Shown here one piece after another: positions 1-64,000 of a stretch of DNA of 64,000 nt (position 1 is the first letter of the stretch; every line of letters starts with the position of its first letter). Source of the DNA: Manduca sexta. Its lineage: Eukaryota > Arthropoda > Insecta > Lepidoptera > Sphingidae. The notes under the pieces were generated by a model. It was not told where the DNA came from. It worked only from the letters and a program-made list of their open reading frames with translations, and ran no database searches. Location of the stretch: the NCBI RefSeq assembly GCF_014839805.1, contig NC_051118.1, positions 4,642,391-4,706,390 of the forward strand, in the 5' to 3' direction. The translations under genes and the position numbers were made by a program.

Positions 1-190
1 CGCTACACAAGGTGTTAAAACCCGCCATAGTAGCCCACGAAAGTGTGTCGCGTTCCGGGATCAGCCTGTGCATTTTCATTATCAACAGGCCGCCATAATT
101 GTAACGACTGCTGAGGGGTCAGTCGACATTCCATTGGACCCCACTCAACTTATCATCAGGTACAGTGGGGCACTTTGCCCGTATAAAAAA
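1..190 (+). repeat. Dispersed repeat family R1, copy 1 (truncated by window edge)
   Basis: The copy begins with the shared string GGTGTTAAAACCCGCCATAG and runs through GCGTTCCGGGATCAGCCTG to a block ending in a run of A. Related copies lie at about 2815-3040 (+), 16200-16460 (-) and 60395-60640 (+). All share the order GTGTTAAAACC, CGCGTTCCGGGATCAG, GACTGC(C/T)GAGG, CATTC(C/T)AT and CACT(T/C)NACTTA(C/T)CATCAGG. It encodes no intact protein. I read it as an interspersed lepidopteran repeat, probably a SINE or the 3' end of a LINE; the class is not settled. Confidence 0.6.
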
Positions 191-596
191 AAGAAAAGAC
201 GAATATCGATGAAATCCACGAAGAGTAACTGGAGATCCATTTCACTTATTTATTTGCTTTTTATACATACGTAATGGCAAATTGCGAGCTGTTGTCGACA
301 AAAAGATACCCGTTTTATTGGCCAGCATAATTCTGACAATTCAGAAACACGAAGACTTCATACTATGAGTCCAGAGTCGCCAATAAAAACTCTTCCTTAG
401 TTTAAAAAATATAATGGGAATATCTATCTTCCATACCGAGTCCACACTGAGGCAAATGCCCATTACCTAAATACATAAAGCCTAAATTGCATTAAATTCA
501 AATTAAACCTCAAATTAATGTCAAATGTCTACCTCTAAAACGAATGTCGGACTACAACATCTACACTCACAATTGCTTGATTTAAATGAGTAATTT

Positions 597-775
597 CGCA
601 ATCTTAATAAAATGCGACCTTTTTTTTAAATTGGTATAAAATTGAACTAATTAAAGACGTCAAAAATGAAACCTACAGCATGAAAAAAAAAGAAAAAAAT
701 CTCGCAAACAGTAATTAGTTTTTTGACGATTCCCACAAATTAACAATTTTGGAGTCACTATTTTACTAAGAGTGC
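597..775. mobile_element. MITE-like element, degraded copy of the 3717-3974 family
   Basis: It shares with 3790-3974 the blocks GAAACCTA(C/T)AGCATGAAAAAA, TTTTTTGACGATTCCCACAAATT and the end ACTAAGAGTGC. Its left end (GCAATCTTAATAAAATG) resembles the inverted complement of the right end, as in the fuller copy. It carries no coding potential. The left arm is shortened. Confidence 0.5.
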
Positions 776-1189
776 GATCGATGGAAAAACCCAGCCACAA
801 TAGGGGACCGGCCTATACTTGATTTTGTACATTATTCTATATGTTATGGTTAATAATACGAAAAAGAAGCACTCCTGCGAAAACTGCATTAAAATTGGTT
901 AAAGAATGAGCAAGTAATTCATATTTAAAATATTGTAATGTGCAGAAGTGGACGCGATGTGGGGATATCGCTTCATCTCTTTCTTTCGCACGCGTCGTAA
1001 TTCCCTATGACGTCACATGTGGGTATTTCGTCTCTTTTCTGTTTCTTGTTAATTACCCCTTCTACCGAAATTCAAAGACTTATAACTTGTTGATTTTTTA
1101 CCGGATTTTAATAATTACTTCTGTGTTATAATTAATATTATATAAATATTTGATAATAGTAAAGATCAAAAATGAGTCCGGTACCCTAT

Positions 1190-1280
1190 TATTTTTTTCG
1201 ACCCGGGATTTGAACCCAGAACCTAAGCGCGACAATACTCGTACCGAGTACTCATTCATCACAACTCTGCCACCAAGCCA
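1190..1280 (-). repeat. tRNA-like SINE head, solitary fragment
   Basis: On the minus strand the fragment starts GGCTTGGTGGCAGAGTTG (A-box-like) and contains GGGTTCAAATCCCGGG (B-box-like), the split RNA polymerase III promoter of tRNA-derived SINEs. The body beyond the head is not recognisable. It does not fold as a complete functional tRNA that I can support. Confidence 0.5.
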
Positions 1281-1524
1281 ATCAAAATCCTCATTAAAGT
1301 TAGTGTGAACTAAGCTCTACACATCTCACACAACCATTAATACAAATCGACATAAATATGTCAAGAAGTCAATTATCTAAATGGTCCGCGCGGTCGCGAC
1401 ACGATAGACATTATCCTAATAAATTGGTACTGATTGCGCTACGTACGCAAAAACCCTTGAAACAATGTAGCCGTGAGAAAATCTAAATATAGACCAGTTT
1501 CTGTATTTAGGCATTAACTTGGAA

Positions 1525-1890
1525 GATCTTAAGACTGAGATTCTGGTCTTAGATCGGCTTTAACTTGAAGACGTATTAATGGATACAGTTCAGTTTCGCT
1601 CTCAAGTGTGATATCAGCTGAGACAGAATCATATTAAAGTCAGCATCTTAAGATCATTGCTGGACTTAGATCGGCTTTAACTTGAGGACGTATTAATGGA
1701 TGCAATTCAATTTCGCTCTCAAGTGTGATATCAGCTGTGACGATGTCAAATTAAAGTTAGCATCTTAAGATCGTCGCTGGATTTAGATTAGATTGGTTTT
1801 AACTTGAGGACGTATTAATGGATGCAACTCAGTTTCGCTCTTAAGTTCGATTTCAGCTGAGACGGTGTAATATTAAAGTCAACATCTTAC
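1525..1890. repeat. Short tandem array, about 118-122-bp unit, three copies
   Basis: The block GGCTTTAACTTGAGGACG followed by TATTAATGGATNCANTTCA, CTCAAGTGTGATATCAGCTG and CAGCATCTTAAGATC recurs at roughly 1555, 1672 and 1795. The units differ by substitutions and small insertions. No open frame runs through them. It is a minor satellite-like array, perhaps derived from a transposon end. Confidence 0.75.
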
Positions 1891-2390
1891 GACTGCTGTT
1901 TTGTTTATTGAACCACGCCGACTCAAAACAACGAAATCAAAGTAACCTTATGATTTACAACAAACAAATTGTTATTATCGGTTGAGATTGAATCTAGAAC
2001 CTCATACACAAAGCTCTGGTAACGTACTTGACGTTGCCAGAAGACCATTGACCAAATATCGAGTAAGTGACATGACTTAATCTTCCAAACTTTCACCGGC
2101 ATTTAGCACAGTAACGAGAATTAACTTGCTAACTTACTGTGCATCCGAATATGTGCCATCTGGAGGCCATTCAAAGTACAGTCAGCCTCGAATTAATGTG
2201 CACACGGAAAAAAATCAAATGTAAAGTAATTAATAAAAAAAAAACTATTTATCGCATTGACGAACTATGTTGCACTTATGATACGTCAAAGCAACTAAGA
2301 ATAGTTATTATTACTAAATTATATTTAAATGTATTTATAACTACGGACATTTTTAATTAAGAATAAAATTAATTAAACAAAAACACTAAG
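1891..2390. other. Non-genic AT-rich sequence
   Basis: No coding exon, RNA gene or inverted repeat is evident. Open frames here are short and AT-biased. It ends at the small palindrome-bearing block described at 2392-2450. Confidence 0.4.
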
Positions 2391-2391
2391 T

Positions 2392-2450
2392 AAACCACAG
2401 AAGCCAGCTCGGGCTGGCAAGTAAGGGAAATAAAAAGATAACGCGGCACA
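2392..2450. repeat. Hairpin block shared with the giant foldback element
   Basis: GAAGCCAGCTCGGGCTGGCA, which contains the inverted repeat GCCAG/CTGGC, is followed by an A-rich tract with AAATAAAA. The same block occurs twice inside the foldback element, at about 37165-37190 (same orientation) and about 30580-30605 (reverse complement). The preceding string AGTAAAC is shared too. I infer a common transposon source. Confidence 0.5.
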
Positions 2451-2814
2451 ATCCTCAATAATAATTAAATATGGAACGCCTTTTAATCAACTTATTTTAT
2501 TTGGGGCTGATCATACATTTATTGCTAATATTCCTCTTATAGAATATGCTGAAGTACTCATAACACTTCTTTACTATACCTTAGAGATTATATTGGGGGC
2601 CAATAATCCCGGGTAAAAATCATTTTGTTTTATTGTGTCTCTTACATACGTTGAACATTGAGAGGCTTTCATCATACCTTGCTACAAATTACTTTACTTA
2701 AAAAAACATAAAAACCCTGTCACGTAAAATCATAATAATAACACACACTGACGCCTTTTACCCCCGAAGGTAGTACCCCTGTAGACATTAGCGGTACTGG
2801 TGCACGCATTTTTT

Positions 2815-3040
2815 CGCCGTGCTTAGTCCGTTTCATGATGTGATAGGATATATTATATATCCGCCCGAATAGCGACCACCGTACACAAGGTGTTAAAACC
2901 CGCCATAGTCCACGTAAGTGACGCGTTCCGGGATCAGTCGACTGGCGACAGGCAAGCATCTCTCATCATTCTATAGGACCCCACTCCACTTACCATCGAG
3001 TGCAATTGAGTCACTTTTTATGCCTATAGCTATACATATA
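2815..3040 (+). repeat. Dispersed repeat family R1, copy 2
   Basis: It carries CACAAGGTGTTAAAACCCGC, GCGTTCCGGGATCAG and CCCACTCCACTTACCATC in the same order as copy 1. A further conserved upstream part, CATGATGTGATAGGATATAT and CCGCCCGAATAGCGACCACC, also precedes copy 4 at 60395. An internal deletion removes part of the middle block. Confidence 0.6.
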
Positions 3041-3716
3041 TAAAAAACCTTACGCCACAACCCTACCGATAAAGCCATCCGAAACTGCACACTATTCGCC
3101 ACGCGTCAGATGAAACCGTGAGTCAGTATTCCGTGGAACTGTTGATAGTTGATGCTGACATTCGCGAAAACACGTGGCTTGTATCAAACCAAACAGGACA
3201 CCAAATCAAAATACACCCGGCACGTTTGAGTGTGTGAGTCAATTTGCCATAGATGAGTATTGAGATGTCTATTAATAACAAATGATTTTATTACGTATAC
3301 AGTTATATATAACACGTACACAGTTGTATGTGTTAAAACAATTTGAGGTGCTTTTTCTACATCGCGCTGAATGATTGGTTAATTTAACGAAGATAAGCAA
3401 TTTGTTTTATGGAAAAAGGGAGCTTGTTCTGTGTAGGAATAAATGTTATTAAACATAAAATTTACTAGTTACTGATATATGTTTATAAAAACTAGTACGT
3501 AGGTACAAATCATTCTATACCTAAAAAACTCAATAACTTTGAAACAAAGTTACATAAAAAATTGAAATTTCCCAGACATCCAAAACATTCAATTACCAAG
3601 CACATGGCGCTATACTCATCATCTTGAAGAAACACTCCAAAAATCCGACTAACGGGCATATCCTTAAATTTTCAAAACCTATCCATTCAGAAAAAAAATA
3701 ACGCACATTGACGTAT

Positions 3717-3974
3717 CGCACTCTTAATAAAACAAAATGACCTATTTCAAAATTGTTAATTTGTGGCAGTCGTCGGAAAACTCATTTTTGTTTGCTACCT
3801 TTTTTTTGAAGTTGCTATAATATTCAGCTTATTAAAGAGAGGTTAAAAGATGAAACCTATAGCATGAAAAAAAAAAAGGGGAAAAACTAAAAGGTCACAA
3901 ACAGAAATTGGTTGTTTGACGATTCCCACAAATTGGCAATTTTATAATGGGTCATTATTTTATTAAGAGTGCAG
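3717..3974. mobile_element. MITE with about 60-bp terminal inverted repeats
   Basis: The left end reads GCACTCTTAATAAAAC and continues through AATGACCTAT to TTGTTAATTTGTGG. The right end is its inverted complement: CCACAAATTGGCAA through ATGGGTCATT to TTATTAAGAGTGC. About 130 bp between the arms contain A-rich runs and no coding potential. No clean target duplication could be assigned. A shorter relative is at 597-775. Confidence 0.65.
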
Positions 3975-4690
3975 TATATTCTATAAACACGAACATCCAT
4001 ATAAATTAATTATTCAAAATCTGAACTAAATTGGCAACCAAAACGTCACTGTTATAGCCTATTTATTCACTTGAACAACAAATAATTTATTTGACTACAA
4101 TTTTTTTTCAAATCTAAGTTTACACTTAGACTCGAGTTCTTATATCGTGAGCGCCACTCCGCACACAACCACAAGCTGTCAATATTGACCATTCACCATA
4201 CTAAAGTCAGTTTGAATGGATTGCAGTTCAATTCAGTTAAACACAAAATCTAGTACATAGTACATATATATCGATGTTAACACTCTTACGACCCCCCATT
4301 TTATACGTCGAAATCCGCCACTGTCCCACACGCCAGATCCGTAGCTAATTATAAAAGGTTACATTACTGTTTGTGTATTGATTCTCTATAAATAGTTAAA
4401 TGACAGAGTTAACGTCGACTCGACGGTATATTTTAGGTTTCGACATAACCGGCTATCGGTACAGGCTTTAAATAACATTCAACTTATAAATCGATGACGT
4501 AGATATAAAAAAAATATTTAAATATGTTTTGGAGGTAGTTTTCATTTTGGTATCAAGTAAATAACGGTGAATCACCTGATGGTAAGCTATGACTGATTAC
4601 ACAAGCCATTGATGCTCTGAAAATTTTATGGATCAATTTTGAACCTTAAGAACAGGATCAAAGAGAGATTCGACAAGTCTTTTCACCCCC
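3975..4690. other. Non-genic sequence
   Basis: AT-rich intergenic DNA. No exon with splice sites, no RNA gene and no repeat copy could be supported here. Confidence 0.35.
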
Positions 4691-4699
4691 TTTCCTATT

Positions 4700-4916
4700 T
4701 TAATGTGGGGTAACAAACTTTTTCAATCATATTGTGGAAAAGATTTGACTGTACTATTTACAAAGGGCTGCCTGATGTCGGCCCCTGTTTGTAGATCCAG
4801 GCCCAGACAAATCCTGTTAGAAACATCTGCACAGTCTTACATTCACCGGGATTAGAACCCAAAATCAGCCGATCCACGGCCTATATACGCTACCGTTAGA
4901 TCAAGGAGGCATACTT
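4700..4916 (-). repeat. tRNA-derived SINE, minus strand
   Basis: On the minus strand the head begins GCCTCCTTGATCTAACGGTAG (A-box-like), and about 45 nt later comes GGGTTCTAATCCCGG (B-box-like). A non-tRNA body follows toward lower coordinates. This head is of a different type from the GCGGCGATAGCC SINE found at 5672-6010. Confidence 0.5.
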
Positions 4917-5035
4917 AAACATTGATGTCTCATTCTCTCCCAGTGGGCGTCCTGAGCCGAGGTTTGTAACCCGTTAGTGGGTTGCCATCAGGTCGCTTAA
5001 TTTCCAAGGGTTGCGAGTGCCTAAAGTATTCAACC

Positions 5036-5080
5036 AAAAGCCCGGAGTGTTTGTTTATACAAACACTCTGGGCTTATGTG
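5036..5080. repeat. Near-perfect small palindrome
   Basis: GCCCGGAGTGTTTGT and ACAAACACTCTGGGC face each other across a 4-nt loop. The stem is about 16 bp with one mismatch (a G-U pair if transcribed). A second small palindrome, GGGCTTATAGCCC, follows within 25 bp. It has no flanking coding context, so it may be a tiny transposon remnant or simply a hairpin. Confidence 0.5.
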
Positions 5081-5544
5081 TGGGCTTATAGCCCACCCTA
5101 GTCAGGCTAACAAACGTAAGACATAAAAAAAGGAAGCATCATATTTGAAGAAAATAATACACAATATAAATGCCTAACTTAAGTAACGGTAAATATATGC
5201 ACCCATGCGAACTGAATTTGGCCTGTCCAGGTAATTAATAATGGCTTATGAATATCACTGCTCTAATGCGCCAAGCCTCTCACCAAAGCTAGAGATAAAA
5301 TGGCCCAGCGGAAGATCAGCGGTTTCTCTTAGCATATGCTGAGTTGGAGTCGTTTTTGTGACGAGCAAATTGAGGTAAGTGCTTTTTTTTGCAATAATAT
5401 ATTTTATTGCTTGTTAAGAATAAATATGTTCTATCTTTCTTTCTTTCAGATAATGCTTAAAAGAATAACTTCCCAGTTATGTGAAGTCTACCAACCTGTC
5501 AGCAGGATGAGAGAAAGTCAATTCTTATTTGTATTGCAGTTGAC

Positions 5545-5640
5545 TGGCGACACGAGCAAGCCGCTCGCCTGACGGTAAGCGACACGACCGCATATAAACA
5601 GTAGCAACATCATACAGAACTTAATTACACAGTACAATAT
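5545..5640 (+). repeat. Dispersed repeat family R2, copy 1
   Basis: GCCTGACGGTAAGCGACACG, ACCGCATATAAACAGTAGCA and ACATCATACAGAAC match, in order, copies at 9060-9195 (-) and 60005-60190 (+). It is non-coding. Confidence 0.55.
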
Positions 5641-5671
5641 GACACACTCATCACGCTGAGACATATGTTAG

Positions 5672-6010
5672 TCTCATAATATATATAATAAATAATATCA
5701 GCCCTGTGTTATATACTTGCCCACCGCTGAGCACGGGCCTCCTCTACTACTGAGAGGGATTAGGCCTTAGTCCACCACGCTGGCCTAGTGCGGATTGGTA
5801 GACTTCCCACACCTTCGAAATTCCTATAGAGAACTTCTCAGATGTGCAGGTTTTCTCACGATGTCGTCCTTCATGGTTAAAGCGAACGATAAATTCACAA
5901 AGAATACACACATGATTTTAGAAAAGTTAGAGGTGTGTGCCCTTGGGATTTGAACCTGCGGACATTCGTCTCGGCAGTCCGTGCCACACCCAACTAGGCT
6001 ATCGCCGCTT
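5672..6010 (-). repeat. tRNA-derived SINE (family S1), near full length
   Basis: Reading the minus strand, the element starts AGCGGCGATAGCCTAGTTGG (A box) and carries GCAGGTTCAAATCCCAAGGG (B box). It continues through TTCTCTATAGGAATTTC and AGTAGTAGAGGAGGCCCGTG to an AATA/ATT-rich tail. Sister copies are at 46868-47190 (-) and 52647-52965 (+), and a truncated one at 9206-9345 (+). The tRNA-like head plus unrelated body and A/T tail is diagnostic of SINEs. Confidence 0.8.
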
Positions 6011-8355
6011 TTAGTCAGTCTCATATTGGCCAGTAATTACAGTGGTTATAATATATTTTAAACTGGAACACAACAGTATCTGCACCCCACACCCCTAAGG
6101 GGGTAATTCTTGTATGCTCGGTCTCCAGTCTCCACACGAACGCCCATTCACGGGGGGACATTTGTAGACATTTTTATACATACTAGGCACTCAGCGTTTA
6201 ATTGTTATAATTGTATTTATTGTTACAAATATTTATATAAAATCTAGTTGACCAGACAGACGTTGTCCCGTCTTAACAATTAATTTGCATCGCGCATTCT
6301 GTCAATCGCTGACAGTTACATATTTCAAACAACTGACAGTTATATAAAATTAATATTTTCGTTAAGTTTTCTTAAATTTTCTAATTTTCCGCGCAATTTT
6401 TTGGATTTTTTCTTTCATAAGAACCTTCTCCTGACAATAACAAACACAACAAAAAAAAAATCGTGAAATCGGTCCAGCCGTTCACGCGTGATGGCGTGAC
6501 CAAGGCAAATAGGGATTCTTTTTTATATATATAGATATGTTAAAACTTGTCGATCCTCGAAAAAATTTTTAACATATTAAAAATTTCTCATAATAATTTT
6601 GTTTCTGATTTGTCCGGGGTAAAAAACAGAAATCTCGTAATTTTTGCCCTTTTAAGCATTTGTCCCTTACAGGCAAACAAAATTTGGCAACAGAACACTC
6701 AATCCATTGTGTATATCTTATGGTTGTAATCTACCAATTTCATCGGTTTAAGTAAATCAGTTCTGAATAGTGGTACAAAAAAACATGTAGCCTGATATTT
6801 ACACTCACTGGTCAATAAACGAAATGTACTGAAAATCGCATTGTACGTTTTATTAGTGCAAGTACTCTATAGTATGTTTTGCTATCGATTACAAAATTCC
6901 TAATAATTCGCGCATATCATTGATTAGATTATCTTCGTATATGATATAATAAATATGTGAGGTCTCTCGTGTTCGATGGTCAATTGATAATATTGATAAG
7001 AATATTAAATATGGGAGGTCTCTGCTCTTATTTGTTGCCCTGGTGGGTAATGTCACTTGTTTGTCTATTCCTGCCGCCAAGCATCGTGTCAGCATTGTCG
7101 TTTTTGAAGTTTGGAGTGTTTGGAAATTATATTTAGTATTTATAGGCAATTGAGAATATTCATTTCAGTGTTTATGTTTAGTGAAATATTTTATAACAAA
7201 TATTTATTACAGGGATAGTTTTACATTGCGTTACTAAATGAAACCATATACTTATCTTCTTGAATACAATACTTTACAATAAGTTACTCGGACCGTGAAT
7301 GTTAGTAAATAAATGTAAGTTTCGAACAAAACAAGTATCAATAAAAAGTAATTTTATTTTTACACGCTCTAATGCCACTACTACTGTAAGAGAATTCATC
7401 GCAGAGGCAACATCACACTTTCAATCGGAAATACATTCACGAACAGTATTCGCACTAAACTACAAAATAATACCAAGTTAGAAAATACAACTGGGAATTT
7501 TTGTGAAAATATTAATTATTCATGAATGATTATTGGCACAATATAAGTAGAAATAAAAACAAATATATCGTTTCATTTTGTGGCGAATTAACTTGACAAG
7601 TTATACATACATAATGAAATCAAATGAAATGTAAAAATATTAAATACTCTTATTTTTTTCATTGAATTTACTTTAACAATACTTTCATACTATAGCCAAG
7701 TTTTAGGCCAACATTTCATCCAATGTAAGTACATTTGGCGCCAGGACACGACGCGCATGACAAACACATTCCTTAGGGACTTCACGGAACTATCAATAAG
7801 CGTCGAGTTACGGGAGAGCGATAAACCACCTCATTACCATTAACATTTTTACGGTTATTTACGTCGAACGTGTCCTGATTTGTCACTGGACACTACAAAT
7901 TTTTTTTACTTAAGAGAAGATGTCGTTTTTTCTTTAGAAATAATAGCAGTAATGTTGGGTCCACAAACCACATTGGATTGAAAATATTAAACGCGCGTCT
8001 AATGCCTATCGTCTGTACGTGGTCTAAGAACATTAATTGTTTTTTTTTTAATATATATACTTATATATATTTTAATCCATTCACTTAACGCGCGTGTGTC
8101 CTTAAATTCTATATTCAAAAAACGTTTTTTAATGGAGCTAAACGCGCTCGTTTTCAAATCTTCTACGTTGTCAACGCGTACAAGTCATTTTTAAAGTTTA
8201 TCTATTGCATCGCGTTTAATACACACCTTAGTGGCGTCTGCGGCGCGCGCGTCATTTCGTTTAAAAAACGGCATGGGTGTAGTACCATGGACTTAAATCT
8301 GAAGATCATTGTATCTTCATTGCACCTATTTCGCCTTTATAGTTACCCTCTGATT
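6011..8355. other. Non-genic region with one LINE-tail-like trace
   Basis: It is AT-rich throughout. The stretch at about 6465-6535 (AAATCGGTCCAGCCGTTCAC and the following 50 bp) matches the kind of 3' tail common to RTE-type repeats in Lepidoptera. Nothing else is recognisable. Short open frames such as those near 6889-7149 have no splice context or domain resemblance. Confidence 0.35.
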
Positions 8356-8360
8356 CAAAA

Positions 8361-8606
8361 ACGTTATTTATCTAAGGACGGAGCATTGCTTTGATAACAA
8401 GTCTGTTTCTCAGCTTCGTTTATCTGACAGCTTGCTGTTTGTTCAGCTTTGTTTATCTGACAGCCAACTAGATTAAAGTTGTATCTCAATATTAGCCAAT
8501 CACAACGGCCCTATGTCTACGCACTGCGAAGGCTGCCATGCCGTCAGCACTGAGAAACAGACTTGTTATCACAGCAATGCTTCGTCCTTAGATAAAAAAC
8601 GTCTAT
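8361..8606. mobile_element. MITE with about 45-bp terminal inverted repeats
   Basis: The left arm TATCTAAGGACGGAGCATTG continues to AACAAGTCTGTTTCTCAG at about 8416. The right arm from about 8549 is the inverted complement (CTGAGAAACAGACTTGTT to CCTTAGATA). Mismatches are few. The roughly 130-bp core has an internal duplication of TTTATCTGACAGC and no coding capacity. Both flanks contain ACGT next to the ends, but a definite target duplication could not be fixed. Confidence 0.7.
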
Positions 8607-9059
8607 GAATAAGGGGGTATGCCTGTATCTTGGACAAATAAATATTATTCGCTAGGACCAAGACAAAAGTAATGCCTCGCCATAATTGCTAATCCACGTA
8701 TCATCGCATTGTCGTACAATAAATACAATAGGGAATACCCCTATTTCATGTGGATATTTAGCACGAGCTTAAACATTTGCTTACAATCTTTATCGTATGT
8801 TTATCTTATCCAGAGGGATTTATAATTTTCTAACCTTGCACCGCGGTTTTGTCCGCGTGCATGTCGTTTACGGAACAAATGCCTTGAAGTTTTTACTGGT
8901 GGTGGATCTCTCATATGTAGGAGTCCGCCTGGGTTGGTACCATCGCAATGCCTATTTCTGCCGCCAAGGAGCAGTGTGTAGTTACTGTTGTGTTCCGGTT
9001 AGAAGGACATTGTAGCCATTGTAACTACTGGACATAATTAGACTTAACATTTCATGTCT

Positions 9060-9195
9060 CAGGATGGCGAGCGCAGTGGAATATCAAACAATATTTTGTA
9101 ATTCAAAGTGTTGGATGGTGTTTCTACTATTTATGGGTGGTCGTATCGCTATCATCAGGCAAACGGCAAACTCTTCTCGTCATTCAAAGTAAAAA
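9060..9195 (-). repeat. Dispersed repeat family R2, copy 2
   Basis: On the minus strand it reads GCCGTTTGCCTGATGATAGC, GATACGACCACCCATAAATA, CACCATCCAACAC and so on to GCGCTCGCCATCC. It matches the copy at 60005-60190 almost throughout. Confidence 0.6.
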
Positions 9196-9205
9196 AAAAA
9201 GATTA

Positions 9206-9345
9206 TTTGCGACGATAGCTTAGTCAGGAGTGGAATAAACACCCGAGACGAATGTTCGCAGGTTCAAAACGCGAGGGCACGCACCTCTGACTATTCGCTT
9301 ATTTATTTTTCTTTTCTTTAATCTCTACAGGCACATTTTAACGAT
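9206..9345 (+). repeat. SINE family S1, 5' part only
   Basis: GCGACGATAGCTTAGTCAGG (A box) and GCAGGTTCAAAACGCGAGGG (B box) match the head of the 5672-6010 SINE, followed by CACGCACCTCTGACTATTCG. The body stops at an AT-rich run, so the copy is truncated. Confidence 0.6.
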
Positions 9346-9607
9346 CGTGTCTACAATATACAACGAAGGTATGAACTGAGGGTCTACTTCGAAAAACGAA
9401 ATCCGTAGTTTCGGATGACGGATCGCATGTTTTGTTACTACGAAGTGTTACGGATCGGAATGACGGATTCGACGACGGATCCAATCCGTTCATCGCTATA
9501 TTTCAGACATGGAATTTATAAGAACTTTTAGGCTTTCGCCATCACTTTTTAAAACCATCTGCGAGGACAAAATTCCACTGCTTTATCCAAAAAAAAAATA
9601 TATACGG

Positions 9608-9619
9608 TGAATTGATCCT
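9608..9619. repeat. Target-site duplication of the LINE, left copy
   Basis: TGAATTGATCCT, identical over 12 bp to 15341-15352. It directly abuts the (CTT)n tail of the LINE. Confidence 0.85.
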
Positions 9620-10079
9620 TCTTCTTCTTCTTCTTCTTCTTTGATTACTGGCGACGAGCTTGATTATGAAGCTATTCCGCCAATGTCACGTTGTTTCAGA
9701 CTGCAGATTACTGAGGTATTAATCTGGGTATTAAAGTTAAATGTCTTTATGATGAAGACTTTTGTTAATGGGAGAAGATAAACGAAGGGGATTTGACAGT
9801 TCCATAGAGAATATAACCACTACGTTAAGACAGTTTTTGAGTGACAGTTGACTCTCTTTTTTTCCCTCGTAGCGTATTGAATTGATGTTTTCCCCAAATG
9901 TTAGTGATCTACAGCAACATGTATATGATAAGTAGACATCACGCATATAAATATGATTTCAAACCAATAAATAAATAACACCACATGCATTAGATATAAC
10001 TAAACGTACAGAAACATTTGGCACTTATGACTAAAAAGTTAGAAAGGACTTTAGACTTAGACAGTTACCTATGTTATAA

Positions 10080-13000
10080 CTTTATTTTGTTAATTTCTAT
10101 AAATTTACATAGTTGTCTAACAAAGGGAGAGTCTACTAAGGAGAGGATACACTTGAAACTAGTGGGGCGGGAGACGTTATCAGGAAGAATATTATATAGG
10201 GGATATCGTAATTTGGGACAATTAAAGAATAAATGATCGGCGCTTCCTTCCTCCAAGCCACATTCACAAAGTGAATGGTCTCTAACCCTTAATTTTGCCA
10301 GATGAATCGGGGTGCATGCATGGCCGAAACGAAGACGACAGATAGTGGAAATAGCAGTTTTGTCCAATTGACGGAACTTGAAAACCATGGTTTGACTGGG
10401 ATATCTGGAACAATGTCTCCATAGTATTTTCCCTTCACCGATTTAGATACCCGCCACTGCTCATTCCATGTGCGAGTTAGTCGAGTAAGGGACAAAAGAC
10501 ATAAGTCTTGGCTGAAGTAATTGTAGTATTCCAAGGAACCACTCTGAGTCGCAAATTTTGCACAGGAGTCCACAGTTTCATTGCCATGAATCCCTTCATG
10601 ACCCGGAATCCAGGCCAGTACTATTTTAAGGTTATGTAGAGCACACTCAAACAATGTCTGTCTTATTTTCAAGGTAATAGGGAATTTAGATTTGGAGCGG
10701 AATGGATTGGACATTATGGCCTGAAGACTACTTAAAGAGTCGGAAAAATTATAGATTTATCTAATTTATGCGATTGGGCAAATCGAACAGCTTCAAGTAT
10801 TGCTATAGATTCTCCTGTAAATACAGAGGTACAGGGAGGAGATTTAAAAGAAAGTATGATGCGTGAATTAGGAATCCAAACAGCCGAACCCACGCACGCG
10901 TCATCTGATAATTTAGAGGCATCGCAAAACATTGGTAACCAACCCTCCCATTTTGAATTCAATATCTCATTAAAAACAATGTTTGCCTCAATTGTACCTT
11001 TATTTATGCCGAAATTGAGAAGGACGGATGGTTTAAAAATTAGGGCCTTATAAGGAAGGGAGTACAAAGGACTAAGTGAGGATTGGAACGTTGGGCAAGA
11101 TAATTGAGAAAAACTGCGGAAACTAAGAAGAAGACAAGGCATGGACCGTGGATTACTTGGAAGTGACTGTGAAAGAGTTCTAAGTTTATCTAAAAGAGGG
11201 TGAGAAGTAGATTGAACAATTTTAAAGAAAAATCTGTCACACAGGTACTGGCGACGGATATGAAGGGGGGGTTCAACGCACTCCACTTGCATGGCATTGA
11301 TAGGAGTAGATTTCATAGCCCCCATAATTATACGTAAACATCTAGCTTGTATTTTATCCAAACTATTCAAACCTGCCTTATTACAATGGTCTAGCAGAAA
11401 ACAGCCGTAATCCAGGTGACTTCTGATAATTGCATTGTATAGCAATTTTTGAGAGTAAGGATGTGACCCCCACCAAACTCCAGACAGGGAACGCAAAATG
11501 TTAATCATTTTTTCACATTTTTGGGAAATGTAAAGGCAATGGGGGATACCAGTCATCCTCGAATCTAGTATAATGCCTAGAAATTTAGTTTGATAGACCT
11601 GAGTAATGACTTCGTCATCAATAAGGATTTTAACAGGGGGAATATTTCTTTTTTTTGTAAACAACACTGAATTGCATTTTGATGTTGATAGGGTGAGACC
11701 ATGAACATTTAACCAATCACCCAGATATGCTAGTGCCTGGTTTAAGTCAGATTCTACACAGTGGATAAATTTGGAAGATGAGTAAAGTACGAGGTCATCT
11801 GCGTATTGTAGGACTTGACAGTAACTGTTCACCACTACATCAAGATCATAAGTATAAATGTTGTAAAGCAGAGGACTCAGTACTGAACCTTGAGGTAGGC
11901 CTTTCCAGACAGTTCTAGGGGTAAGAATGTGTTATTGATTTTAATTACCACTGATCTGCTCGTCATCAAATTAAATATGAAATGTACCATCTTCTCAGGG
12001 ACACTCAGCTTTAGAAGTTTTTCTCTGAGAACCGGAAGAAGAACATTATCATATGCAGAAGTGATGTCTAAAAAGACACCTAAAAGTACTTCTTTGTTTT
12101 GGAAAGAGCGGTAAATATCAGTTGTAAGAATGCTAAGACTGTCTAGAGTACTCATTCCTTTCCTGAATCCAAACTGCGTATCTGACAATTTGCCTGAGTT
12201 CTCCATGAACCAATCCAATCGATGTTTGAGCAAATGTTCTGAAATTTTAAGTAATATAGAGGAGAGGGCTATGGGTCTATATGAAGAAGAGTGAAGAGGA
12301 TTTTTACCTGGTTTGAGGAGAGGAATAATAATTTGTGTTTTCCATGCATCGGGAACAACACCAGTTTCAAAAAAATGATTAATCAGTTTTAGGTAAAACT
12401 GTTTGCAGTTATCATTAGCTCTTGTCAAGAATGAATAGGGAATGCCATCAAGCCCAGGAGAAGAGTCGACAAGGCCGTCTAAAGACAATTGCAATTCTTC
12501 AAACGAAAATGGGGATGCTAGGGGGTGAGTTGAAGGAAGAGGAGGATATGAGAGGGGAAGACAGGAAAAGTCTGGAACTGAAGGAGGGGCAATTTTAGAA
12601 GCAAATGAGTCGATCCAAGTGGAAGGATCATTGGATGGGGTATTAGAAAAATTACGAGCAGATCTAAACCTTTTTATTTGACTCCAAACATATGATGAAG
12701 GGAATTTGGGTGACAGACTTTCGCAAAACCGCATCCAACCCTGCTTTTTTTTAAGGGATAATAATCTGCGGGAACGGGCCGCCATTTGTTGAAAAGAGAT
12801 GAAATTCTCTGTCGTCATTGAAGAGTTATATTTAATTTCAGCTTTGTGGCGTTGGTGAATAATGCTCGTGCACTCTGCATCCCACCATGGCGGCGACTTT
12901 TGGATGATTTGCCTTTTTAAGTGGAATGTGAGAGTCTGCAGACGAAGAAATCGCCTCAACGAATTTATTATATGCATCTAAAGGGTGTAAATTACTATTG

Positions 13001-13770
13001 CCAGATATAACTTTTAATTGAGAATCGAGGGATGCTACATATGATGGCCAGTCAGCCGCAGATAAACGATATTTGAGGAGAGGGGAGAAGGGATTTTGAA
13101 GAGGAAAATTAAGTGGGACGGAGATAATAATTGGAAAATGGTCACTGCTAAAACTGTGGGGACTTATTTCCCAATGTAGTAGAGACGCAAGAGATGCAGA
13201 ACAAATGGATAAATCTACAACACTCTTTGGATTCTGAGAAGGGTAAACACGACGGGTAGGAGACCCATCATTGATAACACAAAAATTAAAATCATCCAAT
13301 ATTTCGAGAAGAGGAAAGGAGACACGGTCACACCGATAGGACCCCATGATGTATGGTGGCAATTAAAATCGCCCATGATTATAATAGGACTAGGAAGGGA
13401 AGATAAAATAGAACGAAGTTCAAGGAATATGAAGGAAGAAGGATGAGGGATGTAAATAGAAACAAAAGAATGTTAAAAACACCCTCACAGCCACGACATT
13501 AAAGTTTTGACTATGAGGAGGAACAGCTAACTGGGTATAAATGAGGGACTGACTTACAAATAAAGCACTTCCCCCATAGCCATCGTCCCTGTCATCCCGA
13601 AAACCTGCAAACCCAGGGACTCGAAAATGAGAGCCAGGGACAAGCCAAGTCTCGGAAATAGCAAGGATAGATGGGGAATATTTAGAAATCATAAGAGAAA
13701 TTTCATGATTCTTATTGCGGATACTCTTACTGTTCCACTGAAGAATCTTTATTGGATCCATTGTTAACAA
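10080..13770 (-). pseudogene. LINE ORF2: endonuclease, reverse transcriptase, RNase H (frameshifted)
   Basis: The order on the minus strand is as follows. An apurinic-type endonuclease starts at 13770 with ILQWNSKSIRNK and ISETWL. The catalytic GDFN lies in another frame near 13330-13375 and SDHFPI near 13135. The reverse transcriptase follows, with PGLDGIPYSF, FGFRKGMST, FLDITSAYDNV (about 12080), GLPQGSVLSPLLY (about 11895) and YADD at 11794-11805. RNase H shows CDASKLSDDACVGSAVW, GESIAILEA, FSDSLSSLQAIM and WIPGHEGIHGNETVD. The C-terminal Cys/His segment is CECGLEEGSADHLFFNCP (about 10215-10280). At least four frame changes (about 13480, 13360, 12870-12980, 11890) and one near 10730 disrupt it. 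The order EN-RT-RNase H supports the I group. Confidence 0.88.
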
Positions 13771-15097
13771 GGGAAAAAATTAATTGTAATTTATTGGCAA
13801 CGTTGGTCGGTAAGCAATCAGAATATGTGGATATAATAGTGAATACTAGATTTATAAGACCTTCTAGAAGGTTACTTTCTGGGAGAGAGTCATCTACAGG
13901 AGTATTCAAAGCGCAGCCATTTGGTTGTGAAGAGGCAGGATCAGAAGTAATATCAGAATGTAACACTCTATTATAGCTCTTACCTAATGGGGCTCGGGAT
14001 CGAGGGGAGGAGAAAGTAGTTTTATTGTATGAAGAACGTTCAGGAGGTGAATTATTGGGTGAAGGAGAAGGCATATTAATTGGGGAAGATAGATTAGGAG
14101 CAGCTTTGATAGCTTGTGAATAAGAGTTATTAGGTTTAAAATGGGAGGATGCCATGTCGTAAGACACATTGTCCCTAGACATGAGCATTTTTATATTTTT
14201 TTGTCTGTCATGTTCAGGACAGCTTTTGTGTGTGGCAAAATGACTACCAGAACAGGAAGTACATTTAGCAGATTGCATGTCCACCGAGCATGAGTCACCT
14301 GGGTGTGGAAGAGAACATTTATAACATCTAGTTTTTGACCGACATTGGTTTTTAAATGTGACCAAAACCGCAGCAGTTAAGGCATTGAATTGTGGGAAGT
14401 ATATATATATCCACAGGAAGAGAGTTATAGAAGTAATATACGTAAGAGGGTAATTTTGTGACAGAAATGTAATTACAATAGTTTGAGTTGGTAGCCAACT
14501 AGGAGCACCATCTGTAATTACCTTTCTGCTGAGTCGTCTCGCTTTAATTGCTTTACCACATCCATCTGGAACTTCTATGTATTTAATGAAGTCATCCATG
14601 GAAACCTCAACAGGAATTCCTCGAACTACTCCCAACCGGGTCACATTGTATGAGGGGATTGAAGAAACATAATTATTGAGTGATAAAGTAGGATTAATTA
14701 AGAAATTATTTGCGTCAACAACAGTAAGAAATTCAATAGAAATTCTGTTGCGACCCACTTTTTTTACCCCATTTTTCATTATGTTTGGTATTTTATGCTT
14801 GAACAAAAACTGGCCAAAATTAATGGGTCTGATGGTCGATCCAGATGAAGGATCAGTTTCAACACGAGACACATGAACGATAAATGGTCCTGTGCTTGAA
14901 TCAGGGTAAGAACTCAAAAGTTCCTTGTAACTTGTGTGAGTGAATGAGGTTTGAATGGAAGGGCATTCAAGGACCGGTTGTGCTGAACTAGTTTTTTTGG
15001 TAGGGATGATTGTCTCCGAGGAGTCATCGCTTTGGCGTTTATAGGCCGATTGTCTAGCCACACTAGTATCAGGGTGCAGGGGGGAAATAACATCCAT
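13727..15097 (-). pseudogene. LINE ORF1, gag-like zinc-knuckle protein
   Basis: The open frame is 456 codons starting at ATG 15097. It would encode the RNA-binding structural protein of the LINE particle. Two zinc knuckles are in frame: CYKCSLPHPGDSC and CTSCSGSHFATHKSC. An expected first knuckle, CLNCCGFGH, is present at about 14350-14400 but in a different frame, so the intact-looking frame hides at least two compensating frame changes. A second, overlapping start for ORF2 (13770) lies 44 nt upstream of the ORF1 stop. The N-terminal 200 residues resemble no domain I can name. Confidence 0.8.
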
Positions 15098-15340
15098 AGC
15101 AACCGTTTGGGAAATATCCGGGGGATCGGGGGGTCCGGAGGTGATATGTCCATTGTTACTATATGAGATAGTAACAAGGACTAATTAATACACAAAAACA
15201 CTTACCGACACCACTAAGAATATACAAAACACAATTCAATAGGAATTATAGTAATATAGAGATTTCCTGATTTTTTTAAAAGGTTTAAATACAGAATCCC
15301 ACTGACTCGTGTATCAGCTACCCTCCAAAAAAAAAAAAAC

Positions 15341-15352
15341 TGAATTGATCCT
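15341..15352. repeat. Target-site duplication of the LINE, right copy
   Basis: TGAATTGATCCT, identical to 9608-9619. It marks the 5' end of the LINE immediately to its left. Confidence 0.85.
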
Positions 15353-15479
15353 GCCACTAAGGTAAGCTACAGGACGGTGACGGATCCGAACTAATTTGAC
15401 AGTAGAGTTAAATCCGAAGTTTGTCGTTCTTCGTTTCAGACCGACGTTTCGACGTTCGTTTTTCGAAGTAGACCCTCAG

Positions 15480-16195
15480 GACGTAAAGAAAATGATAAGG
15501 GTTGATCGCACATTGCTATAACAGTGGTTATTCAAGGAAAAATGCACCTTATGACGTATTGATGTATGAAAATATATTCTTCAATATTGACTGACTCATG
15601 GTGAGCACTGCGACTGCACATTAACAGAAGCGATAAAACCCAGGACATTCTTAAACAAAAATATTTTTTGATAAAAAATGAGAAGAAACTTTTGTACTGA
15701 ATAATATTGCTTTCTGTAGCCTCGCAATCTGCTTGTCATGCTGACATATTTTGTTATATTATCATAATCACTAATAATTTCCTAAATAATTTAAATAAAC
15801 ACATCAGTGCTTGATGCTCAGTGGTGGCGAAAGATAAGGTGCTGATGCCTATCCAAAGGCATTATTAAAAACGAAAGTTATAATCAAAATATTATGATAC
15901 TGCAAAACCTTCCCAACATATTTGCCCCATTCTGTATTTCAACTTAGGACCACCATCTCACAATCCATTTACTATGACAGGATAATTTCGAATCATGCTT
16001 CCAAGACTTTCTTTTAAAGATAGCAAATTAATTATATCTAGCAAATAAGTTATCCAACTATACCAAGGTGGTATTGCAACTTGCATCCATCGACGATCGG
16101 CACAATTATGCCGGCCTACGTTACTTCAGTGAAAGGTGCTTTCACGGGCAGAGATTCTAGATATAACATGTTATCTGAATAAAATGATTGTCATG
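15480..16195. other. Non-genic AT-rich sequence
   Basis: No supported gene or repeat was found between the split MITE and repeat R1 copy 3. Confidence 0.35.
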
Positions 16196-16199
16196 CAAA

Positions 16200-16462
16200 A
16201 ACATCATATTCAACACATTTTTTTTACAGGCACAACAAAGTGATCCCACAGCACCTGATGGTAAGTGGAGTGGGATCCAATAGAATGTCGGCTGACGGGA
16301 GATGATTACCTCTCGGCAGTCGACATAATTATGCCGGTCTCTTGGAACCGGATATACACAGGCTGATCCCGGAACGCGATACAATTACGTGAGCCAATAT
16401 GTTGGGTTTTAACACCTTGTGTACGGTGGTCGCTGCCTGGGCCGATATGAAATATATGCTAC
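16200..16462 (-). repeat. Dispersed repeat family R1, copy 3
   Basis: On the minus strand it reads GACCACCGTACACAAGGTG, TTAAAACCC, CGTTCCGGGATCAGCCTGTG, the CCGGTTCCAAGAGACCGGCA block, GTCGACTGCCGAGAGGTAAT and CACTCCACTTACCATCAGGT, ending in a T/A-rich tail. It is the best-preserved copy of R1 in the window. Confidence 0.65.
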
Positions 16463-19400
16463 CACCAGCAAAATTTGTACACAAGAGAATTATTCCATTG
16501 AATATGCTCTGTTTGATTCAGGAGTAACACTCATCAAAGGACACTGAGGTGGTCAATTATCACCAGAATTATATCAGTTACAAACAAGAGAGAAGTACAT
16601 CTCGTCAACTTTCATTGCATAACAAATATTTACATTATGATTAAAATTCAACTTTATGAATGAAATTATACATTCTATTAAGTAGGTTTTATGAATATTC
16701 ACTTGGAAAATTTGTCTGTTACCAACAGACAAAATAAATAATATATGGGCATGGAATCAAACATATTACTGACATAGTTATAGTTCCTAATATCTCACTA
16801 GTAAAACCTCGTGCTATATTACCATTTTTTATTTTAAGAATTAATTTTAACATTGGCAGAGACATGAACAAAAAGTATTTATTGTATAATAAAATTTTAT
16901 ATGACATCTATAACTTAAAGAGTGTAATGTAAAGAACGGTGAAATTCTCTACTATTTCTAAGAAAATGCTTGTCAATGCTGTGTTTAAACCATAGTAAAT
17001 CAATAAGCAATAAGTTCAGAATCAGAGATCCTCGAACTTGTTATTTCAAAATTCAATTATCATGAGGCTATACAGAGACTGTTCCTGTCCTCACACCTAC
17101 AACTCCTATAAGCCAGGATCAGCAGTGGCACACATTTTATGACACTTTGGATGAAACTCTTTGAGTCTCAGGGAAAACTAATTTATCATTATCCCATAAG
17201 GAAATTAATCAAATAGAAAGATAGGGAGGAGTTGGCAATATTAGTTGTCCACTTCCCTCCAGAGCAAAGTGGGAGACAAAATAATGAACTAAGGAGGCAT
17301 TTTCACCTCAAGTATAGGGACTTTTACAACTAGATAAGCTAGTTATAAAACATCATGGATAAAACTCATAGATCAACAACTATAAGCCAAATATTAATTT
17401 AGCTCAACAGGTTGTATCTCCCCTATAATGCTTCAAAATGTATAAACTGTAACTTAACCCATGAGCGACACAAGCAAAACCTGACTTCCAACTTCATCAT
17501 CATCATCAGCCTATATCTTTGTCCACTACTGGACATAGGCCTTCTTCAATATTCGCCAGTTTACCCCGTCTTCGGCCGAAGACAGGCCAAAGACTTCCAA
17601 CTTATATCATGCTAATTTAACTTCATCAGCATGCAATCTAAACATGATATATTCTGGTTTATATCAAATGGTCTGATATCCAAATATTTAACCAGCATAG
17701 TTTATTATTATCCAAACCCATTAAGTCATATTGGCAGGCTACTTAGCTCACCACAAGATAATTTATAGGCTAATATAAAACATCAATATATCCAATGTCA
17801 GACTAAAATATTATTGATTCTTCAAATTGGTTCCGAGCTATGATCGTACTTAACAAAAAATTACATGGATTATGATAAACACAATAAATTACCCAAATAT
17901 ACTCCATATTATCACATTTAAAACTTTTTGAATTACCTTATCAACAACATCTTATGTATAATAATATGTATCAGTCTAATCTTGATATTAATTAAAATAT
18001 TATATTACAATCAAACATTACCTATCAATATATTTATCAACAATAATCTTTAATTGTAAAATTGTTACATATCAATGTTTGTATGTAATATATATTTTTT
18101 AAAAACTCTTGGACTGTTTACAAGATCATTGAACTTTTTTTTATAATCATATTGTGCTAGAGTATAGAATACCAATGAGCCTTGTTAGGTCAAAAGCCAG
18201 ATATAGAAGACAATATTGCTGGAAGGCATTCATTGAGAGAAAATTTCTCATTTTGAATCCCTAATTAAAGATGGTTCGAGGCTTAAGGCTTACCTTCGAA
18301 AGGTGAATCATTTTTTTTAATTTTTATATGTATGGATGTTTTTAAGATAAATATAAAAATGTGAAAAAAACAAGTCCAAATTATATATGAATTAAAAAAT
18401 ATGAGTTAATGGGTACACCTCCATTAAACTAATAAATTTGCTACTTAAATCATAAAATTTGTTTTATTGAAAAAGTTTGTTATTTTATAGCATAATATTA
18501 TATAACAGTATAGGACAGGATAAATGAAATCTAACACACTCTGACATTCTACAGTGTGTCATGTTCAAAGTAATTTTACTTTATCTTTTGGGGTTTCCCT
18601 GTTAATTGTTACAACTTCTGGAATAATTATAATAAATGTGTCATTTATGATGTAAGTTGGTAACTATGGCATCATGTGTTATTTGCTTTTGCTTGTTGCT
18701 TTCTTGGATGAGAGTTTTTCCTGTATACTAGTCCCCTTATATATTTTTCTGGGTTATAAAGAACCTTATGTCCTTCCCAGGATGTCAAACTACTTCTGTA
18801 CAAAATTTCATCAAAATCCGCTCATAAGTTATTTGAGTTTATCAAATTCAAACATGCAGGGGTGGCTGGGGATTTTGTATTATAAGTTAGGATGGTAAAA
18901 ATCATGCAATCTAGTTTCTTCTCTGCCTACCCATTGATGTATAAATAATGTGAGTGCGTACTATGTGTTCTTATCTGTAATGTATTATACATAAGTGAGT
19001 ATACATAAGGCTTTTTAAAATAAATCATTTACTATAGCACCAGGAAAATGACTCCAAAATATGACATTAATTTGGAGAGTTAAAATTAACATATTCATAA
19101 TTCAAAGTAATAATAATTGAATATATTGTTTTTTTTTAAACAGAATTATTAAGATATGGTGTACCATAAGTAAATTTTGAAAATTCTCAAAGAATCCTTG
19201 ATAATACCACAATTATATTCATTATGCAATGAATGAAAATAATTTTGATTAAATTTATAATTTTTTTTAATACACATCAAAATATGGTAACTGCAATTTA
19301 AACTTGTAATTAAAAAGTTTACACAAGGACATGTGAAGAAGAGAATATTCCAAATGACAACAACCAATATTAATTTGAAAATGTACAATTGACAAAAATG

Positions 19401-20510
19401 TTTAAGATGAATGAGCGCTATATAATTTCTGATAACTACATATACTATTCAAGGTTTGCAAACTCCCAAAAGTTTGGTGTGTTTCTATAAGCCGACCCTT
19501 CTCATAACTAACATAAGTCACATTAAAAAGAAAATAAAACAGAATTACCTGTGTAATACACAAAAGAAATTTCTAGTGCAAAGTATACTAAGGTTATGTA
19601 AATATCCTTGATTTTGTGTCACAAAAATCAATATCCACAATCAATAAGAGTAATCTATTTGACAAACAATTCAACCCTGAATTCATAGTAACTCCATGCT
19701 GGACACAAGCCTTCCCTGATACTAAGACTTGTCAATGCATTGACAAAATTTGCACTACATTTAATGACACTGAATTGTATCCTAGACTTGCAATCATAAA
19801 TCTGGAATTGTTTGTTAGTTGATCAGAATCGATTTATAATCGATAACTAAAGAAAACATTACTTAAAAAATTACATACATCAAACTGATTTCATTGATAT
19901 AGATTTATATGAATCAGGTAGGTCATGACATTTCCTGGTAAGGTAGAGGATAATTGGCCTGCATAGCTTCAAGCTAGCCGATTACCACTGACGGTCACAC
20001 TTTTGAGCTTGAATGCCTTAAAGTGGAAATTTGTGAAGATATTTAAATTTTAGTTAGACTGCTGGATATATTTTGTTGGGAATTGGATTCATATAGAACA
20101 TAATACATACCATATAAGTAGAACATTGAGAATTGACATATTATAGGTTACTTTTTATATTGAAGTAATGCAGTGAAGTTTGTAGTAACGAGATAAGTTT
20201 TGTGACATTGGGCTACTAACAATAGCTAGTTTTTGTAACAGATGCACATATAGTTTAAATGGCAAAATTTTAATAATTGAATATAGTGAAGCTTTGTCTA
20301 TATAAAATTTTATAAATTAGAAACACAAACATCTTTTATTCTATGCAAGAGGAAGCCTTAGTATGTTTTCACATGATAGAGATTACAATTCTGATAGATG
20401 TCACATACTTGCTACAGTTGCTTGGTATGTCAAGGTTATCAACCTGCCAGTACTCCTGGCAGTTTCTAACCATTCCTAGTCCATTGCCAAGGGTATGGAG
20501 ACAGAAAAAT
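16463..20510. other. AT-rich intergenic or intronic DNA with LINE-tail fragments
   Basis: Two recognisable traces occur. About 17490-17590 carries TCATCATCATCATCAGCCTA and CACTACTGGACATAGGCCTT, a common lepidopteran LINE 3'-tail motif. About 18720-18890 carries CAAAATTTCATCAAAATCCG and its flanks, another LINE-like tail. If the CpG-rich block at 20520-20830 is the first exon of a minus-strand gene, this region would be its first intron. A 39-nt minus-strand stretch at 19549-19587 has AG and GT borders but is too short to call. Confidence 0.35.
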
Positions 20511-20522
20511 GCTGAGAACTCA

Positions 20523-20835
20523 CCAGCAGGTGGGCGTGGCGTTGTCCACCGCGTCCTGGTTGGCCTGCGAAGGAGACTCGGCTCCCCGCGCGCCACCCGC
20601 CACTGACGAAGCCGTGGTGTCGCCCTGGCCCCTCACTGCGCCCGCATCTCTCTCACCACGGACACACGACACGCACGTCTATTATCTCGACTTCACTGAC
20701 ACTAGTTGCATCTCTACCTGAAAACCACCACAGCACTTCACAGGGAGCACTCGCGCCGCGGCCTCACCCCCGAGCGCCGCCTTGCGCTCGCCGCAGCCGC
20801 CCCGATATCACTGCACGGGATTATATCCAAGCGAA
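20523..20835 (-). promoter_or_regulatory. CpG-rich block, candidate promoter and first exon of a minus-strand gene
   Basis: This is the only markedly GC- and CpG-rich stretch of non-transposon DNA in the left third. On the minus strand it ends at a good splice donor, CACCTGCTG|GTGAGTTC (last exonic base 20523). One minus frame reads GGARGAESPSQANQDAVDNA, compositionally protein-like, but it has no in-frame ATG and a stop lies upstream. It could be a 5' untranslated exon, or coding sequence entered from an earlier exon. I do not recognise the product. Confidence 0.35.
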
Positions 20836-21870
20836 AAAATGGCAACCGTTCGCACTAACAGACTGAACCTACTAGCACATCCACCATTTAACACCGTAAT
20901 ATTTATAAACTTTCACGGTTTAATTATAGACCAGACGTTACTATTAACGTTTGAACATAAGTAAATGCCGAGAAAATAATATTTATAAATAGCTTCGAAT
21001 TATTTTGATACAAATCTATATCCGTCTATCACTGCATACACACCCCTCTCTCGGGTGGAGTTGATCCTCTTCTTTTTCTTTACGATACGTTTTACATACG
21101 ATAATTAGCACGAATTGGTTAATAAGTGTACAATTAAATGACCTACACCCTGATATCTACAAAGACATTTTGTAGCAATGACAGCGGATCCGTATCGGCT
21201 TCACAGAACCTATAGAAAAAAATCAACATGTCGCCTGCTTTGATATTGCAAGGTGTTTTATCATTGAAACTTCAAAAATCGAGATAAAGGGGCGTGGTCT
21301 GTCTACATAATAGTCGATTCTTGAAATGTAATTCTTATAAATAAATAAATATTATCACTCAATAGTAAGTACAACTCTTCACATTGGATTATATTTAATA
21401 AATTATATTATTTTGTGAGAAATATTTGAAGTTAGAATAGATTTCATATGTAATAATATAGTTAGGTACTAGGTGCCACACTATAATCAAAGAGAATTAT
21501 AATATATATGGAAAACTATAATGATGATGTGTTTGCTGCCAATAATAAAACAGAGGTTTTTATTTTATTTAATAACAATAATGCCTATAAAAACAGTGAA
21601 CAAAAATGTTAACATACAACATCCATTTGCAAGGGAAAGACAAATTTAGATGACCGAATAGGTAAAACTTTGTTCGAGATTCCTACTAAGGAACGTATCT
21701 TTAGAACTATTCAAAATAAATTGCTGTACAGGTTTGATATCGAGGATTTATTTCATGTTGATACATTTCGATATAGTTCTAACAAAACAAAATTAATGTA
21801 ACCCTCCTATTGAGACAGTAGTTCAAGGGCGATAGAAAGACGCGTTAGTTCAGATTATATTTTATCAGAT
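20836..21870. other. Non-genic sequence upstream of Orc6
   Basis: AT-rich; no exon or repeat could be supported. If the CpG block is a promoter, this is the spacer between two divergently arranged genes. Confidence 0.35.
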
Positions 21871-21939
21871 GGACATTTTGTCCGGTAGAATTCATTTCTA
21901 TAGTCTCATCTCTGTTCTTGTCGTCTTATCATAGACAAG

Positions 21940-22039
21940 ACGCCAAAAGTCATTAAAAGGCGCGCGCTTTTATGTGGAACAAATGTGCACGTAAAAAGTT
22001 TTTATAAATTGTGTGAAAGTTCATTAATTTTCTAATAAT
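21940..22039 (+). promoter_or_regulatory. Probable Orc6 promoter/5' UTR with E2F-like palindrome
   Basis: Within 100 bp of the Orc6 ATG, at about 21955-21975, lies AAAAGGCGCGCGCTTTT, a palindrome with TTTT-GCGCGC half sites. E2F/DP factors bind TTTSGCGC-type sites and control replication genes, so it is a plausible cell-cycle element. No TATA box is evident. This is inference from sequence only. Confidence 0.35.
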
Positions 22040-24839
22040 ATGGCAAAGCACAACAAAACTATTCATTTAATTGCATCTAAGCTCGACCTAGGCGATGAAG
22101 AAAAGGTTTTAAGGTATCGTATAAAGTTACGAAATTTTACTGTTTGTGCTCAAGATTTTAGTAACAAAATATATTTATCTAACTAATGTGACCTTAATAA
22201 AAGTACCCTGAGACTGGATATTATTATATATTTAAGTGTCTGAAAATTTTAGCAAAGCTGCGGAGTTTGAGCGGCTTTTGCAAACAAAGTCGATTGCCGG
22301 CAGCAATATGACTGACACGAGTAAAATGGTTATATGTCTGGAACTAGCTGCTGGAATGTTCGGTGCTGAATTTGATGTAGTGAGTACTAGTATATACAAT
22401 ATATTTTTACAATAATTTAACTTTTACTTAACATAACCAATAAACAAAAATTAATGATTCCATATAAATGAATATTTGACAAATAAATATACTTAATAAT
22501 GAATAAAAACTGTATTCTAGTCTGTGAAGCATAATTGAATTTAATAAAACATTAATTAACATATAATTTTAACTATATCCTACGAACACTCCAAATGTTT
22601 ACAGAAAACTGCCATAAAATATTCTGGTCTGAAGCCCTCAATGTACAATAACAGCAAGAAAGTGGTGCAGAATCTTCTAGAACTGAACGGCGATAGACTG
22701 ACAACAAATCTGCTGTGTGTCTCCCTGCAGTGCAGTGGAGTCCAGGAGCAGGCGGACAGGATGCTTGCTGATTACTGTAAATTGGCAAGAACGGTATGTT
22801 ATTAACTTCTAAGCAATAATCAGGTGGCTCTGAGTGGCAGATTTTTGCGAGGACTTTGTATCTTCAATTGCTGAAGTAGGATAGTGTTATTCTCTGAAGC
22901 AATTCTTGGTCAAGGCCCTAGGTGGCTGCCCTATTTGCCATCCTGCAAGGCCATCATTGATTATTATTAACACAAATAATTAATTAGTAATTTATGTCAG
23001 AATCATGCAGATGAAAGTATTTTTTGTAAATCATGAATTTGGCAAGTGGGCTCTAAATCATATTTTTAATGAATTTCCTCATAACTATAAGAAGAAAATC
23101 TATTTTAGTAATGTAATGTATAGAATTTTCTTTGTTTCAGGAGGTTGACATGAATTTACCGCAATATGTATGCATGGCTGTGTACCATGCTTGCAGGTAA
23201 TAATATATGCACCTTATTTATTTACTTATTTAAGGAACCGGTTGTACTGTAGGCATTACAAATTAGTATTTATTAAGTTATACAAATAAGCAACTCAGTG
23301 TTATTCACAACTTATATTTTTTAGTAATGAGTGATTGCAAGTGCGTAAGATAGAATATAAACTATTTACAAATTATAGTTACCTTTTAAAAATTAAGTTA
23401 TCTTGGTATTCCTATAATTTTAGAGCATTAGAACAAGTATTGTTTGAATTTAGTTTATCCACTTATATTATTACTGTATTTTGTTTGTTTTATGTTAAAT
23501 TTTACAGTCACGATTTCCCATGCCACTAATAAATGGAACATATTCATGAATGTAGTAGCTTTTTGACACTAGGTATAATCAGCCACAAAAGTAGTTGAAT
23601 TAATAAAAAAATTAAAATTGTGTTAAATGTTTTATGTCATTATCAACAATTGTTTCTTTACTACTATTAATTTCAAACGGTTTATTTTATTATAGACAAA
23701 AACAATGATCACATTGATGTATCTGTGTGTCAGCCTTTTGAAGTTTTCAATTTGTTCAACTGCTTTATTTATTTATGTATTTGCAAGAATCACAGGGTTG
23801 ATTTATAGTAATTGCATGACATACTTTTGTGACTGACTGCACATCACATTTTAGCCCCATTTTGCTTTATAAACTGTAATTTATTTCGTCCTGACATAAT
23901 TAGTATCATCTCACCACCATTGCATTTTTAGGCTCAACAAAGTGAAAGTGTCAAAGGCAAAATTGATAGAAAAGTCAAGACTGAAACCATCTCAGTGGAC
24001 AAAACTGGACACAGAGTGGACTAAGTTTGTGGATGCTAATTTCACAGCTATTAAGAAGAAGAGAGGCAGACAACCCAAGAAAGATGCTGTTATTGGTAAG
24101 TACTTTAAGTGGTAGTTGGCTCCATATTAATTGCACATTTTGATGGGACCTTAACTACCTCACATAATTGTGAACAGCACTTTTTTTAACCATGGAGAGA
24201 CTATTTGGTTTAATTAATATGACCATCTTGCTGGATCAACTTTGCCTGTTACCTTCTTAACAAATAACTACTGATAAATAATCCTTAATTATTTTTTTTT
24301 ACACTTCACATTAACATGCATGCCCTGGTAATACTTCTGCTTACTTATTAAGGATAAAATAAAATTTTAATTGTTATTTAGAAATAATAATAATGTTATA
24401 TATATAAGTGCAACTTTGTTCCCCTATATGATAAATATAGTATTTTATTTTATTTATTTTAATAAGGATAAAAGTGTGATGTGTCTGTACTTATACCATA
24501 TGACTACCTTCCAAGAGTACTATATTTATTGACCATTAATTTATGTCACTATGACTATTGACCACTAATTTATGACTTCCAGCTACAATAGAAGAGTTGC
24601 AGATCGATACAATCCCAAAAGAGGAACCATCAGAACCTCAAATAGAATCATATCAAGAATGGAAGCAGAGAATGTTAATAATGGCATATGAGGAGTTGAA
24701 GAATTTAGATGCGGATGTCGATAAAAGAGATTTCAGTTTGACGCCACGCAGGTCTCCCAGGAAAACCCCACAGAAGTTTTCACCATACCAAAATCCAAAA
24801 AATGCGAATGGTGTCAAGTTATTATTTCCAGATTTATAG
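22040..24839 (+). CDS. Orc6: Origin recognition complex subunit 6
   Basis: Six exons join in frame: 22040-22113, 22253-22379, 22605-22793, 23141-23196, 23932-24095 and 24583-24839. All introns are GT-AG, and the product is 288 aa (human and fly ORC6 are about 250-260 aa). ORC6 is the smallest ORC subunit. It binds DNA through a TFIIB-like cyclin-box fold and helps load MCM helicase at origins; in flies it also acts in cytokinesis. Seen here: an N-terminal helical domain with TDTSKMVICLELAAGMF matching the SSAVMCLDLAAS segment of animal ORC6; a middle domain with NNSKKVVQNLLELNG and QCSGVQEQADRMLADY; a basic tract KKKRGRQPKK; and a C-terminal ESYQEWKQRML. That last motif matches the conserved YEEWKRKIL motif that contacts ORC3. 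The tail after it (about 60 aa with SPRKTPQKFSP) is longer than in human and holds possible CDK sites. The start is the first ATG in the exon. Identification is from remembered motifs, but the agreement across the whole length is strong. Confidence 0.92.
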
Positions 24840-25025
24840 TTATTGTATTCTGGAAACCTGCTTGTTAGTAACTTTACGTAAATATTTTTCAAAACATGAA
24901 AAGTGCCTTTAACAGTGGCAAGAATATTTTCGTTCAGTCATAATGCATGTTACAAAGTTATGGAAGCGTTGACCGCTTGAATGAATTTTATGTTGTTATG
25001 TAACAAATATGGTTTAAAATTCTTT

Positions 25026-25031
25026 AATAAA
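25026..25031 (+). terminator. Orc6 poly(A) signal
   Basis: AATAAA lies 187 bp after the Orc6 stop and is followed by a GT-rich stretch (GTGTTGTGACTATGTGGTG), the usual layout of an animal cleavage/polyadenylation site. Confidence 0.6.
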
Positions 25032-25049
25032 AGTGTTGTGACTATGTGG

Positions 25050-27400
25050 TGACAGGTAAATATTCTTGGCATATTAACTTAACTTTGTGGCCTTAAATAG
25101 TACAAGGTAAGGGAAGCTTCATGCACACTGAGATGGAAATATAAAGCTATGTATAGACTGACAATTCCTTGGAACAATATATTGGTAAAAAAACATTCAG
25201 AGATGGTTACACTATTCAATATTTCAATTATTATGTATACCTATTACTCGCAAGGCCTGCAAGCTTTGGATTTTGCAGATTGTTTACAATATGATAATCG
25301 CTTGCAGAAGTAAATTTTTGGAAGTTTTTTCCTTGCAATATAAAGTATTTACATTTACAGAAATATTTCATGGAGATAGGTTGGTTATACTTTTTGAAGC
25401 AGTGCTCTATTTTTATAGAGTAATGACTGATTTAAAAACGAATACAAATATTCAATATAATTTATCAGAAGATTGCGTGTTCTAATCACGCGGGGGTCAC
25501 TAGTATTTGAGAAAATCTCCCATATTCTCCACACATAAAATGTTCTTATACAATTGCAGAAAAAATAATGATTTTCAATTAGCTTTGTCAAATTCTAGCA
25601 GTGCTCTATAAAAATTGAGCCGTGACTCAATAAGCATAACCAACCTTATACCCTATCATTTTATTTTTATAGGTCTAGCAAATTTCTCAAGTGAATTAAG
25701 ATTTTTTAAATTTAATTTTGTTAAAATATTTGGTCACTTGGGACAGTTATAAGATTTCAGCGGCTCTCATGAAATACCTTGGCAAGTCCATGTTCATTAT
25801 AGCTGCTTTAGACAGTATATTTATCACATTATAATTGGTTTTATAACATGTACTGACTGAATTTTTGTAAATTTTATTACTGGATTTAGTTGCAGATAAT
25901 ATTTTATATCTAAATGACGTCAGGGAGTCCTACACCGACTATAGGGTGAATACGTCTTTTCGCCTTTACGGGTATTCTAATCGAAGGGCACCTTTGATAG
26001 CTCTGTATGTAAAAAGTCGATTTGTTGACTCTTTACCCAAATATATATCAAAGTTTTCCTTCATCCAGAACGCCCGTAATGACAAAAATACAAAAAAGCC
26101 CATGTAGACGGAATAGGGCCTCTTGACTATAATAGTAATTATCATTGGGTAATAGATACATTTTATTTATTTCTTCTTACTCTCTGCCTTAAAGATTTTG
26201 GTAGGTATATAGAAGCTCTAAATTATCTGCAATTATAATATAATAAGTAGCGATAAGTACCTTAGCTGTAAGCAAAGATCATCAAAAATATTATTTAAGG
26301 CAATATAGCTTGCCGCAGTGTGAGTTTTACCTTATATTGATTTTTTTTTATTAAAGTTTTGTGCCTATTAATTGTTTTCATATGAATGGCAATAGTTTAA
26401 ATGTATATTTTAATGATATCGATAATAATTGTTATATGTTTTAATATTCATGTACCCCAGTTGTATTATAATAAAATATTTTTATAAATATACTGTTCTT
26501 TCCATATACTTATATATTTGTCTTTCATATTTTAAGGTTACTGAACCCTAACCTAACTTAACCTATCCAAAGGAAAGTTCATGGAACTCTTATTAATTCT
26601 GCAAACTTTATACCTAAGTCAGCTTCATTTAAAGGGCTGTATTATACTTAATAAAAAAGGTATAAGTTTGAAATCATATTGTATTCTTAATGTAATAATG
26701 ACTCGTATTGAACCATTAAAAAAAAGGCCTTTTAACTCCGTGCGTAATTTCCACTTTTATAAATGAAATAAAGATAATATATTGAGTAGTCATATTTTTT
26801 ACAATAACCCGCTATTAAAACTGTTTTCAAAAGACGTAAAACGATAATCGGTAACAGGCAATTTGCTTGGTTGATTTGCAGTCGTAGACTGACTGCTTGC
26901 TATATTAACACTGTGTAATAGCAATAGCGATAGCAAAAAAAAATCGATACGATACCCTGTGGGGAGTAAAAAAACTGACGCGTGCTCCACGATTTTAAGT
27001 TTCGTATTAAAGATGCTAATAAAAATGCGCGCGAGGCACAGGGCGATTCCCCGTTTTGTCTTCTAAGACCGTCACGGAACCTATTTATTGCTGCTTGCTA
27101 ACTTATTGTAAACAAATCGATCACCGGACACCGCGAGGCAAAACGAATCTGTGTAATATACTTAAGTAGACAAAATCAGCAATTTTTACAATTCCTTCCT
27201 GTCTATACTAATAAAAAGTTGAAAAGTTTGTATGGAAGCGCTAACCTCAGTAAGTAAGTATTAAACCAATTTACTATACTGACTACAGCTTTGTACCTAC
27301 AAGTGATATAACATCATAACTGTTACAATGGAACAATGATTTAATAATCTTAGAACTGCTAGTAAAGGCAAAACGCGATATATATTTTTTTTTGACAATA
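25050..27400. other. Intergenic DNA between Orc6 and MADF-BESS gene 1
   Basis: Mostly AT-rich. A stop-free frame of 78 codons without an early ATG spans 25871-26107 and includes DVRESYTDYRVNTSF and FVDSLPKYISKFSF. It has a more protein-like composition than its surroundings, may be a transposon remnant, and has no recognisable family. Nothing else is supported. Confidence 0.35.
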
Positions 27401-27660
27401 AGTTGTTACTTGATTACATAATCGTTAAGAAAATCAAACATAATCGCTATTTCCGTGAGAAATTACAAATGTCAACAACCCACTTTCAGTGTCCAAATCA
27501 ACACGAACGCAAATCAATGTCATATAAAGCAAATAAAAAAAAAACAGTTGCTTGTGTCACACACAAGACACCTGTCCGCTGTCACTCGGTCTTATGCAGT
27601 GGATGGTTGTGCACTCGTTTATTTGTTATCACCAAGGAGAATACAAATACTATTATCACA

Positions 27661-30600
27661 ATGAAAGAAGAGCAAGATGACGGAGAATATATTGATAGCA
27701 GCGATAATGGAGATACAGAACCAATTAACCGCCATATGAGCACAGAGAGGTTTATAGAAGCAATTAAAAATAATCCAGCAATTTGGGATCCTACATCCCG
27801 CGACTACGGCAACCGATTACAAAAGACAAAGTCTTGGGAACGGATTTGTGCGAAAGTCATGTCCTCTTATTCAAATATGAATGCGAGTGAAAAGAGTAAA
27901 TCAGGTAAATAAATTAATCTATTGGCATTATATCGACGCCATTCTTAGTTGATACTTATGGCATGAATTATGATCGATTTGCACACGATTACACTAGATT
28001 TTAGTTTTTGTGAATCGCGAGCATGGCGTGCATTACACAGGAAACTATTTATCCGCTATAAACAAATAATATAGCACGTATGGAGCCAAACATATTTTGT
28101 TTTGACGAGTGCAGGTTGCGAGTTGCGACAGCAACAGAAAAGTAGTCTGCGAGCAGTGTCGTCTGACATGCGCGACAAAGACGACAGTCAACTCTCAACA
28201 CTGACGCAACTCGCAAGCTACCGTTCCATTGCACGCAGGATTGTGGTTATGACGTGGCCCATAAAATAAAAATACATTAAATAATAATAGCGGATATAAA
28301 TAAAATAATTAGATAGTTTCGGTTTTTTTAAGGTTAGTGATTTCTATTTTTTTTATTTGTGTTAAAGGCATGGGAAAGAGCTCTGTCAAGGTAGCAGTAG
28401 TAACTTAGCAGAATTAAACCAAATATATTTTAGAATTTGTTGCTAATTTGTTGCTAATTAGTTACCACTATTTCGATTTTGTTGCTCCAGCCGTTTAGAA
28501 AAAACCGGTCACTGCTATCATGATATCAAGCTAGCATGGACCATAACGAAACTTATACTTATATGATCAGACGTAATGTAGAATTTGCTGCTAATTTGTT
28601 GCTCATTAGTTACCACTATTTCGATTTTTTGCTCAAGCCGTCTAGAAAAAAAAACTCCCACTGCTATCTTGATATCAAGCTAGCATGGACCCTCACGAAA
28701 CTTATACTTATTTGATCAGACGTAATGTAGGAATTTGTTGCTAATTTGTTGCTAATTAGTTACCACTATTTCTATTTTGTTGCTCCAGCCGTTTAGAAAA
28801 ACCGGTCACTGCTATCATGATATCAAGCTAGCATGGACCATAACGAAACTTATACTTATATGATCAGACGTAATGTAGGAATTTGTTGCTAATTTGTTGC
28901 TAATTAGTTACCACTATTTCGATTTTTTGCTCCAGCCGTTTAGAAAAAAGCTACCACTGCTATCTTGATATCAAGCTAGCATGGACCCTAACGAAACTTA
29001 TACTTATTTGATCAGACGTAATGTAGGAATTTGTTGCTAATTTGTTGCTAATTAGTTACCACTATTTCGATTTTTTTTGCTCAAGCCGTTTAGAAAAAAA
29101 GCTGCCACTGCTATCTTGATATCAAGCTAGCATGGACCCTCACGAAACTTATACTTATTTGATCAGACGTAATGTAGGAATTTGTTGCTAATTTGTTGCT
29201 AATTAGTTACCACTATTTCGATTTTGTTGCTCAAGCCGTTTAGAAAAAAAAACTACCACTGCTATCTTGATATCAAGCTAGCATGGACACTCACGAAACT
29301 CATACTTATATGATCAGACGTAATGTAGGAATTTGTTGCTAATTTGTTGCTAATTAGTTACCATTATTTCGATTTTGTTGCTCAAGCTGTTTAGAAAAAA
29401 AAGCTACCACTGCTATCTTGATATCAAGCTAGCATGGACCCTAACGAAACTTATACTTATTTGATCAGACGTAATGTAGGAATTTGTTGCTAATTTGTTG
29501 CTAATTAGTTACCACTATTTCGATTTTTTTGCTCAAGCCGTTTAGAAAAAAAAGCTACCACTGCTATCTTGATATCAAGCTAGCATGGACTCACGAAACT
29601 TATACTTATTTGATAAGTCGTAATGTAGGAATTTGTTGCTAATTAGTTACCACAATAAGGATTATGTTGCTCGAGCTGTTTTGAAAATAAAAATAATTTA
29701 ATAATATAAAATAAATAAACGGCCTTCAAAACCACTCAAAACCAAAAAAATTTCACATAACAGGTATATACTGGATACGAATTTTGGAGTCGGTGTCTAA
29801 TTGAAATTGCTGGTTAAGCTAGATGGACTTGTACTATAAAATATACTGTCTCGATGGCGTAGTTATGTTTCGCTTACAATACGACTATCGCGTTGAAATG
29901 TTACACCTTTGCCTACCCCTGAAAAGGGAAAAGGTGTGATGCTATACATATGTATGTAAGTAGATTCAAGCAAACTTAAATCAAAAACACAACTGATAAT
30001 ATTTCGATCACAGTACAGCTATCGCGCTGTGGTGTTACACTTCTGTCTATCCCTTAAAAGGGATAAAGGTGTGATGCTATAATATATATTATGCATGTAT
30101 GATCTATGTCAAAATATGAAATGTAAAACAACAAAATTATGTTTGTAAATGTAGGCGTATGCACGCTGTACACTGTTTCATAATTTTTATAAATGTTTTA
30201 GTATTATTGTTTTTTTTTTCGTTAATTTTTAGTTGTTGTTAAATACTTTTAGGTGGATTTTCTCCGCACTTTTACGGTGATGAGCGTATATAAGCTTATA
30301 TAATTAATCAGACTTTGTATACAAAAGACTTATTAAAAATATATATATTTAAAAAATAATATTATAAAAGATTCAATGGACAATTGATGACAAAAATAAA
30401 GCCCGGAGTTTCTTTCTGCCTTTCTTCTTCGGGTAGTTATCGCTTAGGTAGCTAGTGAAAGGCTGGTAGGTTAGCTAGGTTAGGGCTTTTATTGTCCTCA
30501 CCGATGAGGATCACGACGCGTTTCTCCCTTATTATTTATTTAAAATAACATATATACATCATTTTATTTCTTCTTTCCTGCCAGCCCGAGCTGGCTTCTT

Positions 30601-33600
30601 TGTTTACTATACTTTTCATTAACTTTATTACCTATATAAATTGTTTTTTGACCTGTTTGAAGTTGGCAAGTGAGTTTAAAATTATACTAGGTCAGTACCG
30701 GATTGTACCGTTTTTATTTTGTTTGTACCTTATAGGGACAAGAGATATGGTGTACTGAGAGTTTTGTCAATCACCGCCTTGTGTAGTAACATAAACTCGC
30801 GGCATTTTCAAATCAACCATCATTTTAATGATTTTATAGCTGAAAGAAGACGACTGAAGACGGAAGACGCCCCTCAGAGGTACAATCCCTCTCTAACATG
30901 GTACAATCCGAAACAAGGGAGTACAAACGATGGAAATCCGCGAAATACGTAGAAAATGATTATTTTTTTAAAATTACAGCCATTTTCAAATGAATAATTA
31001 ATATGATGATTTTATTGCTGAATATCATGGAAGAATATGTCACTCAGAGGTACTATCCCTCTGTAATATAATACAATCCGAAACAAGGGAGTACAAACGA
31101 TGGAAATCCACGAAATACGTAGAAAATGATTATTTTCTTCCAAGTACGGCCATTTTCAAATGAATAATCATTGTGATGATTTTATAGCGGAATATGATGG
31201 AAGAATACGTCACTCAGAGGTACAATCCTCTGTAATATAATACAATCCGAAACGAGGGAGTACAAACGATGGAAATGCACGAAATACGTAGAAAATTATT
31301 ATTTTCTTCCAAGTAGGGCTATTTTTAAATAAATCATCATTGTGATGATTTTATAGCTGAATGTGATGGATGAATACGTCCCTCAGAGGTACAATCCCTC
31401 TGTAATATAGTACAATCGAAACAGGGAGTACAAACGATGAAATCCACGAAATACGTAGAAAATGATTATTTTTTAAAATTACAGCCATTTTCAAATGAAT
31501 AATTAATGTGATGATTTTATTGCTGAATATCATGGAAGAATATGTCACTCAGAGGTACAATCCCTCTGTAATATAATACAATCCGAAACAAGGGAGTACA
31601 AACGATGGAAATCCACGAAATACGTAGAAAATGATTATTTTGTTAAAATACCGCCATTTACAAATGAATAATTAATATGATGATTTATTGCTCAATATCA
31701 TGGAAGAATATGTCACTCAGAGGTACAATCCCTCTGTAATATAATACAATCCGAAACAAGGGAGTACAAACGATGGAAATCCACGAAATACGTAGAAAAT
31801 GATTATTTTCTTCCAAGTACGGCCATTTTCAAATGAATAATCATTGTGATGATTTTATAGCGGAATATGATGGACGAATATGTCCCTCAGAGGTACAATC
31901 CCTCTGTAACATAGTACAATCCGAAACGGGAAAGTACAAACGATGGAAATCCACGAAATACTTAGAAAATTATATTTTTTTAAAAAAGTACAGCCATTTT
32001 CAAATGAATAATTAATATGATGATTTTATTGCTGAATATCATGGAAGAATATGTCACTCAGAGGTACAATCCCTCTGTAATATAATACAATCCGAAACAA
32101 GGGAGTACAAACGATGGAAATCCACGAAATACGTAGAAAATGATTATTTTCTTCCAAGTACGGCCATATTCAAATGAATAATCATTGTGATGATTTTATA
32201 GCTGAATACGATGGATGAATACGTCCCTCAGAGGTACAATCCCTCTGTAACATAGTACAATCCGAAACGAGGGAGTACAAACGATGGAAATCCACGAAAT
32301 ACGTAGAAAATGATTATTTTCTTCCAAGTACGGCCATTTTCAAATGAATAATTAATGTGATGATTTTATAGCTGAATGTGATGGAAGAATACGTCCCTAA
32401 GAGGTACATTTCTCTGTAACATAGTACAATCGAAACCACGGAGTACAAATGACGGAAATGCACGAAAGTAGAAAATTATTATTTTCTTCCAAGTACGGCC
32501 ATTTTTAAATAAATCATCATTGTAATGATTTTATAGCTGAATATGATGGACGAATACGTCCCTCAGAGGTACAATCCTCTCTAACATAGTACAATCCGAA
32601 ACAAGGGAGTACAAACGATGGAAATCCACGAAATTCGATCAAATTTATAATTTTTGAAAAGGTAGAGCCATTTTCTAATGAATCATCATTATGATAATTT
32701 AATAGCTGAATATGATAGAGGCAAACATTCTTCATAGGTACAATTCCTCTTAAATATACTACAATTTGAAATAAGGGAGTAAAACGAAGGAAATCCACGA
32801 AATACGTTGAAATTTATATTTTTTGTTTTATCCTAGTGCGAAATGCAAGGGGTCAACTGATCTTAATAATATTCCTTGGGAATTTAAAATTTTGATACCA
32901 TAAAACCCAATAACTAGGCAATAGACAAAAATCAAAACTGAAATAATATTTATAATGAGTGGCACAAAACANNNNNNNNNNNNNNNNNNNNNNNNNNNNN
33001 NNNNNNNNNNNNNNNNNNNNNNNNNNNNNNNNNNNNNNNNNNNNNNNNNNNNNNNNNNNNNNNNNNNNNNNNNNNNNNNNNNNNNNNNNNNNNNNNNNNN
33101 NNNNNNNNNNNNNNNNNNNNNNNNNNNNNNNNNNNNNNNNNNNNNNNNNNNNNNNNNNNNNNNNNNNNNNNNNNNNNNNNNNNNNNNNNNNNNNNNNNNN
33201 NNNNNNNNNNNNNNNNNNNNNNNNNNNNNNNNNNNNNNNNNNNNNNNNNNNNNNNNNNNNNNNNNNNNNNNNNNNNNNNNNNNNNNNNNNNNNNNNNNNN
33301 NNNNNNNNNNNNNNNNNNNNNNNNNNNNNNNNNNNNNNNNNNNNNNNNNNNNNNNNNNNNNNNNNNNNNNNNNNNNNNNNNNNNNNNNNNNNNNNNNNNN
33401 NNNNNNNNNNNNNNNNNNNNNNNNNNNNNNNNNNNNNNNNNNNNNNNNNNNNNNNNNNNNNNNNNNNNNNNTAACATAGTACAATCCGAAACGGGAAAGT
33501 ACAAACGATGGAAATCCACGAAATACTTAGAAAATTATATTTTTTAAAAAGTACAGCCATTTTCAAATGAATAATTATTATGATAATTTGTTTGCTAAAT

Positions 33601-36600
33601 ATCATGGAATAATATGTCACTTAGAGGTACAATCCCTCTGTAATATAATACAATCCGAAACAAGGGAGTACAAACGATGGAAATCTGCGAAATACGTAGA
33701 AAATGATTATTTCTTCCGTACAGCCATTTTCAAATGAATAATCATTGTGATGATTTTTATAGCTGAATACGATGGATGAATACGTCCCTCAGAGGTACAA
33801 TCCCTCTGTAACATAGTATAACCGAAACGAGTACAAACGATGGAAATCCACGAAATACGTAGAAAATGATTATTTTCTTCCAAGTACGGCCATTTTCAAA
33901 TGAATAATTAATGTGATGATTTTATAGCTGAATGTGATGGAAGAATACGTCCCTAAGAGGTATCATTTCTCTGTAACATAGTACAATCTGAAACTACGGA
34001 GTACAAATGACGGAAATGCACGAAATTCGTAGAAAATTATTATTTTCTTCCAAGTACGGCCATTTTTAAATCAAATCATCATTGTAATGATTTTATAGCT
34101 GAATATGATGGACGAATACGTCCCTCAGAGGTGCAATCTCTCTAACATAGTACAATCCGAAACAAGGGAGCAAACGATGGAAATCCACGAAATTCGATCA
34201 AATTTATAATTTTTGAAAAGGTAGAGCCATTTCTAATGAATCATCATTATGATAATTTAATAGCTGAATATGATAGAGGCAAACATTCTTCATAGGTAAA
34301 CAATTCCTCTTATATATACTACAATTTGAAATAAGGAGTAAAACGAAGGAAATCCACGAAATACGTTGAAATTTATATTTTTTTGTTTTATCCTAGTGCG
34401 AAATGCAAGGGTCAACTGTTCTTAATATGTATTCCTTGTGAATTTTAAAATTTTACGATACCATAAAACCCAATAACTAGGCAATAGACAAAAATCAACT
34501 GAAATAATATTTATAATGAGTGGCACAAAACACGTGCGCTTCTTTACCCACTTAGTGACTTTAAGGTATAATAAAACAAAGGTTATTAATTAAGGTTACA
34601 AAATTATTTATATTTTTATTACTTTACGCAGCCATTGCTCTGTGGTTCTTGGTTAAATTTATGACATTTGCGCAAACTTTTACAAGCGTTAATACAAATA
34701 GTGGTATGCATTGTTAAGTAATTATTTGTAATTAAAATAATAAAGAGTTTTTTCTTGAACTGTTAACTATTTCTATCTCTAGATTTTTATATGTACCTGT
34801 GTCTTGTTCCCAAACTGGTAAGTTGTATAAAGCCAAACTTTTCCAGATAAACTCAAAATTATATAATTATGCCTATTTTCAAAGGAGGCGATAAGACAAA
34901 CCCTGGCAACTAACGGTCAATTGCAGTATTGCCGGTCCTTAAAAAAACTTTCCAAACCAAAAACAACACGAATAAAAATACTTCTAATAAAAAATCTGCC
35001 TGCAGAATGCATTTAATAAAGGATCACAAAACGTGTAACATAGTACTAACAGTCATTAAAGCAACGGATAGTTTCCTTTATTTTTAATCCTAATTAAAAG
35101 TTACTCAACGTTTTGCGCAAATGTCATAAATTTTACCAAGAACCAAAGAGCAACAGCAGCGTAAAGTAATAGAAAAATATAAATATTTTTCGTAACCTTA
35201 ATTAATAACCTTTTGTTTTATTATTGATTTTTACTTTTGTTGTTGTATAGTGTTTGTTTTTGTTATCATTTTGACTTTATTTGCGTTCTTATTACACTTC
35301 CCATACACAAATTTTAATATCAGTTTATTTTTCAAATCCAGTGTGGACGACTGCTCAAATAAAATTACCAAAATGAGCAAAAAATACATATATTTGTACA
35401 TATCAAAAAGCGCAATGGTATCAATAACAAGCTTCTGAAGCACCATAAATATTACGTCATACATTAGTGAACCTTCATAGTCGGGACTATCATCCACACA
35501 TGACAGCGATCGTACTACATGTGAAAAGGATTCTACTACTAAGGCAACTATTTTCTATCATATTCAGCTGTGAAACCATCAAAATTATCATTCGTTTGAA
35601 AATGACTGTACTTTTTCAAAAAAAATTAAATTTCAACGAATTTCGTGGATTTCTTTCGTTTTACTCCTTATTTCAAATTGTAGTATATTTAAGAGGAATT
35701 GTACCTATGAAGAATGTTTGCCTCTATCATATTCAGCTATTAAATTATCATAATGATGATTCATTAGAAAATGGCTCTACCTTTTCAAAGAATTATAAAT
35801 TTGATCGAATTTCGTGGATTTCCATCGTTTGTACCCTTGTTTCGAATTGTACTATGTTAGAGATTGCACTTCTGAGGGACGTATTCGTCAATCATATTCA
35901 GCTATAAAATCAACACAATGATGATTTTATTTAAAATAGCCGTACTTGGAAGAAAATAATCATTTTCTACGTATTTCGCAGATTTCCATCATTTGTACTC
36001 CCTGGTTTCGGATTGTAGTATGTTACAGAGGGGATTGTACCACTGAGGGAAATATTCTTCCTAGTATTCAGCAATAAAATCATCATATTAATTATTCATT
36101 TGAAAATGGCTGTACTTTTTAAAAAATAATAATTTTCTAAGTATTTCGTGGATTTCCATCGTTTGTACTTTCTCGTTTCGGGTTGTACTATATTACAGAG
36201 GATTGTACCTCTGAGGGACATATTCTTCCATAGTATTCAGCAATAAAATCATCATATTAATTATTCATTTGAAAATGGCTGTACTTTTTTAAAAATAATA
36301 ATTTTCTATGTATTTCGGATTTCCATCGTTTGTACTTTCCGTTTCGGATTGTACTATGTTACAGAGAAATTGTACCTCTGAGGAACGTATTCATCTATCG
36401 TATTCAGCTATAAAATCATCACAATGATTATTCATTCGAAAATGGCCGTACTTGGAAGAAAATAATCATTTTCTACGTATTTCGCAGATTTCCATCGTTT
36501 GTACTCCCTTGTTTCGGATTGTATTATATTACAGAGGGATTGTACCTCTGAGTGACATATTCTTCCATGATATTGAGCTATAAAATCATCATATTAATTA

Positions 36601-39600
36601 TTCATTTCAAAATGGCTGTACTTTTTAAAAAAATAATCATTTTCTACGTATTTCGTGGATTTCTGTCGTTTGTACTCCCTTGTTTCGGATTGTACTATGT
36701 TATAGAGAGATTTGTACCTCTGAGGGACGTATTCGTCCATCATATTCAGCTATAAAATCATCACAATGATGATTTATTTAAAATGGCCGTATTTGGAAGA
36801 AAATATTAATTTTCTAGGAATTTCGTGAATTTCCATCGTTTGTACTCCCTTGTTTCGGATTGTACCATGTTAGAGAGGGATTTTACCTCTGAGGGGCGTC
36901 TTCAGTCTTCAGTCGTCTTCTTTCAGCTATAAAATCATTAAAATGATGGTTGACTTGAAAATGCCGCGAGTTTATGTTACTACACAAGGCGGTGATTGAC
37001 AAAACTCTCAGTACACCATATCTCTTGTCCCTATAAGGTACAAACAAAATAAAAAACGGTACAATCCGATACTGACCTAGTATAATTTTAAACTCACTTG
37101 CCAACTTCAAACAGGTTAAAAAACAATTTATATAGGTAATAAAGTTAATGAAAAGTATAGTAAACAAAGAAGCCAGCTCGGGCTGGCAGGAAAGAACAAA
37201 TAAAATGATGTATATGTTATTTTTAAATAAATAATAAGGGAGAAACGCGTCGTGATCCTCACCGGTGAGGACAATAAAAGTCCTAACCTAGCTAACCTAC
37301 CAGCCTTTCACTAGCTTCTTAAGCGATGACTACACGAAGAAGAAAGGCAGAAAGAAACTCCGGGCTTTATTTTTTGTCATCAATTGTCCATTAAATCTTT
37401 TATAATATTATTTTTAAATATATATATTTTTGAATAAGTCTTTTGTATACAAAGTCTGATTAATTATATAAGCTAATATACGCACATCACCGTAAAAGTG
37501 GAGAAAATCCACCTAAAAGTATTTAACAACAATTAAAAATTAACGAAAAAAAACAGTAATACTATAAAAATAATTGTAAGAAAAAATTAAACCGCCTTCA
37601 AAAACCACTCAAAACCAAAAAATAATTTCACATAACAAGTATATATTGGATACCAATTTTGGAGTCGGTGCCTAATTAAAATTGCTAGTTAGCTATATTT
37701 GTTGCATAGTCCATCTATGAGCTAAATTTCTTTCAAATCAATTAAAAGGAGTAGGTTTGCGTGTACTACAACATACACAGTGAAAGGTGTAATACCAAGC
37801 ACATGTATGGTGTTTCATCTTTTCGAGGCAGGAGTGTAATACACCCACATTTGACCAGCTATATGTAACAGGGGAAGAATTTGGGTAGTGTACAGTTCAC
37901 AAATTTAAATATTTCCTTAATAGTTTTCATTTGCTGTGCTGCGGCGATGTGTTTATCTCCGGTGACAATCTGACTTGCTGACTTTGTACGCTGGCAGCAC
38001 ATTGTTTTCGTATATTCGTTAATGTATTTATCTAGTAACTAGCAATTTTAATTAGGCACCGAATCCAAAATTGGTATCCAATATATACTTGTTATGTGAA
38101 ATTATTTTTGGTTTTGAGTGGTTTTGAAGGCGGTTTAATTTTTGTTAAAATTATTTTTTATTTTGCTTTTTGTGTTAGTAAAAAGTAGACCGTCTCAATG
38201 GCATAGTTGTGTTTCGCTCACGATACGACTATCGCGCTGAGGAGTTACACCTCTGAGTACCACTGAAAAGGGGAAAAGGTGTGATGCTATATATATATGT
38301 ATGTAAGAAGTAGATTCAAGCAAACCTAACGCAAAAACACAACTGATATTATTTGGCTCACAGTACAACTATTACGCTGTGGTGTTACACCTCTGCCTAC
38401 CCCTGAAAAGGGGAAAGGTGTGATGCTATATATATATGTATATGTATGTATGTAAGAAGTAGAGTCAACTAAACCCAACGCAAAAACACAACTAATGTGT
38501 TTCGCTCGCAGTACGACTATCACGCTGTAATGTTACACCTCTGCCTACCCCTGAAAAGGGGAAAAGGTGTGATGCTTTTATATATGTATGTAAGAAGTAG
38601 ATTCAAGCAAACCTAACGCAAAAACACAACTGTTATATTTGGCTCACAGTACTACTATCGCTGTGGTGTAACACCTCTGCCTACCCCTGAAAAGGGTAAA
38701 AGGTGTGATGCTACATATATGTATGTATGTAAAAAGGGGAGTCAATTAAACCCAACCCAAAAACACAACCGATATATTTCGATCATACTATAACTATTGC
38801 GCTGTGGTGTTACACCTCTGCCTGCCCCTGAAAAGCGGAAAATGTGTGATGCTATATGTATGTATGTATGTAAGACCTGACACGGGAAAAGATGTTATGC
38901 TATATGTATAAGTATGTGAGAAGTACAGTCAACCAAACTCAATGCAAAAACATAACTAAATACGTCACAGGAAAGCTAAATTACCGATTTCGTTTTCTTG
39001 GACGACATAATTATTCTAGTTTTTTTTTAATTTTAAAACCAAACTACCGAAGCGATCTTGAAAAAAAATTGATGGGACCAATCTGGAGAGAAATTTTTTC
39101 GAATAAAAAAAGAATTTTCCAAATCGGTTCATAAATGAGCGAGTTCTGAGGTCATAAACATACAAAAAAAATTCACGTCGAATTGATAACCTCCTCCTTT
39201 TTTGAAGTCGGTTAAAACGTTTATAAAAACTATGAAACAGTGTACAGCGTGCATACGCCTACATTTACAAACATAATTTTGTTGTTTTACATTTCATATT
39301 TTGACATAGATCATACATACATACATGCATAATATATATTATAGCATCACACCTTTATCCCTTTTTAAGGGATAGACAGAAGTGTAACACCATAGCGCGA
39401 TAGCTATACTGTGATCGAAATATTATCAGTTGTGTTTTTGATTTAAGTTTGCTTGAATCTACTTCTTACATACATATATATAGCATCACACCTTTTCCCC
39501 TTTCAGGGGTAGGCAAAGGTGTAACATTTCAGCGCGATAGTCGTATTGTAAGCGAAACATAACTACGCCATCGAGACAGTATATTTTATAGTACAAGTCC

Positions 39601-42600
39601 ATCTAGCTTAACCAGCAATTTCAATTAGACACCGACTCCAAAATTCGTATCCAGTATATACCTGTTATGTGAAATTTTTTTGGTTTTGAGTGGTTTTGAA
39701 GGCCGTTTATTTATTTTTATATTATTAAATTATTTTTATTTTCAAAACAGCTCGAGCAACATAATCCTTATTGTGGTAACTAATTAGCAACAAATTCCTA
39801 CATTACGACTTATCAAATAAGTATAAGTTTCGTGAGTCCATGCTAGCTTGATATCAAGATAGCAGTGGTAGCTTTTTTTTCTAAACGGCTGGAGCAAAAA
39901 AATCGAAATAGTGGTAACTAATTAGCAACAAATTAGCAACAAATTCCTACATTACGTCTGATCAAATAAGTATAAGTTTCGTTAGGGTCCATGCTAGCTT
40001 GATATCAAGAGAGCAGTGGTAGCTTTTTTTTCTAAACAGCTTGAGCAACAAAATCGAAATAATGGTAACTAATTAGCAACAAATTAGCAACAAATTCCTA
40101 CATTACGTCTGATCATATAAGTATGAGTTTCGTGAGTGTCCATGCTAGCTTGATATCAAGATAGCAGTGGTAGTTTTTTTTTCTAAACGGCTTGAGCAAC
40201 AAAATCGAAATAGTGGTAACTAATTAGCAACAAATTAGCAACAAATTCCTACATTACGTCTGATCAAATAAGTATAAGTTTCGTGAGGGTCCATGCTAGC
40301 TTGATATCAAGATAGCAGTGGCAGCTTTTTTCTAAACGGCTTGAGCAAAAATCGAAATAGTGGTAACTAATTAGCAACAAATTAGCAACAAATTCCTACA
40401 TTACGTCTGATCAAATAAGTATAAGTTTCGTTAGGGTCCATGCTAGCTTGATATCAAGATAGCAGTGGTAGCTTTTTCTAAACGGCTGGAGCAAAAATCG
40501 AAATAGTGGTAACTAATGAGCAACAAATTAGCAACAAATTCCTACATTACGTCTGATCATATAAGTATAAGTTTCGTTATGGTCCATGCTAGCTTGATAT
40601 CATGATAGCAGTGACCGGTTTTTTTTTTCTAAACGGCTGGAGCAACAAAATCGAAATAGTGGTAACTAATTAGCAACAAATTAGCAACAAATTCCTACAT
40701 TACGTCTGATCAAATAAGTATAAGTTTCGTGAGGGTCCATGCTAGCTTGATATCAAGATAGCAGTGGTAGCTTTTTTTTCTAAACGGCTTGAGCAAAAAA
40801 ATCGAAATAGTGGTAACTAATGAGCAACAAATTAGCAACAAATTCCTACATTACGTCTGATCATATAAGTATAAGTTTCGTTATGGTCCATGCTAGCTTG
40901 ATATCATGATAGCAGTGACCGGTTTTTTTTCTAAACGGCTGGAGCAACAAAATCGAAATAGTGGTAACTAATTAGCAACAAATTAGCAACAAATTCCTAC
41001 ATTACGTCTGATCATATAAGTATAAGTTTCGTGAGTGTCCATGCTAGCTTGATATCAAGATAGCAGTGGTAGTTTTTTTTTCTAAACGGCTTGAGCAACA
41101 AAATCGAAATAGTGGTAACTAATTAGCAACAAATTAGCAACAAATTCCTACATTACGTCTGATCAAATAAGTATAAGTTTCGTTAGGGTCCATGCTAGCT
41201 TGATATCAAGATAGCAGTGGTAGCTTTTTTTCTAAACTGCTGGAGCAAAATAATCGATATAGTGGTAACTAATTAGCAACAAATTAGCAACAAATTCCTA
41301 CATTACGTCTGATCATATAAGTATAAGTTTCGTTAGGGTCCATGCTAGCTTGATATCAAGATAGCAGTGGTAGCTTTTTTCTAAACGGCTTGAGCAAAAA
41401 ATCGAAATAGTGGTAACTAATTAGCAACAAATTAGCAACAAATTCCTACATTACGTCTGATCATATAAGTATAAGTTTCGTTATGGTCCATGCTAGCTTG
41501 ATATCATGATAGCAGTGGTAGCTTTTTTTTCTAAACGGCTTGAGCAAAAAAAATCGAAATAGTGGTAACTAATTAGCAACAAATTAGCAACAAATTCCTA
41601 CATTACGTCTGATCATATAAGTATAAGTTTCATTATGGTCCATGCTAGCTTGATATCATGATAGCAGTGACCGGTTTTTTTTCTAAACGGCTTGAGCAAC
41701 AAAATCGAAATAGTGGTAACTAATTAGCAACAAATTAGCAACAAATTCTAAAATATATTTGGTTTAATTCTGCTAAGTTACTACTGCTACCTTGACAGAG
41801 CTATGGGAAAGTCTTTTTGTTTGAGGTATCAAGACTACAAATTTATTATTTTCCTAATAAAAATATAATATTATTGTTTGAGACGAAGAAAGCCAGAAAA
41901 AGTAAATTATTTTGGACGAGATATATTTTTAAAAAGTAGACTAGTATAATATTTTGAATTTAGATGTAGGAAAACAAAATTTAGCGAAATTAAAATAGAA
42001 ATACTATAAAACTCTGGGCAGGACAAAGGCAATTATTTACTTCGGGGAAATATATAGCGGAACTTTTGCTTCGAAAAAGCTCTTTTACAAGAGCGAGAAA
42101 AAGCAATTGAATAATATTTTACAATGTTATCTACATTTCATTTCACATTTGATAGTAAGACTTTTATTTTGTACCTCATTTTAATGTTCTAAGTTTCCAT
42201 AGTTGAATGTGGAACAGTTTCTTTACATGAATTTATTATTTTCAGTTTTAAAATTGCAACGACGATGGAAAAGCTTAAGAAGTTGCTATTGCAGGGAGAG
42301 AAAGAAGAAGAGGAGCCAGAAAAACAGTTCAGATGCTTCATTTCACAAAGAATATCTTTATTTTTCTCAGATGTCATTTTTAAATTCTATTCATAGGGGA
42401 TTTAAATTTGAGCCACCTCCGAACAGTACTCCACAAGTTACAAAGAAGGTTATACCAATAGTTAGTATGGAGGTGACACCGCATGACGAAGCTAGTAGTC
42501 AGAAGTCAGATGAAGATGACGCGAAAGAAATGGTGCATGACCATGATCTCAATTTCATACATTCGTTATTGCCGCATTTTAAGAAAGTTCCTGATGAGTA

Positions 42601-42763
42601 TAAATTAGATCTTCAGTCGGAGATTTTAGAGAAACTTAAAAAGTATGTCAATTATAACTGGGCAAAAAATAACAACAAAAAATCGCACCAATATGGACAT
42701 TACTCAAATAATCCTTCTGCGGCAGTGGAAACAGATTCAGACTATAATTTTGAAGAAGAATAG
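27661..42763 (+). CDS. MADF-BESS domain protein, gene 1 (two exons, giant intron)
   Basis: Exon 1 is 27661-27904 and exon 2 is 42246-42763. They join at phase 1 (G|TT) to give 253 aa. MADF-BESS proteins (the Adf-1/Dip3/Stwl type in flies) are nuclear DNA-binding regulators. MADF is a Myb/SANT-like three-helix fold and BESS mediates protein contacts. Seen: an acidic N-terminus EEQDDGEYIDSSDNGD; then MADF (about residues 25-115) with RFIEAIKNNPAIWD, SWERICAKV and, across the junction, KLQRRWKSLRSCYCRE; a linker; then BESS (about residues 175-215) with HDLNFIHSLLPHFKKVP and DLQSEILEKLKKYV. The intron falls inside MADF. Its 14.3 kb is filled by a foldback transposon (28379-41802), yet the exons remain open, so the gene is probably still spliced. 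The paralogue at 51124-52521 has a 0.63-kb intron at the identical site. Target genes are unknown. Confidence 0.88.
28370..28378. repeat. Target-site duplication of the foldback element, left copy
   Basis: ATGGGAAAG immediately precedes the terminal sequence AGCTCTGTCAAGG. It is identical to 41803-41811. Confidence 0.85.
28430..29690 (+). repeat. Left-arm tandem array, about 149-bp unit, 8 copies plus a partial
   Basis: Each unit has GAATTTGTTGCTAATTTGTT, TAGTTACCACTATTTCGATT, the linker GCCGTTTAGAAAAAA, then CTTGATATCAAGCTAGCATG and ATACTTATTTGATCAGACGT. Copies start near 28433, 28580, 28729, 28878, 29028, 29178, 29329 and 29480, and a shortened last one near 29627. Variants alternate between ACCGGTCACTGC and GCTACCACTGC in the linker. 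It is the mirror of 39775-41755. Confidence 0.93.
29690..30200 (+). repeat. Left-arm mosaic segment of the foldback element
   Basis: It begins ACGGCCTTCAAAACCACTCA and includes two copies of a ~140-bp unit with TCTCGATGGCGTAGTTATG, TACGACTATCGCG and AAAAGGTGTGATGCTATA. It ends near ATGCACGCTGTACACTG. The inverted partner is 39225-39735. The unit start resembles the A-box region of tRNA-derived SINE heads (compare 53130-53365), so the unit may be SINE-derived. Confidence 0.8.
30210..30890 (+). repeat. Inner-arm unique segment, left copy
   Basis: It is inverted relative to 36885-37560 over its length. It contains GCCAGCCCGAGCTGGCTTC (hairpin), CCTCACCGATGAGGA (near-palindrome), AAAGCCCGGAGTTTCTTTC and CTTATAGGGACAAGAGATAT. 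No intact coding frame exists. The right copy has CCTCACCGGTGAGGA, a perfect palindrome. Confidence 0.8.
30890..32971 (+). repeat. Core tandem array, about 168-bp unit, left side
   Basis: About 12 units of CAGAGGTACAATCCCTCTGT, ACAATCCGAAACAAGGGAGT, ACAAACGATGGAAATCCACG, AAATACGTAGAAAATGATTA, CCATTTTCAAATGAATAAT and GATTTTATAGCTGAATATGA. The inverted counterpart is 35620-36890 (8 units). The last stretch before the gap (31907-32971) is repeated after it. Confidence 0.9.
32972..33471. other. Scaffold gap of exactly 500 N
   Basis: A round-number run of N is a placeholder and not a measured length. The sequence ending at 32971 (AGTGGCACAAAACA) and that starting at 33472 (TAACATAGTACAATCC) belong to two copies of one ~1.06-kb segment (31907-32971 and 33472-34532). 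This suggests overlapping contig ends that were never merged. Confidence 0.95.
33472..34532 (+). repeat. Second copy of the segment that ends at the gap
   Basis: It is collinear with 31907-32971, unit by unit, including rare variants: AACGGGAAAGTACAAACG with ATACTTAG in the first unit, GACGGAAATGCACGAAA in the fourth, and GAAGGAAATCCACG with GATAGAGGCAAACATTC in the last. Differences are mostly one- or few-base indels. Confidence 0.85.
34532..35235. repeat. Core inverted repeat enclosing a degraded reverse-transcriptase fragment
   Basis: AAAGGTTATTAATTAAGGTT near 34577 through GTTCTTGGTTAAATTTATG and CATTTGCGCAAA is inverted at about 35110-35220. In the loop at about 34870-34950, one plus frame reads PIFKGGDKTNPGN, stop, RSIAVLPVLKKTF. 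That is the conserved PIFKKGDK-NYRPI block of non-LTR reverse transcriptases, already broken by stops. The rest of the core has no coding potential. The RT piece is a passenger fragment and not the element's own enzyme. Confidence 0.7.
35620..36890 (-). repeat. Core tandem array, about 168-bp unit, right (inverted) side
   Basis: Eight units of TTTCGTGGATTTCCATCGTT, TGTACTCCCTTGTTTCGGAT, ACAGAGGGATTGTACCTCTG and GCTATAAAATCATCA, the reverse complement of 30890-32830. The unit nearest the core (35640-35800) carries the same private variants as 32640-32830, so the two arrays pair in register from the core outward. Confidence 0.9.
36885..37560 (-). repeat. Inner-arm unique segment, right copy
   Basis: Reverse complement of 30210-30890, with the same hairpin GCCAGCTCGGGCTGGC at about 37170-37186. 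Confidence 0.8.
37580..38150. mobile_element. Small inverted-repeat element nested in the right arm
   Basis: TTAAACCGCCTTCAAAAACC at about 37588, through ACCAATTTTGGAGTCGGTGC to AAAATTGCTAGTTAG, is inverted at about 38040-38145 (CTAGCAATTTTAATTAGGC to GAAGGCGGTTTAA). The arms are about 105 bp and the centre about 350 bp, with no coding frame. The counterpart position in the left arm lacks the insertion. Confidence 0.75.
38165..38940 (+). repeat. Minisatellite, about 130-145-bp unit, five to six copies
   Basis: Each unit has GTGGTGTTACACCTCTGCCT, ACCCCTGAAAAGGGGAAAAG, GTGTGATGCTATATATATGT, a TATG/TATA run and CAAACCTAACGCAAAAACAC. The last copy is abbreviated. The CCCCTGAAAAGGGG core is an imperfect palindrome. 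The same unit occurs twice in each outer arm. Confidence 0.85.
38955..39220 (-). repeat. Dispersed repeat ending in the AACCGACTTCAAAAAAGGAGG motif
   Basis: On the minus strand it starts TTAACCGACTTCAAAAAAGG, and it runs through GAACCGATTTGGAAAATTC and ATTGGTCCCATCAATTTTTT to CGAAATCGGTAA. It is a very common repeat type in Lepidoptera as I recall. A degraded relative is at 54635-54890. Confidence 0.6.
39225..41802 (-). repeat. Right outer arm of the foldback element
   Basis: It is inverted relative to 28379-30200 and has about 13 tandem units (39775-41755) against 8 on the left. The terminal 160 bp are nearly identical to the left end after inversion. Confidence 0.92.
41803..41811. repeat. 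Target-site duplication of the foldback element, right copy
   Basis: ATGGGAAAG follows the terminal CCTTGACAGAGCT and is identical to 28370-28378. Confidence 0.85.
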
Positions 42764-42803
42764 AATACACTTATTGTGAAAATGTAAGAAAAATTGATTT
42801 ACA

Positions 42804-42809
42804 AATAAA
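42804..42809 (+). terminator. Poly(A) signal of MADF-BESS gene 1
   Basis: AATAAA lies 41 bp after the stop of exon 2. The SLC9C1 start codon is only 90 bp further on, so the two genes are packed tightly. Confidence 0.6.
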
Positions 42810-42899
42810 CTTTATTAAAAGAAAACTTTTTACTTTCCCCTCATAATTTTGGTTGTTTTCCAGCTAACATAATTAACTAGTCATGCAGTCTATTTGGCC

Positions 42900-45614
42900 A
42901 TGCCTTCAAAAATGGCATTGGCTATAATACTATTACTCGTATTTAAATTATGTTCGGCAAATATAACATTATTAAAAGAGACTAAACAAATAAATTCTTC
43001 GGAAGATGAGATACGATTTGACGATCCCAGCCGACCGACACTCGGATACCCTACTTCTCTAGGTTTCTTGTTTATATCAGCTACGTTACTAGTCGGTGTT
43101 ATAGTCAGATCGATTATGCTATGGTTGAAATTGTGTGTTCCGTATCGAGTGATAATGTTCTTTCTTGGAGGCCTCGCTGGGATTTGCGCCAACCGCTTCC
43201 CCGCCTTCAAACCTGTCGTATACATTTGCTATATTGACGTTGACGTGCTATTAATCACCTTCCTACCAATTCTGATCTTTAGCACGTCGTACAGTGTGGA
43301 TTATCACTCTTTTTGGAGGAGTTTCCCTCAAATTTTACTGGTTGGAGTACCAGGAGCTTTGCTAACAGCATTGACTGCGGCCTTCATGGCTTATTATTTG
43401 ATAGAATCATCCTGGAATTTTTCTACGGCTATTCTGTTTGGGATAATATGTTCTCCTATATACCCTATGGAGGTTGTTAAGCAGTTAAAAGAACTTTCTA
43501 GAGGGAAATATATTGGCGTCCTGTTGCTTGGTGAAGGATTGATTGGAGATGCAACGGCTATGATCGAATTTACTGCTGTTTTTGGGTATCTAGCATTAGC
43601 GTTAACTGAAGCTTCGCAAATATGCATATTACTCCTAAGATATGCTGGTGGTGGGATCCTTTTGGGGCTTGTCATGGGTAAAATAATCGGTTGTGTGCTC
43701 TCAATAACTTACTACGATATTCTATGTGCAGTAACTGTAACGATTTCTGGGGCTTACCTGACTTACTATATCGGAGAGAAGTTCCTATACGTTTCTGGGT
43801 TACTAGGAACTGTTATAGCAGGAGTGTTAGTCAGTAACAAGAAGTCCACAGTTGCTGGAGACGTGGAGCAGGTAGTAGCACATTTCTGGACCATTATGGC
43901 CCACGCTGCTAATACTTTGGTGTTCACGATGGTTGGTGTGGTCATTTTTGAGAAAGTCAGTTATGTGATCAGCGTACGACAAGTTTCGCTTGTGTTTGTT
44001 ACGTATACTACGGTTTATTGTTCGAGGTAAGTGTTTATAATGTCCATACGCTCCTAAAAGAGTAAATAGGCGATAAATTCATGATAAATATTTTAGGTTG
44101 ATGGTGTACTCAATAATGACTCCAATTCTCCGTCATGTCGGCTATGGGATGACTTGGCAGCATTGTATGGCGTGTGTTTGGGGAGGGCTCCGAGGACCTT
44201 TGTCTTTATGCCTTGCTCTTATTGTTCTTCAAACTCCTGCTGTTGCTGATGCAGGCGAGGTAAGCTTGCTTGTTGACTATATATCGAATGATACTCAAGA
44301 TTTCGTTTCTATGTAGGATATAGGATTTTATTGTATGCTTTTTTAATACCTCCACTTCAACAAAATTAGGTAACATTTTATAGATATGTAGAGAATACTA
44401 GGAACCTTACGATTACATTACAGGTTTTTTTATGATTTGTACGACATTTTATTAGCTACGTATAGAACAGCAGATGACCATGGAGACAGTACTGTAGTAA
44501 AAGAAAGAAAATATCTTATTCTTGAAATTGCATACTAACGCAAGCTAAGTAGATAAATCTGTATCACTAAAAACACATTAATGTTATTACTGTAAAGACT
44601 CGTCGGCAGGAAATAGCTCTTTTTGAACTTTCATCCCTAATTAGTCACAGAGTCTAAGTTAATTCCTTAATGAATGAAACCAGAAAACTAGTAAGACCTC
44701 ATTAAAATGCATAATTACAGATATTTATAATCCAAACCGCGGGTCTTGTGATCTTATCTCTCCTTATAAATGCAACAACCATGCAAAAGGTGCTCAAGAT
44801 ATTGGGATTAGCTGAGATATCCTTAGCAAAGAAAGCTAACATGACGAACTGCGTGAAAAGAATTATGACAACGAGAGATCGTTGCATCTCCATGCTTAAG
44901 ATGGATAAGTTTCTAGCTGATGCTAATTGGGACTTGGTTATGGAAGGTGAAGAATTTGTTAAATAAATAGATCTAATAATTCAATTTAATAGTTTTACCT
45001 TATAGGATATAAGTCTTGTATCGAAAAAATCAGCAGCTACGAAAGAGTTTCGGGACCGCCTCGTCTAGATTCCTTATAAGTATGTGTGAGCTTTAGTGGT
45101 CATAATATTTATTGATTTATCTTATACATGTTTCGAAATACCAATATTTGTTGCCCTAAGCTTTAAACCTTCAAACTTATCTTTGAAGTGGATAGGCATT
45201 AGATATTTAGATAATACTTAACAATTCGTGTTTGTTCCTGCCTATCTTCTATATTTCGTATCTAAAGGAACTAATGCTATGATCTTGGAAAATAATTTCA
45301 TCATGGTCATACATTTATGTTTTAACTCACGCTAGAGGTAGCTGGATGTTTTTTTTTTTCAATAAAAGCAGTATTTGTCTTGGCTGATTAAACTGATCAT
45401 GTAATACACTTATTTCAAGATTGAATTGATTAAAGATATCAAATTTTCCCTTTCCAGGAACAACAATTAAACACCCGTACCAAATACAAATATCAGGTCG
45501 TGATGAAGACAGTGATGATGATACTTACATGGGGTACCGGTATACCACTTGTCCAGATTGCGAACGAGAGATACCCAACGAGCCGACAAAGAAAGAGTTT
45601 GCTGAAATGATGAG
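42900..45614 (+). other. SLC9C1 exons 1-4: exchanger (NHE) transport domain
   Basis: About residues 1-557. Hydrophobic helices begin at residue ~48 (LGFLFISATLLVGVIV). The ion-binding helix reads GEGLIGDATAMIEF: Glu212 and Asp217 match the Glu and Asp of the NHE1 ESLLND motif, but the Asn of the ND pair is Gly216. The later signature WGGLRGPLSLCLAL (Arg408) matches the WGGLRGA helix of NHEs. Exon 3 encodes the last helix, IIQTAGLVILSLLINATTM, followed by a cytosolic linker rich in Lys and Met. Confidence 0.85.
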
Positions 45615-48600
45615 GTGAGGTTGAAAATAGATATAAAATCAGCTTTGGATGCAACCGCATCAGTATCCGTTATTAGAATAATAATTAAAAACCAAGAAAG
45701 TCGTCGACTTAAAATAGCAAAGTAGAGGAGCCATAAATGGCTCGACCAGAGCATTACCGATGTTTCACATACAGCCCTTATAATTTGATAGCCCTTTTTG
45801 TAATGTAAGCAGGTAAGTGAACATTCTTTTGAATTAATTTTCTGCTGCATTTCAATTTATGAGATTTCGGACTACCAAACACTTACCTCCAAAAGAAAAC
45901 AGGTGTTGAAAACCTTTACAATATCATTAATTTGTGGATCTTTATCAATGTTCAGGGAAGCAAATCAGCGCGTATTAAAGGCTATGAAGATCTCGTACTG
46001 GCGCCAATACGAGCACGGTAAGATCAGCAAGGATGGAGTCAGGTTGCTGGTGCAGGCTGTCGAGGTGGCTGCTGATTCTGAACATGGCAGGATTAATTTG
46101 GAACAACTGGGCTCTTTGTGGAGACCTAAGGTAGGTCATATAGAGCTTAGTCTACAGATTTGGATGGCTGATTATTCCTACTTGCGAGTTACCACAACAT
46201 TTTCTAATTCAGCCATAATTTAGCAATTTGTAAGCAAGATAAGGTTTAAATTTGAAGGAAATTATAGTAAATGTAATCACTGGACATTATAACACTAAAA
46301 ATGTAGTGTCTCAAAGTAGGAAGTGCACTGATTAGTACAAACTACAATTGAAAGCGGTCTTGTGTTTTGCTACTGGTATAAGAAGTTAAATTAAGAAACG
46401 CTTACCATCAGGCGTGACTTCTTCATGATATAATGACATTGCTTTAACAAACTTCTCTCATTTCAAAATCTTGTAAATGTCTGCATCGGGGGTATAATTG
46501 TATTGCAATAAATAGGTCTATAGTTAACAGGTTCATGTCACACCCTCCAATATGGTACTTAACATATCTGGCGAAACGTGTGATGTTATTTTGTGATTAT
46601 TTTCAGGCCCACGCCATCAAACTCCGTCGCAAACTCGTAAACATGCTGAGCACTGAAGCAGGTAGTGCGCAGGTCCCACACGGCCGATGCAGGCAGATCT
46701 GTTACCGCCTAGTCTCCAACGTGTGGTTCGACGTGTTTATTTACGTCATGATACTATGCAACACGCCGGTAATCCTGTGCGAGGTGGCCACACGACCTCC
46801 TGTGACTCCGTTAATGGTTTACACTATTAAGAGCTTGAATTTGTTAGTATTTTAGTTTATTTTTTTTAATAATAATATCAGTCCTGTATTATAAACTGTT
46901 CCACTGCTGGGCACGGGTCTCCTGTATTATTGAGAAGGATTAGGCCTTAGTCCATCACGCTGGCATGGTACGGATTGGTAGACTCCACACACCCTCAAAA
47001 TTCTTATAGAGTTTCTTAGCTATGCAGGTTTTCTCATGATGTTTTCCTTCACCGTTAAAACAAGTGACAATTCGCAAAGAATACACAAATAATTTTATAA
47101 TAGTCAGAGGTGTGAGCCCTTGGGTTTTGAACGGGCATTCATCTTGACAGTACGTTCCACACCCAACTTGGCTATCATTGCTTCTCTTTCCCTTTCCCTC
47201 CGCTTTTGTTGTTTAATTGATGATAAAAGAATATTTATACTTATTTCAAGAAAGAAAGTTACGGATTACTAGACTTGTGACAGTTTAAATTGTCTCAATT
47301 AATCAACACAATATTAACAAATATAATAATTTCACTCGAAACTAGACAACTAAATTTCTATTTTCCTTACTAGCGTGTGAATACTAAATACATTACACAG
47401 TTAGAGATCGATACAATATCGTTTGTAAATATTATTTCTAAAGGTTTTTCTACATCATTTACGTGTTGGAAATGATACTGAAGATGGTGGCGCTGGGCGT
47501 CGGCGGATACTTCAAGTCACATTGGAATAAACTGGATTTCTTCATCATCGTAATGGCTACTGGCGGTAGGTATAATTATTTTTAACTTCTTATAATTCCA
47601 ATAACTTCTGCAAATTTTTTGGCGTTTCCCAGTTTCGCATTTTTCACATAATAGAAGTATCATTTGTCACCCTTGCTGACCGACACTGATACGGACCTCT
47701 GAGTACCAATAGCCTCTACATGGGGCAAAACCACTGTGGCAAAACTTTATTATTCATTGACGATAGAACCTTTTATTCAATACTTCTTTGGTTAAAATGG
47801 CAAAATGGTCTAGATAACTTACTGAAGACATAAGGTTACAAATATAATGTTTTCGAATGTGTAGCAGCTTCGTTTGGAAATTACTATTATAGTTTCATCT
47901 CTACCGACCCCATTAGAGATACAGTATTTGCACATAGCATACTCTTTCTTCCAGATTTAGTTTTAGATATCATTGACGCTCTCACGCCTTGGGATAAGTG
48001 GAGAAACTTGAATTCTAGCGTTCTCACCGCTACTAAATTGTTGAGGATGCTGAGATTTCTTAGGCTGTTCAAATTGGCAAGGTATCCTCACTTTTCTTAC
48101 ACATGTTGATATATAAGACAAAAGTTGTTGGAACTCGCTGGATATCAACTGGTTCTGACAGGTTCTAGAAATCTTTAGGGGAGACCTATGTTCAGTAGTG
48201 AAATTCCAAAGGCGGATGATCATGACGATCAAACTATCAAGTAGATCCTGAACTAAGATACAGTCATTAATAAACTAAATAAATTAGTAAAACTATTATT
48301 AATAATTAACAATGCCTTTCGAATTGACGGACTTGAGCTTAAAGTAGTAAATATTTCACAGTTATTGGTGCTCTGAATATGTATTGACATATTCCAATTG
48401 GATTTTCTTTACTGATTTTAATTGTAAACATTAACTCCGTTTTACCACTTTTATATATTGTATTTTGTCATTACAGTCTGTAGAAATAAAGCTCTTATTT
48501 AATTTGTTCTTTCAAAAAATGTCTTCATTTATTTTAGAGTATCAGTTCCGAAGATCATGGCTTATATCGATCGGATGATTGACATACAGTTAGCTTTTGG

Positions 48601-51600
48601 ATACGATGTTGGTAAGGTAATTGCTTTGCATTTTATCATTGCTGTTGACGGTTTTAGCTCCACAATATTGAGGACTGAGGCGAAAAAGAAGGTCAGCGTA
48701 GAACTGATCCCCCAGAGTCCCGTAGTTATTAGACATCAACAGATCAAATTTTACACAGCGTTCCATAATAAAATAGATGTTCTATATGGGGTCTATTTAC
48801 CCAATAGCTATTTATGGTATCCAAGATCGAGGCGCCTATGTATCGAAAAAATTATAAGCAGGATTCTGGAAAGGTCTAGTACGATTCTAAAGAGTGCCTA
48901 GAGTCTGGCTTTGCTTATGGTTTATTATTTTAGGGTTTTGTAACCGGTGAGCAAGAGGTGTGCAATCTGCTACCTCAGTTAGTTGACAACAGGCAGATCC
49001 AGGAAACGTTGAATGCTAGACTAGAAGCTGATAGGTGGGTTTTTGTATCCTAAAACACAATTACATACTGAACGAGGTAAGACACTCGTCTGATGGTTAT
49101 ATCCCATATGCCAGTGGTACCACCATAAAAATAATGTTTCTAAGTCTTTCTTTTGCAGTGGCGAAGGATGATATTTTCCAAAAGGGAAACCGATATAATT
49201 TATAGATTCTAATAATACCTATGCATAAATATGGTTTGCAAATCGTTCTAATAATGAGACTTTACATAAATAGCGAAAGGAAAGCAGACAGGAATTTGTT
49301 TATATGGACCCTTCGCCACTGCTCTTTTGCTGTATTTAAGTTTTCAATTATTTCCTAGACATTTGTCCTTATAAGAGATATGCTCACGATCGAATGATGT
49401 AATAATACAGTGTTTTATTTTTCAAATATCATATTACGTTCATGCTTAGAAAGGTATACAAATTTCATATCATGCGGATTTTTTCAATTAAAATAAGCTA
49501 CTATACTTTTTTCACTACTTTTACCAATCGGCCACTAAAATGACACCTGTATACCTACGTGGCAATGAGGTGTGTAACCCAAGTCGTTCTGCATTAAATT
49601 TTGTCCACCGCCTTATGAATTGTCATCTTAGTCTCTGAAAACAATATGCGTCACTTGTAGTTCTTTGAAATTAATATTGTAAAGGTTGACAATAGCTGTA
49701 CTTAAATTTAGGTTGACAGTAACTCGCCAGCTGGGTTTACTGCAGCGAGACCGCCCCTGGACAGCAATAACAGTGAAGACACGGCAAGCTACCACATCCA
49801 CGCTGAATATTATGTTATTAGACGCTATGCAGTTGAAGGAAGAAGGTTGTATATTTGTGAAACCAACACACAAAATCCCGCCATTTTGTCATGTTCCAAG
49901 GTTGGCCGGTGAACATGTAGTAAATTAATTTGATATATCATCCATCAGATCATCAGATTTGAATAATCTGAATAGCTTCAAGATAGGTGCTACATCACTT
50001 TTTTAATATTTTATTTATTTAGGTTTGCTAACAGTTGTAACAATTTTACAAAAAATATAAAACTTACACACTAGGTTAGGATAAGTTGCACAACCAATTA
50101 CAAGCAAACACAGCAAGCAAAAAATACAAAATTAAAAAATAAATTAGGGTAATAACGGACAATACAATGTAATTCCAGGAGACCTGGGCACAGCAACAAA
50201 ACTTAAAAATCTAATGTAACTTACTTAACTTATTACTTCTAGTATATATATATATATATATTCTTAGGTATTTGAACTCTTTATTATTTACATGACACGA
50301 TGAACTTTTCTATTAGCGACATCTAGTGAGGTTAAAATTTTTTGTCCTAAAAATTTTCATTTTCTTACACTAGAGGCGTTACGGTAGATAATTGTTTCTA
50401 CTAGTTCTTATAATTCTATCAGTGGCGAAAATTTATATAAAAAAAGAAATACATTTTATAGTTTTTATTAGATGCGTATAAATTATTATAGAATGTATAT
50501 ACTTTAATTAATAATAAAAATTGTATAGACTTCAGATTTATTGTATGACATAGACATCATACGCATGCGCAGTAACGGTTACGATAGTTGCGAAATGTTT
50601 CCACCGTCTATGCATCGATCGCCGCTACGAGTGAATGTATTCGGTGTAAGAAACTAGATAATGCACGTCGTTAGATGTTGATATCGAAGTTCAGAATATT
50701 TTTGACAATAGGGTTGCTCTACTTTCAGTGATTTGTAATATTTCACGTATTTTCACGAGCTTTAAATAGTTCGTAGATTGTATACTATTCGTAAACTGTA
50801 AATTATTATAATTTATAATTTAAAACATCTTAACAAAATAACCTCATAATAATGTTACAGCATCATACGTCATATTTATTCAAACTATACTATATCGTTA
50901 ACAATAAATACTTTATAATGTGCTCCAGTAAATGACACAATTATTCACAAATACAACTTAATGCCACAACAGATTAAAAAGTTTCTTCAAACTGCACAGA
51001 AGCATCGCTGTCATGCGTAGTTTCTTGTTTCGCGTATCGGATACCAGAAAATAGAAACGTCAAATGTCAGTCTCACTTGTTTACCGCGGTGGATAGTTGT
51101 GCACTTGACGTTTATTTTCTACAATGATGAAAGAGGAACAGGACGATGAATATATTGATAGCAGCGATAATGAATCGTTGGAGCGTATAAACCAAGAAAT
51201 GAGCACAGAAAGATTTATAGCAGCTGTGAAAAGTCAACCAGCGCTGTGGGACGCCAGAGCTGCAGGTTACAACAGCCGCTTCCAAAAGATAAAGTCTTGG
51301 GAAAGAGTGTGTTATAAAGTAATTCCTAATTTTACACGATTAAATACGAGTGAAAAGAATGAAACAGGTAAATATTTTGTAATTTGTGTTTATTGATTTC
51401 GTTTTTAGGTGACAAGTTGACATAATCAATTTAATTACTAACTATTATGTTGATACTAGCTTTTACCGCGGTATCGTTTACCTAAACAATATAAATTTGT
51501 ATCCAGACTTGGTAGATTTTAGTTTCGCAAGCGTGTGGCATGTGTTGACGTACGGAGTAAAAACATTTCGTCGCGTGTGAGGTGCGAGTTGCGATAGAAT

Positions 51601-54600
51601 ATTAGGTGACCGCAACGTGCGAAAGAGACAGAAAACTATGCCCGTTCACTCACAAGTCATAATAATTTCATCGATTAGTGGCTATGATTTGAGGTTGTAA
51701 AATGGTAGATGATTATGTTTTGGCTTATTTTTTTTGTCTGGAATCGTATGTTCCGAAGGTCGCCAGAAAAGGGAAATATTTTTTCACCCGGTGCTTGACT
51801 ACCTAAAGCCGGTTACGCTCGATAAATTCCAATATGAGTATTCTCGCTCTATATAAGAGATACTTACTATAGATTTAAAGTTGGCGAAATGCGAGGTTAC
51901 ATTTCTTTTAAAAAGGAAACAGTTGTGATTATTCATGTTTAGGTTAGGATATGTAGTTCTTCTATTTAAATAATAGAAAACATTTTGTATTTAATTTCAG
52001 TTACAAAACTTCAAAGACGGTGGAAAAGTCTAAGGGTATGCTACATCAGAGAATTAAGACAAAAAATGGACGAGAAAAACAGTAATGGCGTATTTCCGAC
52101 ACGTAAAGAATATCGCTATTACTCCCAGTTATCGTTTTTAAGAAACTCATGCCAGCCGAAGGAAAGCGCGTTACTTACAGTAAAACCTACTCATATGTTG
52201 CAAAAGAAACCACCAGAAACAAACGTACCGAAACACGAAGACACCAGAAGTCAGAAGTCAATGGATGATGCGAAAGAATGTACAAATGACCATGATCTCA
52301 ATTTTTTACACTCGTTGTTACCGCATTTTAGAAAAGTTCCTGAGGAGCGCAAGTTGGACCTTCAGTCAGAGATATTAGTGACGCTGAAGAAGTATGTCAG
52401 TTGGCAGAAGAACACAACGAATGCCAATGAGAACTGCGAGCCGTATGGACATTTCCTAGATATAGCCTGTGGTTCTGGCGAGACGGATTCAGAAGGAAAT
52501 GTTACTTTAGAACTGACTTAGTATTAGATTTATAGTGTTGACGTATTTTTATTAAAAAAAACTCAATAAAATATCACTTGCATTATTTTATTCATCTACT
52601 GTAATTTATTGAAGTGTTAATTTAACAATTTTATTCATAGAAAAAAGCGACAATAGCCTTTGGTTGTGGAACGGACTGCCGAGATGAATGTCCGCAGGTT
52701 CAAATCTCAAGGGCACACATCTATGATTTTTCTAAAATTATGTGTGTATTCTTTGTGAATTATCGCTTGCTTAACGGTGAAGGAAAACATCGCGAGGAAA
52801 CCTGCATGCCTGAGAAGTTCTCTATAGGAATTTCGAGGGTGTGTGAAGTCTACCAATCCGCACTAGGCCAGCGTGATGGAATTAGGGCTAATCCCTCTCA
52901 TTAGTAGAGGAGGCCCGTGACCGATAGTGGGACAGTATATAATATAGGGCTGATATTATATATTCATAGACAAAGCTGATGTCACATTTCATTTGGGTAA
53001 AAACTATGATGGGTAACTCTAACTTTAAAGTAAAGGCACTCGCGGAACACCAAATTCTTGTCATACTTAAAATTGATAATTAAGTACCTTGTTTATATTT
53101 ATAGAACAAATCTGTTGAATAGATTTTGACTGTCTCAGTGGCGTAGATGTATTATGCCCCGGTTCACTGCTCTGAGGTCCTGGATTCGAATCCTGAGTCA
53201 GGTAGTGATATTGGATTTCTCTGCTCAGAATAGCCCGGTGTCTGAAATTTGTACCCGATATAATGAAAGGCTCGCCCCCTATCACATCATGAGATGGAAC
53301 ACAGAGGTTAAAAGTGTCCTGTTTGCACCTCTGTACCTCTTCGGGGATAAATGCGTGTCGTATGTGTATTTTTGAATACATTTTCAAAAATAATAGAAAA
53401 TACCTACACTGACTGTATTTTACAGGATTCTTGGATGAAATGGAATACCGTTTGCTAGTAAATGCAATACAGGAGAAGGTGCAAATGTGTCGTCATAAAG
53501 GCAGCCTAGTGGCTCCCTCTGCGCCTGAGGTTAATACAAACTTTATAGTTGATTTTAGCTGCCTTCTACTCAGAACCTAGAACATACTACGTTGCATCCT
53601 CCATGGCGTTTCGGTGGCTGTGGTATGTCTAGTCTCAACTCAGACCCTTAAACATACTAAGCTTCCTCTTCGATAGTGTTATGGATGTGTTGTCTTGTCT
53701 GTGTCACAAAGATAATTTAGTTTAGTTAACAATCAGCACATTGAAGTGGAATTGTGCCGGACACGTTTGCAAACGGACGGACAGTTGATAGACTAGACAG
53801 GTGTTGGAGTGGAGACCGCGGTTAGGAAGACGTAGTGTAGGATGCTCAGCTGCACGATGGGTCAACGACTTGAAAAAGGCAGGTTGTGGATGGATGCGGG
53901 CTGCTTAAGACCGGTATGGTTGGCGCTCACTTGGGAAGGCCGATGTTCACCACTGGACGGAGACAGGCTCATCGATTTCATTCTGCGACCCAAATAGATT
54001 TACAATTAATAATTGCAGTGATCTTATCCGGAAATCATGACAGAATATCTCTTACGTTAAGAATCAAGCCCAGATCCTTCCCACTACCGATTTTGCAGCG
54101 AATATATTACACGAATTTGCAGTATTTTAACAAATGTTTTTATAAATTTTATATTGAAAGTCGTGACAATAAATCATTCTGCATTTGTCTATCTGTAAAA
54201 TGTTCAGTGACAGTGTAGTTTTAATAAAGGGTATTAACCTTTTAACAGACCCAACTACGGGCAGTGTCATGGCTACAAGGAAATGAAAGGGTGGCAGACT
54301 TCTTCCTTGAAAACTCACAAATCTTCAACTACAACTTCAATGATATATTGATATCTAGAGGTGAGTAAACACAGATAAAATATCTTATTCGAAATAACAG
54401 TTAAAATATTTTAAATGTAGAATGGGGTAGTTAGGGTTCCGTAGAATGCCAGCAGAAGCTCAAGCCTACGTAGCTCGGTTTTGGATATTTGATAAATAAA
54501 GAGCTCTGTCTTTTGAAGTGTAACAGTTGTTTAAGGTCTAATATTTCCACAGATTAATTATATTTATGGCGTGTGCTTACTACTGATTATATTACAACCA

Positions 54601-57600
54601 AACCCAATGCAAAAACATAAAAATATACCTAAAAACATTACTTACAAGAAAGCAAATTCGTTTACTTGAATGACATAATTATTCTAATTATTTTCGTTTA
54701 AAAACTAAACTACCGATGCGATTTTGAAAAAAATCTATAGGACCAATTTGGAGGTATACTTATTCTTACGAATAAAAAAATAAATCCAAATCGGTTCATA
54801 AATACCGACGTCCGAGGTAACAAACCTAAAAAAATAAACACATCGAAGTTAACATCTTCTTTTTTATTAAGTTGTAAATACAGTACTCTCGTATGAAACC
54901 ATTGTCAAATATTTTGCGTTTTAGGTGACGAGCCCAAAGGCTTGTACATTGTTGTGTCAGGGCTCTTGGAAGCCAGCTACGTGCCGCCCGACGGCGATAT
55001 TGATGAAGCAATACCCAACTACGAGTTCTTTACTGATTTAAAATTTGCCGAGCCTAGCCAAGATTATATCGTTTCTGGCAATGCTGTTGGCGTACTTGGG
55101 GTAAGTATGACTTTTTTGAAAGAGGTAAAGTTATGATAAATTATTAAAAAAAATATCAATCAAGTATTTTTAATTAAATGACATTATAATTCTCGTTGAA
55201 GGTTACATAATTATGTTTTTATTATTGAAGGTGCCAATAATTATCAAGTTTTTTTTTTCTAAACTTCGCTCTACATGTATATTTTACAAGTTTTCTAATA
55301 TTCGCTGGTATAAGAATGATTGGATCTCTTATGATAGGTAAATGTTACCAATCTATAAATATATATGCCCTGCTGGACTCAAAGGAAAGGAATAAAAATA
55401 AGGGAGGAGGTGTTTAGACCTTTGAAAATATAATATTACATTTTAATGTTTTTAATACATAATGATTATTGGGGTAACGTCAAATCACGGGTTTTCCTGT
55501 TGTTTTAAGATTATTGCTAAATCGTAATTCGTAACTAAAATTAATACAATTGTAGTACGTTAAAAATAACATTTCAAGCTGTGTTTTCAGTATTGTTAGT
55601 ATTAAGAAACATTGTGATGTAGCTGTAGGAGTAATTTTATAACGAATGGACTACCTCGTGATCCGGCATTACCCCAATGCGTTCTATTTGTTTTTTTATT
55701 TTAAATATATATTTTTTTAATCGGTAGTAAAGTGTTTTATTTATAGGTTTTGACGAATCGCCCGTACAACTACACTGTACGCTGTGACTCTGCCGTGCAA
55801 GCTTACTTCATAACTTTGCCTATAATAAAGGAGGCGTTCAAGATTGCCCCACATCCGATTATGGGGTATGCATTTGTATTATTATATATTACTTTAATAT
55901 ACTTCATTATCAGTAAATGATGTAAACAAAGTTAGTATAGGCTTATAAAACATAAGCGTAGTATCACGCATTTCCCTTTTACAGGGGAAAAAGAGATAAA
56001 AGGTACGCATATTTCGCTTATTAAATTGGTTACATCATAGGAGTTTATTGCTTTTACCGGGCATAATCAGAGACCTTAGCACGGCAATTGTATCGCGTGC
56101 ACAACGTGCAACTGAGTCACTCAATTAAAAAAAAAAACAATAGGAATCTATGTTTTTTTACCCGGCAACGGTACTAAACGCGGCGTAGCTTCAATCTGAA
56201 ATTACTGTATATTCAATTTTGTGGATTTTTGTCGGTCTTTATTCGCCCAATTTTATTGATACGTTTCTTAGGTTAGAATCTGCAATGTGGCGCGAGATAG
56301 GCATCAAGTTTTCCATGATGGTAATGCCTACTGTGCCAGCGTACCACAGTTGGCCAGCTGAGAAACTAAGCATGCGTCTAGAACATTCCTTCGTGCCGTG
56401 TCTCAAGGCTTTTAAAGTTAGTAACAATTATAACAATATTTTATAAGTTAATAAATAGTCACATATAAACAATGCTTTTATTCCTCAAGAGTATAAAGAA
56501 AACAAGCACTTCGGAAACTTACATTTTATAATGGCAGTCGGGACAATGGTATATTACAGAATCTAAAACCAGGTTAAATGTTAATTTTATAACAATTTCT
56601 CCGAAAAAGTAAGTATCATATAATGAACCTAATTATTAAGATTATCATACCTACATGACTTGAGACTTGAGAATTTAACCTAACGCATCTACACTATTAT
56701 TCTACACTATTACCAATTTATATTTAAATTACAATCAGGTATTTGTGGTCAACGAACTTATGGAAGATATTGTATTACTGGATGGGATTTGTCAAGACAT
56801 GGCGACCAGGGAGGTGTTCCAACCACCATGTTATATACCAAGGTAGATATTTATTAGTTCTCTGTAAATGCATTTAACATACACAGCATTACGCCACTTT
56901 TCTCTTTTTCAAGGATATGGGGTGGTCTAATGGTTTTACCAGATTTCAAAATAATGTTAATCAAATTCAATTAGGTACTCGCTGTTTATCTTCAGCAGAA
57001 TTACTTTCAAGATGTAAGTACTACCTATTTACGTATTTTAAAATGATCAGGACAGTGCATCGACTGATCTTCCCCAAGTCGTCCCAGCTGATTGTGGGTA
57101 AGGGATGCCCGGAAACCAAACTGCTCATTATCCCGGCGAAAGATACAGACGAGTTCGACATCATGGAGGACGAAATAGATGATGTCCAGTGCGAATTGGT
57201 AAGTTATGTATTTGAGGTTAATTTGAACCACATGTGTTAGTTTAAACCTGTAAGAAATTAATTCGATAAGACCGCTCGGTTAAATTTAAATTGAACAATT
57301 TTAATTTCTTATGACGATATGTCACACATTATGTAATGAAAAATAAAATGGATAATTATTGCACATTTCTGTGCGATTTAATGACTAACTATTCGTTTAA
57401 GTTTATTGAATGTGTGATCTGCATACTTAACAATGAGCTAGGAAGCCAGAGTGGGTCGATAATTTATCTATGGACGTAGCTAGGGAGGGAGGGAGGGGAG
57501 GGGGGTTGGTCGTTGTTACGCTAGTGTTCTATGCCCACCCCAGGATGTTGAGGCGGTTTTAAAACATACTGAAATGCAACATGTTAGTAACTTTAATTAG

Positions 57601-60600
57601 TCCTCAAAGACACAACACTCCTAGAAAAGGACGCAAGCTACGAACGCGGCTTTAACAGCGTTGTTTTGTCAGGTATCGAACGCATCATCTCGTTGTCTCT
57701 ACCACAAAGTGGTACGCAAACTATCAAACGATAGTCGTGGGCCGGCACGACGACCGCGGCCGAAGCGTCGCCGTGCCGCGCGCCGCGTCAACTACAGAGA
57801 GTCGGTCTGGGGAAAGCAGATCTGTAAGTTACAAGAAATGTACTTTGAATTGTTGATGTGAAACATCTCTAGGCGCAGGTATAAACCGGATTGTTGACGT
57901 GGCGACGCTTGGCATGGCGTCGGGTCGCCACGCTATACTAGGGTTATATACGTATACAGTCTATATATAAGTATAGGTAGTGTGTACGGTGTGCCGACGA
58001 TTATATAATGAATTTTTGTATTAAATGAAAATAAATGTTTATTAAATATATAGTCACCATTTTCTGTAAAAAAAACATTATATTTAATTTACACACACAC
58101 AATATCATGCATTTATCCCCGAAGTGGTATGCAGAGGCGCAACCAAGGCACCCACTTTTTGCCAAGTGTGTTCCGTCCCATGATGTGATAGGGGGCGAGC
58201 CTATCGCCATATCGGGCACAAATTTCAGACTCCGGGCTGATACTAAGCAGAAAAACCCAAACAACACTTTGCCCGACTCGGGATTCGAACCCAGGACCTC
58301 GGAGCGCTGTCGTACCGCACATACAGTACAACTATGCCACCGAGGCATTCATTTAATTTATTAATTATGATATATTTAGGTCCTGTGGTTATCTTGTTAT
58401 TTATGTATATTACTTGTATGAACACGATGTTTCACATCTGCCAGGCGTTCCGTGACGGCTCACATTTTTTTTTGTACAGGAATACATTTTAAAATGTTGA
58501 TAGTCATAAAATAAAATAATAAAAATCACTTTCAACATATAGCGTGTTGGGGTAACTTCGGATGAAGGGACACCGTTAATTCAAAATTTACCGTTGAACT
58601 ACTCAACCCAGTAACATTTCCGAACTTTGACGTAGTTTAAAATTAATTTTATAATATCGTCACAATTATCACAGAATTGATATAAGCTAGGATATAGCAG
58701 TAATTTAAAATACACGGTTTAGGAGCCGTTCAAGTATTACGTAACGCAATTTGGAGGAGAGGGGGGTCTAGTAAAACGTTAGGATGCGTTACAGGGGAGG
58801 GAGGGGGGATTCGTACGTGTTATGTAACATTGGATTTTTATTAAAAAAAATAACAAAGATATTTTAGCGATTTTCTGGTCCTTGCGAAAAAAAATGTAAT
58901 TTTAGAGTTACATAACTTTGGGGGGGGGGGGGGGGCTACAGGAAAACGTTACGGCGCGTTACATGGGCAGGGGTTGTTGAAAATCATACTTGAACAGTCT
59001 CTTACCCCGTGATCCAAAATTACCCCAACAAAACTGTACTATTAATCTATCGATGATGTCAGTAGTAATGAGTAATATGATCTCAGACTGGATGAATGGC
59101 CAAGGGTAATTATTTATACCTTCAATTACTTAATCTGCTGAAGCATGCAGGTTTTGCCTTGTGCCCTTCATCGGACGATCTCTATTACGTTGAAAGTAAT
59201 TTAATAGCTGCTTTAAGTCATTTATTTTTTATATCGTTGGCACTTAGTATAAATGTTAAAATGCGCGAGCTGAAAGTGTCTGCAAAATATTTGTTAGAGA
59301 CCATTTAAACTAGAAAAAAAGGCTCGCATTAATGATTTTAGCCACTCACGAACATTTACAATACGAAAATATTCAATATTAGGGTTGTTTTGGTCTACGG
59401 ATATTTAATTCACAATAAGAAATGCAACAATATGAAGATATTTAACTATTAATGTTTTTTTTTTTGCGAATCGCCAATTTCTTAATGAAGACAATTTTCT
59501 CTAACCACTGTTTTATCTACTTATTAGTAGGTTGATGATTGCCTTCGTGACGTAGTCGTTTGTTAGCGCAGTACGTTCACTGCTCTAAGCTTCCGGGTTC
59601 GTATCCCGAGTCAGAACGAGACGACAATACGACGAAATGAAATACTAGGTGGTACCCTAGTTGTACCTCTGCCTACCCGCTCAGAGATAAGACGATGAGT
59701 GATCTTGCTATAACTATTTCTACTATAAAGAAATTCAGATCAGAACCAGAAACGACGTTTCTCTATTATGTCTACCACAAAGACAATCAGATAGGCATCA
59801 AACCAGAAATGACGTGTATAAGAAAATAAGGATTTTATTACATTTTTCAGCAACACCTCTTCTTGGGGCTCCGGGTGCTAGCGAAAAAGAGTTGAGTTCT
59901 AAATATTACAGGCCCAGTGTTCAAGACACGGTAAGAAATATAGTAGATATTGTCTTCTTATTTAGTAGATAGCGTCTTCCTTTTTTTTTCTTTGTATGAC
60001 GAGACGAGTTTGCCGTTTGCCTGATGGTAAGCGATACGACCGCTCATAAACAGTAGAAACACCATCCAACACCACGAATTACAAAGTATTATTTGATATT
60101 CCACTGCCGTTGCCATTTTGAGAAATGAGATTTTAAATCTTATTATGTCCAGTAGTTACACTGGCTACAATGAGGCTACAACTACCCTTTTTAAATATTT
60201 CGATTGATCTTTTCGTTTAAGACATATTTCATTATTTTTCTACCCTTACTGCACGCCAATGTAGAGTCGACGAAACTTACATTTATATACACAAAAGCAC
60301 TTAATTATTAACAATATTTATTCATCATAACGTGTTTAAAATGTATTGTATTACTTAACAGACCTCGTTACCTTAAATCTGTTGCTCGTCGTAGGATATA
60401 TTTTATTTCCGCCCGGATGGGGACCACTACATACAAGGTGTTAAAACTCGTCATAGACCACGTAAGTGTGTCGCGTTCCGGGATCAGCCTACGTATGTCT
60501 GGTTCCAACAGCCGTCATAATTGTGTCGACTGCCGAGGGACAATCATTTCTCGTCAGTTGACATTCTATCGGCCCCCAATCTACCTTAACACCAGGCACA

Positions 60601-62301
60601 GTGAGGTCACTTTGTCGTACTTATACGAAAAAAATCACACTTTAGAAAAAAAATAACTGCCAATACTGCCGATGAAGATTGGCGCTATCTGTTTTCCTTT
60701 ATTTGATACGAGCATGGTAAACGGCCCCTACATGGTAAGCAGTATCTGCGGCATGATCATGAATGTATTTATTCCTACACTCAAATTTGCATAAGTATTT
60801 CGTCTTAGAATTAAACTTTGTTTTCATAAAATATTTTCCTCAATTGTTTCGAACCCATTTCTTTTATATGTTCGTCGCTTTATTTATAAAGCCCGCGTGC
60901 TTCGTTAGAACATTTCCTAACAAAAATATTTAAGGTGGGTAGGTCATCTTATTTTCACAAATTGATTCAATATTTTGTTGCCAGCCTGAAAAACTCGAGT
61001 CTCCGAAAGCCAAAGGTATGTAAGGAATGTTTTCTCTACTCGTTTCGGAAATTAAATAGATATCAAGAGCGAAGTTACATTACTTATTTATTAGGACTTT
61101 ATATAAAATAACATGTACATAGGCGGATTTAGTTCCGTAGACATTCTTTCCCACCCAACTTAGGGTGATGCAAAGTTTAACAAGGTAGGCGCATGGAAAA
61201 CTGTTGCAGTATAGAATGTGAGTGTGTATTAAAATATTAATATGCTGTGTAATTTAGCTGAAGTGAGACATCTGGATCCCGTCCCGGCGACTCCAAACAC
61301 TTCCCCACTGGCCTCGATGCCAAGCCGGCGTGTGGAATCAGAACTTGAGGTAATTCAAACACTATAGAACATCCCTCTTTTCCCCCCGAGGCAATTCTTA
61401 TGCGCTCCCTCTCCACACCGAATGCACGCCCATACATTTATCACAGCCCTAGGCAAACCTAGGTAAGTGTGTTACATTATGTAACTTACATACCTCATTG
61501 TTGCCGATTCACATAAAATAATATGAGGGTTCCCGAACATTTCCTAGCCTTGTTCCCTACTCCTATCCTAAGAGAATTCCTTCTTCTACCACACTTCTAT
61601 CCCCAGATATCCCCTCCTAACTTTCCTCCAGTGCCCTGCAGTCGCTAAGCTGAGGGATTCCAGTCCCTCATTCGCTGGTTTCCCCCGGTGATGACTGCAG
61701 GGTCCGATACTAAAAAAAAACACTAAGTATAGAACAGCCATATTCAACTTGTTTGTATACGGGCCACAAATAGGTCTGTTATGTAGATATTACAATAATT
61801 TTGTCACTTGATCTTGACAAAAATAAATCTCGCGATAAGCTTTTATCTCTACGTAGTATAAAACAAAGATTGATGCAATTTAAATGTTTTTTTTTTCTTT
61901 TTAGAGCATTCAAATAAAACCTTTTTAAATTATTTTTTATTTGATTTAAGTTGCAGTTGACTTAATATCTACATAGATATTATCATTACATGAATAACTA
62001 AATTTGTTGCTTTTAGTTAAAAATGCGTAAAATGATCAAACGATAAAGAAGTTAATCGACTCCTTTTTTACGTATTACTCAAGTCAAAGTTGACTTAAAT
62101 ATCAGTATTACTAGTAAACATAATATCTAACCATTTACTGTTAAGAATGACTTCTACATAGTGTTATACGATACGGTAACATAATACATTAGTTTACGCG
62201 TCCACTTGTCACGTTTTCAACAATAAACCTTTCAGATATACACCACTACGTTGACGAAGAACAAAAGGAGCTCATACGTATCATATACATCGCAAAATTG
62301 A
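42900..62301 (+). CDS. SLC9C1: Sperm-type Na+/H+ exchanger (SLC9C1/NHE10) with voltage sensor and CNBD-like domain
   Basis: Twenty-four exons with GT-AG borders and matching phases give 1337 aa: 42900-44026, 44097-44259, 44721-44946, 45458-45614, 45956-46130, 46607-46842, 47444-47565, 47955-48081, 48538-48616, 48934-49034, 49712-49845, 53426-53529, 54249-54360, 54925-55100, 55747-55865, 56272-56416, 56739-56842, 56975-57013, 57051-57198, 57673-57823, 59851-59930, 60985-61015, 61258-61349 and 62236-62301. The family exchanges Na+ for H+ in the sperm flagellar membrane and raises internal pH on hyperpolarisation. It is tuned by cyclic nucleotides in sea urchin and works with soluble adenylyl cyclase in mammals. 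Seen: a possible signal peptide, an exchanger domain, a four-helix voltage sensor with a regular S4, a CNBD-like domain and an Arg-rich C-terminal tail (about residues 1200-1250). Length fits the family (about 1180-1330 aa). An ATG 15 nt downstream (42915) is an alternative start. Exon 18 (39 nt) and the small last exons are the least certain. Confidence 0.9.
46607..48081 (+). other. SLC9C1 exons 6-8: voltage-sensor domain
   Basis: S1 is WFDVFIYVMILCNTPVILC. S2 is FFYIIYVLEMILKMVALG, with the acidic residue typical of S2, followed by YFKSHWNKLDFFIIVMA (S3 with Asn/Asp). S4 is KLLRMLRFLRLFKLAR, with a positive residue at every third position (K, R, R, R, K, R). Such a sensor is found in SLC9C exchangers but in no other SLC9 group. 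Residues are about 617-778. Confidence 0.9.
46868..47190 (-). repeat. SINE family S1 copy in SLC9C1 intron 6
   Basis: On the minus strand it has a head at about 47190, TTGGGTGTGGAACG, then a diverged B box (TTCAAAACCCAAGGG) and the body with CTCTATAAGAATTTTGAGGG and TCAGCAGTGGAACAG. The order is the same as in 5672-6010, with more substitutions. Confidence 0.75.
48617..48933 (+). other. SLC9C1 intron 9, open in frame for 94 codons
   Basis: After the donor AAG|GTAATT the exon frame stays open until 48900. The splice to GGTTTTGTAACC at 48934 restores the family sequence DVGKGFVTGEQEV, so this is an intron. The open frame is probably chance or a remnant. Confidence 0.5.
51080..51123 (+). promoter_or_regulatory. 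Conserved 5' leader block of the MADF-BESS pair
   Basis: GTGGATAGTTGTGCACTTGA here matches GTGGATGGTTGTGCACTCGT at about 27599-27619 upstream of gene 1. The distance to the ATG differs (about 35 versus 43 nt). Conservation outside the coding part supports a shared leader or core promoter copied in the duplication. Confidence 0.5.
51124..52521 (+). CDS. MADF-BESS domain protein, gene 2 (nested in SLC9C1)
   Basis: Exons 51124-51367 and 52001-52521 join at phase 1 to give 254 aa. It is a paralogue of gene 1. The N-terminus EEQDDEYIDSSDNE is followed by RFIAAVKSQPALWD and SWERVCYKVI, then KLQRRWKSLRVCYIREL to complete MADF. BESS reads HDLNFLHSLLPHFRKVP with DLQSEILVTLKKYV. Exon 1 is the same length (244 nt) in both genes and the intron sits at the same codon. 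The DNA duplication therefore preceded insertion of the foldback element into gene 1. The start is ATG 51124, followed by a second ATG. It lies on the same strand as its host intron, so it needs its own promoter and poly(A) site (AATAAA 52565-52570). A role as a DNA-binding regulator is inferred from the family. Confidence 0.88.
52565..52570 (+). terminator. Poly(A) signal of MADF-BESS gene 2
   Basis: AATAAA 44 bp after the stop codon, within an A/T-rich trailer. Confidence 0.55.
52647..52965 (+). repeat. SINE family S1 copy in SLC9C1 intron 11
   Basis: AGCGACAATAGCCTTTGGTT (A box) and CGCAGGTTCAAATCTCAAGG (B box) open the element. It continues through TTCTCTATAGGAATTTCGAG, GTGTGAAGTCTACCAATCCG, CACTAGGCCAGCGTG and TAGTAGAGGAGGCCCGTG to GGGCTGATATTATATA. 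It is on the plus strand and nearly full length. Confidence 0.8.
53125..53370 (+). repeat. tRNA-derived SINE (family S2), plus strand
   Basis: Head GTCTCAGTGGCGTAGATG, B box TGGATTCGAATCCTGAGTCA, body with AAATTTGTACCCGATATAAT and ATCACATCATGAGATGGAAC, end CTCTTCGGGGATAAATGCGT. The sister copy at 58100-58348 is on the opposite strand. Confidence 0.75.
53740..53985 (+). pseudogene. RTE-type LINE, C-terminal reverse-transcriptase remnant
   Basis: One plus frame reads GHVCKRTD, two stops, TRQVLEWRPRLGRRSVG, RWVNDLKKAGCGWMRAA, a stop, then DRYGWRSLGKADVHHW. This is the GHVARR, VLEWRPRTGKRSVGRPP, RW..DL, W...A.DR..W..LGEAY..QW signature that closes RTE-clade ORFs, very common in Lepidoptera. Only the end of the element remains, in SLC9C1 intron 12. 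Confidence 0.75.
54249..56416 (+). other. SLC9C1 exons 13-16: cyclic-nucleotide-binding-like domain
   Basis: About residues 918-1101. The beta-roll hallmark GDEPKGLYIVVSGLLEAS is clear, followed by GNAVGVLGVLTNRPYNYTV. In canonical CNBDs the phosphate cassette is FGE..LL...PR.A. Here the Glu of the GE pair is not apparent, so nucleotide binding may be weak or lost. The following helix LPIIKEAFKIAP and the C-terminal linker are normal in position. Confidence 0.75.
54600..54890 (-). repeat. Degraded copy of the 38955-39220 repeat in SLC9C1 intron 13
   Basis: CCCAATGCAAAAACAT at 54603 and ACTACCGATGCGATTTTGAA, ATAGGACCAATTTGGAGG, CCAAATCGGTTCATAAA and TCGAAGTTAACATCTTCTTT follow the same order as 38940-39200, with many substitutions. 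Confidence 0.6.
56975..57013 (+). other. SLC9C1 exon 18, 39-nt micro-exon (predicted)
   Basis: Acceptor TTCAATTAG| and donor CAAGAT|GTAAGT enclose 39 nt that keep phase 2 on both sides and read YSLFIFSRITFK. Extending the exon upstream to the earlier AG at 56915 would include an in-frame TAG. Because the length is a multiple of three, skipping it would also leave the frame intact. Confidence 0.55.
57475..57515 (+). repeat. G-run tract in SLC9C1 intron 19
   Basis: GGGAGGGAGGGAGGGGAGGG followed by GGGGTTGG gives more than four G-runs with single-base spacers, the pattern of an intramolecular G-quadruplex on the coding strand. Confidence 0.6.
58100..58348 (-). repeat. SINE family S2 copy, minus strand
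   Basis: On the minus strand: TGCCTCGGTGGCATAGTTGT (A box), GGGTTCGAATCCCGAGTCGG (B box), CAGCCCGGAGTCTGAAATTT and ATCACATCATGGGACGGAAC, ending CTTCGGGGATAAATGCATG. It is the better preserved of the two full S2 copies. Confidence 0.8.
58728..59005. mobile_element. G-rich inverted-end repeat (MITE-like)
   Basis: It starts GCCGTTCAAGTATTACGTAA and ends AAATCATACTTGAACAGTC, so the ends are short inverted repeats (TTCAAGTAT/ATACTTGAA). The inside has three GTTACAGG/GTTAC-type blocks with long G runs, including a run of G at about 58920-58933. It is non-coding and of a type widespread in insect genomes as I recall. Confidence 0.55.
59540..59705 (+). repeat. SINE-like copy in SLC9C1 intron 20
   Basis: GACGTAGTCGTTTGTTAGCG (A-box-like) and CCGGGTTCGTATCCCGAGTC (B box) precede a body with GTTGTACCTCTGCCTACCCG, the same string seen in the foldback minisatellite (CACCTCTGCCTACCCCTGAA). 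This links that minisatellite unit to a SINE body. Confidence 0.55.
60005..60190 (+). repeat. Dispersed repeat family R2, copy 3 (SLC9C1 intron 21)
   Basis: GTTTGCCGTTTGCCTGATGG, TAAGCGATACGACCGCTCAT, AAACAGTAGAAACACCATCC and CACTGCCGTTGCCATTTTGA, the last block followed by CCAGTAGTTACACTGGCTAC. It is the longest copy in the window. Confidence 0.6.
60395..60645 (+). repeat. Dispersed repeat family R1, copy 4 (SLC9C1 intron 21)
   Basis: CCGCCCGGATGGGGACCACT, ACAAGGTGTTAAAACTCGTC, GTCGCGTTCCGGGATCAGCC, GTCGACTGCCGAGGGACAAT and CACCAGGCACAGTGAGGTCA, ending in A-rich sequence. Same orientation as copies 1 and 2. Confidence 0.65.
61630..61715. repeat. Palindromic block in SLC9C1 intron 23
   Basis: CCCTGCAGTC at about 61633 and GACTGCAGGG at about 61695 are perfect inverted complements, with an inner near-palindrome around GAGGGATTCCAGTCCCTC. 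A DNA or RNA hairpin of about 75 nt is possible; no transposon family is recognised. Confidence 0.45.
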
Positions 62302-64000
62302 TTTTTTATACTATGTATTTATTGTGTTCGTTTATTTTACAACATTACTTGTATTATGAATTTACTTAAAATTGTATAGTATTTTTATTGTATAATCAAT
62401 GTTTTTTATTTTATTTATCTCATTAAAAAATGCATCATCTTCAAACAAAAATATCTTTACATATTATTATGAAACAAAGCCCTCCGCCGCATCAATCTGA
62501 ACGCGATAAGCTCAAAAACTACCGAATGGATTTCGATGAAATTTAGTATAGGGATAGTTTGAGACCTCGGGAAGGAAATAGGCTACGTCGTATCCCGTAC
62601 TCATACGCAGGTGAAGCTACGAGCAATTAGTTAGTATGAAATAAAATAACTATAAATATTTAATTGTTTAATATCTAAAAAGTAATCAAACTAAAAAATA
62701 GAAAAATCTAAGAATCCGAAACATTATTTGACCGCTGTCTTATACAGGTTGTTTGAAAAGTTGATTTTTTATTTTATAAAACATGTACTTCACAAGTAAA
62801 ACAACATAAAATTTAGGAATGTTAATAAAATGCAACCAAATTAAAATGAAGACTGTATCTTTTAGCACCACCACAGTCTACATGATAGTGACCTTACATT
62901 ATTACTAGAAATATATCATTTGAAATCAATAACATACTCTTACATTCAGAAGAAACTTTAAAATTACAGTTTTTTTTACTACACATAGATTTTATACATC
63001 AAATGTATACTAAAATTTCTAGGTTATATTATACCATTGACAAATATTTCCATAATAATGTTAGATCGATAAATATAATAACGGACAACATAACAATATT
63101 AATATTGAACTTTATTGCTTTCTGAAATTTCAATACCAATTCTAATAAAATAACTTGAAAACAAAGATACATCTCATCTCAATTTTGAGAATTATTGTCT
63201 TAGTTGGCCATTGTTGTTAGGGCCGGAAAAATATAAATGTTGTGCTAATTTATATGTTGCAATTAAACTTAATTATACACAATTCAAAACCAATAACAAT
63301 AGTAGTCTTATATTTAAGTAACTGGGTTTTACAACACATAGTAAGGCTTCAAGTTAAAAAAGTCATAAATGCAAAAAATACTTTTGTTTCAAAACCATTA
63401 CATAGGGTGTTCATTTTTTATTAAATTGTTTTTGTGCAACACACCAACATATTTCATATCTATAATTTTATGAAAAAGTTTTTTTTAACACAAAATTGTA
63501 TGATTTTTTTTTTAAATTTCCGAAAACAATTCCTAAAAACTAACCATTAAATGCCTCTGAAAAAAAAAACTTGAAGCCTCTAAAACCCTTACAGACTTCA
63601 CTCTATATATTTTTTTTTGTTTTTGACTTAAATCTACTCCTGTTGAATGAATTTTTTTCGTGATTTTTTTGCAGAGTCAGACACTCAAGTGCATTTTACG
63701 CTTATATGATTAGGTTGCTATAGCAAGACTGTCTCGTGTTACAATAAATAAATTCGATGCTTATTTATAATACAAATTCGCTTAATATACCAATCTAATC
63801 ATCACGCTATTCTTGCATGACTCAAGAAATAAACCTTATTGTTTATAACTAAGTGTATTTTTCGGCCGAGTCTTAAAAAATGACTTTTATTACTGTGTAA
63901 AATTAATTGTGTAGTTATTGAAAGTTACATTAAGAAAAAGCTTTGTGTAGAGCGTTATTCCGTCTATGAGGGCAAATCCGTCTTTTGGCAATAATGGCTG
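62302..64000. other. SLC9C1 3' UTR and downstream AT-rich DNA
   Basis: An ATTAAA near 62425 could serve as a poly(A) signal. A LINE-tail-like trace at about 62480-62640 includes AACGCGATAAGCTCAAAAAC, ACCGAATGGATTTCGATGAA and CATACGCAGGTGAAGCTACG. No further gene is supported to the window end. Confidence 0.4.

Follow-up and report, generated by a model that had tools for sequence, protein, structure and literature searches.

The analysed window, a 64,000-nucleotide stretch of the Manduca sexta genome, contains a large palindromic element lodged in an intron of a gene encoding a MADF domain. The location agrees with that given in the first-pass annotation: the 14.3-kb intron splits the MADF domain, and the splice is consistent with the annotated protein P0001. 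Subtraction of the element and one copy of its target-site duplication (TSD) leaves an intron of 908 bp. The element is present in both assembled contigs of the host-gene locus. The features are as follows, in window coordinates:

27905..42245, plus strand: host intron, interrupting the MADF domain; assembled length 14,341 bp
28370..28378, plus strand: left 9-bp TSD, ATGGGAAAG, a perfect match to the right copy
28379..28432, plus strand: left terminal domain, 54 bp, starting with AGCTCTGTCAAGG, within a 109-bp perfect inverted repeat
28433..29648, plus strand: left type-A array, 151-bp unit, about 8 copies
29649..30200, plus strand: left outer linker, which contains B-type units; identity with the reversed 39213-39777, 98.7%
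30196..30862, plus strand: left inner linker, lineage alpha in the arm tree, 97.6% identical to the right inner linker
30863..32812, plus strand: left type-C array, 170-bp unit, about 11 copies
32972..33471: assembly gap, 500 N
33472..34532, plus strand: re-assembled copy of the sequence that stops at the gap
34533..35548, plus strand: palindrome centre, with an inverted repeat (34568-34676 / 35112-35224, 91%, about 0.4 kb between)
35549..36903, minus strand: right type-C array, 170-bp unit, about 8 copies
36900..37567, minus strand: right inner linker, lineage beta in the arm tree
about 37568..39212: right-arm-only stretch, about 1.65 kb, holding an array of the ~140-bp B unit; no left-arm counterpart
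39213..39777, minus strand: right outer linker, counterpart of the left one
39778..41748, minus strand: right type-A array, 151-bp unit, about 13 copies
41749..41802, minus strand: right terminal domain, reverse complement of the left one
41803..41811, plus strand: right 9-bp TSD, ATGGGAAAG, a perfect match to the left copy

Perfect inverted termini of 109 bp close both ends of the element (28379-41802) and are flanked on both sides by ATGGGAAAG; the ends, the 9-bp duplication and the inverted arrays previously described are all found in place. A search of the window with the 20-bp terminus, allowing up to 3 mismatches, returned two places, which are the two element ends, and none in each of 100 shuffles. 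The arms constitute long inverted repeats of tandem subunits that are capable of folding into a hairpin, the structure that characterizes foldback elements. They comprise at least three tandem-repeat types rather than the two satellite types counted initially. The ~140-bp type-B unit forms a tandem array at 38212-38875, and a short form of this repeat can be made out by eye in both outer linkers. The extra ~1.65 kb of the right arm is probably a later nested insertion.

The size of 13.4 kb reported in the first-pass annotation is an overestimate. The two sides of the 500-N gap share about 1.06 kb with 98.3% identity over 1,042 aligned bases; the alignment of 31907-32971, before the gap, with 33472-34532, after it, contains 1,024 matches, 18 mismatches and 22 gap events. 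The locus is covered again by contig C2918, which carries the identical TSD, is continuous and lacks both the gap and the ~1.06-kb repeat. The repeated stretch is most likely an unmerged contig overlap rather than a real duplication, and subtraction of the 500 N and the 1,061 repeated bases from the assembled length yields about 11.86 kb. The ungapped contig thus implies a true element length of about 11.9 kb, and the case serves as a warning that a gapped assembly overstates element length by doubling contig ends.

The 30-bp terminus has 89 matches in the genome, against none for a reversed control pattern; other copies with the same ends, on which the first-pass annotation had staked its reading, therefore exist. 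Nineteen opposite-facing pairs lie within 50 kb, and 47 of the 89 termini have no partner. Perfect 9-bp TSDs, all of them different, flank 16 of the 19 pairs; the duplication agrees at eight of nine positions in two more, and the remaining pair (C1130) has no TSD match. All 30 termini that were fetched agree completely over their first 33 bp; this set includes the studied element and second contigs of some loci and was retrieved by a search favouring close matches. The nine other large copies that were read span 7.2-19.5 kb and vary in array copy numbers; very short terminus pairs also occur (four, 132-227 bp long). Five of nine elements (C9, C23, C25, C204 and C21) are ungapped, as is the 7.2-kb C2 copy, and gaps are found in four of the ten large copies. 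The family thus consists of dispersed copies with TSDs, as foldback elements do.

A paralogous empty site carrying a single 9-mer, GTCTGGAAT, was found for the C21 insertion. Joined-flank searches for C9 and C24 hit the occupied site only, and hence no allelic empty site was seen. The terminus matches, the paired TSDs and the paralogous empty site bear out the initial reading of the block as a foldback transposon. The family is multi-copy and apparently recently mobile, and it is a new family of a known kind, the foldback transposons. The exact 21-bp terminus was not found in IMG/VR and GTDB contigs, as expected for an insect element, and a phage search gave no match. Three 10-kb stretches gave no Rfam match at the gathering threshold, and a literature search with the 13-base terminus returned a single match, a mouse study on another subject.

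The history of the two arms was analyzed using the inner linkers of five subfamily-I elements, whose tree separates two arm lineages with a FastTree local support of 0.997. The same arm is 98.4-100% identical across different elements, a range that sets apart the noisier second contig of the studied locus, whereas the two arms within one element are 97.2-98.0% identical. For the right arm of that second contig, identity with its own lineage drops to 96.9-98.1%, which is as low as that seen between arms, although the tree still groups it with this lineage. The separate lineages imply that the palindrome had already formed before these copies arose and that it moved in one piece; the same tree rejects a homogenisation of the arms inside individual elements. 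The whole palindrome has spread as one unit.

No transposase was recognised in the ten large copies, the studied one included, in agreement with the earlier statement that the readable part holds no such frame. The frames considered were 34 of at least 110 residues in nine copies and five of at least 80 in the C2 copy. A Pfam scan of 15 of the 34 frames gave matches in three, all parts of a LINE nested in C21, with RVT_1, an endonuclease domain and one that is FP-like; PHD and DDE domains, the combination expected in the single-ORF transposase of Rehavkus, were not matched in these 15. A fourth frame, of 327 aa and from subfamily II, had no Pfam match; among its 115 relatives are proteins named as reverse transcriptases and ten with RVT_1, and it is therefore a retroelement piece rather than a transposase. 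The 7.2-kb C2 copy, considered as an autonomous candidate, proved to be another foldback with no frame above 134 aa. In the genome, the MULE domain PF10551 has two matches over the cut-off, an 838-aa frame on C6 and a 120-aa frame on C27, and one weak match. None lies near any of the 89 listed termini, and the autonomous relative envisaged in the first-pass annotation was not found. The 3.2-kb C6 locus of the 838-aa frame contains no terminus-like sequence with up to 7 mismatches in 22. Among the 150 FLYWCH candidates scored, out of 319, no element combining FLYWCH and MULE domains with these ends was found; nearly all FLYWCH matches listed map to C21 at about 11.9-12.6 Mb or to a handful of small contigs and resemble host exons. 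The FLYWCH matches were discarded as a possible origin of the transposase.

The 151-bp type-A unit holds a terminus-like motif in the opposite orientation, with a score reached in 1 of 1000 shuffles. The signal weakens when the whole 54-bp domain is used as the motif (6 of 300 shuffles), and arrays B, C and D have no excess of it. None of the A units of the four subfamily-II elements contains a copy of the motif at up to 3 mismatches. By analogy with Galileo, the motif may represent an extra transposase-binding site.

Very probably, the element is a DNA transposon of the foldback (hairpin) type and is non-autonomous. A transposase produced outside it would recognise the conserved AGCTCTGTCAAGGTAGCAG termini and mobilise the entire palindromic unit, and insertion at a 9-bp staggered cut would generate the 9-bp duplication. 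The copies have shared ends, differing 9-bp duplications at many sites and one paralogous empty site; the transposase presumably acts in trans and may belong to the Mutator/Rehavkus group. The architecture of the element and the length of its duplication are consistent with foldback elements of that kind, and 9 bp falls within the 8-11 bp of the Mutator superfamily in its broad sense. That the block instead arose by misassembly or by inverted segmental duplication, as the genuine assembly error inside it could suggest, is hardly conceivable in view of the many dispersed copies with TSDs of their own and of the ungapped copies named above.

FB4 of Drosophila melanogaster makes 9-bp TSDs and FB repeat units are much shorter than those of the Manduca family; P makes 8-bp and Galileo 7-bp duplications, both of which differ from the 9 bp found here. 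For a non-autonomous foldback transposon, we see about an even chance that the transposase comes from the Rehavkus/NOF branch of the Mutator group. The 9-bp TSD is shared with Rehavkus (PMC6446971), and the satellite-bearing inverted termini resemble, by description, those of Rehavkus-1_TC from Tribolium castaneum (PMC10218199). The ends begin with AGCTC, as do those of FB4, also of the foldback class (AGCTCAAAGAAGCTGGGGTC, PMC9682801); this agreement, seen for the first five bases only, is weak and expected about once in 1000 by chance, and the ten large copies yielded no transposase or autonomous copy. A canonical Mutator/Phantom transposase (MULE plus FLYWCH) is rather unlikely. The 8-10-bp TSDs and long, internally repeated terminal inverted repeats (TIRs) typical of animal MULEs speak for it, and Tm1 of root-knot nematodes and Muta1 of Aedes aegypti combine 9-bp or 8-9-bp TSDs with composite foldback-like TIRs and non-autonomous derivatives (PMC3169594, PMC5225508). 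Unlike the Manduca family, they have short repeat units (~12-14 bp) and known MULE transposases, and Muta1 measures 3.2 kb. The two MULE matches over the cut-off and the exon-like FLYWCH matches described above argue against this source. It is very unlikely that the family belongs to the long-TIR transposons of the P type, such as Galileo, or of another kind. Galileo, whose transposase is of the P superfamily, likewise has long TIRs with tandem units, and these contain experimentally demonstrated, secondary transposase-binding sites (PMC3688188). The 9-bp duplications in 16 of 19 pairs match neither P nor Galileo.

Rehavkus-1_TC is the closest described structure found, likened through its structural description. 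It is 9.5 kb long, its inverted termini contain a satellite whose 164-bp unit occurs mostly in five and eight copies (PMC10218199), and it shares with the studied element a length of about 10 kb, a tandem unit of about 160 bp, unequal copy numbers and occurrence in several copies. The Manduca family differs in its size range of 7-19 kb, its composite arms with at least three repeat types and the lack of a recognised transposase. Tetris, a Drosophila virilis foldback, is similarly built, with a flanking terminal domain, tandem TIR units of ~220 bp, an ORF-less middle domain and 8-10-bp TSDs; its TIRs reach at most 1,735 bp (PMC4079207), against arms of 4-5 kb in C9.

The novelty initially claimed for the element was overstated, given its true size and the beetle element already described (PMC10218199). 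Literature searches of open-access papers found no lepidopteran foldback family. A combined reading, quite doubtful as a whole, takes the family for recently mobile giant (7-19 kb) palindromes that move intact as long hairpin-forming units, that depend on a transposase outside the recognised MULE-domain types, and whose arms were put together from unrelated dispersed satellites and retroelement pieces. With its many copies and well-defined limits, the family adds a foldback system to a moth that is widely used as a model. The near-identity of the same arm between elements, together with the older divergence between arms, makes it a usable system for how 10-kb palindromes survive replication and move whole.

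The element is bounded by identical 109-bp inverted termini (window 28379-41802), with ATGGGAAAG on either side. Both arms carry the same succession of tandem arrays and linkers, and the inverted repeat resumes near the centre.

Features of the element, and of the neighbouring paralogue (window coordinates)
Both arms: A array, 151-bp unit
Both arms: linker with ~140-bp B units, recognised by eye
Both arms: unique (inner) linker
Both arms: C array, 170-bp unit
34568-34676 / 35112-35224: resumed inverted repeat, leaving ~0.4 kb at the centre
51154-52518: tandem MADF-BESS paralogue with a ~0.6-kb intron

A 500-N gap in the element is bordered by one sequence twice (31907-32971 and 33472-34532), and the two copies align with 1,024 matches, 18 mismatches and 22 gap events. 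In the host assembly (G000), contig C2918 represents the same locus with the same 9-bp target-site duplication (TSD); it matches the window up to 32968 and then joins the sequence that follows 34532, with no second copy. The simplest reading is that the doubled flank consists of two unmerged contig ends. Subtraction of gap and repeat leaves ~11.86 kb; in C2918 the left terminus and the contig end are 12,002 bp apart, and this end falls just short of the right terminus. The intact giant foldback transposon described in the first-pass annotation is real, well supported and largely as described, but it is smaller and less exotic. Outside the element, window 54595-54865 displays 74% identity to the right-arm region just inside the B array; the arms therefore contain dispersed repeats.

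A pattern search of G000 with the terminus (up to 3 mismatches) revealed 89 matches, 47 forward and 42 reverse, and the reversed pattern, used as a control in the same search, gave 0. Opposite-facing termini within 50 kb form 19 pairs, all of which were examined for a TSD. The duplication is perfect in all of the first 9 pairs, the window's among them, and in 7 of the other 10, where 2 pairs agree at 8 of 9 bases and 1 is a mismatch. The 16 perfect TSDs are all different and have a GC content of 26%. Of the remaining termini, 4 are internal to examined pairs and 47 have no partner. Judged by their flanks, C2918/window, C204/C13, C1458/C3445 and C1130/C15 look like second contigs of one locus, so that there are fewer loci than the 89 matches suggest; the single pair with mismatched TSDs, C1130, is one of these contigs. 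The C15 pair, with termini 42 kb apart and a matching TSD, is known from its ends alone. A 132-bp miniature element with a perfect TSD was found on C1951 (locus L053). By eye, its right flank looks like the inner linker seen in large elements, and it is therefore possibly nested within one.

A search with the flanks of the C21 copy joined together gave 99 candidates, of which 40 were scored; 38 of the scored ones are matches at other places, and 36 of these extend past the junction. Of four matches inspected, the one on C19 is a paralogous empty site, where the 9-mer GTCTGGAAT occurs a single time and the junction contains neither element nor gap; the remaining three have one inserted base there. 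The joined flanks of C9 and C24, searched likewise, returned occupied sites only.

The large copies fall into two subfamilies. The entire plan is common to C9, C14, C24, C3 and the window (subfamily I). C23, C25, C204 and C21 (subfamily II) have the terminus, the A array and part of C in common, and the interior differs. A 123-bp array is seen in C23, with a matching motif in all four, which also contain a reverse-transcriptase piece. A 327-aa frame in C23 has 115 relatives, of which 10 carry RVT_1 and several bear the name reverse transcriptase, and frames in C25, C204 and C21 begin with the same residues; C21 additionally contains a nested LINE.

A tree of the inner linkers from both arms of the five subfamily I elements resolves two lineages with a local support of 0.997. 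One comprises the left arms of C9, C3 and the window and the right arms of C14 and C24; the other comprises the opposite arms. Identity is 98.4-100% for the same arm between elements and 97.2-98.0% for the two arms within one element. C2918, the noisier second contig of the window locus, is excluded from these ranges; the identity of its right arm is 96.9-98.1% to the lineage in which that arm falls and 96.6% to the C2918 left arm. The two lineages and the identity pattern indicate that the palindrome is older than the spread of the five copies, which spread as units. The outer linker points the same way, though less strongly, and C3 does not fall clearly into place.

The best local match between the first 33 bp of the terminus and the A unit pairs AAGTTACTACTGCTACCTTGA...AGCT with AAGCTACCACTGCTATCTTGA...AGCT, and its score was reached in 1 of 1000 shuffles; arrays B, C and D displayed no excess in the same comparison. 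With the first 30 bp as query no shuffle of 300 reached the observed score, and with the full 54-bp terminal domain 6 of 300 did. The window element contains 18 copies (up to 3 mismatches), two being the termini, versus 0.15 in shuffles. In the four subfamily II elements it is confined to the termini, apart from no more than one copy inside. The A-unit motif is suggestive only, as a possible candidate for extra binding sites.

The intron that houses the element splits the MADF profile of the host gene, with positions 1-42 in the first flanking exon and 41-84 in the second, which also encodes BESS. Donor 27905 and acceptor 42245 agree with the annotated splice. The gene product is most similar to an annotated protein of Manduca sexta, with which it shares 224 of 228 residues; one of the differences is a misreading at the junction and no true difference. 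The second-best match, annotated protein P0002, is the adjacent paralogue, and its second-exon part reads identically to window 51970-52518. A Na+/H+ exchanger frame (42873-44030) lies immediately downstream of the host gene, and a non-LTR retrotransposon occupies 10074-15184 on the minus strand, its reverse-transcriptase domain matched in two overlapping frames.

No transposase was recognised in ten large copies; in nine of them, 15 of the 34 frames of at least 110 aa were put through Pfam. Because of this, the class assignment, which is putative, rests on TSD length and structure. In G000, PF10551 gave two matches over the cut-off and one weak match. The match on C6 is 6.9 Mb from that contig's sole terminus, the match on C27 is 352 kb from the nearest one, and C11 has no terminus among the 89 matches. 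One of the two matches over the cut-off, on C6, lies in an open frame of 838 residues (L049, 556-3069) that encodes a MULE transposase domain; no terminus-like sequence was found at this locus, and the frame is possibly that of a domesticated gene. Matches to FLYWCH are concentrated on C21, where a very large cluster of these domains at about 11.95-12.6 Mb is possibly the mod(mdg4) locus.

Searches of an open-access library brought up no foldback family described from Lepidoptera. The text of an arthropod MULE survey gives lengths up to 9,972 bp and TIRs up to 1,193 bp, and Manduca is not mentioned in its main text (PMC13359780). The best described parallel found is Rehavkus-1_TC (PMC10218199), and the first five bases of FB4 are the same as those of the terminus (PMC9682801). 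The element belongs to a transposon family that is new, of a kind already known.
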